Below, one piece after another: positions 1 through 64,000 of a stretch of 64,000 nucleotides of DNA. Location of the stretch: positions 9,430,485-9,494,484 of the forward strand of contig OZ004583.1 of assembly GCA_963924555.1 (NCBI GenBank), given 5' to 3'. The notes beneath the pieces are model-generated. The model was not told where the DNA came from, did not search any database, and worked only from the letters and a program-made list of their open reading frames with translations. Every line of letters begins with the position of its first letter. The stretch's first letter is position 1. Both the position numbers and the translations under genes were made by a program. This stretch comes from Crambe crambe. Its lineage: Eukaryota > Porifera > Demospongiae > Poecilosclerida > Crambeidae.

Positions 1-1
1 A

Positions 2-133
2 TTCACGAATGACTTTGTGCAATTGCTGGACTGGCTGTACTCTATGAGTTCCGAAAGTGTTGGGAGCATGGTGGCACGCTTGGATTTTAATGGTTTCTAC
101 AGGACCCGGTACACACCCACACATACACAGTAA
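2..133 (+). CDS. 3' end of an unidentified gene (C-terminal 43 codons)
   Basis: An open frame enters from the left edge and ends at a TAA at 131-133. The peptide contains NDFVQLLDWLYSM and ends in RYTPTHTQ; composition looks like normal protein. A consensus acceptor-like tttctacag lies inside, so an intron boundary near 110 cannot be excluded. The downstream minus-strand gene ends about 100 bp away, so the two are convergent. I do not recognise the family from so short a piece. Confidence 0.45.
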   Translation, partial: FTNDFVQLLDWLYSMSSESVGSMVARLDFNGFYRTRYTPTHTQ

Positions 134-234
134 AAAAATAAGTCGTCCATTGCAAGATTAAAAACAAAAACCACAAATTATAATGACATTGATAGCACGT
201 GCACACCATAAGAATGTTTAACCAAGCACTGGAG

Positions 235-1116
235 CTAAAGGAGTAAACAACAACTCGTTTCTTTATCCTCTTGGTCTCGAGGAAGGAGTGGAGTAGCTTC
301 ACTTGCTCCATGGCTACGTCCTTTCCGTCTGTGATTCCTGTGAAGTCCTACAAAAGAGTGGCAGTTGGTACCACAGCACACAACTGTTACACAGTCTACC
401 TACCCTCATGCTGATGGTTTTCTGGGCTGGTTGCTTCAGGAGTAGCCACAGGAAGATGTGCTGTGCAAAGAGATAACCATTACAATGAAATTTTCGCATC
501 AAACCTACTCTGTCCATCTTCCAGTGGCCTCTTCTCTTGTAGAGGCCCAACTGGTTCTTCTGCTAGCAATAACTTTGGTTGGTCAGGGTACGCGAACCGT
601 CGAGAGGCTGGGATCTGAGTTGCAGTAGTGTAACCTCCATCTTCATGACTATCTCTGCTGTCGTCATCCCCATCATGAGGTAACGGGCGTGGCCGACCAT
701 CTGAATAAAATCCAGTCTGGTGCCTGTCTGGTGGGGACGAGGAAGGGCTCTCTAAGATCTAAGAAAATGAATCACGTCACCTGCATAACAAGTGTAGCTG
801 CTAGCAACCTACCTCTGAGTTAATATCTTGCTGATAGTCGTAATCCATCTGCTCGGGTGTATGAAAACTAGTCGGACTGTCTGTGTACGGAGAAGATGAT
901 ACTTCTTGCCTACCTGGGGTTTATAGCTCTACGGTCACCATCCTATTTTAATAGATAAGACTAACTTTGGGGAGTGATATAAGCTGAAGCATGTCCAGAA
1001 GTCGTAAACCTGTCCTTTCCCGATCCAGGTATGTCAACGCCTTCGCTACCTCCAACCTCCTCCATGACTGTCGATGGGCGGAGGCGCAAGGGTGAGGGGT
1101 AAGGATCGTCATTCAT
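235..1116 (-). CDS. Unidentified Pro/Ser/acidic protein with a cysteine-rich C-terminus
   Basis: Five exons on the minus strand (1116-966, 913-813, 758-509, 460-404, 347-235) join in phase to give 223 aa. The start could also be the ATG at 1065, which shortens the protein by 17 residues. The sequence is mostly disordered: Ser/Pro-rich, with DSPTSFHTPE and an acidic DGDDDSRDSHED stretch. It ends with a dileucine-like TPLLPR and a CCLLL tail, which hints at lipid modification or membrane sorting. No globular domain is visible and I do not recognise the family. It shares a short divergent promoter with the secreted protein gene at 1185. Confidence 0.55.
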
Positions 1117-1184
1117 TCTCCTGCAAATCATTAATGCGCATGCGCTTTTTTGCCGTAGAAACCGGATTGAAAAAAAGCTCAATC
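1117..1184. promoter_or_regulatory. Shared divergent promoter region
   Basis: Only 68 bp separate the start of the minus-strand gene (ATG at 1116) from the ATG of the secreted protein at 1185. The interval holds a short CpG-containing stretch (atgcgcatgcgc, 1133-1144) of the NRF1-like type. Promoter function is inferred from the head-to-head arrangement. Confidence 0.35.
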
Positions 1185-1945
1185 ATGAAAGGTTTCTTAG
1201 TGGTACTGTGTTTCTTTATCGTTTCTTTTAAATGGTGTGATGCCAAGCCAGTTGGTAAGTGAATAATTTTACTGCCCTGCTTTTGATAGGTCTGTTAAAT
1301 TTATATTCATAATCCAGAACACATTGCATGCTCCCCTGATGCATCATGCCCAGAAGGTTATGTATGCGGAGAAGGAAGCTACTGCATCCATATCTTAACT
1401 ACCACACTTTCATTTGGTTCTGAATCAGGTGAGAATAAGCTAGCAGAAATGGTATCTTACTTATTAAATCACATATAGGTGATGGAGTCGATGTGGGGTC
1501 CAGCGGTGGTGGATATCGCAAGAAGAAAGATGCTGGAGGTGAAGAATCAAACTCTGTTACAACAAGAAATTTATTCTTTCGCAAGAAGAAATCAGCAAGT
1601 GTCAAAGATACTAAGGTCGGTATGTATCGGTTCACCAACAATAAAGAAATGGGACCTAATACGAAATTGGAGAAAACAAATATAAATATAAAATTAAGTG
1701 ATAAACCTCAAACAAAGAGCCTCGTCTTGTTAAAAGAAAAACTAAAGCATTTAAGTGAAATGAAAAAAGACTTATTAATGAAGATTGGAGATATACAAGA
1801 CCGTATTCATGATCATGAAGTAAAAACTGCAGCAGTGGTTGATGGTATTATTGTTGAGGGACAAGAGAAAAAGTTTTTGGTAGGAGATGTTCCTGGAGAC
1901 TTTGCACCCCTCATTGATTTGGGAGACTATGAGAATTTCTTGTAG
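1185..1945 (+). CDS. Secreted coiled-coil protein with a small cysteine module
   Basis: Three exons (1185-1254, 1318-1428, 1479-1945), all joined at phase 1, give 215 aa. Residues 1-20 form a clear signal peptide (MKGFLVVLCFFIVSF, then CDA). Next comes a four-cysteine module with about five residues between cysteines (CSPDASCPEGYVCGEGSYC), similar to the follistatin N-terminal (FOLN) module seen in the neighbour at 3104. The rest is Lys/Arg-rich and then a helical heptad-like region (about residues 140-180). It is the first of three tandem secreted coiled-coil genes. Function is unknown; an extracellular structural or matrix role is inference. Confidence 0.7.
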
Positions 1946-2156
1946 CTGGTTACCCGTTAATTTCTTCAGACTTGAACTGATACATCGGGACTATAACATT
2001 ATTCATTGGGCCTCATTCACCAAACATTATTATATTCAGACTGTTGACATTATTTTTGATACTGTGTACCTAATTTTCGTACTGACGGGAAAAATTGAAT
2101 TTGCGGACATGCGCAATACGTAGCTATAGATACGTCATTTCGACTTCTTTTTCAAG

Positions 2157-2973
2157 ATGAAGTTGGCATCATTCACTTTTATTGTTCCATTCTTCCTTAC
2201 CCTCTGTCAAGCAGGGGAAAGCGGCAAGTTAACTGCGTGTTTAATAGCTAGAGTAATGTATTGGTTTCAGCTGGCATGCAGTGGCTAGTTATGCTGAGCA
2301 AATAATATAGCAAAATTTACCAGGAGTGCAATAGCTATATGTATTATTTGTAGATGTACATCGAGATTTATGGCGACGAGATGCTGGAGATGAGTTAGAT
2401 GCTCAGTTGCAAGAGGAACTTGCCTTACTCAATGAGAAAATTGAAGATTTGCAGGCAACTACAGATAAAAAAGAAGTAAAAGAAGGAGTGATGAAAGTTC
2501 AGATAACATCTATGGACACAGATCACAGTGATGTCATAGCCGACGATGACAGTCTGTGGACATATCAGCGAATAAGAGGGCTAGTATCACAACTGAACAC
2601 TGCAATATACGCTTATGCTGATCGACTTTCTACACAGGTCACGACATATCGCAAGTATCGCGAGAAGTTTAGGCAGTGCAGTGGAAAGTTGGAACAGGCA
2701 GTTCATGGGCAGAGGAATGCAGTTCAAGATAAAATAAAACTACAGGAGGCTTTGGATGATTTGCAGTCCAAGCACGATGCCCTTCAGCAAGTTTATGAAA
2801 AGGTTAAGGACATCAATGAGGATAACAGGCAACTCATTGAGAACCTACGGGCAAATAGAGATAGATGCGTTCAGACCCTATCTAACAGGAAGAAAACTAT
2901 CGATAGCTTGAGGACCCAAGCTACTGAACTGAGGAGGCAAATAGCTCGTTACAGAGCAAGAGGACATAAGTAG
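2157..2973 (+). CDS. Secreted coiled-coil protein
   Basis: Two exons (2157-2223, 2354-2973) give 228 aa. The intron starts with GCAAGT, a canonical GC-AG donor, and keeps phase 1. A signal peptide is evident at residues 1-20 (MKLASFTFIVPFFLTLCQAG). The rest is almost entirely helical, Glu/Lys/Gln/Arg-rich, with long heptad patterns such as LALLNEKIEDLQ near the start and QTLSNRKKTIDSL near the end, indicating one long coiled coil broken at about residues 55-85. Only one cysteine pair candidate exists. It shares gene structure and layout with the flanking secreted genes, consistent with tandem duplication followed by divergence. Confidence 0.7.
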
Positions 2974-3103
2974 TCAGAGCTTTGAAAAAACGAAGTCAGA
3001 ACAAAATAATATAGCTAGCATGTCATACCATACAGTTACTTCATCATCATACATACCCATCTATTGAGCATGCTCAGTGCGTGTCTATAGTAACACAAGT
3101 TCA

Positions 3104-5047
3104 ATGGCGCAGGTATACTTTTTTCTCGTGCTCATCTCATGTATCGTTTTACTTCAGAATTGTTTTGGATCTTTACTACAAAATGATAGTAAGTTGCACA
3201 TGGCTGTTGCTGCTACTTAAGCAGCTGGAAAACTAATATGGTACCAGGTAGCTAAATTAAATTTTTATCCTGACAGGTCTTGATCTCGTACATAGGCTCG
3301 AAGAGAGAGAAATACGAATAGAAATGAACCATGGGAATGAAGTACACATTGACACTGACAGCAAGGAAGATACAATCTACGAGGAAGACTTAAAAAGAAT
3401 ACTAGCAGAGAATAAAAATCACATGATATTACTTGAAGAATTAAAAAATGAGGAAATGGAACCAGCAGATGACCACACAGCACTACTGAATGAAATAAAC
3501 AGTAACGAAGAAGAGTCGTCAAGACATGATATCATGAGGGCAGAGGATGAAGCATCTAAAGGACCGGTAAAAAAAATTAAGGTGGCACTCAGTAAAGCAA
3601 CAGTAGACGAATATTCCAACGTGAACCCTATGAAACTAGAAGACGTAGAGATTGAAGCACTCTTGAAAGAAATAGAGAACGAGGAGGGACAACAAAGGAA
3701 TGGTTACATCAATTATTTGAGAGCAATTGCAAAGGATCAGCAAATGATAATAACAATTTTGAATAAACTGAAAGAACTAGCAGAAAAGGAACCATGCAAT
3801 TCAGATGACTTGGTAGAAGAGATTGCTGCCCTGAAAACCCTGAAAACATCCATGAGAAATGTACACGATTTACCATTACTACAAAGGAAAAAACGATCAG
3901 AAGTCAAAGACAGATTGAAATTGGCAAAGGTACAACGGGACAAACTCCTCAAACTTATCAGAGAATTAAAGAAGTATAAAAACCTATCGAGTGAAAAAGA
4001 CCAGGCAAGTTCCCTGATGAAAGTTAATACCGAAAAGAAACAACTTTGTATTGAAGTGAAACAAAAGAAACAGGAGATTGAGGAGGAATATAACGATCTA
4101 AAAATGCGATTAAAGCATAAAAGAGACCATGTGATGAAACTTCTGAACGATATTTTGATAGAAGAAGAAACTGGTGAATTAGCGAAGAAGCCCAGCGTAA
4201 CAATTGTAAGGAGGACCAGAGTGGCAGGTCGTGTAGACCAAGATCGTTGCAGACGTTGCGAGGACCTGAACGAAGAAGAAGTGTGTGGAGCTAACGGAAA
4301 GACATATCGGTCCCTTTGTCGTGCCATTAACTGTGCTGGACTGCACATGAGTGACATTTCTTACGGTCCTTGTATCAGAAAGGTTAGAGTCGAGTGTTGT
4401 TTATTTTAAAATACACTGTATCATGCAGGACGTGTGTGCCAATGCTAAATGCTCAACTGGGGAAGTCTGTGTTGCGATGACATATGCTACATGTCTTACC
4501 CTCTACACCAAGGACGGCTTCAAGAAATTTTCGTGCGAACGCTATCTTTGTGGTAAGTATTTAGCCAGCTGGCTATTATGCAAAATTATTTTTAACAAAC
4601 AAATAAATTAGTGAAGGTAGGTAACTGTAACCTAGAGAAGTTTTCTGAAGTATGTGGAACAGATGGGAAGACATACAGCTCTCTCTGCCACTTGTACAAA
4701 GCTGGCCAAAAAATGGTTTACACGGGAATATGCCGTCAACATCTCTGCACCGGAGAGGTGTGTGGAGCAGATAAGAATACATACGAGTCTTCTTGTCATG
4801 CTCGTGCACACAAAATGAGAATTGACTACAAGGGGCATTGTTTTCGGTGAGTGCTGAATTGTTTCGTCATATATAATAGCCATCACATTGAAATTCATTA
4901 TAGTGCTTCTCCAGGATCACGGAGTCAGGTGACCAGCTGTAGAATTATAAGATCAACTGGGCGTTGCCAAAAAGAGGTTCTATGCAGAAACCCTCGTATA
5001 CCAGTGGACAGCTGCTGTCCTATTTGTGGTATATTATCATGTATACA

Positions 5048-5108
<61 letters not shown>

Positions 5109-5664
5109 ATCTATAGGTGGTGTGGTGGAGGTGACCCTGGATACCAGATTAGTGTCAGATTTTGTTTCTCAGTGGGAAGGAAAAAATCACTTGTATGTTT
5201 TGATAAATATGTTTCGTGGAATGCTGCCAAAGTATGCTGGGGATAAGTGTGATCTCTCAGGCTCTATGACTGATGGTGGCAACATTTCACTTGTTTTGGA
5301 AGCAATTAATGCAGGAGACCATGCATTATGTGAATCAGCTTTAATGCATCTGGCCAAGAAGATCAATAACAATCATTCTTTCCCAATGCGCCCTACCTTT
5401 AAAATAGCTGCAAATATAATCGAGATTATAACCAGGGAAGGACTTAAAACACTTCAGGATAAAATTACTAAAACTCCCGAGAAAATAAAAAATGTGATTG
5501 GTACGAAAATTGGAGAAACTTTGGAAGAGACGGAGGATAGACTCGATGAGGTGGAGGAAATTGATGATTATGATTACGAAGATGAAGAGAGCATTGGATG
5601 GATTTCTTCAGCATCGTATTTTTTGGTTATTTCTTCCATTGGTATGGTAACACTGCTGTTCTAA
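3104..5664 (+). CDS. Secreted, GPI-anchored-type coiled-coil/Kazal protein, RECK-like C-terminal half
   Basis: Six exons (3104-3188, 3277-4382, 4429-4552, 4612-4846, 4904-5028, 5117-5664) are phase-consistent and give 740 aa. After a signal peptide (1-26) come about 310 residues of charged coiled coil. Kazal-type modules follow: residues ~352-397 (EEVCGANGKTYRSLC), a follistatin-like FOLN segment ~398-438, Kazal 2 ~443-475 (VCGTDGKTYSSLC) and Kazal 3 ~477-516 (VCGADKNTYESSC), then a VWC/CHRD-like CCPIC motif near 555. An acidic DDYDYEDEE stretch precedes a 17-residue hydrophobic end (ASYFLVISSIGMVTLLF), as in GPI-attachment signals. Three Kazal motifs plus CCPxC plus a GPI tail recall RECK, a metalloprotease inhibitor, but the N-terminal half is unlike RECK. 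The protease-inhibitor role is inference. Confidence 0.7.
5050..5102. repeat. (AT)n microsatellite in intron 5 of the Kazal gene
   Basis: About 26 uninterrupted AT units fill most of an 88-bp intron and end just before the tctatag acceptor at 5116. Its length is likely to vary between individuals. Confidence 0.9.
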
Positions 5665-5707
5665 TAATTGTCTGCATAGCTACCAATTATTACTACCATA
5701 ACCTCAA

Positions 5708-6892
5708 TTATTGTTGTTCAAAAAATGGCAGATGTGACAGAAAATTTATGTCTGAAGAATCACTGTCAGTACTGCTAACTTCAATGGCATGTTTATCTTG
5801 AGGAATGTAAAGTTGGTAGGGGGCTTGCATTAATTTCTCACAGTCTGGTTGTATTGCTGTTATTTTCCTAAATGCCACGCAGTGTAAGTGAGTATCTTTG
5901 AAGTATTTCCAGCGATGGAACCCAATAGACTCTATGCAGAACTTCCAAGCCTTCATCATAGGGGCATGTTTATTTTGGTGAGAACTGTCTGGGGTTATCA
6001 ACAGGAGGAGACCATGAAGTCTAAGTAAACGGTGAGCTCTGATGCAGCATTTGAGGCGCTGTTGAGGGAGGGGTAGATAGGAGAGAAGAAGTGAGAAGAC
6101 GACAATATCATAATTCTCAGCATACAGAATCTTCTGTTTCAAAGGGGATGGGGCTCTTGGGATGTGGTCAGTCTTATCGTGTATAGGAACTGAGAGAAAA
6201 TCACACTCCAGCACACTCTGAACAGAAAGGAACAATTATTATTATTATTAATAATTGACACCCACTCTCCCTTGCCATACCGGATGTGCAGGAGCAATAT
6301 CGATAGCAGTGACTTGAAACTGTGGATAAGATTGGAATGGATTGTAACAGCTCCCCACATCCAAGAGAGAAAGGCGTCTAGTACAAAACTCCTCAACCAC
6401 TTCTGCTACCTTGTCTTCTGTGCAGACGGGAAAAGGGGTGGAGACGAGAGTTGGCATAGAATGGTTCATCCTTCTCAGGTCCTTTAGCAAGAGTTTACGG
6501 AGAGCACCCTCTGGGCTAAAATACTCTTTAATTGCCTCTGTGCACCATAAAATTCGGCTTCCACTCCTGCCTCCTTCTCCCTCCGTCCATGGCCCAGTGG
6601 CTAACTGATGCATGGCACGAGAATACTCCTCCAGGGACTCTCGGTCAGCAAGCAACCTTGACCACACTCCTTCACGATCACAGCCTGTAGAAAAGAACAG
6701 CCTGGTACCTAGTCTCGCCCGATTCTTTCTATACTGGCTATGATGCTGGTAAGTGAGTACCCATGCCTATTTACCTATGCACTTACCTGATCGAATCTCT
6801 CTCCTAAGACGTGCATGAAGTGCTTTGACCGTATCAGCCTGCTTCCTCGCTTCAATCGCATCACCGTCACTGGTCTGGAGAGAAATGGCCAT
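5708..6892 (-). CDS. SAMTOR: SAMTOR / BMT2, S-adenosylmethionine sensor upstream of mTORC1
   Basis: Three minus-strand exons (6892-6787, 6684-6281, 6217-5708) give 339 aa, close to the size of the human protein. SAMTOR (BMT2, C7orf60) is a class I methyltransferase-fold protein that binds SAM and, when SAM is low, represses mTORC1 through GATOR1/KICSTOR. Family signatures seen here are LLDVGSCYNPF at about 142-152 (SAM-binding motif I), an acidic strand-end ID in TAIDIAP, VVFSLLLSYLP, the highly conserved LLLLITPDSSHQNKHA, and a late YIPQD motif. The gene ends only 44 bp from the stop of the convergent Kazal gene and starts 73 bp from the divergent glutaredoxin gene. Confidence 0.93.
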
Positions 6893-6965
6893 GACACATA
6901 ATATACTGAAAGAGGTAAAGATCGTTAATCAACTCGTAGAGAGAGCCGAGTCAGCAAAAATTAGC
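6893..6965. promoter_or_regulatory. Shared promoter between SAMTOR and glutaredoxin 2
   Basis: The two ATGs are 73 bp apart and face away from each other, so both promoters must overlap here or lie within the neighbouring 5' sequence. No TATA box is visible. The role is inferred from spacing. Confidence 0.35.
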
Positions 6966-7503
6966 ATGATTTTAAGGTCTGCGGTCTTTTTAGGAGTCTC
7001 TTTGCACCGCCATTTGCATTCATCTTCTTCGTCTCTCTGGAATCTTCTATGCAAATCAAGTTACCCTAGCGTCAAGAGTGAGTCCTAGTCCTCCCTAGTA
7101 GCCTAGTGCTGTATCAATCCTATCATGATGTTCATGTCCTAGGAATGGCCAATGCATTTGTGGATGAAAGTATAAAGGAGAATAAAGTTATGGTATTTTC
7201 CAAAAGCACTTGTCCTTTTTGTGTGATGGCCAAAAGGACATTGGATAACACTGGTGCTGAATATAAAGTAGTTGAACTGGATGTGCGAGGTTAGTATCTT
7301 CTTTCTCTTTCTCTTATACTCCTCATTCTGATCCAGGTGATACGTCTGCTGTCCAGGACTACTTGTTGCAACTGACTGGTTCTCGTACAGTGCCTAGAGT
7401 TTTCATAAGTGGAAAATGTATTGGAGGAGGTACTGATGTGAAGGCTCTGGCTGACCAAGGAAAGTTGATTCCTATGCTAAAGACAGCTGGAGCATTATCC
7501 TAA
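6966..7503 (+). CDS. GLRX2: Glutaredoxin 2-like, probably mitochondrial
   Basis: Three exons (6966-7077, 7143-7289, 7337-7503) give 141 aa. Residues 1-37 are Arg/Ser/His-rich and lack acidic residues (MILRSAVFLGVSLHRHLHSS), like a mitochondrial targeting signal. The glutaredoxin core follows: active site CPFC at residues 61-64 in KSTCPFCVMAKR, the TVPRVFI cis-proline loop and the CIGGGTDV glutathione-binding loop. The enzyme reduces glutathione-mixed disulfides. A second in-frame Met at residue 39, just after the targeting region, could give a cytosolic form. Vertebrate GLRX2 has CSYC at the active site while this one has the GLRX1-type CPFC, so the subfamily call rests on the targeting region. 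Confidence 0.88.
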
Positions 7504-8179
7504 TCACTCACTCTTAACATTATCTAATTACACAATAATTTGACCGCAAGTGGTCGTTCAATCTAAATTTCCTGCAGCCTAATAGACAGGATATACAGTA
7601 TAAAGTGCGAGGCATGCCGGCATGCATGCAGCATTGGCTGGCCTGACGATCTATGCGCGGTGCAACAGCTGAGCCGGGTACGGGTAGATAAGCTCCAGTA
7701 TTGATATTTGCTCGAGCAGCTAACAGCAGTTTAGAAGCCAGCGCGGTACGGTCAGACTGTTGGTGGTATGGTGGCAGGTTAGTCCGCTTGCTAATAATAT
7801 AATGTAGCTAGTAGCTAGCTAGGAAAATCAGAGTGATGGCTTCGGGAGCGGACACAGCAGTATATCCAAACTGTGTACTTGCATGTTATAGATAGATGGA
7901 CTGTATTGAGTTGAATGATCTGAGTCTGAGTTATTTAGTAAACTTTATTCTTGGAAATAATTGTGTAGTTGTCTGGTAGTTTAATAGCAAGCTGTGCAGT
8001 CATTCAAGTTATCTGTGCAGTCTGCCTGTCAATGAACTGCAAGCATTGATTGAAATATCACTAATTGGCAGCTGATAGCGATGATAGCAAAAGAATTAAT
8101 AGGCCTAAGAATTTCTTGCACTTGTTCAGCCAAAGTGATGTGGAGTGCATGTTTATTTTGCTGCAGGTAGCCTCATCTA
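7504..8179. other. Upstream region of the FoxP gene; no coding sequence seen
   Basis: This 676-bp interval shows no supported exon. It contains a palindromic gcatgccggcatgcatgc stretch near 7611 and several agctagctagc words. A 5' untranslated exon is possible near 7760-7790, where ggtggcag is followed by gttagt, but cannot be shown without transcripts. Confidence 0.4.
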
Positions 8180-9576
8180 ATGGCTGCAGATTCTCCGGTC
8201 TTTGCAACACTCCGACATCCCATTCCCACCACTTCTTGCTCCTCCTCACCTTCCAGATCTACTGCATCCTTCCCTGGCACTGAGCCACGCCTCCCTGCTT
8301 CTGACCCCTTGCAGGGACTGATCCAGGAAATGGCCCTGAGTGCTGTCATTCAAAAACACAGCTCCTCCGTCTCAGCCCCGCCCACTGCACCCTCACCTCA
8401 CACTAACGGCACTATCATTAAGAATTACATTATCCAGCCACCTACTTCCTCGGGTCCCCCTTTTAGTGAATCACCCGTTCAACCCCCACCATCCACCATT
8501 GCATCCCTGACTCAGCAGAACCACACAGCTCAAGGTCCCAGTGTGGTTCTTGCTCCAAGTAACATGCAGCAAGGCTTCATCACCCTCTCAGCCACGGCCT
8601 CACAGGCCAGTGGAGGTGTCTCTCTCCTGCAGGCTCATCAGCCCAGTCCTGTTATCCAAGGTGCTCCCTTGACACTGCCTCAGTTTCAAGAGGTGGCCAC
8701 TGCTAACCCGACCAATATGGTTCAGTTGACACCCGTGTGTTATGGTAGCACTCAGACACCTCTCCCCTCGCCTGCTGTGGACCGTTCAGCTGTCTTGCAG
8801 CAGCAGAATATCGTTGGGTAAGTCAGTCTAACAGTTGGTGTTTGATGTGGTGAGCGGGAGGGTCAATGACGTAAGGTTGAATGCAATGAGCATTACTAGT
8901 GCTATCTGTTGCGTGGTACAATTGCAGCACCTGTTTCCCCTGCAGACCAATGGACTTACTAGACTAGACACTATGCTCTCATTCAAACTTGATGTCTTGC
9001 TGCAAGCTTTTGATTTCAGACTGTGACATTTTTAATCAATGTAATGTAGGAGACGAACAGATGTAGTCCAATGTGTAATAGGATGTACGTAGCATGTAAG
9101 AGGTGCATGCAGTTGATTCACCTCTCAGTTGAATGGTTAACACTTTTCAATCTTTGTACCATTACTGTACTGTTAGTATCTTTTGTTATCATTGTAGTCC
9201 TTTTTGCTCTTAGAACTCTATTGATCTGCATGGTGTATCATGTATGCATTTCGAGCAGCTCTTTAGCCTGCTGTTACTTTAGAAGATTTGAGCCGACTTG
9301 TGTGCCTAATTTTATGTTGTTTATTTATTTGTGTACTCACGTTGCATGCTTGAGTTAATGGCGGCTTGAAGTAGTGTGTAGTGGGGAGGGAATGGAATGC
9401 TCTGATGTGTTTCAAGCAAAAGCTAGTTCTCACTCTGTCTCTGATTCTTGCTTATTCTGCCATGACATTACTAACTCCTTCATCTCGCACTCCAGGCTAC
9501 CTATGGCAACAACTTGCTCCATGGTAGGTCAAAGTTCAGCTCCAGTTCAAAATTATTCTCTCACAGCTGGTAAGTG

Positions 9577-9618
<42 letters not shown>

Positions 9619-12600
9619 CATGTGGCATGTGCATATATGAACTTGATGACCTTTGGTGTGAATAAAGCAACTGTTTAAGAGTGTTAATTGCTGTTAAATG
9701 CCAATAGAGTGCAACTTTCCAGTTTTCCAGTGGACTTGAAAGGTAGGTGAAGATTGCGTGGCACTCATTAGGGATAATCCAGGCCATAATTGCGGGCAGT
9801 GGTGAATGAGTGAGCTGTATAGGAGAGACAAATTGGTTGATGGCATTGTTTGTTCTTGATTTGATGTTTGTGTGTTGTTTAGTTGTAGTGTAGTGGTAGC
9901 AGTGGTAGGGCTACACCTGTTGTCCTGTTGGCTGGCCAATCAGATTCCACTCAGTCACGTTCACTATGTCCACAACAAGTTCATTTGTTAATGTCATTCA
10001 CAATGTTGTTTGTTGTGCAGGGAGTGTGATTTTTAATTAGATTCATGATGTTGTTGTGTGTCGGTGCAGTCATATTAGTGTGTGTCAACAACTTGAGTTG
10101 TGGATGAGTGAATCCTGGCCTGTGTTGACTGAATGTCCTGCCCTGCCCTGTCCTGCTTACTCACAACAAGTTCTTGTTTATGTTTGGGGGGTAGTGGATG
10201 GCAGTACATCTAGCTGTTCCCAGGTGCTGTTATTGTTTATGTTGCAAGTGAAAAGCCACAAATCTGTTGTTGTCAACATGGACATTTATCTTCTTGTAGT
10301 TTCCACAAACACTGGTGGTGTGTTGATATCTCCTCACCCCTGTTATGTTGTCAGTGAAGCTAGCAGCATGCAATGCAGCCAGCCTGGCTGTGTGTTATTG
10401 TTGTGGTGTACAGAAGCAGTCATGTCCACACATCCTTTTCCTGCCTTGTCATCTAATCCAATTGACATGGAATGATCTCAGACTTGTTGTTGTTTATTTG
10501 TTGTTATTGTTATTGTGACTTCCCTGCCTTGTGGGGTAATGTGGGAATGGGGTCATACAAGGAGTCTTTGAGGCTACATTATCCCACAGCAAGTTCTTTG
10601 TATGCAAGTCAACATGATATTCCTGACACCACCTCTAGTGTCAACAACCTTATCTCATCAGTAAACAAGGCTTTGTGCTGAGAAGCCAGTCATGCTCCGA
10701 TCCCATGGTTTGAGGGTTTCACGTGTCATTAATTCTCTCCCTGTGGTCAGGCAATGTTGGCAGAAGTGTCTCCATCCCGTGTGCACTGTTTGCATCCCAG
10801 ACATGTCTGGTAGTCCACTTAATGAAATGATAGCTTCTCTTTTGTTGTGTTTTGGCAATCTTATTTACATTGGCTAGCCTAAAGGGACACAATTAGCTCT
10901 CCCTCCCCACATGCATATGTATGGACTCCACACATAGTCATCTTCATGCACTTTATCATTTCTTTTGTTTCTCTCGTAGAAGAGTGCAAAGTCTTATTGG
11001 ATGAAAGGACTTTAATCTGTCGCTGGCCTGGTTGTGGGGAGAAGCTGCTCTCACCTTCAGCGCTTGCCAGGTGTGTGTGTGTGTGGATGATAATGTGCGT
11101 GTGTGGATGATAATGTATGTGTGGGATTTATATGGTAAGCTTCACAATATTGATAGTAAAAATAACAATATAGCAAACAATCATCAATAATAACAACAAC
11201 AATAACAATAATAATAGAAAATGCTACCCAGTGACAACACTGAAACCAAAAGTATCCAGAAGCATACTAAATCCAATAGTTATGGTTAACCTCCCTCTAG
11301 CTGACATCACCCTGCCTGACACACCTATTAGTGCACCGACCACCATGGCATTGTTAGCTCCCACCATCAACAACATTAGCTTGTGCATAGCCTCACCTGG
11401 AGTTAGAGCTAGTCTAGTGTAGGCTGGTAGACCATAAGCAACCAAACACACCCATACCATAAACACAGGTGAGTAGAAAAACTAACAGAAGGTGGAGTTA
11501 TTGTTGACACAGCAGAATGGACTTGTTGGTTTCCACAACAGAAAAAAAACAGCAACATGTCTCCCTCTTTGTTTTTTCATCTTATCTGATCTTTCCAGCA
11601 TGTGCTGTCTCTCCATGCATCATATCATCCTATTTATAATGCAGTCACCTATCCTCAGAACACAGTCTCAGTTCCAGGACAAGAGCCCAGACTAAAGTGC
11701 AGGCACTCATTGTGGAGCAGTTGGACCAGCAGGTATCGTAATGCTATGGGATGGGATGGGATGGGAGGCACGGCTGAGAGAGATGGGGAGTGTGTGGTCA
11801 GAGTATACTGGTTTGTTTTGTCTAGTAGTGGGCCTTGATGTTTGTCTGGAGTTCTATCCTTGCAGACAACATCTGTGTCCATGGCCACTCTGGTAGTCCC
11901 AGCCAGGGAAAGACTTGATTAACATCCCAAGATATAGTTAATCGAGTTGTCTGAACATTAACCTGGAGATGTAATACAGCACTCACTTGAATTGCATGTC
12001 CGAATGTGTGGAAATGGTCATTCTTGATAGCTACTCCCATTTTTCTATGAGCTGGTCTTTTGTTACCCACAGCTAACCATGGAACAAGACAAGCTTAAAG
12101 CAATGAAGAAGTTTCTGAACATATCTGAAGCTGAAGTGAGCTCTCCTTGCTGCAGCAATTAAGCCATTGATGTCTTTCTTTCTCTGTCCAGTTGGAGACT
12201 TTAGTGGCCACAGAGTCTCAAGCTGAACACTTGATCACCAATGGGAACAGTGCTAGTGCAGCCACACCCACTTCTTCTCCAGCTCCTCCTATGAAGACCC
12301 CCACACATTCAGTTGCCATGCCAACACCATTGGTGCAAGCAGTGTACGACAGGAACTCGCAGCAACCAGTCTATATTATCCAATCGGGAAATGGCCCTGC
12401 CCTCATTCCTGTGCAAGGGATTCAGATGGCTCCACCCTCTCAGAGGGCAGGACACAGCAATACCACACCCCTTACCAACTCTGCCCTTACCATCCCCACT
12501 TCTCTCAACTTGGATCAATTTGCTGGAAAGGGAGGTGTGGCCCCACTGCACACACCCACCCCATCCACACCCAACACGCTGAGTTTTTCCCAGGGATATG

Positions 12601-14469
12601 GGGGAGCTAGTTTGGATGGGCTGATGCAGCCATCCCCTCTTCTGATTCCGCAGTCCAATGGGGGACTGCACCCGAGTGAAGCTGGACCAATCAGAACAAT
12701 AGTCCGACAAGCAGCCAAGGAAAGACCTTCCCCTGTTGCCATGGATGGTAAGAATAGTTATTCCATTTGGTGACATTCCATTACTGTATTATGTGAAGAA
12801 TGTTGTTGCTTGTTCATGTTGTTGTTGATATGTTTACTGTTTATCAGAGTCTCAGGAACAGCTGCGCAAAGCAATTCCTAAGTATGCCAATGTGGACCAG
12901 CGTCCTCCATTCACTTATGCTTCCCTCATCAGACAGGTACATATGTTTGAAATATTAGTAGTTGCATCATTGCTTACCTCTGTAGGCCAGCAGGAAATAG
13001 CATGAAAGGATATGCATTGTGATAAGGAGTGCATATTAGGCTGCTTGCAAGCTTTGTGCCTGCATCTTGTGGCTAGCCCTCCATTCAACATTACATATCT
13101 CTATTGTACTGTATTGGCCATTTTTCTGCTGTGTACTAACAAACCTCACAAAGCATGAAACAAAACTCTCACCTCAGCCTGGCTTGCTTCTCAATGGTTC
13201 CATACAGCAGCTGTACAAGTCTTTTGTTTGGATTATGCTTGTCAAGCTACACTATCAAAAGTTGTTGATGATTGTAATGTGGCGTGCTCACTTTCAATCA
13301 GTTGGTGTCCGTTATTGTAGCACAGACTCACACGTGTGTGCACATCCATCGACTGTGCACTATTTCACTTGTTGCTGCAGGCTATTTTGGAGTCTAGCGA
13401 GCAGTGTCTGACATTGTGCGATATATATGCTTGGTTCATGAAGAACTTCATTTACTTTCGGGATAACAACCCGACATGGAAGGTAATGTCTGCATATGTG
13501 GAAGCTAGGAAGGTCATTCATTATCTCCTCCCCTTTCTTAGAATGCCATTCGACACAACCTCTCTCTGCACAAGTGTTTTGTGCGGGTTGAATTGAGCAA
13601 GAGTAGAGGAGCAGTTTGGACGGTGGATGACTCACTCTACAAGAAGAAGAGGCACACTAAAGTGTGAGTGTGGTTGTGCCCGTGCCATGGGATGTGGGAT
13701 GGATTGGAATGCAGGACATTCCATGGGATGGCATTATTCATTGGTTGGTTGTGTTGTTTTGTTGATGAGTCGATGTGTGTGTGTAGGCAGGTATCAATTT
13801 CACTGAGAAATGTGGCAGGTATGTAGTTGCTGTTTGTCCCACACAAACATTGGTCACTGTGCGGTGACTCCAGCTAGGTACTATTGATAGCTGTCTTTTC
13901 CTACTTGGCAGACCTAACTTAGATGGAAACACAGAGTCTGTTTCTCTTGATAACTCGGTCCATTTGGATGGTATCACCACCTCACCAGAGAATGAGATGG
14001 GTAAGCAATCTCCCAATCCCCTCACCCCCTCCATTATATCGTCTTAATTGATCGGTGCAGCTGTGGGGGAAGAAGTGCCAAAACTTGGAGAGATGGAACG
14101 TAGTACTTCAATTCTTCCCATCCCCATGGAGGCAATTCCTTCAATGGCAGCAGTATCCTCAGTCCCACTCACTAATGGTCCCATTGGTGACTACTCACCT
14201 CCCTCTGATGGCGAAGGGGTGGGCATGGGGCAGACATCTGATGATGACATGTAAGTGCACACACGCCTTTCATTTGTGCAGTATCGAATTGTGCTTTTTG
14301 TGGTGAATGCAGTGAAACAGAAGGAGAGAGTCCCAAAATGGCAGAGCTAGAAGTCAAAGAAGAAGCCCCTTCCCCACCTTTGCAGCCAAGAGCACTAACA
14401 TCACTAGGAGCATCACTAGGAGACAGCTCTCCTTACACCATCTCCATCAGTGCTCCTGGCCAAGACTAG
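8180..14469 (+). CDS. FoxP: FoxP forkhead transcription factor
   Basis: Twelve exons (8180-8817, 9496-9569, 10980-11070, 11645-11732, 12073-12135, 12192-12747, 12848-12936, 13381-13482, 13542-13663, 13912-14000, 14061-14250, 14313-14469) are phase-consistent and encode 752 aa. Order of parts: Pro/Ser/Gln-rich N-terminus; a C2H2 finger at ~251-275 (ICRWPGC ... HLSSEH), split by an intron; a leucine zipper at ~283-318 ([12 protein letters not shown], then [15 protein letters not shown]); a long Ser/Thr/Pro linker; the forkhead at ~520-600 ([36 protein letters not shown]); an acidic tail. Finger, zipper and forkhead in this order define FoxP. Family members bind DNA as dimers and repress or activate transcription. 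The polyQ of vertebrate FOXP is absent. Confidence 0.93.
9579..9617. repeat. (GT)n microsatellite, FoxP intron 2
   Basis: About 19 GT units follow closely after the donor of FoxP exon 2. A shorter GT tract sits right after the exon 3 donor (11071-11084), so two FoxP introns begin with GT-rich DNA. Confidence 0.9.
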
Positions 14470-14845
14470 ACTTAATGCACCTTGCTGACCACACCTCCAC
14501 CACCCACTCACACTCACTTCATCTCGATTGGGATCTCTTCTTTTTCTGCAACCAGCAACCTCCTCCACTCCACAGCTCTATAAACAACTGGTGGATAGTT
14601 GTATTCACTAACCAATAATAATTATTTTGATAAACTGGCTCAGCTGTTGCTGTACATGTACTGTCATAAGTACCAAAAAAATGTTTTGTGTGCATAATGT
14701 GTGTCCATCTAGTCGATCACAATAGCTTCACCTAAATCTAAAAGTCCTGGTGTTATACGTTAGCCCGGCGCGCCCCTAGTGCGCACGCGCGTGCACGAAC
14801 GACTATGTTTTCTTTTGACGATTCTTACCGTTATTGTCGGTGGAA

Positions 14846-16103
14846 ATGGCTGGTTCTGATGCTGGAGTGGAAATCAGTGGGAATATGGGGGCTACGTCTG
14901 ACTTATCATCTGACCTTGAACTCACAGCATCCCCCAGACTCTCCAGAAAAACCCAGGAAGAAGTAGTGGCTGAGAATGATGCTTCTTTCGGTGGTAATGA
15001 TCCAGAGAATTATCCTCTTCATTCCACTTGGTCCTTTTGGTTTGACAGGTAATTATAGTTAACTCATGATAGAATGGAGAGGCCTAACACCATATTCCAG
15101 GTCTCCAAGGGGAGCAGATGCTGGTGACTTTTTTGCAAACCTCCGGTGTCTTGCCACTGTCACGTCTATTAAGGTGGATACAGAGTGCTAGCTTTAAAGG
15201 GTCTAAAGAAAGAATATGTTCTGAACAACAGGCCTTCTGGCGAGTATTTAACAACCTTCCATCTTGTGAAAAATTACATGACCGGGATAGCTATCATGTG
15301 ATGCGTGATGAGAGACGGAGGCCTGTTTGGTAAGTCCCTACCCATCAGCTGTATCATGTGTGTACTTTACTCTCGCGTATCATATGTAGGGAAGATGCAG
15401 ATAATGCAGATGGTGGCGTGTGGAGTCTCAAACTTGGCAAGCAGAACACGGTGAGAGTTGTGTGTAGAACATACCGTGCAGTGTGTTATCTGGTATTATT
15501 CTACATAAGGAGAAGATCTGGCAGGACATTGTATTGGCAGCAGTTGGAGAGCAACTATCTGTAGCAGTTCACACAGATGATGAGATTTGTGGTGTCTCTG
15601 TTCGCATCCGACGCGATACTGATGTCATTCAGATTTGGAACCAAGATTCTGAATATGCTTCACAGGCTACGGTGATTTATTTGTATATATGATAGTGGTT
15701 ATCTTTATATGCGAGACTGTGATATCATAGGTGATCAGCAGAGTTAAGGAGCTTATCCCATCCATTTTGATAAAGGAATCATTTTATCGCAGTAAGTCGT
15801 CTTGCATGAATGCTGGAGTGCTATATTAGTCTACTCTCTACAGGCAATAAAGACAAGATGGCCGACTCATTAAAAGTTGGTGGTGGTCATGGGGTATCTC
15901 CTCCTCCTCCTATCACACTCGTCTCACAGCGACGCTATACAGGGGCTCCACCCCCCATGTTCCCACCAAGTCATCATGTATCTCATGGCTACCATGGTCA
16001 TCCACATGCATCTCTGCATGGAACAATGTTACCACGTAATCCATTCAGACCTCAGCAACCAAACCACCTTCATCCACGCCCTCCACCACATGCACACCCC
16101 TAG
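14846..16103 (+). CDS. EIF4E3: eIF4E family member 3 (cap-binding protein)
   Basis: Seven exons (14846-15048, 15101-15173, 15232-15329, 15390-15450, 15510-15671, 15731-15791, 15844-16103) give 305 aa. Human EIF4E3 signatures are plain: PLHSTWSFWFDR, FWRVFNNLP, SYHVMRDERRRPVWED, GGVWSL, AAVGEQ and ICGVSVRIR. eIF4E3 is a cap-binding protein that uses one aromatic residue rather than a tryptophan sandwich. Here the residue aligned with Trp56 of eIF4E is Phe78 (Cys in human eIF4E3), while the Trp102-equivalent in PVWED is kept. Exon 7 adds an ~85-residue Pro/His/Gly-rich tail (HPHASLHG, HPRPPPHAHP) not found in human eIF4E3. The exon 2-3 junction rests on a 58-nt intron and is the least certain join. 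Confidence 0.9.
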
Positions 16104-17346
16104 CTAGCTAGCTAGCCAGCTATACGTACGTCACGTCACCAATTAGATTATACCGTAGATATAAGAGGTTTACGGGATTAGGAACGGATCACGTGCTCTC
16201 GTTAGCAACTAACAACCGAGGCCTCGAGGCGCTATATACGCTAGGCGCGTTGACAGCTGAATGACATAGCACTTTTGTCAAAGTTGCCGTTCTGACAAGA
16301 TCCGTGAGGTAAGACTTATGCCAATGATACTATAATACACTAGGTCATAGATTTACTGTATGAAATAAATTTTAGCTCAAGTTTATTCCTACAAATACTA
16401 CTGTAGTGGTTAAATGGGACTGTAAAATCCCTTTCACGCTTGATGGAGCTGTTGCTCATTTTCTGATCAAAAGGCATGTAAACTTTAGCTACATGGAATA
16501 GTAATGTTAGTTTTTGTATTAGCTGACATATATTGTCTCTAGCATTTGCAAGTGGTGTTAAATTGCAACTGTATTAGTTATTTCAGGGAAAGGATAGAAC
16601 AGTAAATGGAATTGGTGCATTCGTTTTCTATACAATAGTCATCCTATGGAGATGGCAAGCTTACTATATTTCCCCCCTAATATCCATAGGGTCCACAGGA
16701 CAGCTGACTGAGCCGAATTCTTAAGGTGGATGGTGTCAAAACCCAACAGCCAAAAGCTGGAAGTATTGCAATAATGCTGATGAGGGAGAACTGAGCAGAA
16801 ACTGGCGGATAACTTTGGGGCAAAATTATCTAGCTATAATAATAATGAATTTATGTCTAATTTTAATACCAAAAGTCATTCTGACCTTTCTTTCAAATCA
16901 ATCACATAAAATTAATGTATAATGAGCAATGATAGCTTACTCATAGTTATAATTACAAGGAAAAAAGTTATGAATAATTGATAACTTCCTTCCTCAGACT
17001 CTCCAACTTCAACTCTCTGACTCTTCACTTCTTCAATACCTTCCCCTTAGCTTACTTGTACTATTCTGTGAGCTGTAGGGGCAAAATATCACTTTAACTG
17101 CCTTGAAAGGAGTGAATATTGATCTCTTTTCACAACGATTAATATTATAATTAATGCTGCATGCGCGTGCGCATCTGTCATAAAGCTAGCACATGCGCGC
17201 GCATAATCATAGCCACACCCCCTGATTAGTAGATCTAGAACTGAAAGCTGAAGACAGCATCAAAAACAAGCAATGATTAAGTATACCTGTAGCATGCAGT
17301 GCAGTGAGTGTAGGAGATATAAGTGTTAGCATTCGCTCAGCAGTTC
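16104..17346. other. Intergenic region with possible unrecognised exons
   Basis: About 1.2 kb with no firmly supported gene. At 16376-16476 a conceptual exon between ttttag and catgtaaac reads TNTTVVVKWDCKIPFTLDGA, and 16590-16724 after tatttcag stays open in a compatible phase. No start codon could be linked. The right part (17158-17205) has paired gcatgcgcgtgcgcat/acatgcgcgcgcat motifs, probably promoter DNA of the next gene. Confidence 0.35.
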
Positions 17347-19601
17347 ATGGCGGAGACTACTGATAGTCGTGGAGAGTTTGTGAAGGCAGGCTATCTTATC
17401 AAGAGTCCTCCAGTAAGCAGGGCTTTAGTGGCTCAGTGGCACCGCCGATGGTTCCTTCTCATGGATTCGAAACTAGTTTATCCCCTAGCTGAGCGCTATG
17501 TTCGTTTAGATTATTATCAGAGCGAAGCAGATGCAAAGAGACTAGCAGATCCAAAGGGTAATTAATATAGTTGACACCAGTTAGAGAGCTAATTGAATAA
17601 TACTATATATAGCTACGCTCAATTCATTACTGTGACTTCCTACTTTATTGTGAGTGCTAGGATGTGTGTAGCAGGTAGTTTATCAGAGATGGAACCATGT
17701 TCTTTCCTCTACGATAACTGATAACTTAGTTTACTGCTAAGACATGTATGCACAGGATGTTATTGGAGTCTTTAAAAATAAACTGTTAACCAAACATTGC
17801 TGTCATTCATTAATTTGTTTGTAGGTTCGATTAACCTCAACTCTTGTTTGAGCATAGTCTCACGGAATGAGCCTATCAAGAACTTTAGGCATGCTTTCGA
17901 TGTGTGTACCACAGAAAGAGTCTACCACCTTGCAGCTGACACTGAAGAAGAGAAGATAAGCTGGGTTACAACTCTAAAGGAGTTGCTCTTTCCCTCTTCA
18001 GAGGTTAGTCGTCCTTTGATACTTAGACTAAGGGTAAATTATATCAGTTCCTTGCACAATGCCTTTAAATTTGCACAATGCACAGCAAGGACATGACATA
18101 TTCTCCATTAATAAAGCATCACCTTATAGCATGCAACAGTGATGGATTTGTGATATTGAATTTTATAGAATGGTCCAAATCTGGAGCTACAGCAAAGGTA
18201 AAATGTATTGTGCTCATTTATCATAGCTGATACACAATTATTAGGTCCTCTTCCAAGACTCCTGAAATTACGAGGAGAACTCAGGTAAGCCAAATACATA
18301 GTTTAAGAAAAACAATAACTCATCTATGCTTGTATTATAATAGGCAAAGTCCAAACCACAGAGGTAATCATTAGGTTATAAATACAGCTTGGAGGAATTA
18401 GAGGTGCACGGTAGCGTGGCCGAGTGGTCTAAGGCGCTGGTTTTAGGCACCAGTCATTTCGATGGCGTGGGTTCGAATCCCACCGCTGCCAATTTTTTTC
18501 ATACTTTTTTTTTTAAATTTTCAGACCACTCAGTTTTACTGGTTCCAGCAACCAGAGTAGAAACAAAGGTATGTTTTGTGGTGAGTGGATGACCAGAACG
18601 TTTAACTCCCCTTCTCTCACGGTTAGTATCATCACGACCCTTGCCTCCTGTACCAGATACTGTAGCGGCCACTAATAATGACAGGAAGAACCGTCCACTT
18701 CCTGCTCCGCCAACAGAATCATCACCACCATCATCAGCTTTGTCACCAAGTGAAGGAATTCGTATACACCCCATTGGACCACATGTGTCCCCATTATCTC
18801 AGAAGAAGAGAATTAAGCTACCGCCACCAAAACCAGCTCCATATAAGGTTTCTCAACCTTCAAGACCAGAGTTGTCTTACGAAGAGAAAATCCTTCAGGA
18901 TTCCTCTTCCTTTTCGTGTTCTTCTACATCTGATCCAAGTGTTGAAGATTATCAGGAGTTTGTCAGTCAGTTGTCTTTTCAACCTGATCACTACGAATTT
19001 GGACCAGGATTGGTTTCTACAGAGGATAACTATTCACTTGCCACAAGTGGTGGGTCTTATTCTGCCGATCAATTGATTTAAAAAATAATTATTACTGAAT
19101 ATGCAGTACCTCAAGGATGTCAGAAACATTCCCACAACAGCAAAGATAGTATGACATGATATTATTGTGTGTTGGTTAAAAATGTGCATATTAACATGAT
19201 CTAGATTCTTCTATGGATACCGACTACTCTGTTTTAGAGGCTTCTGTTGTACAAGGTTATGATCCCAAAGACCAGGACTACAGTCATTTGGAACCTGGTA
19301 GGTTCTTCCGGTCGACCTATAATATAATAGTTACAATGAAATTGCAGATGTAGGTGATTCTCCCCCTCCTCCTATCCGGCAGTCTTCCCTCGCACAACAC
19401 CATGTCTCAGACACATCCTTACTCAAACCACAGCCTAAGGCAAGAACAAAGCTAAACCAAAGACCACGCAGTGCAGTACCAGGTCAGTTCTTGCCTTCTG
19501 AACGATGCCGTGTGATATTTGTTAATTTTATTGCTTTAGACTACGTTAACTATCCTTCGTCTTCAAGTACAAAGGACGACTACAGCCGGTTACATCATTA
19601 G
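17347..19601 (+). CDS. GAB/DOS-like PH-domain docking protein
   Basis: Eleven exons (17347-17557, 17825-18003, 18169-18197, 18245-18284, 18344-18363, 18525-18568, 18627-19049, 19107-19148, 19205-19297, 19348-19482, 19540-19601) give 425 aa. Residues ~10-130 are a PH domain close to GAB1/2 (AGYLIKSPP, HRRWFLL, YHLAADTEEEKISWV). The rest is disordered with proline motifs for SH3 domains (RPLPPVP, NRPLPAPP, LPPPKPAPY) and tyrosines in acidic or Yx(N/L) settings: DYSHLEP, DYVNYP (a GRB2-SH2 type YVN site) and DYSRLHH at the end. GAB proteins link receptor tyrosine kinases to PI3K, SHP2 and GRB2. Tiny exons 3-6 are supported by phase but not certain. Confidence 0.75.
18410..18491 (+). tRNA. tRNA-Leu (anticodon TAG)
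   Basis: An 82-nt type II tRNA on the same strand, inside intron 5 of the GAB-like gene. The acceptor stem GGTAGCG pairs with CGCTGCC (one T-G pair), with discriminator A. The anticodon stem is CTGGT/ACCAG with loop TTTAGGC, giving TAG. The long variable arm is typical of Leu. The T-arm is GTGGG/CCCAC with the B-box GGTTCGAATCC. A T7 run at 18493-18499 can stop Pol III. There is no intron. Confidence 0.96.
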
Positions 19602-20042
19602 AAACATTTTTCAAAAATAATTCTTCATGCAAATAATATTATTTATTGGTGGTAGCTAGATGAATATTATAATTTGCGAGCAGCTGAGTTTGAGGTTAAC
19701 CCACCAGATCAGCAGACACAACAAAAGTAATCATATCCCCTAGCAACATGTCCAATTGCGTTGCTAGTGGTGATTGACTAATAATCTGTCACGTGCTTGG
19801 CCTATGGCTAGTAGTCAGTCATCTCTAGTTAGCTAGCTAACTGTATGAATATTAGTGATCTCCGTTGAAAGACCTAGCCGAAATACTTATGGTGATCAGT
19901 AAGTCAAAGTGCTAATAAGTGTTAGCTGTCTCCGTAAAGGACAATTCATGGTGGAAATTTGAAAAAGGATATCTAGACTACTAGTAAATTTTCGCTTCTA
20001 GGCTTTCGGCAGGTACTGTCTTCCGCTGAGTGAGCCCTCCCT
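19602..20042. other. Intergenic region upstream of the FoxN-type gene
   Basis: No exon is visible in these 441 bp. A perfect 8-bp inverted repeat, CTAGCAAC and GTTGCTAG, is spaced by 12 bp at 19740-19767, followed by a CACGTG-containing gtcacgtgctt at 19789 (E-box). Confidence 0.4.
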
Positions 20043-21997
20043 ATGCTAGCTACAGCCAGCATTCCCAAACATTCTGGGCTCAGGATAGAGGCCACTGACT
20101 TGCCAGCTGTTGGTGCTGCAAGCATGGCCGAGAGGCCTGCGGCCATTCCTCCCGGGACCACTAGCACTCTCACTGTCCACGCTTCAGCCACGGCTACCAC
20201 GGTCTCAGACACTGAACTTACCAATTTAGGATGGCTCCAGAAGCCAGGAGTACTATCTTCCATGTGCACTGCTTTGACTGGAAGCGATCAGCAGTCGGGC
20301 AGCAAACCAGGAACCAAGAACACTCGGAGACCTCGCCAACCCAAGGGCATCGATGGTCGAGCTACAGAGTTCAGTAGGGCCAGGTCAACTCGTTGTGGCT
20401 CTGACAAAATGGTCAATGTCATCCTCAACGTCCGAAACCGCAAGTATAATGGAGAAGATGCCTGTAAGCCACCCCTATCTTTTGCTTGCATGATCTTTAT
20501 GGCTGTGGAGAGCTCTCCTACCAAGACCCTTCCAGTGAAAGATATTTATGAGTGGGTGATGTGGAAGTTTCCGTATTACAGAAATGCTCCTCCCGGATGG
20601 AAGAACTCTGTCAGACACAACCTTTCCCTCAACAAGTGTTTCAAAAAGGTGGAACGTTACAATGGGAAGGTGAGTGTTTCATGGTAAAGCAAAGCTAGGT
20701 ACATCATCAACTGGCAAGCTCCAAGAAGCAGACTATGAATGTTTTGAATTTTGGATAGTGTGGTTTTAACTGTTCAATGATGCATGATCATGAATAAGTA
20801 ATCCAGCATGTGGCATGGAACATAATCTGGTGGGAAGAGATTCAATGCATGTCGTTCCTGTAGTCTGGCAATGCGATGAGTAAGGGAGGACTATGGACAG
20901 TGGATCCAGACTACCGGCGCAGCTTATTGGAGGCTTTGAAGCGCTCTCCCTACCATCCCTATCATAGTTACTTCACTCCTCCCTTGTCACCAAGGTACTA
21001 ATACCACTCACATGTCAATAGTCTTGTTATCAGTTTGAATTGTTAATCAATGTGGTGGGCATCAAATGGAGTAATTATAACATGCTCTTTCTTTACCCCC
21101 TAACAGTTCCAGCAGCAGCAGTCTAGGTGAGTATTCTAAGTAGCTGCTAGCTACATGTTTTACGATCCATCGTCATAATGCGTGCAGATTCAGTGGACCC
21201 AGCAGAGAGAGATGCAGCTCTTACTATGTGCATGATCAGTGGAAGTCCTGATCAGCCAGGAGCTGTCACACCCAACATTCTCAATGCTGTATTTCACGAC
21301 CACTGTTACACAAAGCGTCCTATCTTCCCACTTCTAACTTCTCCCTCACTTCATCTTCCACAAGTTACTGTCAAGCTCAATACTTCTCGCAAAAAAAGTT
21401 CAGGGTAAGAGTGTTAATTAGTTTAGCCAGGAACTTGCCAACAAGAGGCATGTGACTGCTTATTTGTTTGTAGCCATGGCATTTTCCTTTAAATGGCCGA
21501 CCTGAAGGTATTCAAATGTAGAAAGGTTCCTCGTGAATATTGTGGTGATTAGTCATGAGGTTATGTATGTAGTTGTTTAGGAGCTAGTATTCTTGTGCAC
21601 CTGCCATTGTTTCAATGCAATTTCTAATACAGTTTGACACTGGACGAGATAGCTGCAGCTGCTGAACTGATTCTAGCACAAGATGGAGAGGAAGAGAAGG
21701 AAGTCGGTGGATCTGAAAGCTCAGACGAGGGTTTCGGAGGGGAGGTAGAGAGTGACATTGAGGACCCTGAAGAAGAAATTCAGAAGAAGAAAGTCGAAGG
21801 CCTAGGGGATAGTGGCTATGGAGAATCATCTGTTCCCATGGAAACCAGGTACGCTTCTGATCGATATATGGTTTGTGAATTGATGACCATTACCAAATCT
21901 GATTTGCAGTTGTGCTCTCGACGATGAAATGGGTGCTGATGCACTTCTTTGCCTGGCTACCGGCAGTAGAGGATCATCCCCACCTGCTACTCAGTAA
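20043..21997 (+). CDS. FoxN2/3-type forkhead transcription factor
   Basis: Six exons (20043-20669, 20864-20994, 21107-21126, 21188-21404, 21633-21848, 21910-21997) give 432 aa. The forkhead spans ~141-240: [55 protein letters not shown], and then the FOXN2/3 hallmark [10 protein letters not shown] directly after it. An intron splits the wing region after GK, as in FOXN genes. Exon 5 is acidic ([24 protein letters not shown]). The FOXN2/3 (checkpoint suppressor) group is favoured over FOXN1/4 by the [12 protein letters not shown] and SPYHP motifs. A second Met at residue 28 is another possible start. Confidence 0.88.
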
Positions 21998-22259
21998 CAA
22001 AAATTAATGTACCGTTGTGTTTTTTTTTGTGTAGTGTGAATCATCCACCAATCAAAACTTGCATCTGTACTGCCTGTTATTTTCACCATTTGTATTATTA
22101 TTTTCAAAAACAACTTTTATACATGTACTTGGATTGTGTAAATTATTGTTGTACATTATTTTGTAATCACACAACACACTGACTGCAAATCAGATTACTG
22201 TCATGCAATGATAAATATTTTCAAAAAAAATGTGTTAAAATCAGGAAAATATTAATCTA

Positions 22260-25200
22260 TCAGTTCTCTTTTATTTCTTGTTTGAATGGCCTTAAATTTG
22301 CATGTACCTTACGAAGTATATCAGCCACTTGTATTGTATCTCGATGTGTGTCTAGATGCCGTGTGAGAGCTTGATGGATGGAATGTAATTCTTTATAGCA
22401 AACTATTTGCTGTTCTCTGTCCATCGAAGATGAAGGTTTCAGCCTTCTTTTAGAGGACGGTGCTGCATTTGATAATTCAGTTTAGATTCAACAATACAAG
22501 ACGATACTTACTCTTCCAGGCAAGTATTAAATCAGAGAATCGCTTCACTATCATCAGAATAGCATCACTCACAGTTTTTAGAGACCTGCAGCTTAAAACG
22601 GTACCTACAATTTTTGTCGATGACTAGGACTACTCACTTTTCCTGCATTTGGGCAACTATTAACTGACGAAGGACGGGTAAGATTACAAAACACACTGCC
22701 AGAGTCCACGGTGACCTACAGGTCGATAATCAGTAAAAGATCTGTATTAATTTTTACTACTCACTGACGACAGAGAAAACACTGCAGGGTGCTGACAAAG
22801 AGCGACACATCGTCAACATTGTCAGAAAAACAGCCTTGAAGAAGGTTGGTAACAGCTTGCAAGCCTTTCCCTTTAGCCCATAGTTCCAGCACTCCTTCTA
22901 CCAACTAGAAATAACGGTCAAGTACGGAAAGCCTTAGTTAATTCTGCTCGTACCTCAATCCTATTCAGAAGAGTTTGCTGTATATCCATATTGCCACATG
23001 TTATCTCCTCTACCACTAAATGCTGGGAAGACAGAAATTTTCCCGAAACTTCAAACAGAGCAGAATCTCTCCGTCCAATCATTGATGGGCCCAGTTCAAC
23101 CTCTCCCCACTGCAGACGTGCATTCCCAGTCTGCTAAAAGATAATGATGACAACTACAGTCACGGACGTGCACATACCATTAACTGTTCTTCCTTCCTTC
23201 CATTCTTGGTCGAAGCGTCTTTCTGTTTGGTTGAAGTTCGCTTGAAGGAGTGCTTATAGTAGCGGCTGTAGCGAGATATGCTTGGCACTCTTACAGAGTC
23301 TCTGGATTGTTGCTGAAGAGGATTATCGTGCACATGCAAGGAATCTAGCAAACTCTGGACATCTTGAGCTATAAGAGCAGTGTTGGGTGTCATTGGAGGA
23401 GAGAGTGCATCTCGTGAAGGGGGGGACTGACCAATCCCTGGAGGACCTTCGTCTACTTGTAGTACTGAATGATTTTCATCCAGAGAAGGGGATACGTCAG
23501 TAGATGGACACACTCCAGTAGAATCTGGTGTCTCTACAGTGCTTTCCTCTTCACATTTACTTGGCGGTTGGAGGGACGAGGATATTTCTTTGTCTCGATG
23601 CTCAGGAATATCATGCTTCAATGACTCATCAGGTGGATGATTATCTTCAGGTGATTTTAAAGTACTCGAGGACGGAAGCTCATTGCTATCCAGCGATTGA
23701 GTGATGGTCAAGTTAGGAGCAGATCCCATCTGTTCCATCTCTGAATGGCTCCCTAAAGGTGTGCTACCTAAACTTACACGATTGTGATCCAGCAAGTTTG
23801 AACAGGAAAAGGATCGAAGAGGTTCAGGAATATATTTTCTATCAGATGGAAATACTTCTGATTTAGAAATGATGTCTTCCATCTTATCTTTGGGATTAGA
23901 GATGAACTCGTGCTCTTCCTCTTGGGACAACTGTATGTTGTCCAACTGTGCACTCATAACATTATCTTGTGGACTGCTTGTGGAAGAGGATGGCTGGTTA
24001 ACTCTCTTAACTGCAGCCCCAGACCTACCACGAGTTGGTACAAGAGCTTTCACTAAAGTACTGTAGGCTTGTTCAAACAGTTGATCCTTTCGAAGATGAG
24101 GAGGGACCTTCATTACATGACGAAGAACACTCATTTCTCTAAAGAGGGCCAATATCCGTACTCCCTGTAACGAATGCATACTTTGTTATAGTTTTATTTA
24201 GCTCAAAACCTCTTAAATATACCTGTTCATTGGTGTAAGGTGAAAGTTCCTTCTTTCTATTGATGGTTGCAGTCTTAGCCACAGTAGCAACTTGTGCAAG
24301 GAAATTAACAATAGCAGTGACTAAAGGAACGTCAGTAGAATGCTCAGCCAACTGAACTTCAGTCAGCGAGAGAGCCAGTGTGAGAGACGACTCGCTCAGA
24401 ATCGGCTATAATAAGTAGCGTAAAAGACTATTAAATACAGCACCTTGGTTCTGGATCACCTTTCCATCAGTAGGAGTGGGGGGTGTGTCGAGAGTATTAG
24501 CCAACACTGTCCATCCATACTGCTGGAAATTGAGTTGGGGGGCCATGATGTTGAGGTGCATGCAAGATAAGACTCTGGTAGGGTATCGCTTGGAGGCCAT
24601 GTAAAGCTGGTTCTGCCGGGACTGGGAAAAAAGAGCTAGCAGATGACACCACAATGTGCCTTGCTTCTCAGCTACAGCAGTCATATGCTATTTATGTTAC
24701 GGGAAGAAAATTACAAGGGGAAATAAGTAATGACTGGGAGGATTTAACTCACAGGCATGCAGCAGAGATGGAGTAGCAAGTCGACAATGAAATCCAATGT
24801 AGGCAAATCTGCAGGCAACATGCATTCTGGAGAAGCAGGTTGCTCCAGGGACTGCTTGTAAGCATGCAAATATGAAGAATACGTTTCAAGAAGAGAGGAA
24901 TCTTTCAATTCATCCTCCTAAAGTATTGAAGTTGATAACTAAAGAATGGACAGCCAGATTCACGTTCACCTTGAGAGCTGGGTAAAGCGAATCTATGAGT
25001 TCGGAGGTCACAGACTTATGAAGCTGTTGGTGGAAGACTTGGTATGCAATGCTGTTTCCCACCTGTTCATATGGCTACAAGATGTATAGTGACATCACTA
25101 CATGATGCATGCACGGAACTCTGAGAACAAACTCACTGGTGGGGGTTTTCTGCCTTCATAGCCAGAGTGACGAGCAGTTACTTCTGCTGCTATTCTTTGG

Positions 25201-25780
25201 AGTTGCTGCCTGATAGAACTTGTTTCACTCGCTGTAGCCGAGAGAAAAGATGCAGACTGTTGATGGGTTGGCTTATTTCGAGGTGGTTTAGAGGGGGGAG
25301 AGGACTCTACAGTTTTGCCTGGAGTTGGTGGAAGCATTCGGCGGACTATAGGTTTAGTTGACTCGGGCACGACATACTGAAGAGATCTATTACTTCCAAG
25401 GATAATAAATGCGCCTTGGATCATGGAAATGTTATTTAAAGCCAAGAAACGGACATCACAGATACTCTCACCATGTTTGAGGACACAAGGAGATGCTAGA
25501 GGCTGCCCATCAATAGAGCATTCTCCATGGAGCAAGAGAAGTGAAGGAGGATCACCTCTCAGTTCCAAGCAGTAGGTATTCTCTGTTTCAACAGGAGGTA
25601 TCACCAGCACCGTCTCATCACGAGGCCTCAAGTTTGCATTGGAGACTAAAAATAACACAATAGCAAACTCAATATCAAAGACGACGCCACGCCCTCTAAC
25701 AGACCAATGTAGACTGGATCTCCTTTGATGGTGATATCGAAGGTTTGTTTATTGCTGGTATCAACGAAACAGAGGTCCAT
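22260..25780 (-). CDS. Large protein with a katanin p80 con80-like C-terminus
   Basis: Twelve minus-strand exons (25780-25705, 25645-25137, 25074-24970, 24917-24753, 24687-24460, 24405-24223, 24164-23178, 23133-22954, 22904-22765, 22715-22638, 22585-22512, 22462-22260) are phase-consistent and give 975 aa. The last ~230 residues resemble the con80 domain of katanin p80/KATNB1, which binds the p60 severing ATPase: VLELWAKGKGLQAVTNLL, LQCFLCRQ, CFVILPVLRQLI and a C-terminal CYKELHSIHQAL. WD40 repeats are absent. The first ~120 residues look like a beta-rich, possibly FHA-like fold (GECSIDGQPL, LKHGESI); 200-400 is helical; exon 7 is a long Ser/Pro-rich linker. I assign no gene name; con80 similarity is by eye. 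Confidence 0.6.
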
Positions 25781-25916
25781 CTTAATCTGCCGTCTACAGC
25801 ATGTCTCTCTCACTCCATTCCCACTCCATAATTTTTTTATTAAACACGCCCACGTCCAGAAAAACAATTAGGCCTGTACTATACAAATTAAACAACCTTT
25901 GACCTAAAAGGAATAG

Positions 25917-28223
25917 CTAATAGACCGCAGAATGCATGATAGTCCCGTCACTAAAGTACTGAAAGGTAGGAGGAATGATGGACAAACTTTCTTCCACATC
26001 TGCCAACACAGGACACCAGATCTCATCGAATTTCGCCATCATAGGCTCCCTTTCTGCTTTGGGGTCAGTAGTGGGTTGAGTCGGCTCAACCCATTCAGGT
26101 TCCAATTCCTCCCACCGTGAATGTGCTGAGAAATACGAAGCTGGACTACACCACTTCAGTTTGACTTGATTGCATAGTTTGCGAAGTTCAGCACAGGAGA
26201 GACGAGGATCCACTTCAGGATATTGTAGCTTCTCAAAGTCAGTATACTGCGTTGCTGCTCCTTTACTCGATACCTTCTCTTTGATTTTCTCTCCAACTTT
26301 ACTTGGCATTTTCTCCTTTGCTACTGCTGCAGCTGCTGGAGTTTTTCTGACAGTTTTCGGTCTCGGGTCTGCATCCTTTGCATCAGCAGTATTCACAGAT
26401 GTAGATGGCTTGCTAGAAATTACACTCACATGATGAAATCATAGGTGCATGTCCGTGCTTGTCAAACCTGACAGTTTCTGACGCTTTCAGGTGATTCATT
26501 TGACTCTGCAGTTCAGTGGAGGCGGAACATAGGAGTCGACCATGTTCATTGATATCTCTAGCACGAGAAATCTCTCCAAGCTTGTGCCAAGCCTCTGCGC
26601 AGCGGTAGTAAGACTTTTCCCATTTTGGATGCAGCACCAGAGCTCTATAACTGTCAATACATCCATTCCTACGAAACAAATCATTTAAGGTTCAAGGAAA
26701 TACCCCACACTGAGTTATAGTATGGCAGGTTAAAGGTCATAAGATCTTCTTAACAGATTCTAGGCTATAACGAGAAGATGGAAGAATGAAACAACAACAA
26801 CAAACATTTGTACTGTCTAGTATCAAACAGAACTCACCAATAGTCTTCATTTCGTAAGTAACAAAGTGCTCGATTACAGTAGAGAACAGGGCTGAAAGGA
26901 CTAGACAAAATAACATTACTAGAAGGATCTGTGAATATTAATAATTTATACCAAAGTTTGATAGCCGTGCTATAGTCAGCTACAGCCGCACGAAAGTTCA
27001 TTCGCTTAAAGTTGGAATTGCCCCTGTCCTTAACTGGGTCGACCAATTTCACCTTGTCTGTCAAGCTGCGAAGAAAACTAGCAGCCAAGTTCTTTTTATC
27101 AGCAGAGCGCAGTCCATAATCAATACCTGGATTTAATATGCTAGAGAGGGTCACTCTAATAATATTCTCCAGTTTACCTTGGGCCTGAATGATACTAAAG
27201 TAAAGCAAAATCTGTTCATCATGGATGGAATTTAATTGATTAAGTGGACTGCGAAGATTAGTTTGATAGAAAGAATCCTACACTACCATAATGGTCCAAA
27301 CTAACCAGTTTTCTCTCAGCTGTCTTGCTAACTGATTGTATTCCTATAATAAAAACAATATATATATATATATATATTAACATAGCACTAGACACTACCT
27401 TGTGAGCTCCACCCAGCAAATATTGGTACATACGATCATCTTTCTCCTACAGAATTAGACTTTGTAATCTTCAGTGTACTTCGCTATAAAGAGTACATAC
27501 ACACAGTCCTACAACAGCATCCATGACATGTGCCATCAGAGTGATTTTATCCCACAAAGGCTTCTCAAAAAACATGGGCCACATTAAGCTGCATTAAACA
27601 ACCAAAGCACTTTTCATGGCAATCTCTCAGTCAAATGCATAAAAGATTACGCACCTGTCTTTAGGAAGCAATTCCTTACTTTGAGCTATGCTCACAGCCT
27701 GGAGTAATAGAACATGTGGTCATGGAAATGATGGCACTCGACAGAAGTTGCCATAGGTTACCTTGTCGCATAACAAAGTACGAGAAAAAAGAAAAGGTCC
27801 CAACACTTCATACTTCAATGTAGCCAAGGTCTGAGATTTTTCATCAGATCCCCCATTGTACCAAAACAGGGTCTCCTCCAAAGCTTTAAAGGGAACAAAG
27901 AAAGAAGAAACAAACACATCCAGATTGGAGAAAAGCTAGCCAAAATGTACACGTCAGAGAGTAACCAGAACATCCATGCAATGTAGATATTCTTGGAATA
28001 CCAATAGCTAAGCTCTAGCTCTAGGGGTACTCAACAAACAAACATGTACGAACTCTCAGCCATTGAAGAGGAACTTGATGCAGATGCTGTGGCAGTAGTT
28101 GAAGCAGCTTTTGTCTTTGCCTAAAAGAGTATATTATTATTAGACTACTTTAATTATTATCTCACATACATTTTTTTTCTTTCGTTTTCTTTTGGATTGA
28201 GATGTACCAGCAGCATCGGCCAT
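25917..28223 (-). CDS. TTC3-like tetratricopeptide repeat protein (N-terminal type only)
   Basis: Twelve minus-strand exons (28223-28170, 28120-~28054, 27883-27762, 27698-27655, 27588-27501, 27446-27399, 27343-27306, 27248-27178, 27126-26952, 26900-26838, 26668-26468, 26412-25917) give about 488 aa. The N-terminus is a basic KRKRKKKN stretch. Residues ~75-210 resemble the region before the TPRs in TTC3 (MWPMFFEKPLWDKI). TPR motifs follow: RGNSNFKRMNFRAAVADYSTAI, VLYCNRALCYLRNEDY and WEKSYYRCAEAWHKLG, very like TTC3. The C-terminus is Ala/Lys-rich and ends with an acidic/aromatic segment. Human TTC3 is ~2,000 aa with a RING; none is seen here. The exon 2 end is uncertain. Confidence 0.72.
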
Positions 28224-28320
28224 TTTGGGTACAGTGTGGCACAGTAATCCCGAATAATGCCCACCTACATAATTATAGCTAGCTAGCTAGGAGCCGGCCA
28301 CGAGTTCTGGAAAGACTAAG
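28224..28320. promoter_or_regulatory. Shared promoter between TTC3-like gene and cyclophilin B
   Basis: Head-to-head start codons lie 97 bp apart. The interval contains an agctagctagctag run (28279-28292) and no TATA box. Inferred bidirectional promoter. Confidence 0.35.
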
Positions 28321-29153
28321 ATGAAGGTGATCGTGTTCACCGCCGGTATTGGATTAGCTCTATTGTATCTCGGTACGTGTTTCTTGCATGTATCGGCAAA
28401 AAAAGGACCTTTGGTGACTCATAAGGTAGGAGGACCCAAGTCAGCGATAGCATAAGTCATGTTAAGCTTTTTACTAGGTGTTCTTTGATATCACGATCGG
28501 TGGAAAAGATGTGGGTACGATTGAAATTGGATTGTTTGGAAAAACTGTACCCAAAACAGTCAAAAACTTTGTTGCTCTATCAACACACGAGGTAACCTAG
28601 TTGGCTACGCTTGTAATATCTTAGCTAATCTTTAAACGTGCAGAAAGGGTTTGGCTTTAGGGGAAGTTTGTTCCATCGTGTCATCAAGGACTTTATGATT
28701 CAAGGTTAGACTCTCGTACTGGTAACTGATGATAGAGCCAATTATTTTCTGGTTAAGGTGGGGACTTTACTCGAGGCGATGGCACTGGAGGGAAAAGTAT
28801 ATATGGAAATAAGTTTAATGACGAGAACTTCAAATTGAAGCACGGAGGACCTGGTTGGCTGAGCATGGCCAATGCGGGGAAAGACACCAACGGTTCTCAA
28901 TTTTTCATTACAACAGTTAAGACAAGTTGGTTGGATGGGCGTCATGTGGTTTTTGGAAAAGTTTTGAATGGAATGGTAAGTTAATGATATATATTTTTTG
29001 ATTATCTTCATTTTTTATTATTTAAAAAAAAAGGATGTTGTGAGAGCAATAGAAAATACTGAAATAGGTCAAAGAGATCGTCCTGTGAACGACGTAGTAA
29101 TTAAGGACAGCGGGGAGATTACTGTCGAGGAACCTTTTCCTGTGGAGAAGTAG
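28321..29153 (+). CDS. PPIB: Cyclophilin B, ER-type peptidyl-prolyl isomerase
   Basis: Five exons (28321-28425, 28478-28591, 28644-28704, 28758-28975, 29034-29153) give 205 aa. A signal peptide ([15 protein letters not shown]) is followed by a [14 protein letters not shown] start like vertebrate PPIB. The cyclophilin core is complete: [15 protein letters not shown] with the catalytic Arg at residue 85 (Arg55 of cyclophilin A), [14 protein letters not shown], and the [15 protein letters not shown] tryptophan loop that binds cyclosporin. The C-terminal [11 protein letters not shown] matches the PPIB-type tail, which helps ER retention without KDEL. It catalyses proline isomerisation during folding of secreted proteins such as collagens. 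Confidence 0.93.
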
Positions 29154-29233
29154 TGATGCAGTTATTATAATATCATTATGCACATGTGCATACAATGAAC
29201 TTGTACGCATGCGCATAACCTCGAGGAAGGACA

Positions 29234-29641
29234 ATGCAGGTAGTCTTCTTACTAGTAGCGGTCTTTTCTCTCCTGAATGAAAGATGTGTTGCCAGGCCTT
29301 TATCAGTTTACAAGAATGCTCATAATCCAGCAGGTGAATTATTTTATTTTAGCTAGTTATATCAATGAACTAGGACCTGATGATCCAGCTGGACTATTAG
29401 TAGTTGAAGAATATCAGAAAGGATCCGGTATATATACAGATGACGACGAAGACGGTCTCCAAGGTCAGTTCTGTCTAGTGGCTTCAGACTGTTATTTAGC
29501 ATTAAACTTTTAGATGGAGAAAGGCTTACATGCATCTTGCACGATGGCTCAGTCGTACCAGTAGGATATACAGTTTCACTGTCTCACTTGGTGTGTACAT
29601 GCAAAATAAACGGTAACATCAATTGCAAATTTAGGATTTAG
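29234..29641 (+). CDS. Small secreted protein with a VWC-like half-module
   Basis: Three exons (29234-29333, 29374-29463, 29514-29641) joined at phase 1 give 105 aa. A signal peptide (MQVVFLLVAVFSLLNERCVA) is followed by an acidic middle (YTDDDEDGLQ) and a C-terminal module ERLTCILHDGSVVP ... VCTCKINGNINCKF, with C-x-C and a terminal Cys as in VWC half-domains. The first intron would be only 40 nt, among the shortest in the window; a 19-nt alternative is too short to be spliced. The style matches the secreted cluster at 1.2-5.7 kb. No family assigned. Confidence 0.6.
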
Positions 29642-29832
29642 TCATCCAGTCATTGAACATATCCAAACTTGTCCTTAGAAGCATGTAGTCATTTCAGCAA
29701 GCTCGTCACTCATTCATGCTGCAATATTAACATTTTGTCACATTTCATGTGAATAAAATAATTAATTCACCCACTCAAATACCATTCATATAGTACAATG
29801 TTGCCAAAAACAAGAAAAAAAATGTAAATGAT

Positions 29833-31882
29833 CTACTCCATGAACTCCCACAGGTCCAGATCATAACCTTCATGAACATGCTCCAATAGTGCTTTCCTGC
29901 GAGATTCGCAATACCTGCACAAAACATGATAATACTCTAACGGGTACACGACTCAAAATTACAGGTCTTATGTACGTGCAAAACAAAGCTATGCTACACT
30001 CACTTTGCTTTGTCCTGCACAAATATTTTGATATCAGCAATAGTATTGCTTGTTATGTCCCTTTCCAAATATTCAGATAGCGTTTCGGTGGCCATCTCCA
30101 GATCACGTTGGTTATCCTCAAATATGAGAGTGTGGTTATTTTTGAGCAAGTAATATGCAAAAGCATACGTATACATTAGAGTCTGACGACATTGACAGAG
30201 TACATTCACTGCCTTTTTGAGGAACTGTGCCTTTAAATATAAAAATATCAATCCAGAGATCTTGGCAACAAAATATGACTCACTTCGATCCAAGACATGC
30301 TAAGCTGCTGCATCTCGTACATTTTTTGGTGTGCCATGTCATAAAGCTGCATTGTAAATGAAACGCACACACACTAATACTCCCTTCTCCTCGGATTAAA
30401 GTATGTGACAACCTTATGCTCCATTTTAGAACTCTTAAGGTGATTCACGTATCGATTGCAGTAGAACAAATACCTCTGGAGGGCAGCTCGAGATTTCTAC
30501 AGATAAGGAAACTAACGAATGGAGAAGCGTAGAGAAAACTTATGGACTAACAGCTTGAGCATCCCGAGCAGATTGAGAGTCCGTTTCATTGAATCTATTG
30601 CAGTGATACCAACTAGAGCCATGAGGTTCCCACGGACCCAAACAAGTCCAGCAAAACTCTGCCTTGCATTTGCTGCAAATCATGTGGTTGCAACCGCCAT
30701 TTTTTTCAATGGTAGTATGACACTTGTAGCATTCCTAACGAAATGAGGAGTAAATACCACTAATGCGTGCTATCATATTCTACCTTTGTATTGCAGTGAA
30801 TCCAGTTGGATGTCTCGCTATCATCATCACATTTTTTCAACCACCGTTGCAAATACTCACACAAGATAGGGAGGTGAGGGTCACGACCACACTGGAAACT
30901 GATAAAAATGGGATTCAAGTAACCACATAAGAACCTAAATTCTCCATACCAAAACGAGTATCCACAATCACATTTAACTGGAAGCCTATCTAAATTCTTG
31001 GCATAGACTGCATTAAGACAACCAGCAGCCGGACACCAGCGTAAGTTAGGATTGTCCAACACGAAGCTGTTGGTGATGAGGAATTGGTACTTCAATTTAA
31101 CATCACGCTGACGTAACAGCTCCCTGGAAGAAGAAACAGGATATTACCAAGTTCGATAAAATCAAAGTGCTTACAAGACTGTGGTTTCATCTACAACGAT
31201 ATCACATGCAGTGGCAGGACAGGATATGGTCTGAGCCCGGCCTTCACAGACAACCATCACTTGAAGATACTGGTCCCAACACTCGTGACAAAAAAGGTGC
31301 CCACATTCGAGTCCTGCCATCCCTATATGAGGGTAGGCCAACATGCAGATTTCACATATATATTCTTGTCCAGGACTAGCAGCAGCTCCACATCTCGCCG
31401 TCGATTGTGCCCTGACTTTTGTTGGTGGACCGACTGCAGGTTTCTTTTTGGGGTGGACCAAATGAGCATCGGCAAACAACGCCTCCTGGTCTCCTGCGTA
31501 AAACCTGATAGGGAAGTAATGGCTACGAGTCAAAATTTAAGACACACATTCTAACCTCTCGAGCAGTTTTTCTTTATCCCATTTACAAGTGGTTAAGAGT
31601 ATACGCACATGTTGGGAAGGCATCTACAATGAATACACGGAGCACATTTCTAAGTTCATAATCACACAATAGCTATCTAACCTGAAAAACTTCATTGACT
31701 TCGTCGATAATTTCAAACATCTTTTTTGATATCATATCTGGAGTGAGTGTTTGAGAAGAGGCTATACCAACTTCTCTTTCTCCACCATCAGCATCAGTTT
31801 CGTCCCCAGAAAATTGAAGTACTTCATCCTCAGAGTCACATAATCCGTCGTAGCCATCATATTGGCATTCATCGACTTCCAT
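29833..31882 (-). CDS. ARIH1: ARIH1-type RBR E3 ubiquitin ligase
   Basis: Ten minus-strand exons (31882-31682, 31623-31556, 31504-31175, 31123-30950, 30898-30784, 30734-30552, 30496-30413, 30346-30284, 30230-30004, 29914-29833) give 508 aa. Parts in order: acidic N-terminus, UBA-like region ([17 protein letters not shown]), RING1 ([19 protein letters not shown]), IBR (CPAAGC, CDCGYSFCFQCG), RING2 ([31 protein letters not shown]) with the catalytic Cys at residue 311, and the Ariadne domain ([42 protein letters not shown]). RBR ligases pass ubiquitin through the RING2 cysteine; ARIH1 works with neddylated cullin-RING ligases. All zinc ligands I checked are present. Confidence 0.95.
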
Positions 31883-32163
31883 TATCTTTTATACTACTAG
31901 CTAGAACTATTGTCTATCAAAAGCATAAAGTAAGCTCATAGCGGCTACATACAGTATAAGGAAGTATCACACAGATTATTAGACGAGGTTGAAGCATATC
32001 AGGACGGTCGCGTTGGTAGAATAAGCTGAGGCAGGAATTGGATCGAAGAACCTAGTTTTATAAACATGATGACGTGTGGCGCATATTACTGCCGTGTCAT
32101 GTTCTAAAAATAGCAAATCACGCCCATAATTTCGTAGTCAAGGCAACATTAACACTATTAGAC
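31883..32163. promoter_or_regulatory. Divergent promoter region, ARIH1 and SPAG8-like
   Basis: The start codons are 281 bp apart and point away from each other. No TATA box is seen. A CpG-bearing stretch (aggacggtcgcgttgg) lies at 32001-32016. Confidence 0.3.
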
Positions 32164-32916
32164 ATGACTGTTAACTTGGAAAGTAAGACCTTGATTTACA
32201 ATTGGTTTGAAGAGGTATGAGTCAAGATAGTATGTGATATTTATCATTAGTTATTATTTCATGTAGAGACTGTTGTCACAGTTTGAAGAAGAGAGAAGAC
32301 CAGATGGGACAATAAAAAAAGAGCTACATGCAAAGGGGCACAAGGTATAGTTAGTATCTGTGGTTAAAATGCAGTTGTCTCACACTGTACTTAACTGGTA
32401 CGAAGGGCATAATAACCACAGATTCTGGGGGGAACTATGTGACAACAGTGCAAAGTTCATATCCACCTCCGATGCTTGAAAATGTATCATCTACTGGCCA
32501 ACGTCAACAGGAACTTCAAAAGCATCTTTACGAGATAGCAAGCTCCCAAGTACACGAAGAACTCCATTCCTCTCCACCTCCTATTGACTACACTTCAACT
32601 ACTCGTGGGGATTATAGAAATGAAGGTGCGATACACTTATTATTAAAGGACACTAGAAGTTGATTATTATTCTGAACAGGTGGGGCTGGAATGCAGCAAG
32701 ACTCTGAGCAGGTATACCTAGTTTAAAACTGACCTTTCAGTACAGTCAGTATACATATCTTATGTGCAGTTACATCAATTGAACGAGAGTCCTTTGAGCT
32801 ATTGGAGTCAAAATGCCAGCAAAGTTACGGGAATCACACCAATATCCAACACCAAAACTCCTTTCAGTAAAAACACAACTTTTAGTAGTACAATAGAAGA
32901 AAGTGTTACCTCCTAA
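32164..32916 (+). CDS. SPAG8-like ciliary microtubule-associated protein
   Basis: Five exons (32164-32214, 32267-32344, 32406-32625, 32680-32711, 32770-32916) give 175 aa. The order of motifs follows mammalian SPAG8, a protein of axonemal doublet microtubules: an N-terminal LIYNWFEER (NWEEER in SPAG8), a KGH-plus-Gly segment, SSYPPP, a helical QELQKHLYEIASSQ, a TTRGDYRNE (HDYR in SPAG8), and a C-terminal YWSQNASKVTGITPI followed by TPFSKNTTFSS (TPFRKNCSFST in SPAG8). The long acidic repeats of human SPAG8 are absent. A role in motile cilia, for example choanocytes or larvae, is inference. Confidence 0.72.
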
Positions 32917-33209
32917 ATAATGTATACCTTTGCATGTATAAAACATTTTCAGATTTCCGAAACCTGAATTTAAAGTATTTAGAGTAAGATGTCGAGGGAG
33001 ATTGACGAATGGTGTTATTAATAACACAAAAATCAACTCTGACCTGACCTAGTTGACAGATACAAAATAACTACAGTGGTGTCCATTTGCATTTAGTAGA
33101 GTGATCCAATGCCTAATTGCACGATCACACCATAGCTCAATGATAACATGGAGTACTAAAAGTACTTACTGTTACACTTGGACAGACTGGTTGCCTTACA
33201 GCTCTACAA

Positions 33210-34624
33210 CTATTTGTCTGTTGCTATCCCCTCCGATAATGCAGACACATTTTCATACACTACAAAAGTAATACAAGTAGCAGGCACCACCCTGAAGATA
33301 TAGACATAAAAACAGAAAATGGGGGTACTATCTGATGCTAACTTTAATAAGTTTGCCGTCATCCCCTTGTAGAAGCCAATTGGACCTTCGAATCTAAATT
33401 TTTCGAATTCAGTAATATAAACAGCTCAATCAATGAAAACATACTTTATTATTTTGATTAAAATATCAACTACTCCTCTGTATCTGATATCTTGATCCTA
33501 AAAGGAACAATAAGATACAAATCCACTTTTAATTTAATTGTTGACATACCTGTAGTCTGGCTCTGACTACTTGATAGGGATATGTAGCACACACTGCCAG
33601 AAGCTTACTAGATGCAGCCATCGAGATGTAAGCTAAAGGTCCCTAAACAAAAACAAAACAAAAACTAAAAAAAAGACAAAAAAACAACAACAAAAAAACA
33701 AACAAACTTAAGAGTAATCACTTGCCAATTTCGTATAGATAGGAATTGATTTATAATCAGTAAATAATCTCTTCATCTCTTCATAGAGCATGAATTGAAC
33801 TGCTCCATGTGAAGTACCAAAAAGACCAGGTATAAAACCTCGATATAAACCCCTGAAACCTTCATAACGATATAACTTGGAAAGGCCATCATAGAGTCCA
33901 GAATACTGCATATGTGAAGGAACCACAGAAGTGCTGGATAAACACAACCTTGTTTTCACAACCCAAATGGGATTAGTAACAGTTAATGTCAGCATTCCTA
34001 CACGAGTGATAGCAGTTACTAAAATTTAGGATATTTTCTGTAATACAAATTACCTGCGATTGAAGCACAGACTAAATTGGACAGTGTAGGAAGTACTTTT
34101 GAAGTGTCACCCCTTTGAAGATGATATCTGAATGCATTGTATCTGTACATTATATTGAATAAAAGGTTCAGAATAACAACAACAAAAAAACTAACAAGAA
34201 AAAGTAAAGTCCCCAAGAGATTCCAGCACCGGCTACATTAGCACTTGCTCCCTATTGCATTACTGAGTAAAAAGCGATTAATAAAACAAAAGAAAACCTA
34301 GTACCCTATAAAGGCCAGAGAATCCAGCTTCCTTGAATACAGAACGCACTCCATGAATAAATCCGAAATAGCGAGGCCTATCCTCTAATACCGAACCACT
34401 ATGGACTGAAGGTGTGGTGATTCCACGATGATCATCAAACACACACACACACACACCAGAAATATCTTACCAGCAAGTCTTAGCTTAATAAGGTCGAAAG
34501 GATGAGTGATGAGTGTTGCTACAACTCCTCCACACAAACCTCCAGCGAGATGATGAAATCTTATAGCAGACGAAAAGGAATAACTCTTGGAGGCATCTTG
34601 ATTCGACATGAATCTAGCAAGCAT
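33210..34624 (-). CDS. SLC25A32: Mitochondrial folate/FAD carrier, SLC25A32 type
   Basis: Nine minus-strand exons (34624-34471, 34405-34305, 34251-34196, 34142-34054, 34018-33726, 33642-33550, 33497-33445, 33393-33343, 33291-33210) give 323 aa; Met at 34609 is an alternative start. The three carrier repeats show the Px[DE]xx[KR] signatures: [18 protein letters not shown] (Trp in place of the acidic residue, a trait shared with SLC25A32) and YPYQVVRAR. Other matches are [28 protein letters not shown] and [13 protein letters not shown]. The protein carries folate and/or FAD across the inner mitochondrial membrane. The exon 5 donor must be GC (GCAAGT) to keep the frame. Confidence 0.92.
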
Positions 34625-34791
34625 GCATGCGTTCGCGCGAGCGCACCTTCAACACTTTTTTGTAATTGCAGAGTAAGCAATAATAATTGTACACTGCATT
34701 AGCTTTATTATAGCATTATATCTATTACATGAACGTGTATTAGTGTGAATGGACATGAAGGATCAGTCAAGCCGAAGGTTAAATATGCAAT

Positions 34792-35372
34792 TTCTGCTGA
34801 TGCCTATTAAATCGGCCTTGCCAATTATGTATCAGAAGAGTTGGGTTTCCTCCAACACACACACACACTGCAAGCTGTGTGAGTGTAACATAGTCGGATG
34901 ATCTCGAGATGAAAAAAACTTCTGCAAAATGAAACATACATTTCATGTTGTTGCCATACACTGACGGATCAAACGAAACATCAGCTATGACAATTAACTG
35001 GCTATTGGTTGCTACACACAGAGAGCTCAGAGATGAAGTAATAGCTCATAGGGCCTTACCAGATGATACTGTATTGAGAGGGTTATCTTGGAACTGACCT
35101 CATCAGATTTTTAGTAAAAACCAAGCGTGGCTTTGAGTATCAAGGCTGGATCCAATCACAAGGATAGCACCACTAGTCAGCTAGTCTGGACGATATCTTC
35201 TCTTCACCTCTTCTGCGTCTTCTCTCCACCTTGTTTTCAACTAACCAACAAAATTAGTGTGCTGTTAGTTTTACCTTGTATAATGATTCTAATTCTTGTG
35301 GTGGTCACTTTAGTGGAGAAAGCAAACCCGACTCTTCTGGTACCTAATTGGCAAGACCAATTAGACATCAGC
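34792..35372. mobile_element. Degenerate MITE with long inverted ends
   Basis: About 60-70 bp at the left (from ctgctgatgcctattaaatc) is repeated in inverted orientation at the right (ending gaccaattagacatcagcag) with roughly 80 percent identity by eye, including the shared cttgccaatta and agaagagt words. The interior has no ORF of note. Exact ends and target duplication are not clear. Confidence 0.55.
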
Positions 35373-35849
35373 AGTAATCGGGTGAATTGGATCCTCTAGT
35401 TTCTTGTCTTTCAAGCAAAAAGAGTCTAAGCTTGTTGCAGCTGGAACTCTGCCAATAAACTTGTTATAGGGCTCCTACCAAATCAGCTAGCTTAGAAGGG
35501 GGAACTAGAAATTCACTTTTGTACTAGTCTATATGCGCAGCACACTGCTGTCTGCGTCATTCCTACCCAGAGGAAGAAGCAGACATGTCACGAAATACTG
35601 TATGTGATCCCGTCCTGGAACACACAACTTAGTCTGGCGTCGCCAACCCAGCTTTTCTTCTTTTTTGGGGGGGACGGGGAAGAAAAGTGGTCTGGTGGCT
35701 CTAGCATCAACTACTTGTGTCGCCCGCGCGCGCAGCTATAGCTGCGCTGCGTCCCAATCAGATTGCTCTATTCAGTCACGTGAAGTAGTATTAATGTTAG
35801 CGAGACACACCCACTATTTATTCCAGGTTGGCTAGAGCTATGGAGAGTA

Positions 35850-36346
35850 CCGTAGTCACTGTAATTCAAGCGCCACTATAATTTAAGCGCCAGCTAGCAA
35901 CTAATCACATTTATTAGTTGTTAGAAAAGCGCCACACCTCTTCCTGTATTATTTTTAGGCGGCGCTTAAATAAATGCAACCCACGTGGTCATTATTGAAG
36001 CAGCTTTTTTGGGAGGTGATGTCGTCCAAGCAGACTTCCATCAAGAGCTTTTTTGCCATGTTCTTGCTGTGTTACGTATTCAGCATTGAGCACTGGGGTC
36101 CAAACTGCCTGATACACGTGAAATCCTCTCACAACACAGTTACACACTGCTGAATGATAGCTGAAAGTGATTGGCACTGCTAGCAGCCATCTCCACGTTT
36201 TCGCAGTCCAGATAAGCTACAATTAACTAAGCGCCACTGTAATTTAAGCGCCACGCCCAGAGGAAGTGCATTTTTTAAGCCATAAGCTAAGCGCCACGCC
36301 TACATGGAATTATTATTTTCTGGCGCTTGAATTACAGTGACTACGG
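35850..36346. mobile_element. Nested MITE with TA target duplication
   Basis: Perfect inverted ends of about 26 bp begin CCGTAGTCACTGTAATTCAA and are flanked by TA on both sides (35848-35849, 36347-36348), as for Tc1/mariner-type insertions. The word aagcgcca recurs near both ends and internally. The 497-bp element lacks coding capacity and interrupts the Mutator-like element, so it is the younger insertion. Confidence 0.82.
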
Positions 36347-36348
36347 TA

Positions 36349-36540
36349 ACCAAGAACTGTGTTTAAAGAGCTAGGAATACCTGGCCTGAAGCCTGAACGG
36401 CTGAAAGTTGTATCAGCGATTTTCAAGGGCGATGTGTTCGCAATTCTACCTACTGGCTTCGGAAAATTATTCAACACGCATGTATTATTGCAATTTAAAT
36501 TATTTTTGAGAGAGCGCGCGGGCGTCACAAGTAGTTTATG
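36349..36540 (+). pseudogene. Fragment of a RecQ-like DNA helicase inside the Mutator-like element
   Basis: The frame reads FKELGIPGLKPERLKVV ... FKGDVFAILPTGFGK, which matches the start of a RecQ-family helicase: the motif 0 region and the Walker A motif I (PTGFGK). After the Walker A the frame leaves the family and stops at 36541. No helicase sequence follows, so this is a captured or remnant piece. Confidence 0.6.
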
Positions 36541-36824
36541 CTAGAGCTCCCAGACTACTTCTCTTCCCCGTCCCAAAAAAAAGAAGAAAAGCTGGGCTGG
36601 CGACGCCAGACTACACACAACTTGGCATTCCATTACACCACGAGTCTGCTGTCCAAATGTAAAGCACAAATTGATAAAATAAAAAACTTACAATCGTCCC
36701 TGCAATCTTGCAATCCTCTCCTAACTATGGGTTCCCCGAAGGAGACACGGTAGAGGTAGGGAGCTGAAGGAGAGCAGCGATCGATCCAACGATGTGGGTC
36801 AAGGGTCAGCAGGGCCAAATTAAT

Positions 36825-36898
36825 CTACGTCACGTCTAGCCTCTACGTCACGTCAAGCCATTTATAATTATGACGCGTATCTATGGAGCCTATAAAAG
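36825..36898 (+). promoter_or_regulatory. TATA promoter with paired CRE-like sites
   Basis: TATAAAAG at 36891-36898 is preceded by two copies of ctacgtcacgtc (36825-36836 and 36843-36854) that contain the TACGTCA CREB/ATF-type core. It lies just upstream of the chain of pyrimidine-rich leader exons. This is one of the few clear TATA boxes in the window. Confidence 0.55.
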
Positions 36899-36919
36899 GC
36901 CTTTTGCTAGAGAAACCTA

Positions 36920-38516
36920 TTTGTCTGCCTGCTGCTGGACTGTATCCTTTTCAGCTCGTTACTGTCAGTCTCTGTGTTTCTTCTGCTCTCGGCCTTCTTT
37001 CCGTTAGCTGGTAAGTGTACTGGTAAGGTCTGTTCCTTGGGTGAGCTATGACTAATGGCCTAAATTGTTACAATTACTTGCTAATCGCCTGCATTTCTCT
37101 ATCAAATTTTTCACAGTTGGAGCTGTTTGCTGGCCTTCTTCTGCTGGTAAGAAACACTTTTGCAGCTAACTAGTCTACTCTTGTTGTCATTTATGTAATG
37201 GTTGTTCCTTGGCAAAATTGTCAAATTTGAGACTTTTATTGCTAGCTAGATACTGTTGAATTATCATTGTGTGGATTAAAATATTTCATTGTGTGGTAGA
37301 TGTCACTGAGTCTCCCTCTCGCTTTTGCGACTGTATCCTCTTCAGCTTGTTACTGTCAGTATCTGTGTCTTCTGGTCTTGGCCTTCTTCCCGTTGACTGG
37401 TAAGTGTACTGGTAAGGTCTGTTCCTTGGTGAGCTATGAATAATGGCGTGAATTACTTGCTAATCGCCTGCATTTCTCTATCAAATTTTTCACAGTTGGA
37501 GCTGTTTGCTGGCCTTCTTCTGCTGGTAAGAAACACTTTTGCAGCAAACTAGTCTACTCTTGTTGTCATTTATGTAATGGTTGTTCCTTGGCAAAATGGT
37601 CAAATTTGAGACTTTTATTGCTAGCTAGGTACTCTTTAATTATCATTGTGTGAATTAAAAATATTTCATTGTGCGGTAGCTGTCACTGAGTCTTCCTCCT
37701 GCTTCTGCCTGTTGTGGGACTGTTCCCTCCTTCATCGGTCTCCTAACCTGTAAGTATTCAACCTAGCTAGATAGAACAAGCTACACCACAACTAACATAC
37801 GTTATTGTGTAATAGCTGTCAGTCTCCCTGTTTGCCTACTCGACCTGTTGCCGTTTTCCCAGTTAAGCTTTGTTTTTGTTTTTTGAAGTGTAATGGCTGT
37901 TCCTTGGCTGTAAAAACTGGTTACATTTATAGCTAGCTATTCTTGAGAATTGAAATAATTTGTGTAATAGCCCTAGAACAACCATTACAATTTTAAAATG
38001 ACAACGAAATTAACAGAATTACAATTTTAAAATGTGTGACAGCAAAATCCCATGTCTTGTCCCCATGTCTTGATCGTTTTGTGCCTGTGGCTCTCTCTGG
38101 CCTGCAGCTCTGCCTTGGGATTCAACTAGTATGTGTTGCCTTTGTATCTGTCTATAGTGATATCCCTACATAGCTTCCTCCTATGTCTTGTCTCGTGTCT
38201 TATTCGTGCTTACGGCCTGCGACTCTCTCTGGCCTGTGGCTCTCTTGCCTGCAGCTTCTGGCTTGGGGCTCTCTGGCCCGCAGCTGGCTCTCTCTGGCCT
38301 GCGGCTGGCCTGTCTTCCTCAGCATAGTTTACACACCACAACTAACATTCAAAACCTGTCATTTTTGAGATTTATTTGCTAGCTACTTGTGAATTGAAAT
38401 ATTTTTTATTTTTTAGCTGTCAGTCTTCCTCCCACTCCTGTTTGCCTGGTGCCTGCTTGGCTTGTTCAGCTGGACATGATGGCAAGCTTCAGTGGTGGTG
38501 ATTCAGGTCTTAAGGT
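36920..38516 (+). other. Tandemly duplicated, pyrimidine-rich 5' leader exons
   Basis: Several C/T-rich segments are each followed by a good donor or preceded by a good acceptor: about 36935-37010, 37119-37146, 37301-37399, 37495-37525, 37680-37751, from 37816, and 38417-38515. The block 36945-37310 is repeated at 37322-37690 (about 375 bp apart), duplicating both exons and introns; later copies are shorter. The last exon carries ATGATGGCAAGC at 38476 and ends AAG/gtgagt at 38515-38516. The reading frame is not conserved between copies, so most of this is probably untranslated leader. Target gene: possibly the one at 45902. Confidence 0.4.
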
Positions 38517-38791
38517 GAGTATACTGCTCTCCATTGCTAATGTATCCTGCATTTGTTGAAAGAAAGACCAAAAAAAAAAAAAAGTCGCATCCAAATTAAG
38601 TCCTGTTATTGTATATAATTTTTTGCCTCGGCACCGAAGTGCCGAGGCGCAGTGCTGGAAGCGACTATGATCGGCGATGGTGGTACGTTTCACGCGCGCG
38701 CAGTGATCCATGATCGATCGATGACGTAATAGTGTAACGTATAACGTGAGCGCCGTATGTGTCACCGCAAACGTTAACGTGCTAAAAGAAA

Positions 38792-41700
38792 ATGGAGAGT
38801 GAACATGATACTGCCTCTGGGCCCTCTTTGCCAGAGACAGCTACAATTGTCGTAAGTCAAACCCGCAGAAACCTCAGAGACCGGACTAAAAGGCAAGAAA
38901 ATCATGAAGAGAAACAGCAGAGATTACAGTCTAGGCGAACTAGTGATCGCTTGAAGCGTCAACGAGAAAGCCATGATGAACGAGAACTAAGACTTCAGAG
39001 AAGGCGACTGGCCAGGCAAGGAGAGAGTCAAGAACAGCGAGAGTACAGACTTCAAGCTAGGCGTGAAAGACGACAATCAGAAAGCGTTGACCAGCGGGAA
39101 AGTAGACTGCAAGCTATGCGTGAAAGACGACGATCAGAAAGCGTTGAACAGCGGGAAAGTAGACTACAAGCTAGTCGTGAAAGAAGTCGACGACAACCAG
39201 AAAGCGTTGAACAGCGGGAAAGTAGACTGCAAGCTATGCGTGAAAGACGACGATCAGAAAGCGTTGAACAGCGGGAAAGTAGACTACAAGCTATGCGTGA
39301 GAGTGACCGTTTAAGAAGACAATCAGAAACCGATGAACAGCGAATGCACCGTCTAGAAACACGAAGGAACCGTGATAAAACTGTTAAAAAATTTCTGGAG
39401 GATCTTAAGGTTACGTTAGACTATTGCCATGTATGCCATAGTTTAATATACTCTGACAAAGCCAAAACTATAGGTAACGATATTCTAAGAGAAGTTTGTC
39501 CTGTAGTTTTCTCAGAATTCAATGTAGACACGATCATTTGTTCCAAGTGTAATACCCAAATAGCAAAGCATTATTGGCCTTCATGGGCAAGTAGCAATGA
39601 TTTGTCCCCTGATGACATTCCTGTGGAATTAGCCATTTTAACACCTGATGAAGTGAGAACTGTATCCTTGATATGTCCATTCCTCAAAGTCATAATCCTA
39701 CCTGGTGGTCAATTTGGTGAAGAAGGCAGTGTTATTCACTTTCCATTTCCTGTACAGCATGTGATGAGTCAACTACCTCGGCCTCTAATCGAATCTGAAC
39801 TAATCCTATCAGCAGTTGGAGTCAATCAGAGAGAAACCTTTCAGATACTGTTGCAGCACATAGACCACCAGAAGATCTACCAGGCACTCCTCTGGTTCAG
39901 ATCAAACAATCCTCTCTATGCCAATATACCAATCTCAAACCAACCACAAACAATCCAATCTCAATCATTGGCTAGTAGTACAGTCGCTGCTGGTACTAGC
40001 ATATCTAATAATAATATTAATGACCTTGAATCTGACCACAACATGGAAATTACTCTAACGGAATCCTGTGTAATACCTCAGAACTATGTAGACCCAAATA
40101 TCCCTATTGAACAATTATTACAGCAACAGAATACAGCCCCACAAATCCCATTCCCACACATAGCATCCTCCCCTGTCAATATGTTCCAACAAGAGCAACT
40201 TGAAGAGCATGCATTCCCTGTACTCTATCCTAAAGGTAGATTTGGTCTTGGCCATGAGAGAACTAAGCATATCACTGATCTCAAATATTTCCAATCCAGG
40301 CTATTCAATAAAGACTCTAGATGGCGTGATAATGTGGTATGGATGTTCTGGGCTCTAAACACATTTGAAATGAGAAAACTGCAAAATGAAATCTCTATTT
40401 TATCCCGTATAAAAAAACAGAACCATCAACCCTTAACAGCAGGTGACCTTACTAATCCCAGCAGTGAATCACTGAGCAAATCCTATATGTTCATGAGAAA
40501 CATTCGTGGTACAGCTGCATACTGGAAAGATCAACTGCTTGACTTACTTGCCAGAATTAACACACTAGGCCCACCCACCTTCTTTGTGACCCTTACTGCC
40601 AATGACCTGCACTGGCCAGAGTTATTCATGCTAATAAAGCCTACCCTCACATCTGATGCTGTGGCACAAATGTCTCCAGGAGAGAAACTAGAACTCCTTA
40701 GAAGACACCCTCTAGAAGCAGTCATGTTCTTTGAACGCAGACTAGATTCATTCCAGAAAAATGTAATCATGGGCAAAGACAAACCACTAGGTACTGTCAA
40801 AGACTACTGGATGAGGATCGAATTTCAAATGAGAGGCAGTCCACATGTACATTCATTCTGGTGGATTGAAGGTGCACCTAAGGTTGACACTGTTGAAGGC
40901 CGACAACAAGCCCCTCAGTTTGTTGACAAGCACATATCCACCACTCTCCCTGATTCAGCTGAAGACCCTGAACTGCACAGATTAGTGTCCACTCTACAAA
41001 TCCACAGACACTCCCTCACATGTTACAAACATAACAGAGTGACCTGCAGGTTCAATTATCCCAGATCACCTAATGCTGCAACTAGACTAAGAACCAACAC
41101 TGATCCAGGGTCTGCTGCACAGTTCTATGTTACCAAGCGAAATGAATGTGACCAGTGGGTGAATGCATACAACCCAACTTTACTCAAAGCATGGCAAGCC
41201 AATATGGACATTCAGATGGTTGGTTCAGAGTATGGTGCAGCAATGTATGTGTGCATGTATGTATCCAAATCAGAACCAGAGAGACTCAAATATGCACTAC
41301 ATGATACACTACAAAACATACCACCAAATGCTTCTCAACGCAAGAGACTATCCATGATTGGTGCCACTGTACTAACACACAGACAGGTCAGTCTGCAAGA
41401 AGCAGTGTACCGCCTGGGTGGATTTCCCCTAGTCAGATCAACTCGCACTACCATTTCAGTCAATAGTAGATATCCACAAAACAGAAGCAAAATACTAAAA
41501 CCAAGGAATGAGGTTTCACAACTCCCTGACACTTCCACACAAATCTTTCAGCCAGGTACTATTGAGTACTACCAAGACAGACCTGATGGACAACAGTGGG
41601 ACAACATGACACTAGCCACATTTGCAACAAATTACAATGTCACTGGCAAAGAAAGTTTCAACAATCCCAAACTAAAAACCTTTGAGAGGTGGATTAAGAA

Positions 41701-43642
41701 ACGACAAAAACCAGCCTGTCTGAGAATCCCTCACCTCACACCAGCAAGTGGCGATGAATATTACTACAGCTTACTACTATTCAAACCATTCCGCAATGAG
41801 TCTACAGACATAGTCAGAGAGGGTGAGTCAGCAAGGGATGCTTTCATAAGGCAAACTAATGAACTAGACATGAACTCATCAACATTCCTGAACATGGCCC
41901 AGCAAATTCAAGATGCTATAGTCAGAATCAGACTGCAGGACTCCTCCACTCCACTTGATATTGCCGCACAAGTAGCACCAAACCTCAGCTCACTGGAAGG
42001 TACTGCATCTGACCTCCATGACCCCAATGAACAAGATGATGAATACCTGCAATTGAATGCATCCATGCTAGCTAACAGCTATTCTCATAGTAATGTTCCA
42101 TCCCATGACCCAGATGAACAGCAAAACTTAGTAGACGAGAGCCTCTCATGGCAGCAGGTATCACTAACAGCCATGACAGATGCAGAGTATCAAAGTACAT
42201 TAAATAATGCCAGTACAGACCAGAAGGTAGTGATTGATAAAGTATTTAGCCACAATAGAAGCCGTATATTGAACAGCAATTCAGATCAATTGTTAATGTT
42301 TGTAACTGGTGGAGCTGGTGTGGGCAAAAGCTTCCTCATTCGAACCATCAAAGAAATGCTCATTAGAACCCAACAACACCATCATAACCCAGTGTTGCTA
42401 ACTGCTCCAACTGGAATAGCAGCCTACAACATTGGAGGCATTACAGTACACTCAGCCTTCTGTTTGCCAGTTGAACACCATAGATCAGCCAGCTATGTCC
42501 CACTCAAAGCAGAAAAACTAAAACAATTGAGAATGAAATTCAAAGACATTGCCTATGTAATCATTGATGAAATATCAATGCTATCATGTCACAACTTTGA
42601 CTTTGTAAATAAGAGGCTTTGTGATATCAAGGACACCACCAGTGACCCAACAGTACTCTTTGGAGGCCTATCCTTGATAGTATTCGGTGACTTATTCCAA
42701 TTAAAACCAGTTCATGGTTGCTACATATTCGACACTAGAAAACCTGAAAGCTATCTATGGCAGAAATTTGATGTAAGCCTACTCACCACTAACCATCGGC
42801 AAGCTGATGATAAAACATGGGCTGAAATCCTCAATAGAATACGGATTGGTCAACCCACAGATGCTGATATTGATGCACTAAAACAGAGAACCACAGTAGA
42901 CACCTCAATACCACCCTTTGACACTGCATTAAGAATCTTCCCTACCAGAAAACAGGTAAAAGAGTACAATGATGAACGTCTAAATGTGCTCACATCCTCC
43001 CAGACCACATCACCAGCTGTCTATAGCATTGCAGCCATCGACACACGAACCTCAACCCCAGCATACTTGTCTGATGAACAGATACTGGAGTCTAAGCCTG
43101 ACAATGAATCAGAAACTGCCGGACTAGCAGAAACCCTCAACCTTGCCCAGGGCAGTCGTGTCATGCTAATACGCAATGTTTACACCGATGAAGGCCTAGT
43201 AAATGGAGCACAAGGAAGTGTGGAAGGAATCGAATGGGGTGATGATAATGACACTATGCCAAGAGGTATCTATGTTAAGTTTGACAATCCATCTATTGGC
43301 AGGTCACTTAGAAATCCCACAGACCACCAGTATAGGGAAGCCATTCTAATTAGACCTATCACTGCCAGTTTCTATGGTAAATTTAATGTCCACTGGTCCC
43401 GTACTCAACTCCCTCTGACACCATGTTGGGCCACAACAGTCCACAAAGTACAAGGAATAACCTTATCACAAGCAGTCATTGACATAGGTCCTAAGGTCTT
43501 CACCAGTGGTATGTCTTATGTAGCCCTAAGTAGAGTCACAAATATTCAAGGGTTAGCCATAATCTCATTTGACCACACTAAGCTGAGAGCCAGTGATGCA
43601 GCATTATCTGAAATGTCCAGATTAAGCCCAGATCACACATAA
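38792..43642 (+). CDS. Helitron Rep-helicase (RepHel) protein
   Basis: A single uninterrupted 1,616-aa ORF. Residues ~70-190 hold about five copies of a 19-residue Arg/Glu-rich repeat (ESVEQRESRLQAMRERRR). A zinc-binding-like pair follows (CHVCHSLIY, CSKCNTQI). The Helitron-like N region includes FFVTLTANDLHWPELF; the HUH metal site is HVH in GSPHVHSFWWIEG (~683-686); the tyrosine motif is YVCMYVSK (~818-825). The C-terminal third is a PIF1-like helicase: Walker A GGAGVGKS (~1173), Walker B IIDEISML (~1257), FGDLFQLKP, and a late TVHKVQGITLS plus YVALSRV. This is the rolling-circle replicase; all key motifs look intact. No endonuclease domain is seen. Confidence 0.95.
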   Translation: MESEHDTASGPSLPETATIVVSQTRRNLRDRTKRQENHEEKQQRLQSRRTSDRLKRQRESHDERELRLQRRRLARQGESQEQREYRLQARRERRQSESVDQRESRLQAMRERRRSESVEQRESRLQASRERSRRQPESVEQRESRLQAMRERRRSESVEQRESRLQAMRESDRLRRQSETDEQRMHRLETRRNRDKTVKKFLEDLKVTLDYCHVCHSLIYSDKAKTIGNDILREVCPVVFSEFNVDTIICSKCNTQIAKHYWPSWASSNDLSPDDIPVELAILTPDEVRTVSLICPFLKVIILPGGQFGEEGSVIHFPFPVQHVMSQLPRPLIESELILSAVGVNQRETFQILLQHIDHQKIYQALLWFRSNNPLYANIPISNQPQTIQSQSLASSTVAAGTSISNNNINDLESDHNMEITLTESCVIPQNYVDPNIPIEQLLQQQNTAPQIPFPHIASSPVNMFQQEQLEEHAFPVLYPKGRFGLGHERTKHITDLKYFQSRLFNKDSRWRDNVVWMFWALNTFEMRKLQNEISILSRIKKQNHQPLTAGDLTNPSSESLSKSYMFMRNIRGTAAYWKDQLLDLLARINTLGPPTFFVTLTANDLHWPELFMLIKPTLTSDAVAQMSPGEKLELLRRHPLEAVMFFERRLDSFQKNVIMGKDKPLGTVKDYWMRIEFQMRGSPHVHSFWWIEGAPKVDTVEGRQQAPQFVDKHISTTLPDSAEDPELHRLVSTLQIHRHSLTCYKHNRVTCRFNYPRSPNAATRLRTNTDPGSAAQFYVTKRNECDQWVNAYNPTLLKAWQANMDIQMVGSEYGAAMYVCMYVSKSEPERLKYALHDTLQNIPPNASQRKRLSMIGATVLTHRQVSLQEAVYRLGGFPLVRSTRTTISVNSRYPQNRSKILKPRNEVSQLPDTSTQIFQPGTIEYYQDRPDGQQWDNMTLATFATNYNVTGKESFNNPKLKTFERWIKKRQKPACLRIPHLTPASGDEYYYSLLLFKPFRNESTDIVREGESARDAFIRQTNELDMNSSTFLNMAQQIQDAIVRIRLQDSSTPLDIAAQVAPNLSSLEGTASDLHDPNEQDDEYLQLNASMLANSYSHSNVPSHDPDEQQNLVDESLSWQQVSLTAMTDAEYQSTLNNASTDQKVVIDKVFSHNRSRILNSNSDQLLMFVTGGAGVGKSFLIRTIKEMLIRTQQHHHNPVLLTAPTGIAAYNIGGITVHSAFCLPVEHHRSASYVPLKAEKLKQLRMKFKDIAYVIIDEISMLSCHNFDFVNKRLCDIKDTTSDPTVLFGGLSLIVFGDLFQLKPVHGCYIFDTRKPESYLWQKFDVSLLTTNHRQADDKTWAEILNRIRIGQPTDADIDALKQRTTVDTSIPPFDTALRIFPTRKQVKEYNDERLNVLTSSQTTSPAVYSIAAIDTRTSTPAYLSDEQILESKPDNESETAGLAETLNLAQGSRVMLIRNVYTDEGLVNGAQGSVEGIEWGDDNDTMPRGIYVKFDNPSIGRSLRNPTDHQYREAILIRPITASFYGKFNVHWSRTQLPLTPCWATTVHKVQGITLSQAVIDIGPKVFTSGMSYVALSRVTNIQGLAIISFDHTKLRASDAALSEMSRLSPDHT

Positions 43643-43860
43643 AGGTTACTACTTTACACAATCAGAAATGTCCTACAAAAGGTTAATATAATGCAGATTC
43701 TATTTTCTCTAAACATTCCATCAAAAGTAAATCCCACAAACAGGTTAAAATCAACATCACTACCAAACATGAATGCTAATTGAAACCAAAACCTATCCCT
43801 TTCCACACAACCAGCTGAGCAAAAACAAAACAAAAAACCTTCACGGCAGAAGACAGTAGT

Positions 43861-44055
43861 AACCAATACAATACCCACTCAATGCTAATTTTCAGCAAGG
43901 ACTACCCATTTACATGTACTTATAAAAATATACTCCCCCTGAGGAAATATGCCGTCACATATCTGCCGCTAGCAAAGATTGGTAACCAATGACACTCCCA
44001 ACTCAAAGCTAATTGTCATCTAGGACTACCCATTCACATGTACTTGTAAAAATAT
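43861..44055. repeat. Direct repeat of ~72 bp, spacing ~121 bp, inside the Helitron
   Basis: The segment ending ggactacccatttacatgtacttataaaaatata (43861-43932, described by its end) recurs at 43982-44055 with a few changes. It lies between the two Helitron genes, just upstream of the promoter for the RPA-like gene, and each copy ends in a TATAAAAATATA-like stretch. Confidence 0.7.
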
Positions 44056-44208
44056 ATTGCTCCCTTGAAGTCGGCAAAGTTTAACATAAATTATAAACCA
44101 GTTTGACATAAATAACTAACCAGTTTGAAGGCCACCCTTGTCACAATCTATAATATAACCTGGTTAGAAAAAACAGGTTTTTATCTACCTTCCCTATCAG
44201 TAGACTGG

Positions 44209-44216
44209 TATAAAAG
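44209..44216 (+). promoter_or_regulatory. TATA box for the Helitron RPA-like gene
   Basis: TATAAAAG lies 94 bp before the ATG at 44303, in ctggtataaaaggagg, followed by a likely start region near 44240. It suggests the second Helitron gene is transcribed on its own. Confidence 0.5.
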
Positions 44217-44302
44217 GAGGTGTTGCAGCTTCTTCAGCATTTCTGCAGTGTGTTGTCTACTGTAACCAGTCTTCAAAAACTTCACAATCTAGCAATTTCC
44301 TT

Positions 44303-45367
44303 ATGGCTCGCAAGCGTCTTCTCTATGAGGTCGACACATTTGAAAAGGTCCAGGAACCAGTGTCCAATGCAAGCCTGCATGCAACACTGACTTCTCTTTC
44401 TCCACTCAAAAAGGGGAAACACTCTGTGTACTTTGATGGTACACTAACGGATGGTACAACAGAGCGGCGTTTTGTGGGGTTCAGTTCTGAGCAGCAGAAG
44501 AAACTGGCATCATTTCACTCATCCCACACACCTGCTCACTTGAGCAACTGTGAACTGAAAAAGGCCAGGCAAGGTGATGAAATGGAAGTGCTGCTGAAAA
44601 AATTTACGAAGATCTCGGAGTCCCCCAAGAAAATCAATATCCCAGACTCAACAGTTGACACTGCACCACCAGTCATCCAGTTGCGGCAATTGTCAACTTT
44701 GCAAGCTTTTCAAAAGGTCAATGTTGATGTACGAGTGGTTCACATCCATGAACCCAAAATAGTGACTGGTGGAAAGAAGAAACAAGAAGTAGTAGTATCA
44801 GACTCCACAGCAACAGCTCACTTGACTCTATGGGAAGACAACGTTGACACCATGGAGGAAGAAAGCTGCTACTCACTCAAAGCTGTTGTTGTACGTCAGT
44901 ATAAAGATTTTCCAAAATATCTATCAATGGCCAGAAACGGATCCACCATAGATCCTATCAGTGATATCGGAACATTTGTGCCATATGACTCTGACAACGA
45001 AGACGATCAACGACGTGAACTTGATTGTGCCACCATCATTGCAGTCATCCACTTTGGAACATATAAAGGATGCCTTGTGTGCAAGGCACGAGTAGAATCC
45101 ACCAATCCACCATTGGGACGATGTACCAAGTGCTCTATTCTTCAATGTATGGAGAAGTGTCCAGATCAACTATCTGCCAAACTCGTCTTTGAATCTGGTG
45201 GATCCACAATGACACTGCATGCATTTGGAGCTATCCTTCACCGAATGGCAAGAGTTGATACTGCAGCTGAAGTCACTGAGGAAACTTTGCTCAATTCTGG
45301 AATGATCAACACTATCTTCTACAATGAGAAGAACATCATTACTGCTATTGACAACTTGTGGAACTAA
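44303..45367 (+). CDS. Helitron-encoded RPA70-like single-strand DNA-binding protein
   Basis: A single-exon ORF of 354 aa. The middle (about residues 130-220) has the OB-fold pattern of replication protein A large subunit DNA-binding domains: VNVDVRVVHIHEPKIV, VVVSDSTATAHLTLWED, YSLKAVVVRQYKDFPKYLSM. A cysteine set follows (CLVCKARVES, GRCTKCSILQC), like the zinc ribbon of the RPA70 C-terminal domain. RPA genes are carried by many Helitrons and are thought to protect single-stranded DNA during rolling-circle transposition. It follows the RepHel gene by 660 bp on the same strand with its own TATA box. Confidence 0.85.
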   Translation: MARKRLLYEVDTFEKVQEPVSNASLHATLTSLSPLKKGKHSVYFDGTLTDGTTERRFVGFSSEQQKKLASFHSSHTPAHLSNCELKKARQGDEMEVLLKKFTKISESPKKINIPDSTVDTAPPVIQLRQLSTLQAFQKVNVDVRVVHIHEPKIVTGGKKKQEVVVSDSTATAHLTLWEDNVDTMEEESCYSLKAVVVRQYKDFPKYLSMARNGSTIDPISDIGTFVPYDSDNEDDQRRELDCATIIAVIHFGTYKGCLVCKARVESTNPPLGRCTKCSILQCMEKCPDQLSAKLVFESGGSTMTLHAFGAILHRMARVDTAAEVTEETLLNSGMINTIFYNEKNIITAIDNLWN

Positions 45368-45615
45368 CATTGTACTGATTTCCTGATTTCATTTGATTTC
45401 ATATTTTGACTTGAATTTGATTAGCTGCTTGAACTTCATATTGACAGATTAAATTTCATAATGGTGCACACCAAGCTAATTCATATAGTGCACACCATGC
45501 ACTATTATACTGATGACCACTTACCTAATGATAGTCAAAAGTTATTGGTATCACTTAATAATTATAGCTAATCATCATAGCTTTTTAATGACAAGACCTA
45601 TACTGTGCCGAGGCA

Positions 45616-45901
45616 CAAGTCTTTTTCAAAACTAACTTGTTAGTAGAGCAATGACATAGGACTTTGGATGGATGTGACTCCCATCCCCATGGTATTTTTA
45701 AAAATTCCTGTTTCCCGAGAAGCAATTTTTTAAGCATCGCACAGAACACTTACCAAAAACAAAACCTAATGGAGGAAGGCTGTGTGCCTTGCTTGTGGGC
45801 AAGCTAGAGCATTCTGTGAGTGCACAGATGAAAGTGGCAAATTTTAAAGTTCTATGAAGGGAGTACTTGGAGTCCATGTTCACATGTATTCTTACTTACA
45901 G
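45616..45901. other. Spacer between the Helitron and the next gene
   Basis: No supported exon. The stretch ends with a strong polypyrimidine tract and acceptor (ttcttacttacag, 45889-45901) directly before an ATG. This fits the end of an intron that could begin at the 38516 donor on the far side of the Helitron. Confidence 0.4.
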
Positions 45902-48116
45902 ATGTCGTTTGCTCTGACCCTTGCTGACTACTGCAAAAGGTATAAAAAAAAACAAGAAGGATATCGATAAGACCCCTTGTGCCAGTGACCTGGAGATGGA
46001 GTTGCTGAGCACATTGACAGAACAGCTGTTGTGCTCAGTGAATGACCATCCCATTGTGTTCAAGAGAGCCAGCCATACCCCATCAAAATCCTGGAAGGCC
46101 CCTGGCTCAAAAAGTTTATATGAAAATGTTCTAAACTCGGGGTGCCTGTTTGAAGAGTTCAGGCTTTCAGATATTGAAATTCAGAAACTAAAATTTTTAT
46201 TATTGTGTATTGAGAGGTGGCTACCAAAAGACGAGAACTGTTTTGGAGAACTGGAATTCTACATGAAAACATCTAGTGAATAGGCCAATAAACGGAAAAA
46301 TGCTAGTTTAGGTGGTACAACTTCCTGCACGACATTCATTTTTCATCATTCTAATCGTCTTTATACAGCTATCTCTGTGCAGTAATTTAGATATAAGGCT
46401 GACAATTGTTACGTGCATAGAGGAGTAGTAAAAGGAATAGTAACTGGCCTGGCCTATAGGTTATAGCACGAGGTGGAGGTCTCTATACAGGATTTACACT
46501 ACCGAGGGCTGCAGGCCCGAAGCAGTGTTGTAGATCACTGAAACCGAGTGCTATAACCTATCCTGCCAAATTACAGCTAATTACAGCATTTATCACTTTC
46601 ATAATAGGAAGGAATCGTAGACAAAGTCACTGCGTCCTTGTTTGGGAATCCAGAGGATGGTGACCAGAGTGATGATGATGTAATAACAATACTACCACTT
46701 TGATGTAACAATTGAGTAAATACTATAAGGTTCCGATTAAGGTGGCCTGCTACCCTAATTCTATTGATTCAATAACACCCTCCTGCTAGTTAACCCATGA
46801 GCCTCAAAACCACCCACTGTGGGCATAGAATAACCATAAGCCCCAGGAACTTTCTACATTCTGAGCCATTGCTTCATGTCTCATTGACCTGATTCTGAGC
46901 AATCTGGTCCACAGTCGTGAAGAAATATTACCTATTTGTGGGTCTACTTAACCTCAATAGGTAACGTAACCTTGATGGACCCTCACTGATCATAATAGCT
47001 TGGACCTGGAGTAGTGAAATTTTTGGATCAGTGAAAGCTACTTGCACGATGGTTAACTGCACCTTACTTTTACCTGGTTCCTTTGGCTGGCTGCCTTCCT
47101 GATTAGTGAGGGTCTACTGTACTTGTAATATTTCCAGGATACTGGACCACCAACAAAGAGAAAATGCCTTTTTGGACCCCTCTTCCCTGGTGATGTCAAT
47201 GGGAGATTAATGATCCTAAAATTGAAAATGGAGGCTCCAGACACTTGGGCAAATGGGCAAGGAAAAGAACTTGCAGTGGCATTGGCAAATTTTGCCAATG
47301 CTGGAAATATGGATTCTGAGAGGTTTAATAGACTTGGATAACTCGTGTGACTATTGCTACTAATATTATTATGTGTCTCGTAGTTGTTTGTCTACTACCA
47401 AAGGGAGGACCTGCATAACGGCTAAAGTCACCTTTGATGATGGGATGGAAACCGAATTTGTGGTAAGAACAAATTTACCTGCATGTGCTGTAATTGATGG
47501 TCCTACTACTACTACCACCTAGGATTACAAGGTGATTTCAATGTCATAAGCAACAAATCATCTATCTCAGCTGAAGTAGTAGTAGTAGTTCATAGTACAT
47601 GAGCCCTTGGCTAGTGTAATCATGTACTTTGAAATCAGGCACATTGTTTTAAAAATAGAGTATTGGTGATGTTGAAATCTTCATTAGAGGAAATACTGTA
47701 TTTGACTTTGAGGTACAGAAGGGTATTCATGCTTTGTGTAGAATGAGATGACAATTTCCTTCCCATCAGATCAAAAAGTCTCCCACTGCCTTGGGCGAAT
47801 CCCAGTTGGGCATGCACATGCTCCTGAGGTCTGCTGCTCAACATTCCTCAATTCTCGGGTTGGTATTGTCAGGGCAGAAGGTAAATAATTTTCTCGTAGA
47901 TTGTATAATTGCAATTGCACACACCTTTGCACACATGTATTACAGAATAGAGTACTGATGGTCACGTGCAGAGATGGCATCCTGTGTGTGAAGGAATTGT
48001 CGAGCATAGAGCTGGGCACTAGGGCAAGTGTGATGGACCTGATAACATTGTTGTTTGCCGCTTCAAGGCCAGGCCTGGACTGTGCCAGTGCTGGCACACC
48101 CTCTAGTACATCATAA
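45902..48116 (+). CDS. Multi-exon gene of unknown function, possible frameshift in exon 1
   Basis: Exons 45902-46275, 46612-46679, 47138-47322, 47384-47462, 47770-47862 and 47946-48116 are phase-consistent from ~45950 onward and end at TAA 48114-48116. Exon 1 begins MSFALTLADYCKRYKK, but a run of nine A (45944-45952) puts this out of frame with the long downstream frame (DIDKTPCASDLEMELLSTL). One A fewer would join them. The later exons read SLFGNPEDGDQSDDD, TKRKCLFGPLFPGDVNGRL, GKELAVALANFANAGN, GRTCITAKVTFDDGMETEF and LMVTCRDGILCVKELSS. I do not recognise the family. It could be a recent pseudogene, an error in the homopolymer, or start at the leader exon 38476. Confidence 0.5.
46456..46561. 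mobile_element. Short foldback element in an intron
   Basis: Perfect 14-bp inverted ends, ATAGGTTATAGCAC (46456-46469) and GTGCTATAACCTAT (46548-46561), enclose about 80 bp with internal partial symmetry (gggctgcaggcccg). It is in the first intron of the unknown gene. No convincing target duplication. Confidence 0.55.
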
Positions 48117-48740
48117 GCAACTGGAAGTGTCCTCTGTGACCACACACTTGGCACCACACGAACATACCCCTCACAGTACTGTGGCTATATATTGACACAT
48201 TTGTGTGTATTTTGTATGTTTCATTTTTGGACTGGTGAAATCAACCTATAGTTGGAGGGAAATTGAGGGCTGTTATGTAAGTCCACACTACCCAGGGACA
48301 AGGATCCTAGCTAGGTGTAGATAGCAAGATATGGATGGAATTGATTGTGATGTTACCTGAATACTCGGTAACTGAACTCACAGACTGACAAGTGCACACT
48401 GTTAATATACTAGTGGCTGGAATGTATATTTTATTCATTGCATCTCTGAAGTGAGGGTTGTGCAACTACTAGTGAGGGCCTGGGTGGTTACACAGGAAAT
48501 CCTCTTCCCTTTTTTTCAACCATGGCTACTTTGTTGCAAGAAGACTTCTACTATCCAGAAGAGTAGCTATCTCCATCACTTCAAAGAGAAATTGATCTTA
48601 CCATGCTAGAAAATCTTGCAACTTACTCCTCGCTCCTCAAAGAAGACTCGGGATGTCGTAGACACTAAGACTTAGATACCATAGCATCATAGCATATTAA
48701 ATCTATATTAATTAGCCCTAGCCCATAGCATATTAAATCC
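48117..48740. other. Intergenic; nothing firmly supported
   Basis: A short ORF at 48522 reads MATLLQEDFYYPEE before a gtagct donor-like site and could be a first exon of a gene that continues into the 30-bp repeat, but no join can be shown. agcatattaaatc is duplicated at 48688-48738. Confidence 0.3.
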
Positions 48741-49085
48741 ACATCAGCCTACTGGTGGATCCACATTAGCTACAGCAACCGATGGGTCCATATTAACTAC
48801 AGCAACCGGTGGATCCACATCAGCTATAGCAACTGGTGGATCCACAAGAGCTACAGCAACCGGTGGATCCACATTAACTACAGCAACCTGTGTATCCACA
48901 TCAGCTATAGCAACTGGTGGGTCCACGTTAGCTACAGCAACTGGTGGATCCACGACAGCCACAGCAACTAGTAGACCCACGTCTGCTACGGCTGTCGGTG
49001 AACCTACTTCGACCGGTGGATCCACAATAGCTGCAGTAACTGGAAAACCCACGTCTGCTACAGCTGTTGGCGAACCTAGCTACAT
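48741..49085. repeat. 30-bp minisatellite, open in frame on both strands
   Basis: About eleven copies of a 30-bp unit like ggtggatccacattagctac plus agcaaccggt. On the + strand each codes about ten residues (TGGSTSAIA), Ser/Thr/Gly/Ala-rich and mucin-like; the minus strand gives Pro/Val/Asp (VDPPVAVAN). Units keep frame, so either strand might be coding. Just after it the + strand reads KEVCIACGFGKKDEE and DTWVEASS, zinc-finger-like, in a different frame. Confidence 0.65.
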
Positions 49086-49789
49086 CAACCGATAAAGAAG
49101 TGTGCATTGCTTGTGGTTTTGGAAAGAAAGACGAAGAAGGAGACACGTGGGTGGAAGCTTCATCGACTGGACACACATTAGGTGTCTCCCAGAAAAATAT
49201 CCCTTTCGGTATACCGATCCAGATTCGTTTGCCCCGTTTGTTTGAAAAGCTAATAGCACAAATCAGTTTTTCTCATACACGTCATACTATAATGATTTTA
49301 GTCTATGCCAATAGCCTAACGACTATGGGACATTACAAGGTGGGGGAGGGAGGGGTCAGAATATAATGTCAATGACGTTACATTTTCCAAAAATAGTTTG
49401 GAGACACCACCTAAATGGGTGTGGCTACATTGGAAACTTGTGATTAGAAACTTGTCTCACGATTGGACGGTTAATAGACACTTGCCTCGAGATTCAACAT
49501 TTCTATACAAGGGCTGTATCATTGCTACATCATAAAATACAAAAACATTGGAAACTTGCCTCCAGATTGGATGGTCACAAGGGTGGAAAAAGACACTTCA
49601 CTGCATTATCAGAGTTCATGATAGCAAGTACTCTGCCCCAGTCTGCATCGGTCGTAACCCCAGAAGCCCACATAACCGGTTACAAGTGATTAATTTCATA
49701 CCTCAAACCGAGCCAGTTGTGCCATTTCAGCTAACTTTAAAATACACATAGACGGTACCTCTATAATATAGAATCTTCTTTTCGCTCTC
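49086..49789. other. Transition zone, no clear gene
   Basis: Contains the short zinc-finger-like stretch noted above (to about 49190) and an isolated ORF 49548-49751 with no recognisable motif. Phrases such as acttgcctcgagattcaacattt and acttgcctccagattggatgg repeat loosely at 49440-49570. Confidence 0.35.
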
Positions 49790-50510
49790 ATAATGTTTTT
49801 GTTAAGTCTATACAGATAATTTTAATATCAGTACATTGCTCTCTGTGTACTTTCTGATCACATGTTTAATTTGTAGATATCAGTAAAATATGATACCCAC
49901 AATACTTTCATTCCATCAAAATTTTTGAAATATAAAGAAATATAATAGCATTGCCCTCTGTTTAAGCTTTCTATCTATATGCTTAGTTTAGCCATACTGA
50001 TAATTTCTAAAATATATATTGTAAAAGGTCTTCAAAATAACTGACGATTAACAACTTTTGAAATATCAAGTGTATACAGATAATTTCGATATCATAGCAT
50101 TGCTCTTTAAGTAAGCTTTCTGTTCATATGCTTACTTTCTCCATTCCGACGATTTTCAAAATAATGGTAAAGAGTCGTCAAAATTCCAACCTACTCATAA
50201 CTTATGGTGACTTCTGGCTATCATAACTTTTGAAATATCATGTATATACATATAATTTTAATACCATAGCATTACTCTTTATGTATGCTTTCTGTTCATA
50301 TGCTTACTTTCTCCATTTCGATAATTAAAAAATATGGTAATGTTTCTTCAAAGTTCATAACTGATGGTGACTTCTGGCTATCATAACTTTTGAAATATCA
50401 GGTATATACATATAATTTTGATATCATAACATTGCTCTCTGTGTAAGCTTTCTGCTAATATGCATATTTTGTCCATATCGACAAAGTTCAACTATCCTGA
50501 ACAGTCTCCT
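49790..50510. repeat. AT-rich degenerate tandem repeat, period about 165 bp
   Basis: Roughly five diverged copies share cattgctctttaagtaagctttctgttcatatgctta-type text (near 49836, 49950, 50098, 50267 and 50432) and aacttttgaaatatca. Marks the start of the subtelomeric repeat domain. Confidence 0.65.
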
Positions 50511-50613
50511 CACTATTAATTTTCGAAATATTCACCCACATTTTGTTCAACTTTTCTTAACACACATATTTAAGACAATTGTGCATATCAATTACCAACT
50601 ACGCATACTTCTC

Positions 50614-51245
50614 CAATTGATGCCACCACCATATCTAATTGATGCCCACCATATCTAATTGATGCCCACCATATCTAATTGATGCCCACCATATCTAATT
50701 GATGCCCACCATATCTAATTGATGCCCACCATATCTAATTGATGCCCACCATATCTAATTGATGCCCACCATATCTAATTGATGCCCACCATATCTAATT
50801 GATGCCCACCATATCTAATTGATGCCCACCATATCTAATTGATGCCCACCATATCTAATTGATGCCCACCATATCTAATTGATGCCCACCATATCTAATT
50901 GATGCCCACCATATCTAATTGATGCCCACCATATCTAATTGATGCCCACCATATCTAATTGATGCCCACCATATCTAATTGATGCCCACCATATCTAATT
51001 GATGCCCACCATATCTAATTGATGCCCACCATATCTAATTGATGCCCACCATATCTAATTGATGCCCACCATATCTAATTGATGCCCACCATATCTAATT
51101 GATGCCCACCATATCTAATTGATGCCCACCATATCTAATTGATGCCCACCATATCTAATTGATGCCCACCATATCTAATTGATGCCCACCATATCTAATT
51201 GATGCCCACCATATCTAATTGATGCCCACCATATCTAATTGATGC
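50614..51245. repeat. 20-bp satellite array
   Basis: About 30 near-perfect copies of gatgcccaccatatctaatt run head to tail; only the first unit (tgccaccacc) is variant. Homogeneity suggests recent expansion or gene conversion. The array ends directly at CTAGGG repeats. Confidence 0.95.
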
Positions 51246-51269
51246 CTAGGGCTAGGGCTAGGGCTAGGG
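51246..51269. repeat. Interstitial (CTAGGG)4 tract
   Basis: Four copies of the same hexamer as the terminal array, in the same orientation, joined to the 20-bp satellite at gatgc/ctaggg. Confidence 0.9.
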
Positions 51270-51469
51270 GCATGGAGAAGGATCCCTCACCATCCCTCAT
51301 ATATATAATATGATCCCTTATATTCATATACTTGAGTGTTTTATCCCTCAAATTCGCAAATTTGAGTCTTTTTTCCCCTTATGGTCATATACTTGGAGGA
51401 TTTTACCCTTAAGTCAACCTCAACTTCATGGATAAATCTTATCTCGATTTAGGGGTAAAATATCCATGA

Positions 51470-51865
51470 GGTTAGGTTTCTTTAACCTGGGTTGAGGTTT
51501 CCAGAGGTAAAATAGCCATGAGGTTATGTCTTGTTAACCTGGGTTGAGGTTTCCAGAGGTAAAATAGCCATGAGGTTATGTCCTGTTAACCTGGGTTGAG
51601 GTTTCCAGAGGTAAAATAGCCATGAGGTTATGTCTTGTTAACCTGGGTTGAGGTTTCCAGAGGTAAAATAGCCATGAGGTTATGTCCTGTTAACCTGGGT
51701 TGAGGTTTCCAGAGGTAAAATAGCCATGAGGTTATGTCTTGTTAACCTGGGTTGAGGTTTCCAGAGGTAAAATAGCCATGAGGTTTTCCAACGTTAACCT
51801 GGGTTGAGGTTTCCAGAGGTAAAATAGCCATGAGGTTTTGTTTCGTTAACAGGGGTTGAGGTAAA
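51470..51865. repeat. 52-bp tandem repeat, family A, first block
   Basis: About seven copies of a 52-bp unit with gttaacctgggttgaggttt, then ccagaggtaaaatagccatgagg. The same unit forms a second block at 53047-53755. Confidence 0.9.
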
Positions 51866-52135
51866 GTATCCATGAGGTTAGTTAAGTATTTATGAAGTCC
51901 CTCAAGTCACGGTAATGCACAGTAGATGTCCCTCAAGTCTATTCCTACACTTTGAAGTATTACCAAGTACACTTAAGTCCCTCAAGTATAGATAAAGACA
52001 TTCAAAATCCCTCAAGGCCAGATAGAGATTACGGAAGTCCCTCAAGTCATGGTAATGCACAGTAGATGTCCCTCAAGTCTATTCCTACACTTTGAAGTAT
52101 TACGAAGTACACTTAAGTCCCTCAAGTCCATGCAT
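51866..52135. repeat. Dispersed subtelomeric segment with duplicated 'ccctcaagt' text
   Basis: A ~95-bp segment (taatgcacagtagatgtccc ... cttaagtccctcaag) occurs at ~51912-51981 and ~52054-52123, and again at ~53812-53885 after the second 52-bp block, so 52-bp array plus this tail form a larger duplicated module. Confidence 0.75.
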
Positions 52136-52179
52136 CCGTAGCGCAGGCTGAAGGGGAAGTGCACACCGTAGCCAGCCAT

Positions 52180-52585
52180 ATGACACACTCAGTAGATGTC
52201 CACCAGTCAACCTACCAACAGGCCGGCAACACTGAAAAGACTGTCGAAACGTAAGTCATTTACAGTCTGCACACACACTAGTTCAACTCACGTTGTACCA
52301 TTCAGATACAAGAAGTTGTGGCCACGCCTTCCCAAAGCACATCAAACTCCACCCCCAGCAAAAAAGAGACGACTCTATTCCGAAGAAGAATACTCAATCC
52401 TAAAGAGATATTTCGACATTGGCGGAGAGAGGTCTAAAGTGGCAAAACTTTCTGAGTGTGCAGATTTCCTTAGAGAGTACCAGAGAGATATGCAGTTTGA
52501 GGGGAAGGACACAGGACAAGATCAAAAACATGATAAAGCAGAGCAAGTGACAGCAAACCAACAGTTCTTTTTATTTAAAATGTAA
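52180..52585 (+). CDS. Subtelomeric gene remnant, unknown protein
   Basis: Two exons can be read: one ending KTVET at 52251 before gtaagtc, and one from 52306 after ccattcag: YKKLWPRLPKAHQT, then KKRRLYSEEEYSILKRYF, DIGGERSKVAKLSECADF and a short acidic end, stop at 52585. Basic patch plus helix; no known family. No start codon is certain (ATG at 52196 is possible if unspliced). Pieces of exon 2 are copied at 53950-53996 and, inverted, at 54176-54232, so this looks like a fragment shuffled in subtelomeric DNA. Confidence 0.4.
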
Positions 52586-52689
52586 TCAATCATTCTCACA
52601 AAAAACAGTACTAATGTAATCAATCATTCTCACAATTTCTTTCTATTTCTAATCAAGTCTCACAATTCAAATTTTTCCTCTAGAAATTT

Positions 52690-53046
52690 AGATACTTTTT
52701 GCTGGACATCCCTCCTAGCTATACACTTATCTTTCCCTCCCGGCTTGCACGTCTCGGTGAATATCCTTCATGGATCCTTCCTGGATATTCTGGGACTTTG
52801 AAATTTCAGATACTTCTAGGAGGACAATTGGTGGCCCCCATGGATTCTGAGAGGACAATTGGTGACCCCCATGGATTCTGGGAGGACAATTGGTGACCCC
52901 CATGGGCCAGATATATCATCCCTCCTAGCTATGACCTTACCTTTCCCTCCTGGCTTGCACATCTCAGTGAATATCCTTCATGGTTTCGTATTCGATCCTT
53001 CCTGGATATTCTGGGACTTTGAAATTTCAGCTCCTTCTTGGAGGAT
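52690..53046. repeat. Repeat family B, first block (about 200-250 bp units)
   Basis: One and a half units with ctttccctcctggcttgcac, cttcctggatattctgggac and several short aggacaattggtgaccccca sub-repeats. The same text fills 54232-55783. Confidence 0.8.
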
Positions 53047-53755
53047 CCAGAGGTAAAATAGCCATGAGGTTATGTCTTGTTAACCTGGGTTGAGGTTTCC
53101 AGAGGTAAAATAGCCATGAAGTTATCCATCGTTAACTTGGGTTGAGGTTTCCAGAGGTAAAATAGCCATGAGGTTATGTCTTGTTAACCTGGGTTGAGGT
53201 TTCCAGAGGTAAAATAGCCATGAGGTTATCCAACGTTAACCTGGGTTGAGGTTTCCAGAGGTAAAATAGCCATGAGGTTATGTCTTGTTAATCTGGGTTG
53301 AGGTTTCCAGAGGTAAAATAGCCATGAGGTTATGTCTTGTTAACCTGGGTTGAAGTTTCCAGAGGTAAAATAGCCATGAGGTTATGTCTTGTTAATCTGG
53401 GTTGAGGTTTCCAGAGGTAAAATAGCCATGAGGTTATCCAATGTTAACCTGGGTTGAGGTTTCCAGAGGTAAAATAGCCATGAGGTTATGTCTTGTTAAC
53501 CTGGGTTGAGGTTTCCAGAGGTAAAATAGCCATGAGGTTATCCAACGTTAACCTGGGTTGAGGTTTCCAGAGGTAAAATAGCCATGAGGTTATGTCTTGT
53601 TAACCTGGGTTGAGGTAAAATAGCCATGAGGTTATCCAACGTTAACCTGGGTTGAGGTTTCCAGAGGTAAAATAGCCATGAGGTTATGTCTTGTTAACCT
53701 GGGTTGAGGTTTTCAGAGGTAAAATAGCCATGAGGTTTTGTTTCGTTAACAGGGG
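53047..53755. repeat. 52-bp tandem repeat, family A, second block
   Basis: About 13-14 copies of the same 52-bp unit as at 51470, with variants in the spacer word (atgtcttgttaa or atccaacgttaa alternating). One copy (near 53610) lacks the ttccagagg part. Confidence 0.9.
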
Positions 53756-54001
53756 TTGAGGTAAAGTATCCATGAGGTTAGTTAAGTATTTATGAAGTCC
53801 CTCAAGTCATGGTAATGCACAGTAGATGTCCCTCAAGTCTATTCCTACATTTGGAAGTATTACCAAGTACACTTAAGTCCCTCAAGTCCATGCAAAGTCC
53901 CTAAAGGCCTGATAGAGATTACAAAAGTCCCTCAAGTCATGGTAATGCACAAGAAGTTGTGGCCACGCCTTCCCAAAGCACATCAAACTCCACCCCTCAA
54001 C
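53756..54001. repeat. Second copy of the ccctcaagt segment plus an exon fragment
   Basis: Repeats 51866-52050 text, then carries aagaagttgtggccacgcct (from 53951) identical to exon 2 of the gene remnant at 52310 for about 46 bp. Confidence 0.75.
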
Positions 54002-54232
54002 CACCAGCAAGTGTATAGCTACGAGGGATGTCCAGCCAAAAGTATCTAAATTTCTAGTCCTAATCGAGAGGAAAAATTTTTTATAATTGAATTGTGAGAC
54101 TTGATTTGAAATATAAAGAAATTGTGAGAATGATTGATTACATTAGAACTGTTTTTTGTGAGAATGATTGATTAGTCGAAATATCTCTTTAGGATTGAGT
54201 ATTCTTCTTCGGAATAGAGTCGTCTCTTTTTT
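54002..54232 (-). pseudogene. Inverted, internally deleted copy of the 52.37-52.73 kb segment
   Basis: Read on the minus strand, 54232-54176 repeats KKRRLYSEEEYSILKRYF of the remnant at 52366-52418, and 54160-54002 repeats 52588-52733 (aaatttagatactttttgctgg). The intervening ~170 bp of the original is missing, so the coding part is broken. Confidence 0.75.
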
Positions 54233-55783
54233 ATCTTTCCCTCCCGGCTTGCACGTCTCGGTGAATATCCTTCATGGATCGATCCTTCCTGGATATTCTG
54301 GGACCTTGAAATTTCAGATACTTCTAGGAGGACAATTGGTGGCCCCCATGGATTCTGAGAGGACAATTGGTGACCCCCATGGGCCAGATATATCATCCCT
54401 CCTAGCTATGACCTTACCTTGCACATCTCAGTGGATATCCTTCATGGTTTCGTATTCGATCCTTCCTGGATATTCTGGGACTTTGAAATTTCAGCTCCTT
54501 CTTGGAGGACAATTGGTGGCCCCCATGGATTCTTGGAGGACAATTGGTGGCCCCCATGGATCCTGAGAGGACAATTGGTGACCCCCATGGATTCTGGGAG
54601 GACAATTGGTGACCCCCATGGGCCAGATATATCATCCCTCCTAGCTATGACCTTACCTTTCCCTCCTGGCTTGCACATCTCAGTGAATATCCTTCATGGT
54701 TTCGTATTCGATCCTTCCTGGATATTCTGGGACTTTGAAATTTCAGCTCCTTCTTGGAGGACAATTGGTGGCCCCCATGGATTCTGAGAGGACAATTGGT
54801 GGCCCCCATGGATCCTGAGAGGACAATTGGTGACCCCCATCATCCCTCCTAGCTATGACCTTACCTTTCCCTCCTGGCTTGCACATCTCAGTGAATATCC
54901 TTCATGGTTTCATATTCGATCCTTCCTGGATATTCTGGGACTTTGAAATTTCAGCTCCTTCTTGGAGGACAATTGGTGGCCCCCATGGATTCTTGGAGGA
55001 CAATTGGTGGCCCCCATGGATCCTGAGAGGACAATTGGTGACCCCCATGGATTCTGGGAGGACAATTGGTGATCCCCCATGGACCAGATATATCATCCCT
55101 CCTAGCTATGACCTTACCTTTCCCTCCTGGCTTGCACGTCTCAGTGAATATCCTTCATGGTTTCGTATTCGATCCTTCCTGGATATTCTGGGACTTTGAA
55201 ATTTCAGATACTTCTAGGAGGACAATTGGTGGCCCCCATGGATTCTGAGAGGACAATTGGTGACCAGATATATCATCCCTCCTAGCTATGACCTTACCTT
55301 TCCCTCCTGGCTTGCATATCTCAGTGAATATCCTTCATGGTTTCGTATTCGATCCTTCCTGGATATTCTGGGACTTTGAAATTTCAGCTCCTTCTTGGAG
55401 GACAATTGGTGGCCCCCATGGATTCTTGGAGGACAATTGGTGGCCCCCATGGATCCTGAGAGGACAATTGGTGACCCCCATGGATTCTGGGAGGACAATT
55501 GGTGACCCCCCATGGGCCAGATATATCATCCCTCCTAGCTATGACCTTACCTTTCCCTCCTGGCTTGCACATCTCAGTGAATATCCTTCATGGTTTCGTA
55601 TTCGATCCTTCCTGGATATTCTGGGACTTTGAAATTTCAGATACTTCTATGAGGACAATTGGTGGCCCCCATGGATTCTGAGAGGACAATTGGTGACCAG
55701 ATATATCATCCCTCCTAGCTATGACCTTACCTTTCCCTCCTGGCTTGCACGTCTCAGTGAATATCCTTCATGGTTTCATAGAA
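54233..55783. repeat. Repeat family B, main block
   Basis: Six to seven units of ~200-250 bp. Each has ctttccctcctggcttgcac, gtgaatatccttcatggttt, gatccttcctggatattctg and one to four ~33-bp sub-repeats around aggacaattggtggccccca. Unit length varies by sub-repeat number. Open frames here are by-products of the repeat. Confidence 0.9.
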
Positions 55784-56036
55784 GGGATGACTAGGGCTAG
55801 ATGCAACTCGGAAGGGATGACTAGAGCTAGATTCAACTTGGAAGGGATGTCTAGGGCTAGATGCAACTTGGAAGGGATGTCTAGGGCTAAATGCAACTCA
55901 GAAGGGATGACTAGGGCTAGATGCAACTCGGAAGGGATGACTAGGGCTAGATGCAACTCGGAAGGGATGACTAGGGCTAGATGCAACTTGGAAGGGATGA
56001 TTAGGGCAAGATGCAACTCGGAAGGGCTAGATTTCA
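55784..56036. repeat. 30-bp tandem repeat
   Basis: About eight copies of gaagggatgactagggctag plus atgcaactcg. Each unit includes ctagggcta, the telomere-like hexamer word. Confidence 0.9.
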
Positions 56037-56039
56037 AAG

Positions 56040-56495
56040 TATATAACCTACATGGCTAAATTAGGTGCCCCGGGTTAATACAGGTTGAGGTTATAAACCT
56101 ACATGGCTAAATTAGGTGCCCCCGGGTTAATACAGGTTGAGGTTATAAACCTACATGGCTAAATTAGGTGCCCCCGGGTTAATACAGGTTGAGGTTATAA
56201 ACCTACATGGCTAAATTAGGTGCCCCCGGGTTAATACAGGTTGAGGTTATAAACCTACATGGCTAAATTAGGTGCCCCCGGGTTAATACAGGTTGAGGTT
56301 ATAAACCTACATGGCTAAATTAGGTGCCCCCGGGTTAATACAGGTTGAGGTTATAAACCTACATGGCTAAATTAGGTGCCCCCGGGTTAATACAGGTTGA
56401 GGTTATAAACCTACATGGCTAAATTAGGTGCCCCCGGGTTAATACAGGTTGAGGTTATAAACCTACATGGCTAAATTAGGTGCCCCTGGGTTAAG
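56040..56495. repeat. 52-bp tandem repeat, family C
   Basis: About eight to nine near-identical copies of a 52-bp unit with ctacatggctaaattaggtg and gggttaatacaggttgaggt. Same length as family A and the shared ggttgaggtt word, otherwise different sequence. Confidence 0.92.
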
Positions 56496-56514
56496 ACCTC
56501 AACCTACAGGTTAA

Positions 56515-58945
56515 GGAGATAAGCCCTCAGATTTCTTCAGGTTTCTTCAGGTTAGGTTCAGGTTAGGTTAGGTTGAGGTTAGAGGTCCAAATCGGCCCGA
56601 AGGGCATATGTACACCCCCTAGGGGATCTCTATGGCACATGGGGGCAGGGTTAGCTGTCCTGGGGGCAATTTCATCTGGATTACCACGAAATTATCCCTC
56701 ATGCTTCTCAGGTTATCCCTCCTGACTGTTTTCCACCCATTCAGGTTTCTTCAGGTTTCTTCAGGTTTCTTCAGGTTAGGTTAGGTTGAGGTTAGGTTGA
56801 GGTTAGAGGTCCAAATCGGCCCTAAGGGCATATGTACACCCCCTAGGGGATCTCTATGGTACATGAGGGCAGGGTTAGCTGTCCTGGGGGCATTTTCATC
56901 CGGACTACCACGAGGTTATCCCCCATGCCTCTCGGGTTATCCCTCCTGACTGTTTTCCACCCATTCAGGTTTCTTCAGGTTTCTTCAGGTTTCTTCAGGT
57001 TAGGTTAGGTTGAGGTTAGGTTGAGGTTAGAGGTCCAAATCGGCCTGAAGGGCATATGTACACCCCCTAGGGGATCTCTATGGCACATGAGGGCAGGGTT
57101 AGCTGTCCTGGGGGCATTTTCATCCGGACTACCACGAAGTTATCCCTCATGCTTCTCAGGTTATCCCTCCTGACTGTTTTCCACCCATTCAGGTTTCTTC
57201 AGGTTTCTTCAGGTTTCTTCAGGTTAGGTTAGGTTGAGGTTAGGTTGAGGTTAGAGGTCCAAATCGGCCCTAAGGGCATATGTACACCCCCTAGGGGATC
57301 TCTATGGCACATGGGGGCAGGGTTAGCTGTCCTGGGGGCAATTTCATCTGGATTACCACGAAATTATCCCTCATGCTTCTCAGGTTATCCCTCCTGACTG
57401 TTTTCCACCCATTCAGGTTTCTTCAGGTTTCTTCAGGTTAGGTTAGGTTGAGGTTAGGTTGAGGTTAGAGGTCCAAATCGGCCCTAAGGGCATATGTACA
57501 CCCCCTAGGGGATCTCTATGGCACATGGGGGCAGGGTTAGCTGTCCTGGGGGCAATTTCATCTGGATTACCACGAAATTATCCCTCATGCTTCTCAGGTT
57601 ATCCCTCCTGACTGTTTTCCACCCATTCAGGTTTCTTCAGGTTTCTTCAGGTTTCTTCAGGTTAGGTTAGGTTGAGGTTAGGTTGAGGTTAGAGGTCCAA
57701 ATCGGCCCTAAGGGCATATGTACACCCCCTAGGGGATCTCTATGGTACATGAGGGCAGGGTTAGCTGTCCTGGGGGCATTTTCATCCGGACTACCACGAG
57801 GTTATCCCCCATGCCTCTCGGGTTATCCCTCCTGACTGTTTTCCACCCATTCAGGTTTCTTCAGGTTTCTTCAGGTTTCTTCAGGTTAGGTTAGGTTGAG
57901 GTTAGGTTGAGGTTAGAGGTCCAAATCGGCCTGAAGGGCATATGTACACCCCCTAGGGGATCTCTATGGCACATGAGGGCAGGGTTAGCTGTCCTGGGGG
58001 CATTTTCATCCGGACTACCACGAGGTTATCCCTCATGCTTCTCAGGTTATCCCTCCTGACTGTTTTCCACCCATTCAGGTTTCTTCAGGTTTCTTCAGGT
58101 TTCTTCAGGTTAAGTTAGGTTGAGGTTAGGTTGAGGTTAGAGGTCCAAATCGGCCCTAAGGGCATATGTACACCCCCTAGGGGATCTTTATGGCACATGG
58201 GGGCAGGGTTAGCTGTCCTGGGGGCAATTTCATCTGGATTACCACGAAATTATCCCTCATGCTTCTCAGGTTATCCCTCCTGACTGTTTTCCACCCATTC
58301 AGGTTTCTTCAGGTTTCTTCAGGTTAGGTTAGGTTGAGGTTAGGTTGAGGTTAGAGGTCCAAATCGGCCCTAAGGGCATATGTACACCCCCTAGGGGATC
58401 TCTATGGCACATGAGGGCAGGGTTAGCTGTCCTGGGGGCAATTTCATCTGGATTACCACGAAATTATCCCTCATGCTTCTCAGGTTATCCCTCCTGACTG
58501 TTTTCCACCCATTCAGGTTTCTTCAGGTTTCTTCAGGTTTCTTCAGGTTAGGTTAGGTTGAGGTTAGGTTGAGGTTAGAGGTCCAAATCGGCCCTAAGGG
58601 CATATGTACACCCCCTAGGGGATCTCTATGGTACATGAGGGCAGGGTTAGCTGTCCTGGGGGCATTTTCATCTGGATTACCACGAAATTATCCCTCATGC
58701 TTCTCAGGTTATCCCTCCTGACTGTTTTCCACCCATTCAGGTTTCTTCAGGTTAGGTTCAGGTTAGGTTAGGTTGAGGTTAGAGGTCAAAATCGGCCCGA
58801 AGGGCAAATGTACACCCCCTGGGGGATCTGTAGTGCTCATGGGGGCAAGGTTAAATGTCCTGGGGGGATTTTATTCAGAGGTTATCCCCCATGCTTCTCA
58901 GGTTATCCCTCCTGACTGTTTTCTACCCATTCATGGCTATTTTTG
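56515..58945. repeat. Repeat family D, about 213-225 bp units
   Basis: About eleven units. Each has one to four caggtttctt sub-repeats, aggttaggttgaggtt, ccaaatcggcccgaagggca, tgtacaccccctaggggatc, a gggttagctgtcctgggg part and ttatccctcctgactgtttt. Two unit variants (catctggattaccacgaaat versus catccggactaccacgaggt) are interspersed, suggesting duplication of blocks of several units. Confidence 0.92.
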
Positions 58946-59517
58946 GGGCCCCCTAGGTTTGATCAGGTTTGATCAGGTTTGATTATTGGTCGAAAACGAC
59001 CATGGGGGCCTCGAATTTAGCCGTGAGGGCATTTTTTTAGTCCTAAGGGACGTTTTTTTAGCCATTAGGGCTCGATATTATCCATGAGGGATGCCATGAG
59101 GGCCTTGCTCAAAAGAAAATTGTAGTTTATCCCCCAAGGTTGGTAACCTGACCCCTGTGGCATCAAAACCCATCCCTCAACTCAAAATAAGACCAGTTTT
59201 TAGTCCTAAGGGCCGGGTTATGTTGCCACGAGGGATAACCGGGTGCTCATGAGGGCAAGGTTAAGGTAGCTTTAGGGATATTTCCCTCATGCTACCGAAC
59301 CTGGCCCCCATGCTTATCAGGTTTGCCCTCAGGCTCGAAACCTAACCTCAGGTTAAACCTGAGGTTTCTTCAGTTTTCTTTAAATCCCTAGTTTTCGAGA
59401 TCGATTTTGCCCTCAAGGGCCAAGGTTTCTCGGCATGGGGGCGATTTTTAGCCCTAAGGGAACCTAGGTTTCTTTAGGTTAGGTGAGGCAAAACCTCAGG
59501 CATCCCCGACTCCATAG
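58946..59517. other. Non-tandem junction rich in telomere-like G/C words
   Basis: Mostly single-copy text made of words such as ccctaaggg, catgagggc and ccatgaggg, plus ggtttgatcaggtttgatca. No gene. It leads directly into the terminal hexamer array at 59518. Confidence 0.6.
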
Positions 59518-62500
59518 CTAGGGCTAGGGCTAGGGCTAGGGCTAGGGCTAGGGCTAGGGCTAGGGCTAGGGGCTAGGGCTAGGGCTAGGGCTAGGGCTAG
59601 GGCTAGGGGCTAGGGCTAGGGGCTAGGGCTAGGGCTAGGGCTAGGGCTAGGGCTAGGGCTAGGGCTAGGGCTAGGGCTAGGGCTAGGGCTAGGGCTAGGG
59701 CTAGGGCTAGGGCTAGGGCTAGGGCTAGGGCTAGGGCTAGGGCTAGGGCTAGGGCTAGGGCTAGGGCTAGGGCTAGGGCTAGGGCTAGGGCTAGGGCTAG
59801 GGCTAGGGCTAGGGCTAGGGCTAGGGCTAGGGCTAGGGCTAGGGCTAGGGCTAGGGCTAGGGCTAGGGCTAGGGCTAGGGCTAGGGCTAGGGCTAGGGCT
59901 AGGGCTAGGGCTAGGGCTAGGGCTAGGGCTAGGGCTAGGGCTAGGGCTAGGGCTAGGGCTAGGGCTAGGGCTAGGGCTAGGGCTAGGGCTAGGGCTAGGG
60001 CTAGGGCTAGGGCTAGGGCTAGGGCTAGGGCTAGGGCTAGGGCTAGGGCTAGGGCTAGGGCTAGGGCTAGGGCTAGGGCTAGGGCTAGGGCTAGGGCTAG
60101 GGCTAGGGCTAGGGCTAGGGCTAGGGCTAGGGCTAGGGCTAGGGCTAGGGCTAGGGCTAGGGCTAGGGCTAGGGCTAGGGCTAGGGCTAGGGCTAGGGCT
60201 AGGGCTAGGGCTAGGGCTAGGGCTAGGGCTAGGGCTAGGGCTAGGGCTAGGGCTAGGGCTAGGGCTAGGGCTAGGGCTAGGGCTAGGGCTAGGGCTAGGG
60301 CTAGGGCTAGGGCTAGGGCTAGGGCTAGGGCTAGGGCTAGGGCTAGGGCTAGGGCTAGGGCTAGGGCTAGGGCTAGGGCTAGGGCTAGGGCTAGGGCTAG
60401 GGCTAGGGCTAGGGCTAGGGCTAGGGCTAGGGCTAGGGCTAGGGCTAGGGCTAGGGCTAGGGCTAGGGCTAGGGCTAGGGCTAGGGCTAGGGCTAGGGCT
60501 AGGGCTAGGGCTAGGGCTAGGGCTAGGGCTAGGGCTAGGGCTAGGGCTAGGGCTAGGGCTAGGGCTAGGGCTAGGGCTAGGGCTAGGGCTAGGGCTAGGG
60601 CTAGGGCTAGGGCTAGGGCTAGGGCTAGGGCTAGGGCTAGGGCTAGGGCTAGGGCTAGGGCTAGGGCTAGGGCTAGGGCTAGGGCTAGGGCTAGGGCTAG
60701 GGCTAGGGCTAGGGCTAGGGCTAGGGCTAGGGCTAGGGCTAGGGCTAGGGCTAGGGCTAGGGCTAGGGCTAGGGCTAGGGCTAGGGCTAGGGCTAGGGCT
60801 AGGGCTAGGGCTAGGGCTAGGGCTAGGGCTAGGGCTAGGGCTAGGGCTAGGGCTAGGGCTAGGGCTAGGGCTAGGGCTAGGGCTAGGGCTAGGGCTAGGG
60901 CTAGGGCTAGGGCTAGGGCTAGGGCTAGGGCTAGGGCTAGGGCTAGGGCTAGGGCTAGGGCTAGGGCTAGGGCTAGGGCTAGGGCTAGGGCTAGGGCTAG
61001 GGCTAGGGCTAGGGCTAGGGCTAGGGCTAGGGCTAGGGCTAGGGCTAGGGCTAGGGCTAGGGCTAGGGCTAGGGCTAGGGCTAGGGCTAGGGCTAGGGCT
61101 AGGGCTAGGGCTAGGGCTAGGGCTAGGGCTAGGGCTAGGGCTAGGGCTAGGGCTAGGGCTAGGGCTAGGGCTAGGGCTAGGGCTAGGGCTAGGGCTAGGG
61201 CTAGGGCTAGGGCTAGGGCTAGGGCTAGGGCTAGGGCTAGGGCTAGGGCTAGGGCTAGGGCTAGGGCTAGGGCTAGGGCTAGGGCTAGGGCTAGGGCTAG
61301 GGCTAGGGCTAGGGCTAGGGCTAGGGCTAGGGCTAGGGCTAGGGCTAGGGCTAGGGCTAGGGCTAGGGCTAGGGCTAGGGCTAGGGCTAGGGCTAGGGCT
61401 AGGGCTAGGGCTAGGGCTAGGGCTAGGGCTAGGGCTAGGGCTAGGGCTAGGGCTAGGGCTAGGGCTAGGGCTAGGGCTAGGGCTAGGGCTAGGGCTAGGG
61501 CTAGGGCTAGGGCTAGGGCTAGGGCTAGGGCTAGGGCTAGGGCTAGGGCTAGGGCTAGGGCTAGGGCTAGGGCTAGGGCTAGGGCTAGGGCTAGGGCTAG
61601 GGCTAGGGCTAGGGCTAGGGCTAGGGCTAGGGCTAGGGCTAGGGCTAGGGCTAGGGCTAGGGCTAGGGCTAGGGCTAGGGCTAGGGCTAGGGCTAGGGCT
61701 AGGGCTAGGGCTAGGGCTAGGGCTAGGGCTAGGGCTAGGGCTAGGGCTAGGGCTAGGGCTAGGGCTAGGGCTAGGGCTAGGGCTAGGGCTAGGGCTAGGG
61801 CTAGGGCTAGGGCTAGGGCTAGGGCTAGGGCTAGGGCTAGGGCTAGGGCTAGGGCTAGGGCTAGGGCTAGGGCTAGGGCTAGGGCTAGGGCTAGGGCTAG
61901 GGCTAGGGCTAGGGCTAGGGCTAGGGCTAGGGCTAGGGCTAGGGCTAGGGCTAGGGCTAGGGCTAGGGCTAGGGCTAGGGCTAGGGCTAGGGCTAGGGCT
62001 AGGGCTAGGGCTAGGGCTAGGGCTAGGGCTAGGGCTAGGGCTAGGGCTAGGGCTAGGGCTAGGGCTAGGGCTAGGGCTAGGGCTAGGGCTAGGGCTAGGG
62101 CTAGGGCTAGGGCTAGGGCTAGGGCTAGGGCTAGGGCTAGGGCTAGGGCTAGGGCTAGGGCTAGGGCTAGGGCTAGGGCTAGGGCTAGGGCTAGGGCTAG
62201 GGCTAGGGCTAGGGCTAGGGCTAGGGCTAGGGCTAGGGCTAGGGCTAGGGCTAGGGCTAGGGCTAGGGCTAGGGCTAGGGCTAGGGCTAGGGCTAGGGCT
62301 AGGGCTAGGGCTAGGGCTAGGGCTAGGGCTAGGGCTAGGGCTAGGGCTAGGGCTAGGGCTAGGGCTAGGGCTAGGGCTAGGGCTAGGGCTAGGGCTAGGG
62401 CTAGGGCTAGGGCTAGGGCTAGGGCTAGGGCTAGGGCTAGGGCTAGGGCTAGGGCTAGGGCTAGGGCTAGGGCTAGGGCTAGGGCTAGGGCTAGGGCTAG

Positions 62501-64000
62501 GGCTAGGGCTAGGGCTAGGGCTAGGGCTAGGGCTAGGGCTAGGGCTAGGGCTAGGGCTAGGGCTAGGGCTAGGGCTAGGGCTAGGGCTAGGGCTAGGGCT
62601 AGGGCTAGGGCTAGGGCTAGGGCTAGGGCTAGGGCTAGGGCTAGGGCTAGGGCTAGGGCTAGGGCTAGGGCTAGGGCTAGGGCTAGGGCTAGGGCTAGGG
62701 CTAGGGCTAGGGCTAGGGCTAGGGCTAGGGCTAGGGCTAGGGCTAGGGCTAGGGCTAGGGCTAGGGCTAGGGCTAGGGCTAGGGCTAGGGCTAGGGCTAG
62801 GGCTAGGGCTAGGGCTAGGGCTAGGGCTAGGGCTAGGGCTAGGGCTAGGGCTAGGGCTAGGGCTAGGGCTAGGGCTAGGGCTAGGGCTAGGGCTAGGGCT
62901 AGGGCTAGGGCTAGGGCTAGGGCTAGGGCTAGGGCTAGGGCTAGGGCTAGGGCTAGGGCTAGGGCTAGGGCTAGGGCTAGGGCTAGGGCTAGGGCTAGGG
63001 CTAGGGCTAGGGCTAGGGCTAGGGCTAGGGCTAGGGCTAGGGCTAGGGCTAGGGCTAGGGCTAGGGCTAGGGCTAGGGCTAGGGCTAGGGCTAGGGCTAG
63101 GGCTAGGGCTAGGGCTAGGGCTAGGGCTAGGGCTAGGGCTAGGGCTAGGGCTAGGGCTAGGGCTAGGGCTAGGGCTAGGGCTAGGGCTAGGGCTAGGGCT
63201 AGGGCTAGGGCTAGGGCTAGGGCTAGGGCTAGGGCTAGGGCTAGGGCTAGGGCTAGGGCTAGGGCTAGGGCTAGGGCTAGGGCTAGGGCTAGGGCTAGGG
63301 CTAGGGCTAGGGCTAGGGCTAGGGCTAGGGCTAGGGCTAGGGCTAGGGCTAGGGCTAGGGCTAGGGCTAGGGCTAGGGCTAGGGCTAGGGCTAGGGCTAG
63401 GGCTAGGGCTAGGGCTAGGGCTAGGGCTAGGGCTAGGGCTAGGGCTAGGGCTAGGGCTAGGGCTAGGGCTAGGGCTAGGGCTAGGGCTAGGGCTAGGGCT
63501 AGGGCTAGGGCTAGGGCTAGGGCTAGGGCTAGGGCTAGGGCTAGGGCTAGGGCTAGGGCTAGGGCTAGGGCTAGGGCTAGGGCTAGGGCTAGGGCTAGGG
63601 CTAGGGCTAGGGCTAGGGCTAGGGCTAGGGCTAGGGCTAGGGCTAGGGCTAGGGCTAGGGCTAGGGCTAGGGCTAGGGCTAGGGCTAGGGCTAGGGCTAG
63701 GGCTAGGGCTAGGGCTAGGGCTAGGGCTAGGGCTAGGGCTAGGGCTAGGGCTAGGGCTAGGGCTAGGGCTAGGGCTAGGGCTAGGGCTAGGGCTAGGGCT
63801 AGGGCTAGGGCTAGGGCTAGGGCTAGGGCTAGGGCTAGGGCTAGGGCTAGGGCTAGGGCTAGGGCTAGGGCTAGGGCTAGGGCTAGGGCTATGGCTAGGG
63901 CTAGGGCTAGGGCTAGGGCTAGGGCTAGGGCTAGGGCTAGGGCTAGGGCTAGGGCTAGGGCTAGGGCTAGGGCTAGGGCTAGGGCTAGGGCTAGGGCTAG
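59518..64000 (+). repeat. (CTAGGG)n terminal array, candidate telomere
   Basis: About 4.48 kb, roughly 745 hexamers, running to the edge of the window. The first ~110 bp contain a few 7-bp variants (ctagggg near 59568-59619); thereafter the array is almost perfect, with one visible variant (ctatgg at 63891-63896). The G-rich strand points 5'->3' to the right, as at a right-hand chromosome end. Sponges and most animals have TTAGGG; this unit has C in place of the first T. Canonical TTAGGG runs are not seen anywhere in the array. Confidence 0.9.

Follow-up and report, generated by a model that had tools for sequence, protein, structure and literature searches.

Results

Genes at the locus

The window analysed here comprises the final 64,000 bases of C5, a contig of 9,494,484 bases in an assembly of 143.1 Mb and 119 contigs of which 98.5% lies in 18 large contigs. 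Gene models were read from the sequence as GT-AG splice sites and open frames, without transcripts, and yielded open spliced frames with stops and GT-AG introns for SAMTOR, a GLRX2-like gene, FoxP and EIF4E3, whose distances and orientations are direct observations. The coding part of SAMTOR (BMT2/C7orf60; positions 5708..6892, minus strand) has three exons separated by introns of 63 and 102 bases, and is followed on the plus strand by the GLRX2-like dithiol glutaredoxin gene (7145..7503, two exons), by the coding part of FoxP (8180..14469, 13 exons), which encodes a FOXP-CC region (zinc finger plus leucine zipper) and a forkhead, and by EIF4E3 (14846..16103, seven exons). The row continues, still on the plus strand, with a PH-domain gene (17347..19600; Pfam PH, 3.8e-16), in which the first two exons (17347-18003) were modelled and the later ones placed by eye, and with FoxN2/3 (20043..21997, six exons in a spliced model), whose name is clear from its forkhead, as the PDB sequence of FOXN3 (6nce) matches at 2.5e-46 and that of FOXN1 follows at 1.2e-26.

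SAMTOR and the GLRX2-like gene are divergent, with 252 bases between their start codons, and the further gaps between coding parts measure 676 bases (GLRX2-like to FoxP), 376 bases (FoxP to EIF4E3) and 1,243 bases (EIF4E3 to the PH-domain gene). According to the spliced models, no gene intervenes between FoxP and EIF4E3, and a single one between SAMTOR and FoxP. The span from SAMTOR to EIF4E3 is 10.4 kb; the original prediction had placed the four genes in a cluster within 11 kb at 5708..16103, and both its coordinates and its gene set are borne out, with the names secure except for GLRX2, which is likely. An Rfam scan of window positions 1-36000 gave a tRNA as its sole match and no RNA family in FoxP intron 2.

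Identity and copy number

Judged by sequence similarity, the names FoxP and EIF4E3 are secure. The FoxP protein matches the Pfam families FOXP-CC (4.3e-21) and Forkhead (3.8e-27), and the top seven of the 46 PDB sequences found with its forkhead are FOXP2, FOXP4, FOXP1 and FOXP3 (8.4e-36 to 1.3e-31), followed by FOXG1 at 7.6e-21. For EIF4E3, which also has its Pfam match, the best PDB sequence is 4b6u, an eIF4E of type 3 (4.8e-50), and the remaining 34 of the 35 sequences reach 8.3e-25 at most, the best of them being of type 2, so that an assignment to type 1 or 2 is ruled out. The name SAMTOR is equally secure on the grounds of homology: the Pfam family Bmt2 is matched at 6.7e-10, all four PDB sequences found are SAMTOR, and the best of them (9o5d, E 1.3e-64) aligns with residues 13-319 of 339. 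The glutaredoxin (Pfam Glutaredoxin, 7.5e-20) has a Glutaredoxin 2 as its best PDB sequence (3uiw, 4.9e-31), but because other dithiol glutaredoxins score nearly as well (1.8e-29 onward), and human GLRX2 (2.0e-23) is level with a thioltransferase (3.0e-23) among the PDB sequences, its identification as GLRX2 is likely rather than certain.

As far as the searches reach, FoxP, SAMTOR and EIF4E3 each look single-copy in the 143 Mb genome. A forkhead profile search found at least 25 exon matches, and on C5 these were FoxP and FoxN2/3 alone, with no third forkhead. The FOXP-CC profile matched C5 (2.3e-5) and one place on C11, where the score was slightly better (1.9e-5) and covered positions 4-35 only; in the 3.1 kb of that locus tblastn detected no match to FoxP at 1e-3, and we read the place, without proof, as another zinc finger. 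Seven IF4E exon matches fell in four places (C20, C14, C9 and C5), and compared with the EIF4E3 of the window the first three score between 6e-7 and 6e-4, whereas its own locus reaches 2e-87. A protein search placed SAMTOR at a single place in its own genome, the gene in the window, while the genome search with the Pfam Bmt2 family found no match at all because the SAMTOR exons are scored singly. Scans of viral contigs (IMG/VR) with EIF4E3 and of prokaryote contigs (GTDB) with the FoxP forkhead found no relative.

Discussion

Comparison with the human FOXP regions

We take human EIF4E3 to lie on the 5' side of FOXP1 on the same strand, and human SAMTOR to lie 5' of FOXP2, divergent, at a distance of about 1.2 Mb that includes GPR85 and PPP1R3A; human GLRX2 (at 1q31) and the human counterpart of FoxN2/3 presumably have no FOXP linkage. 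In this genome SAMTOR likewise lies 5' of FoxP and is divergent from it, with one gene between, which matches the assumed human side, whereas EIF4E3 lies 376 bases 3' of the FoxP stop codon on the same strand, and thus opposite to the side assumed for humans. Because a single inversion cannot swap the order of two genes on the same strand, the change in order between the lines requires at least two inversions or else a local transposition.

The human linkages themselves are in print. The excerpted gene list for 3p13-14 comprises FOXP1, EIF4E3, GPR27, PROK2, RYBP and SHQ1 (PMC5651901), and that for an amplified region at 7q31.1-31.31 comprises C7orf60 (SAMTOR), FOXP2, GPR85, PPP1R3A, ST7 and others (PMC5696175). 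These lists agree with the original prediction, which had put EIF4E3 next to FOXP1 at 3p13, SAMTOR with FOXP2 at 7q31, and GPR27 and GPR85 at the same two places. Its statement that three of four neighbours match FOXP-linked genes counted FoxP itself; it is two of the three true neighbours, SAMTOR and EIF4E3, that are FOXP-linked.

Origin of the linkage

The explanation that we consider best, and to which we give an even chance, is that FoxP is single and unduplicated here, and that its linkage with EIF4E3, less surely that with SAMTOR, was inherited from an early animal ancestor. The gene sits here among closely spaced, ordinary genes not far from the end of a chromosome. On this explanation the FoxP block would have been copied in the vertebrate line by two rounds of genome duplication, after which reciprocal loss would have left EIF4E3 next to FOXP1 and SAMTOR with the FOXP2 copy, while local gene order would have been reshuffled in one line or both. 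The linkage may have been kept through slow local rearrangement, which is our best guess, and elements that lie in the long FoxP introns or in the 676-base gap upstream, and that the neighbours may share, might have contributed. We infer both the common ancestry and the reciprocal loss from the gene order of one animal genome set beside the printed human linkages. The parts of this explanation differ in strength: FoxP and EIF4E3 are probably an inherited pair, for SAMTOR membership in the inherited FoxP neighbourhood has an even chance at best, and the fuller scenario, in which SAMTOR and EIF4E3 flanked FoxP in the first animals and were divided by the vertebrate duplication between the FOXP1 and FOXP2 copies, is possible but rather doubtful. 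The interpretation of the original prediction is therefore partly supported. Its view of the locus as the pre-duplication state fits three genes that look single-copy, two of them flanking FoxP, and fits less well the side on which EIF4E3 lies compared with the assumed human arrangement. Within the row itself, the GLRX2-like gene and FoxN2/3, which we assume not to be FOXP-linked in humans, speak against inheritance.

The first alternative is that two of the three neighbours are a lucky draw, given how dense the genome is, that any of four human FOXP neighbourhoods could be matched and that the distances are loose, and the comparison was indeed chosen post hoc. We modelled random gene order with 8,000-30,000 mapped genes and with assumed sets of 8 immediate human neighbours, 100 genes within ~1.5 Mb and 16 looked at; all three set sizes are estimates, and the resulting odds are therefore orders of magnitude. 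One of the 8 assumed immediate neighbours would come to lie beside FoxP with odds of 5.3e-4 to 2.0e-3, which for EIF4E3 alone becomes 0.9-3.2% after the look-elsewhere factor of 16 (assumed set sizes), whereas one of the 100 assumed genes, the case of SAMTOR, would fall within two places of FoxP with odds of 1.3e-2 to 4.9e-2 (1.3-4.9%) even before that factor. EIF4E3 beside FoxP is thus the stronger case and SAMTOR the weaker one. A lucky draw would also accommodate the several genes that presumably part human SAMTOR from FOXP2 (GPR85 and PPP1R3A stand in the excerpted list of PMC5696175), the order of EIF4E3, which differs from the one assumed for humans, and the scatter of other FOXP-linked families described below. 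Against it stand the position of EIF4E3 as immediate neighbour in both genomes and the joint odds for EIF4E3 and SAMTOR, 1.1e-4 to 1.6e-3 after the factor of 16 (assumed set sizes), and we regard chance as unlikely, though to be taken seriously.

Human members of CCDC22, BYSL and IFRD1 lie near a FOXP gene by our assumption, and together with SHQ1, PPP4R2 and ST7 they represent six further FOXP-linked families. The human linkage of the latter three is in print, for SHQ1 and ST7 in the excerpted lists (PMC5651901; PMC5696175) and for PPP4R2 in a published abstract that locates it at 3p14.1-p13. In this genome the six families lie on C20 (SHQ1 and CCDC22), C13 (PPP4R2), C19 (ST7), C9 (Bystin) and C16 (IFRD), and none of the six is on C5. 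The whole human neighbourhood is therefore not preserved, and the linkage of FoxP, SAMTOR and EIF4E3 as part of a chromosome-wide FOXP region is ruled out. Since SHQ1 and CCDC22 share C20, it may be a chromosome other than C5 that holds the main FOXP neighbourhood in this genome. If EIF4E3 and SAMTOR did neighbour FoxP ancestrally, they were retained, or relocated, separately from the remaining FOXP-linked genes. The very old microsynteny that had been proposed for the locus finds support in an adjacency of EIF4E3 and FoxP that is unlikely at random, and none in the six further families.

Introns and a possible regulatory link

The introns of SAMTOR, the GLRX2-like gene and EIF4E3 measure 47-102 bases, whereas the longest of the 12 FoxP introns reach 678, 1,410, 574 and 444 bases. 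Intron 2 (9570..10979, plus strand), a candidate for regulatory DNA, is at 1,410 bases the longest in all models. Compared with those of four other modelled genes of the row, FoxP introns have a median of 113.5 versus 60.5 bases and a maximum of 1,410 versus 228 bases, and they are longer by a one-sided rank test (P 0.015; 12 versus 14 introns). In the usual model of a regulatory block, the elements of a regulator sit in the introns of a bystander gene. This model does not fit here, because the introns of the neighbours, at 47-102 bases, have no room for FoxP elements, and bystander introns holding the block together are ruled out. What has to be weighed is the reverse arrangement, in which elements within FoxP introns drive, or are common to, EIF4E3 or SAMTOR and so keep the genes together. 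The excess in FoxP intron length argues for it, as do the enhancer-like marks reported for 43 of 60 ancient gene pairs in Amphimedon (excerpts of PMC5429095), but elements within FoxP's own introns do not alone bind the neighbours to FoxP, and we consider such a block improbable. The original prediction had suggested elements inside FoxP introns as a possible regulatory glue; the long introns are there, intron 2 foremost, while the tie that they were meant to provide does not follow from them. Like genomic regulatory blocks, the locus has a developmental regulator among functionally unrelated neighbours, but these neighbours have minimal introns and, from SAMTOR to EIF4E3, stand only 252-676 bases apart.

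A last explanation, in which the genes merely share one ancestral linkage group and came close by local shuffling rather than by inheritance, accords with excerpts reporting that sponges keep such groups while local order decays (PMC10719294; PMC12828049), but is hardly probable, since even on a common chromosome a named gene would be adjacent with odds of just 0.2-0.5% (assumed gene numbers).

Relation to known linkages

Ancient gene pairs are an established kind of neighbourhood: the excerpted text on Amphimedon gives 60 confirmed pairs common to sponges and bilaterians, counted with at most two intervening genes (PMC5429095), and here the number is zero for FoxP and EIF4E3 and one for SAMTOR and FoxP. 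Among the vertebrate neighbours, EIF4E3 comes next after FOXP1 in its list, whereas C7orf60 shares with FOXP2 an amplified region at 7q31. The FoxP-EIF4E3 pair resembles the ancient metazoan pairs (Irimia et al. 2012; excerpts of PMC5429095) in that a transcription factor gene stands directly beside an unrelated gene both here and in humans, and differs in a relative order that is reversed against the one assumed for humans and in being known here from one genome. An excerpt of PMC7859237 says that Irimia et al. placed some Fox genes in ancient pairs, and reports planarian Fox genes without conserved microsynteny. The FoxP-EIF4E3 pair may already stand in the published pair tables (Irimia et al. 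2012), which were outside the reach of our literature search; within its reach the search found no paper on a FoxP-EIF4E3 linkage. The passages of PMC12828049, PMC8187511 and PMC7859237 place neither EIF4E3 nor SAMTOR beside FoxP outside vertebrates, and the main texts of PMC8851819, PMC10719294 and PMC5429095 contain neither 'foxp' nor 'eif4e'.

Two further linkages of FoxP have been described. In amphioxus, lamprey and skate the close neighbour of FoxP is reported to be FoxQ2III, a member of ALG_E/Eb (passages of PMC12828049), which weighs against the inherited linkage with EIF4E3 and SAMTOR; at the locus described here FoxP likewise has another forkhead gene nearby, but this is FoxN2/3, and the forkhead search revealed no third on C5. 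The other linkage is that of the duplicated vertebrate regions that carry FOXP genes and SREB receptors (GPR27, GPR85 and GPR173). In excerpts of the respective sources, FOXP1 occurs with EIF4E3 and GPR27 (PMC5651901), FOXP2 with C7orf60 and GPR85 (PMC5696175), and the upstream neighbour of sreb3a in fishes is foxp3b (PMC8187511), whereas no SREB receptor gene is found among the annotated genes of the FoxP row here.

If the inherited linkage is confirmed, the FoxP pair joins the short list of neighbourhoods that animals have retained from their beginnings, and the locus would provide an outgroup for the FOXP1 and FOXP2 regions, a subject of research on speech and cognition, as well as a test bed of 10 kb for regulation versus slow shuffling as the reason why neighbours stay together. 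Should the fuller scenario be true, two genes that regulate TOR signalling and translation would have stood on either side of FoxP ever since animals arose, and joint regulation would be testable in a sponge.

A telomere-like repeat at the contig ends

The last 4.5 kb of the window consist of (GCTAGG)n, equivalent to (CTAGGG)n, which is a non-canonical telomere-like repeat. A 36-base CTAGGG pattern was counted 18,852 times on one strand and 21,541 times on the other, and not once when read backwards. The canonical TTAGGG/CCCTAA makes up at most 4% of the end 1,000 bases at any of the 36 ends of the large contigs, and the left ends of five small contigs are free of CTAGGG-type repeat. Judged by the terminal 1,000 bases on each side of the 18 large contigs, (CTAGGG)n caps 28 of the 36 ends, with CCCTAG filling 15 of 18 left ends and CTAGGG 13 of 18 right ends, a polarity as in telomeres. 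The eight uncapped ends are the left ends of C1, C12 and C15 and the right ends of C1, C10, C13, C17 and C21, and two of them, C12 left and C10 right, carry 23-25% of the repeat in opposite polarity.

The FoxP gene is not the only forkhead gene in this row, as FoxN2/3 (window 20043-21997) follows 5.6 kb behind it, with two genes in between. The two forkhead genes are unrelated, and their closeness may be a relic or chance. Elsewhere in the same assembly, on contig C20, SHQ1 and CCDC22 were found less than 0.85 Mb apart (C20:251195-251551 and C20:1097952-1099897). Human CCDC22 lies near FOXP3. A published study places human SHQ1 near FOXP1 (PMC5651901). The pair on C20 is perhaps the remainder of the old FOXP region.

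Among the other genes of the row, a tRNA-Leu (window 18410-18491) lies within the span of the PH-domain gene, and an RBR-type ubiquitin ligase gene with confirmed IBR domains, ARIH1-like by eye, is encoded on the minus strand (window 29830-31900). A second, putative RBR-type gene, judged ARIH2-like by eye, is found within about 40 kb, also on the minus strand, in a neighboring stretch read outside the window (L024:5059-6716). By eye only, several small coiled-coil genes whose products look secreted stand in a row in window 1180-5670, and the final one has cysteine-rich, Kazal-like repeats.

A Helitron-like element (window 38792-43642 and 44303-45367) has Helitron_like_N and PIF1 helicase domains in a first frame of 1,616 residues; the frame behind it, of 354 residues, had no Pfam match.

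At the contig end (window 59517-64000), we found a telomere-like (CTAGGG)n repeat. Contig ends were also read outside the window (L021-L023, L031-L067). Across the 18 large contigs, 28 of 36 ends carry the repeat in the right polarity, and TTAGGG arrays were detected at none of these 36 ends. CTAGGG, of which the small part of the literature covered makes no mention as a sponge repeat, may be a non-canonical telomeric repeat in an animal. Subtelomeric tandem arrays with unit sizes of 20, 31, 52, and about 224 bases occupy window 50615-58933.
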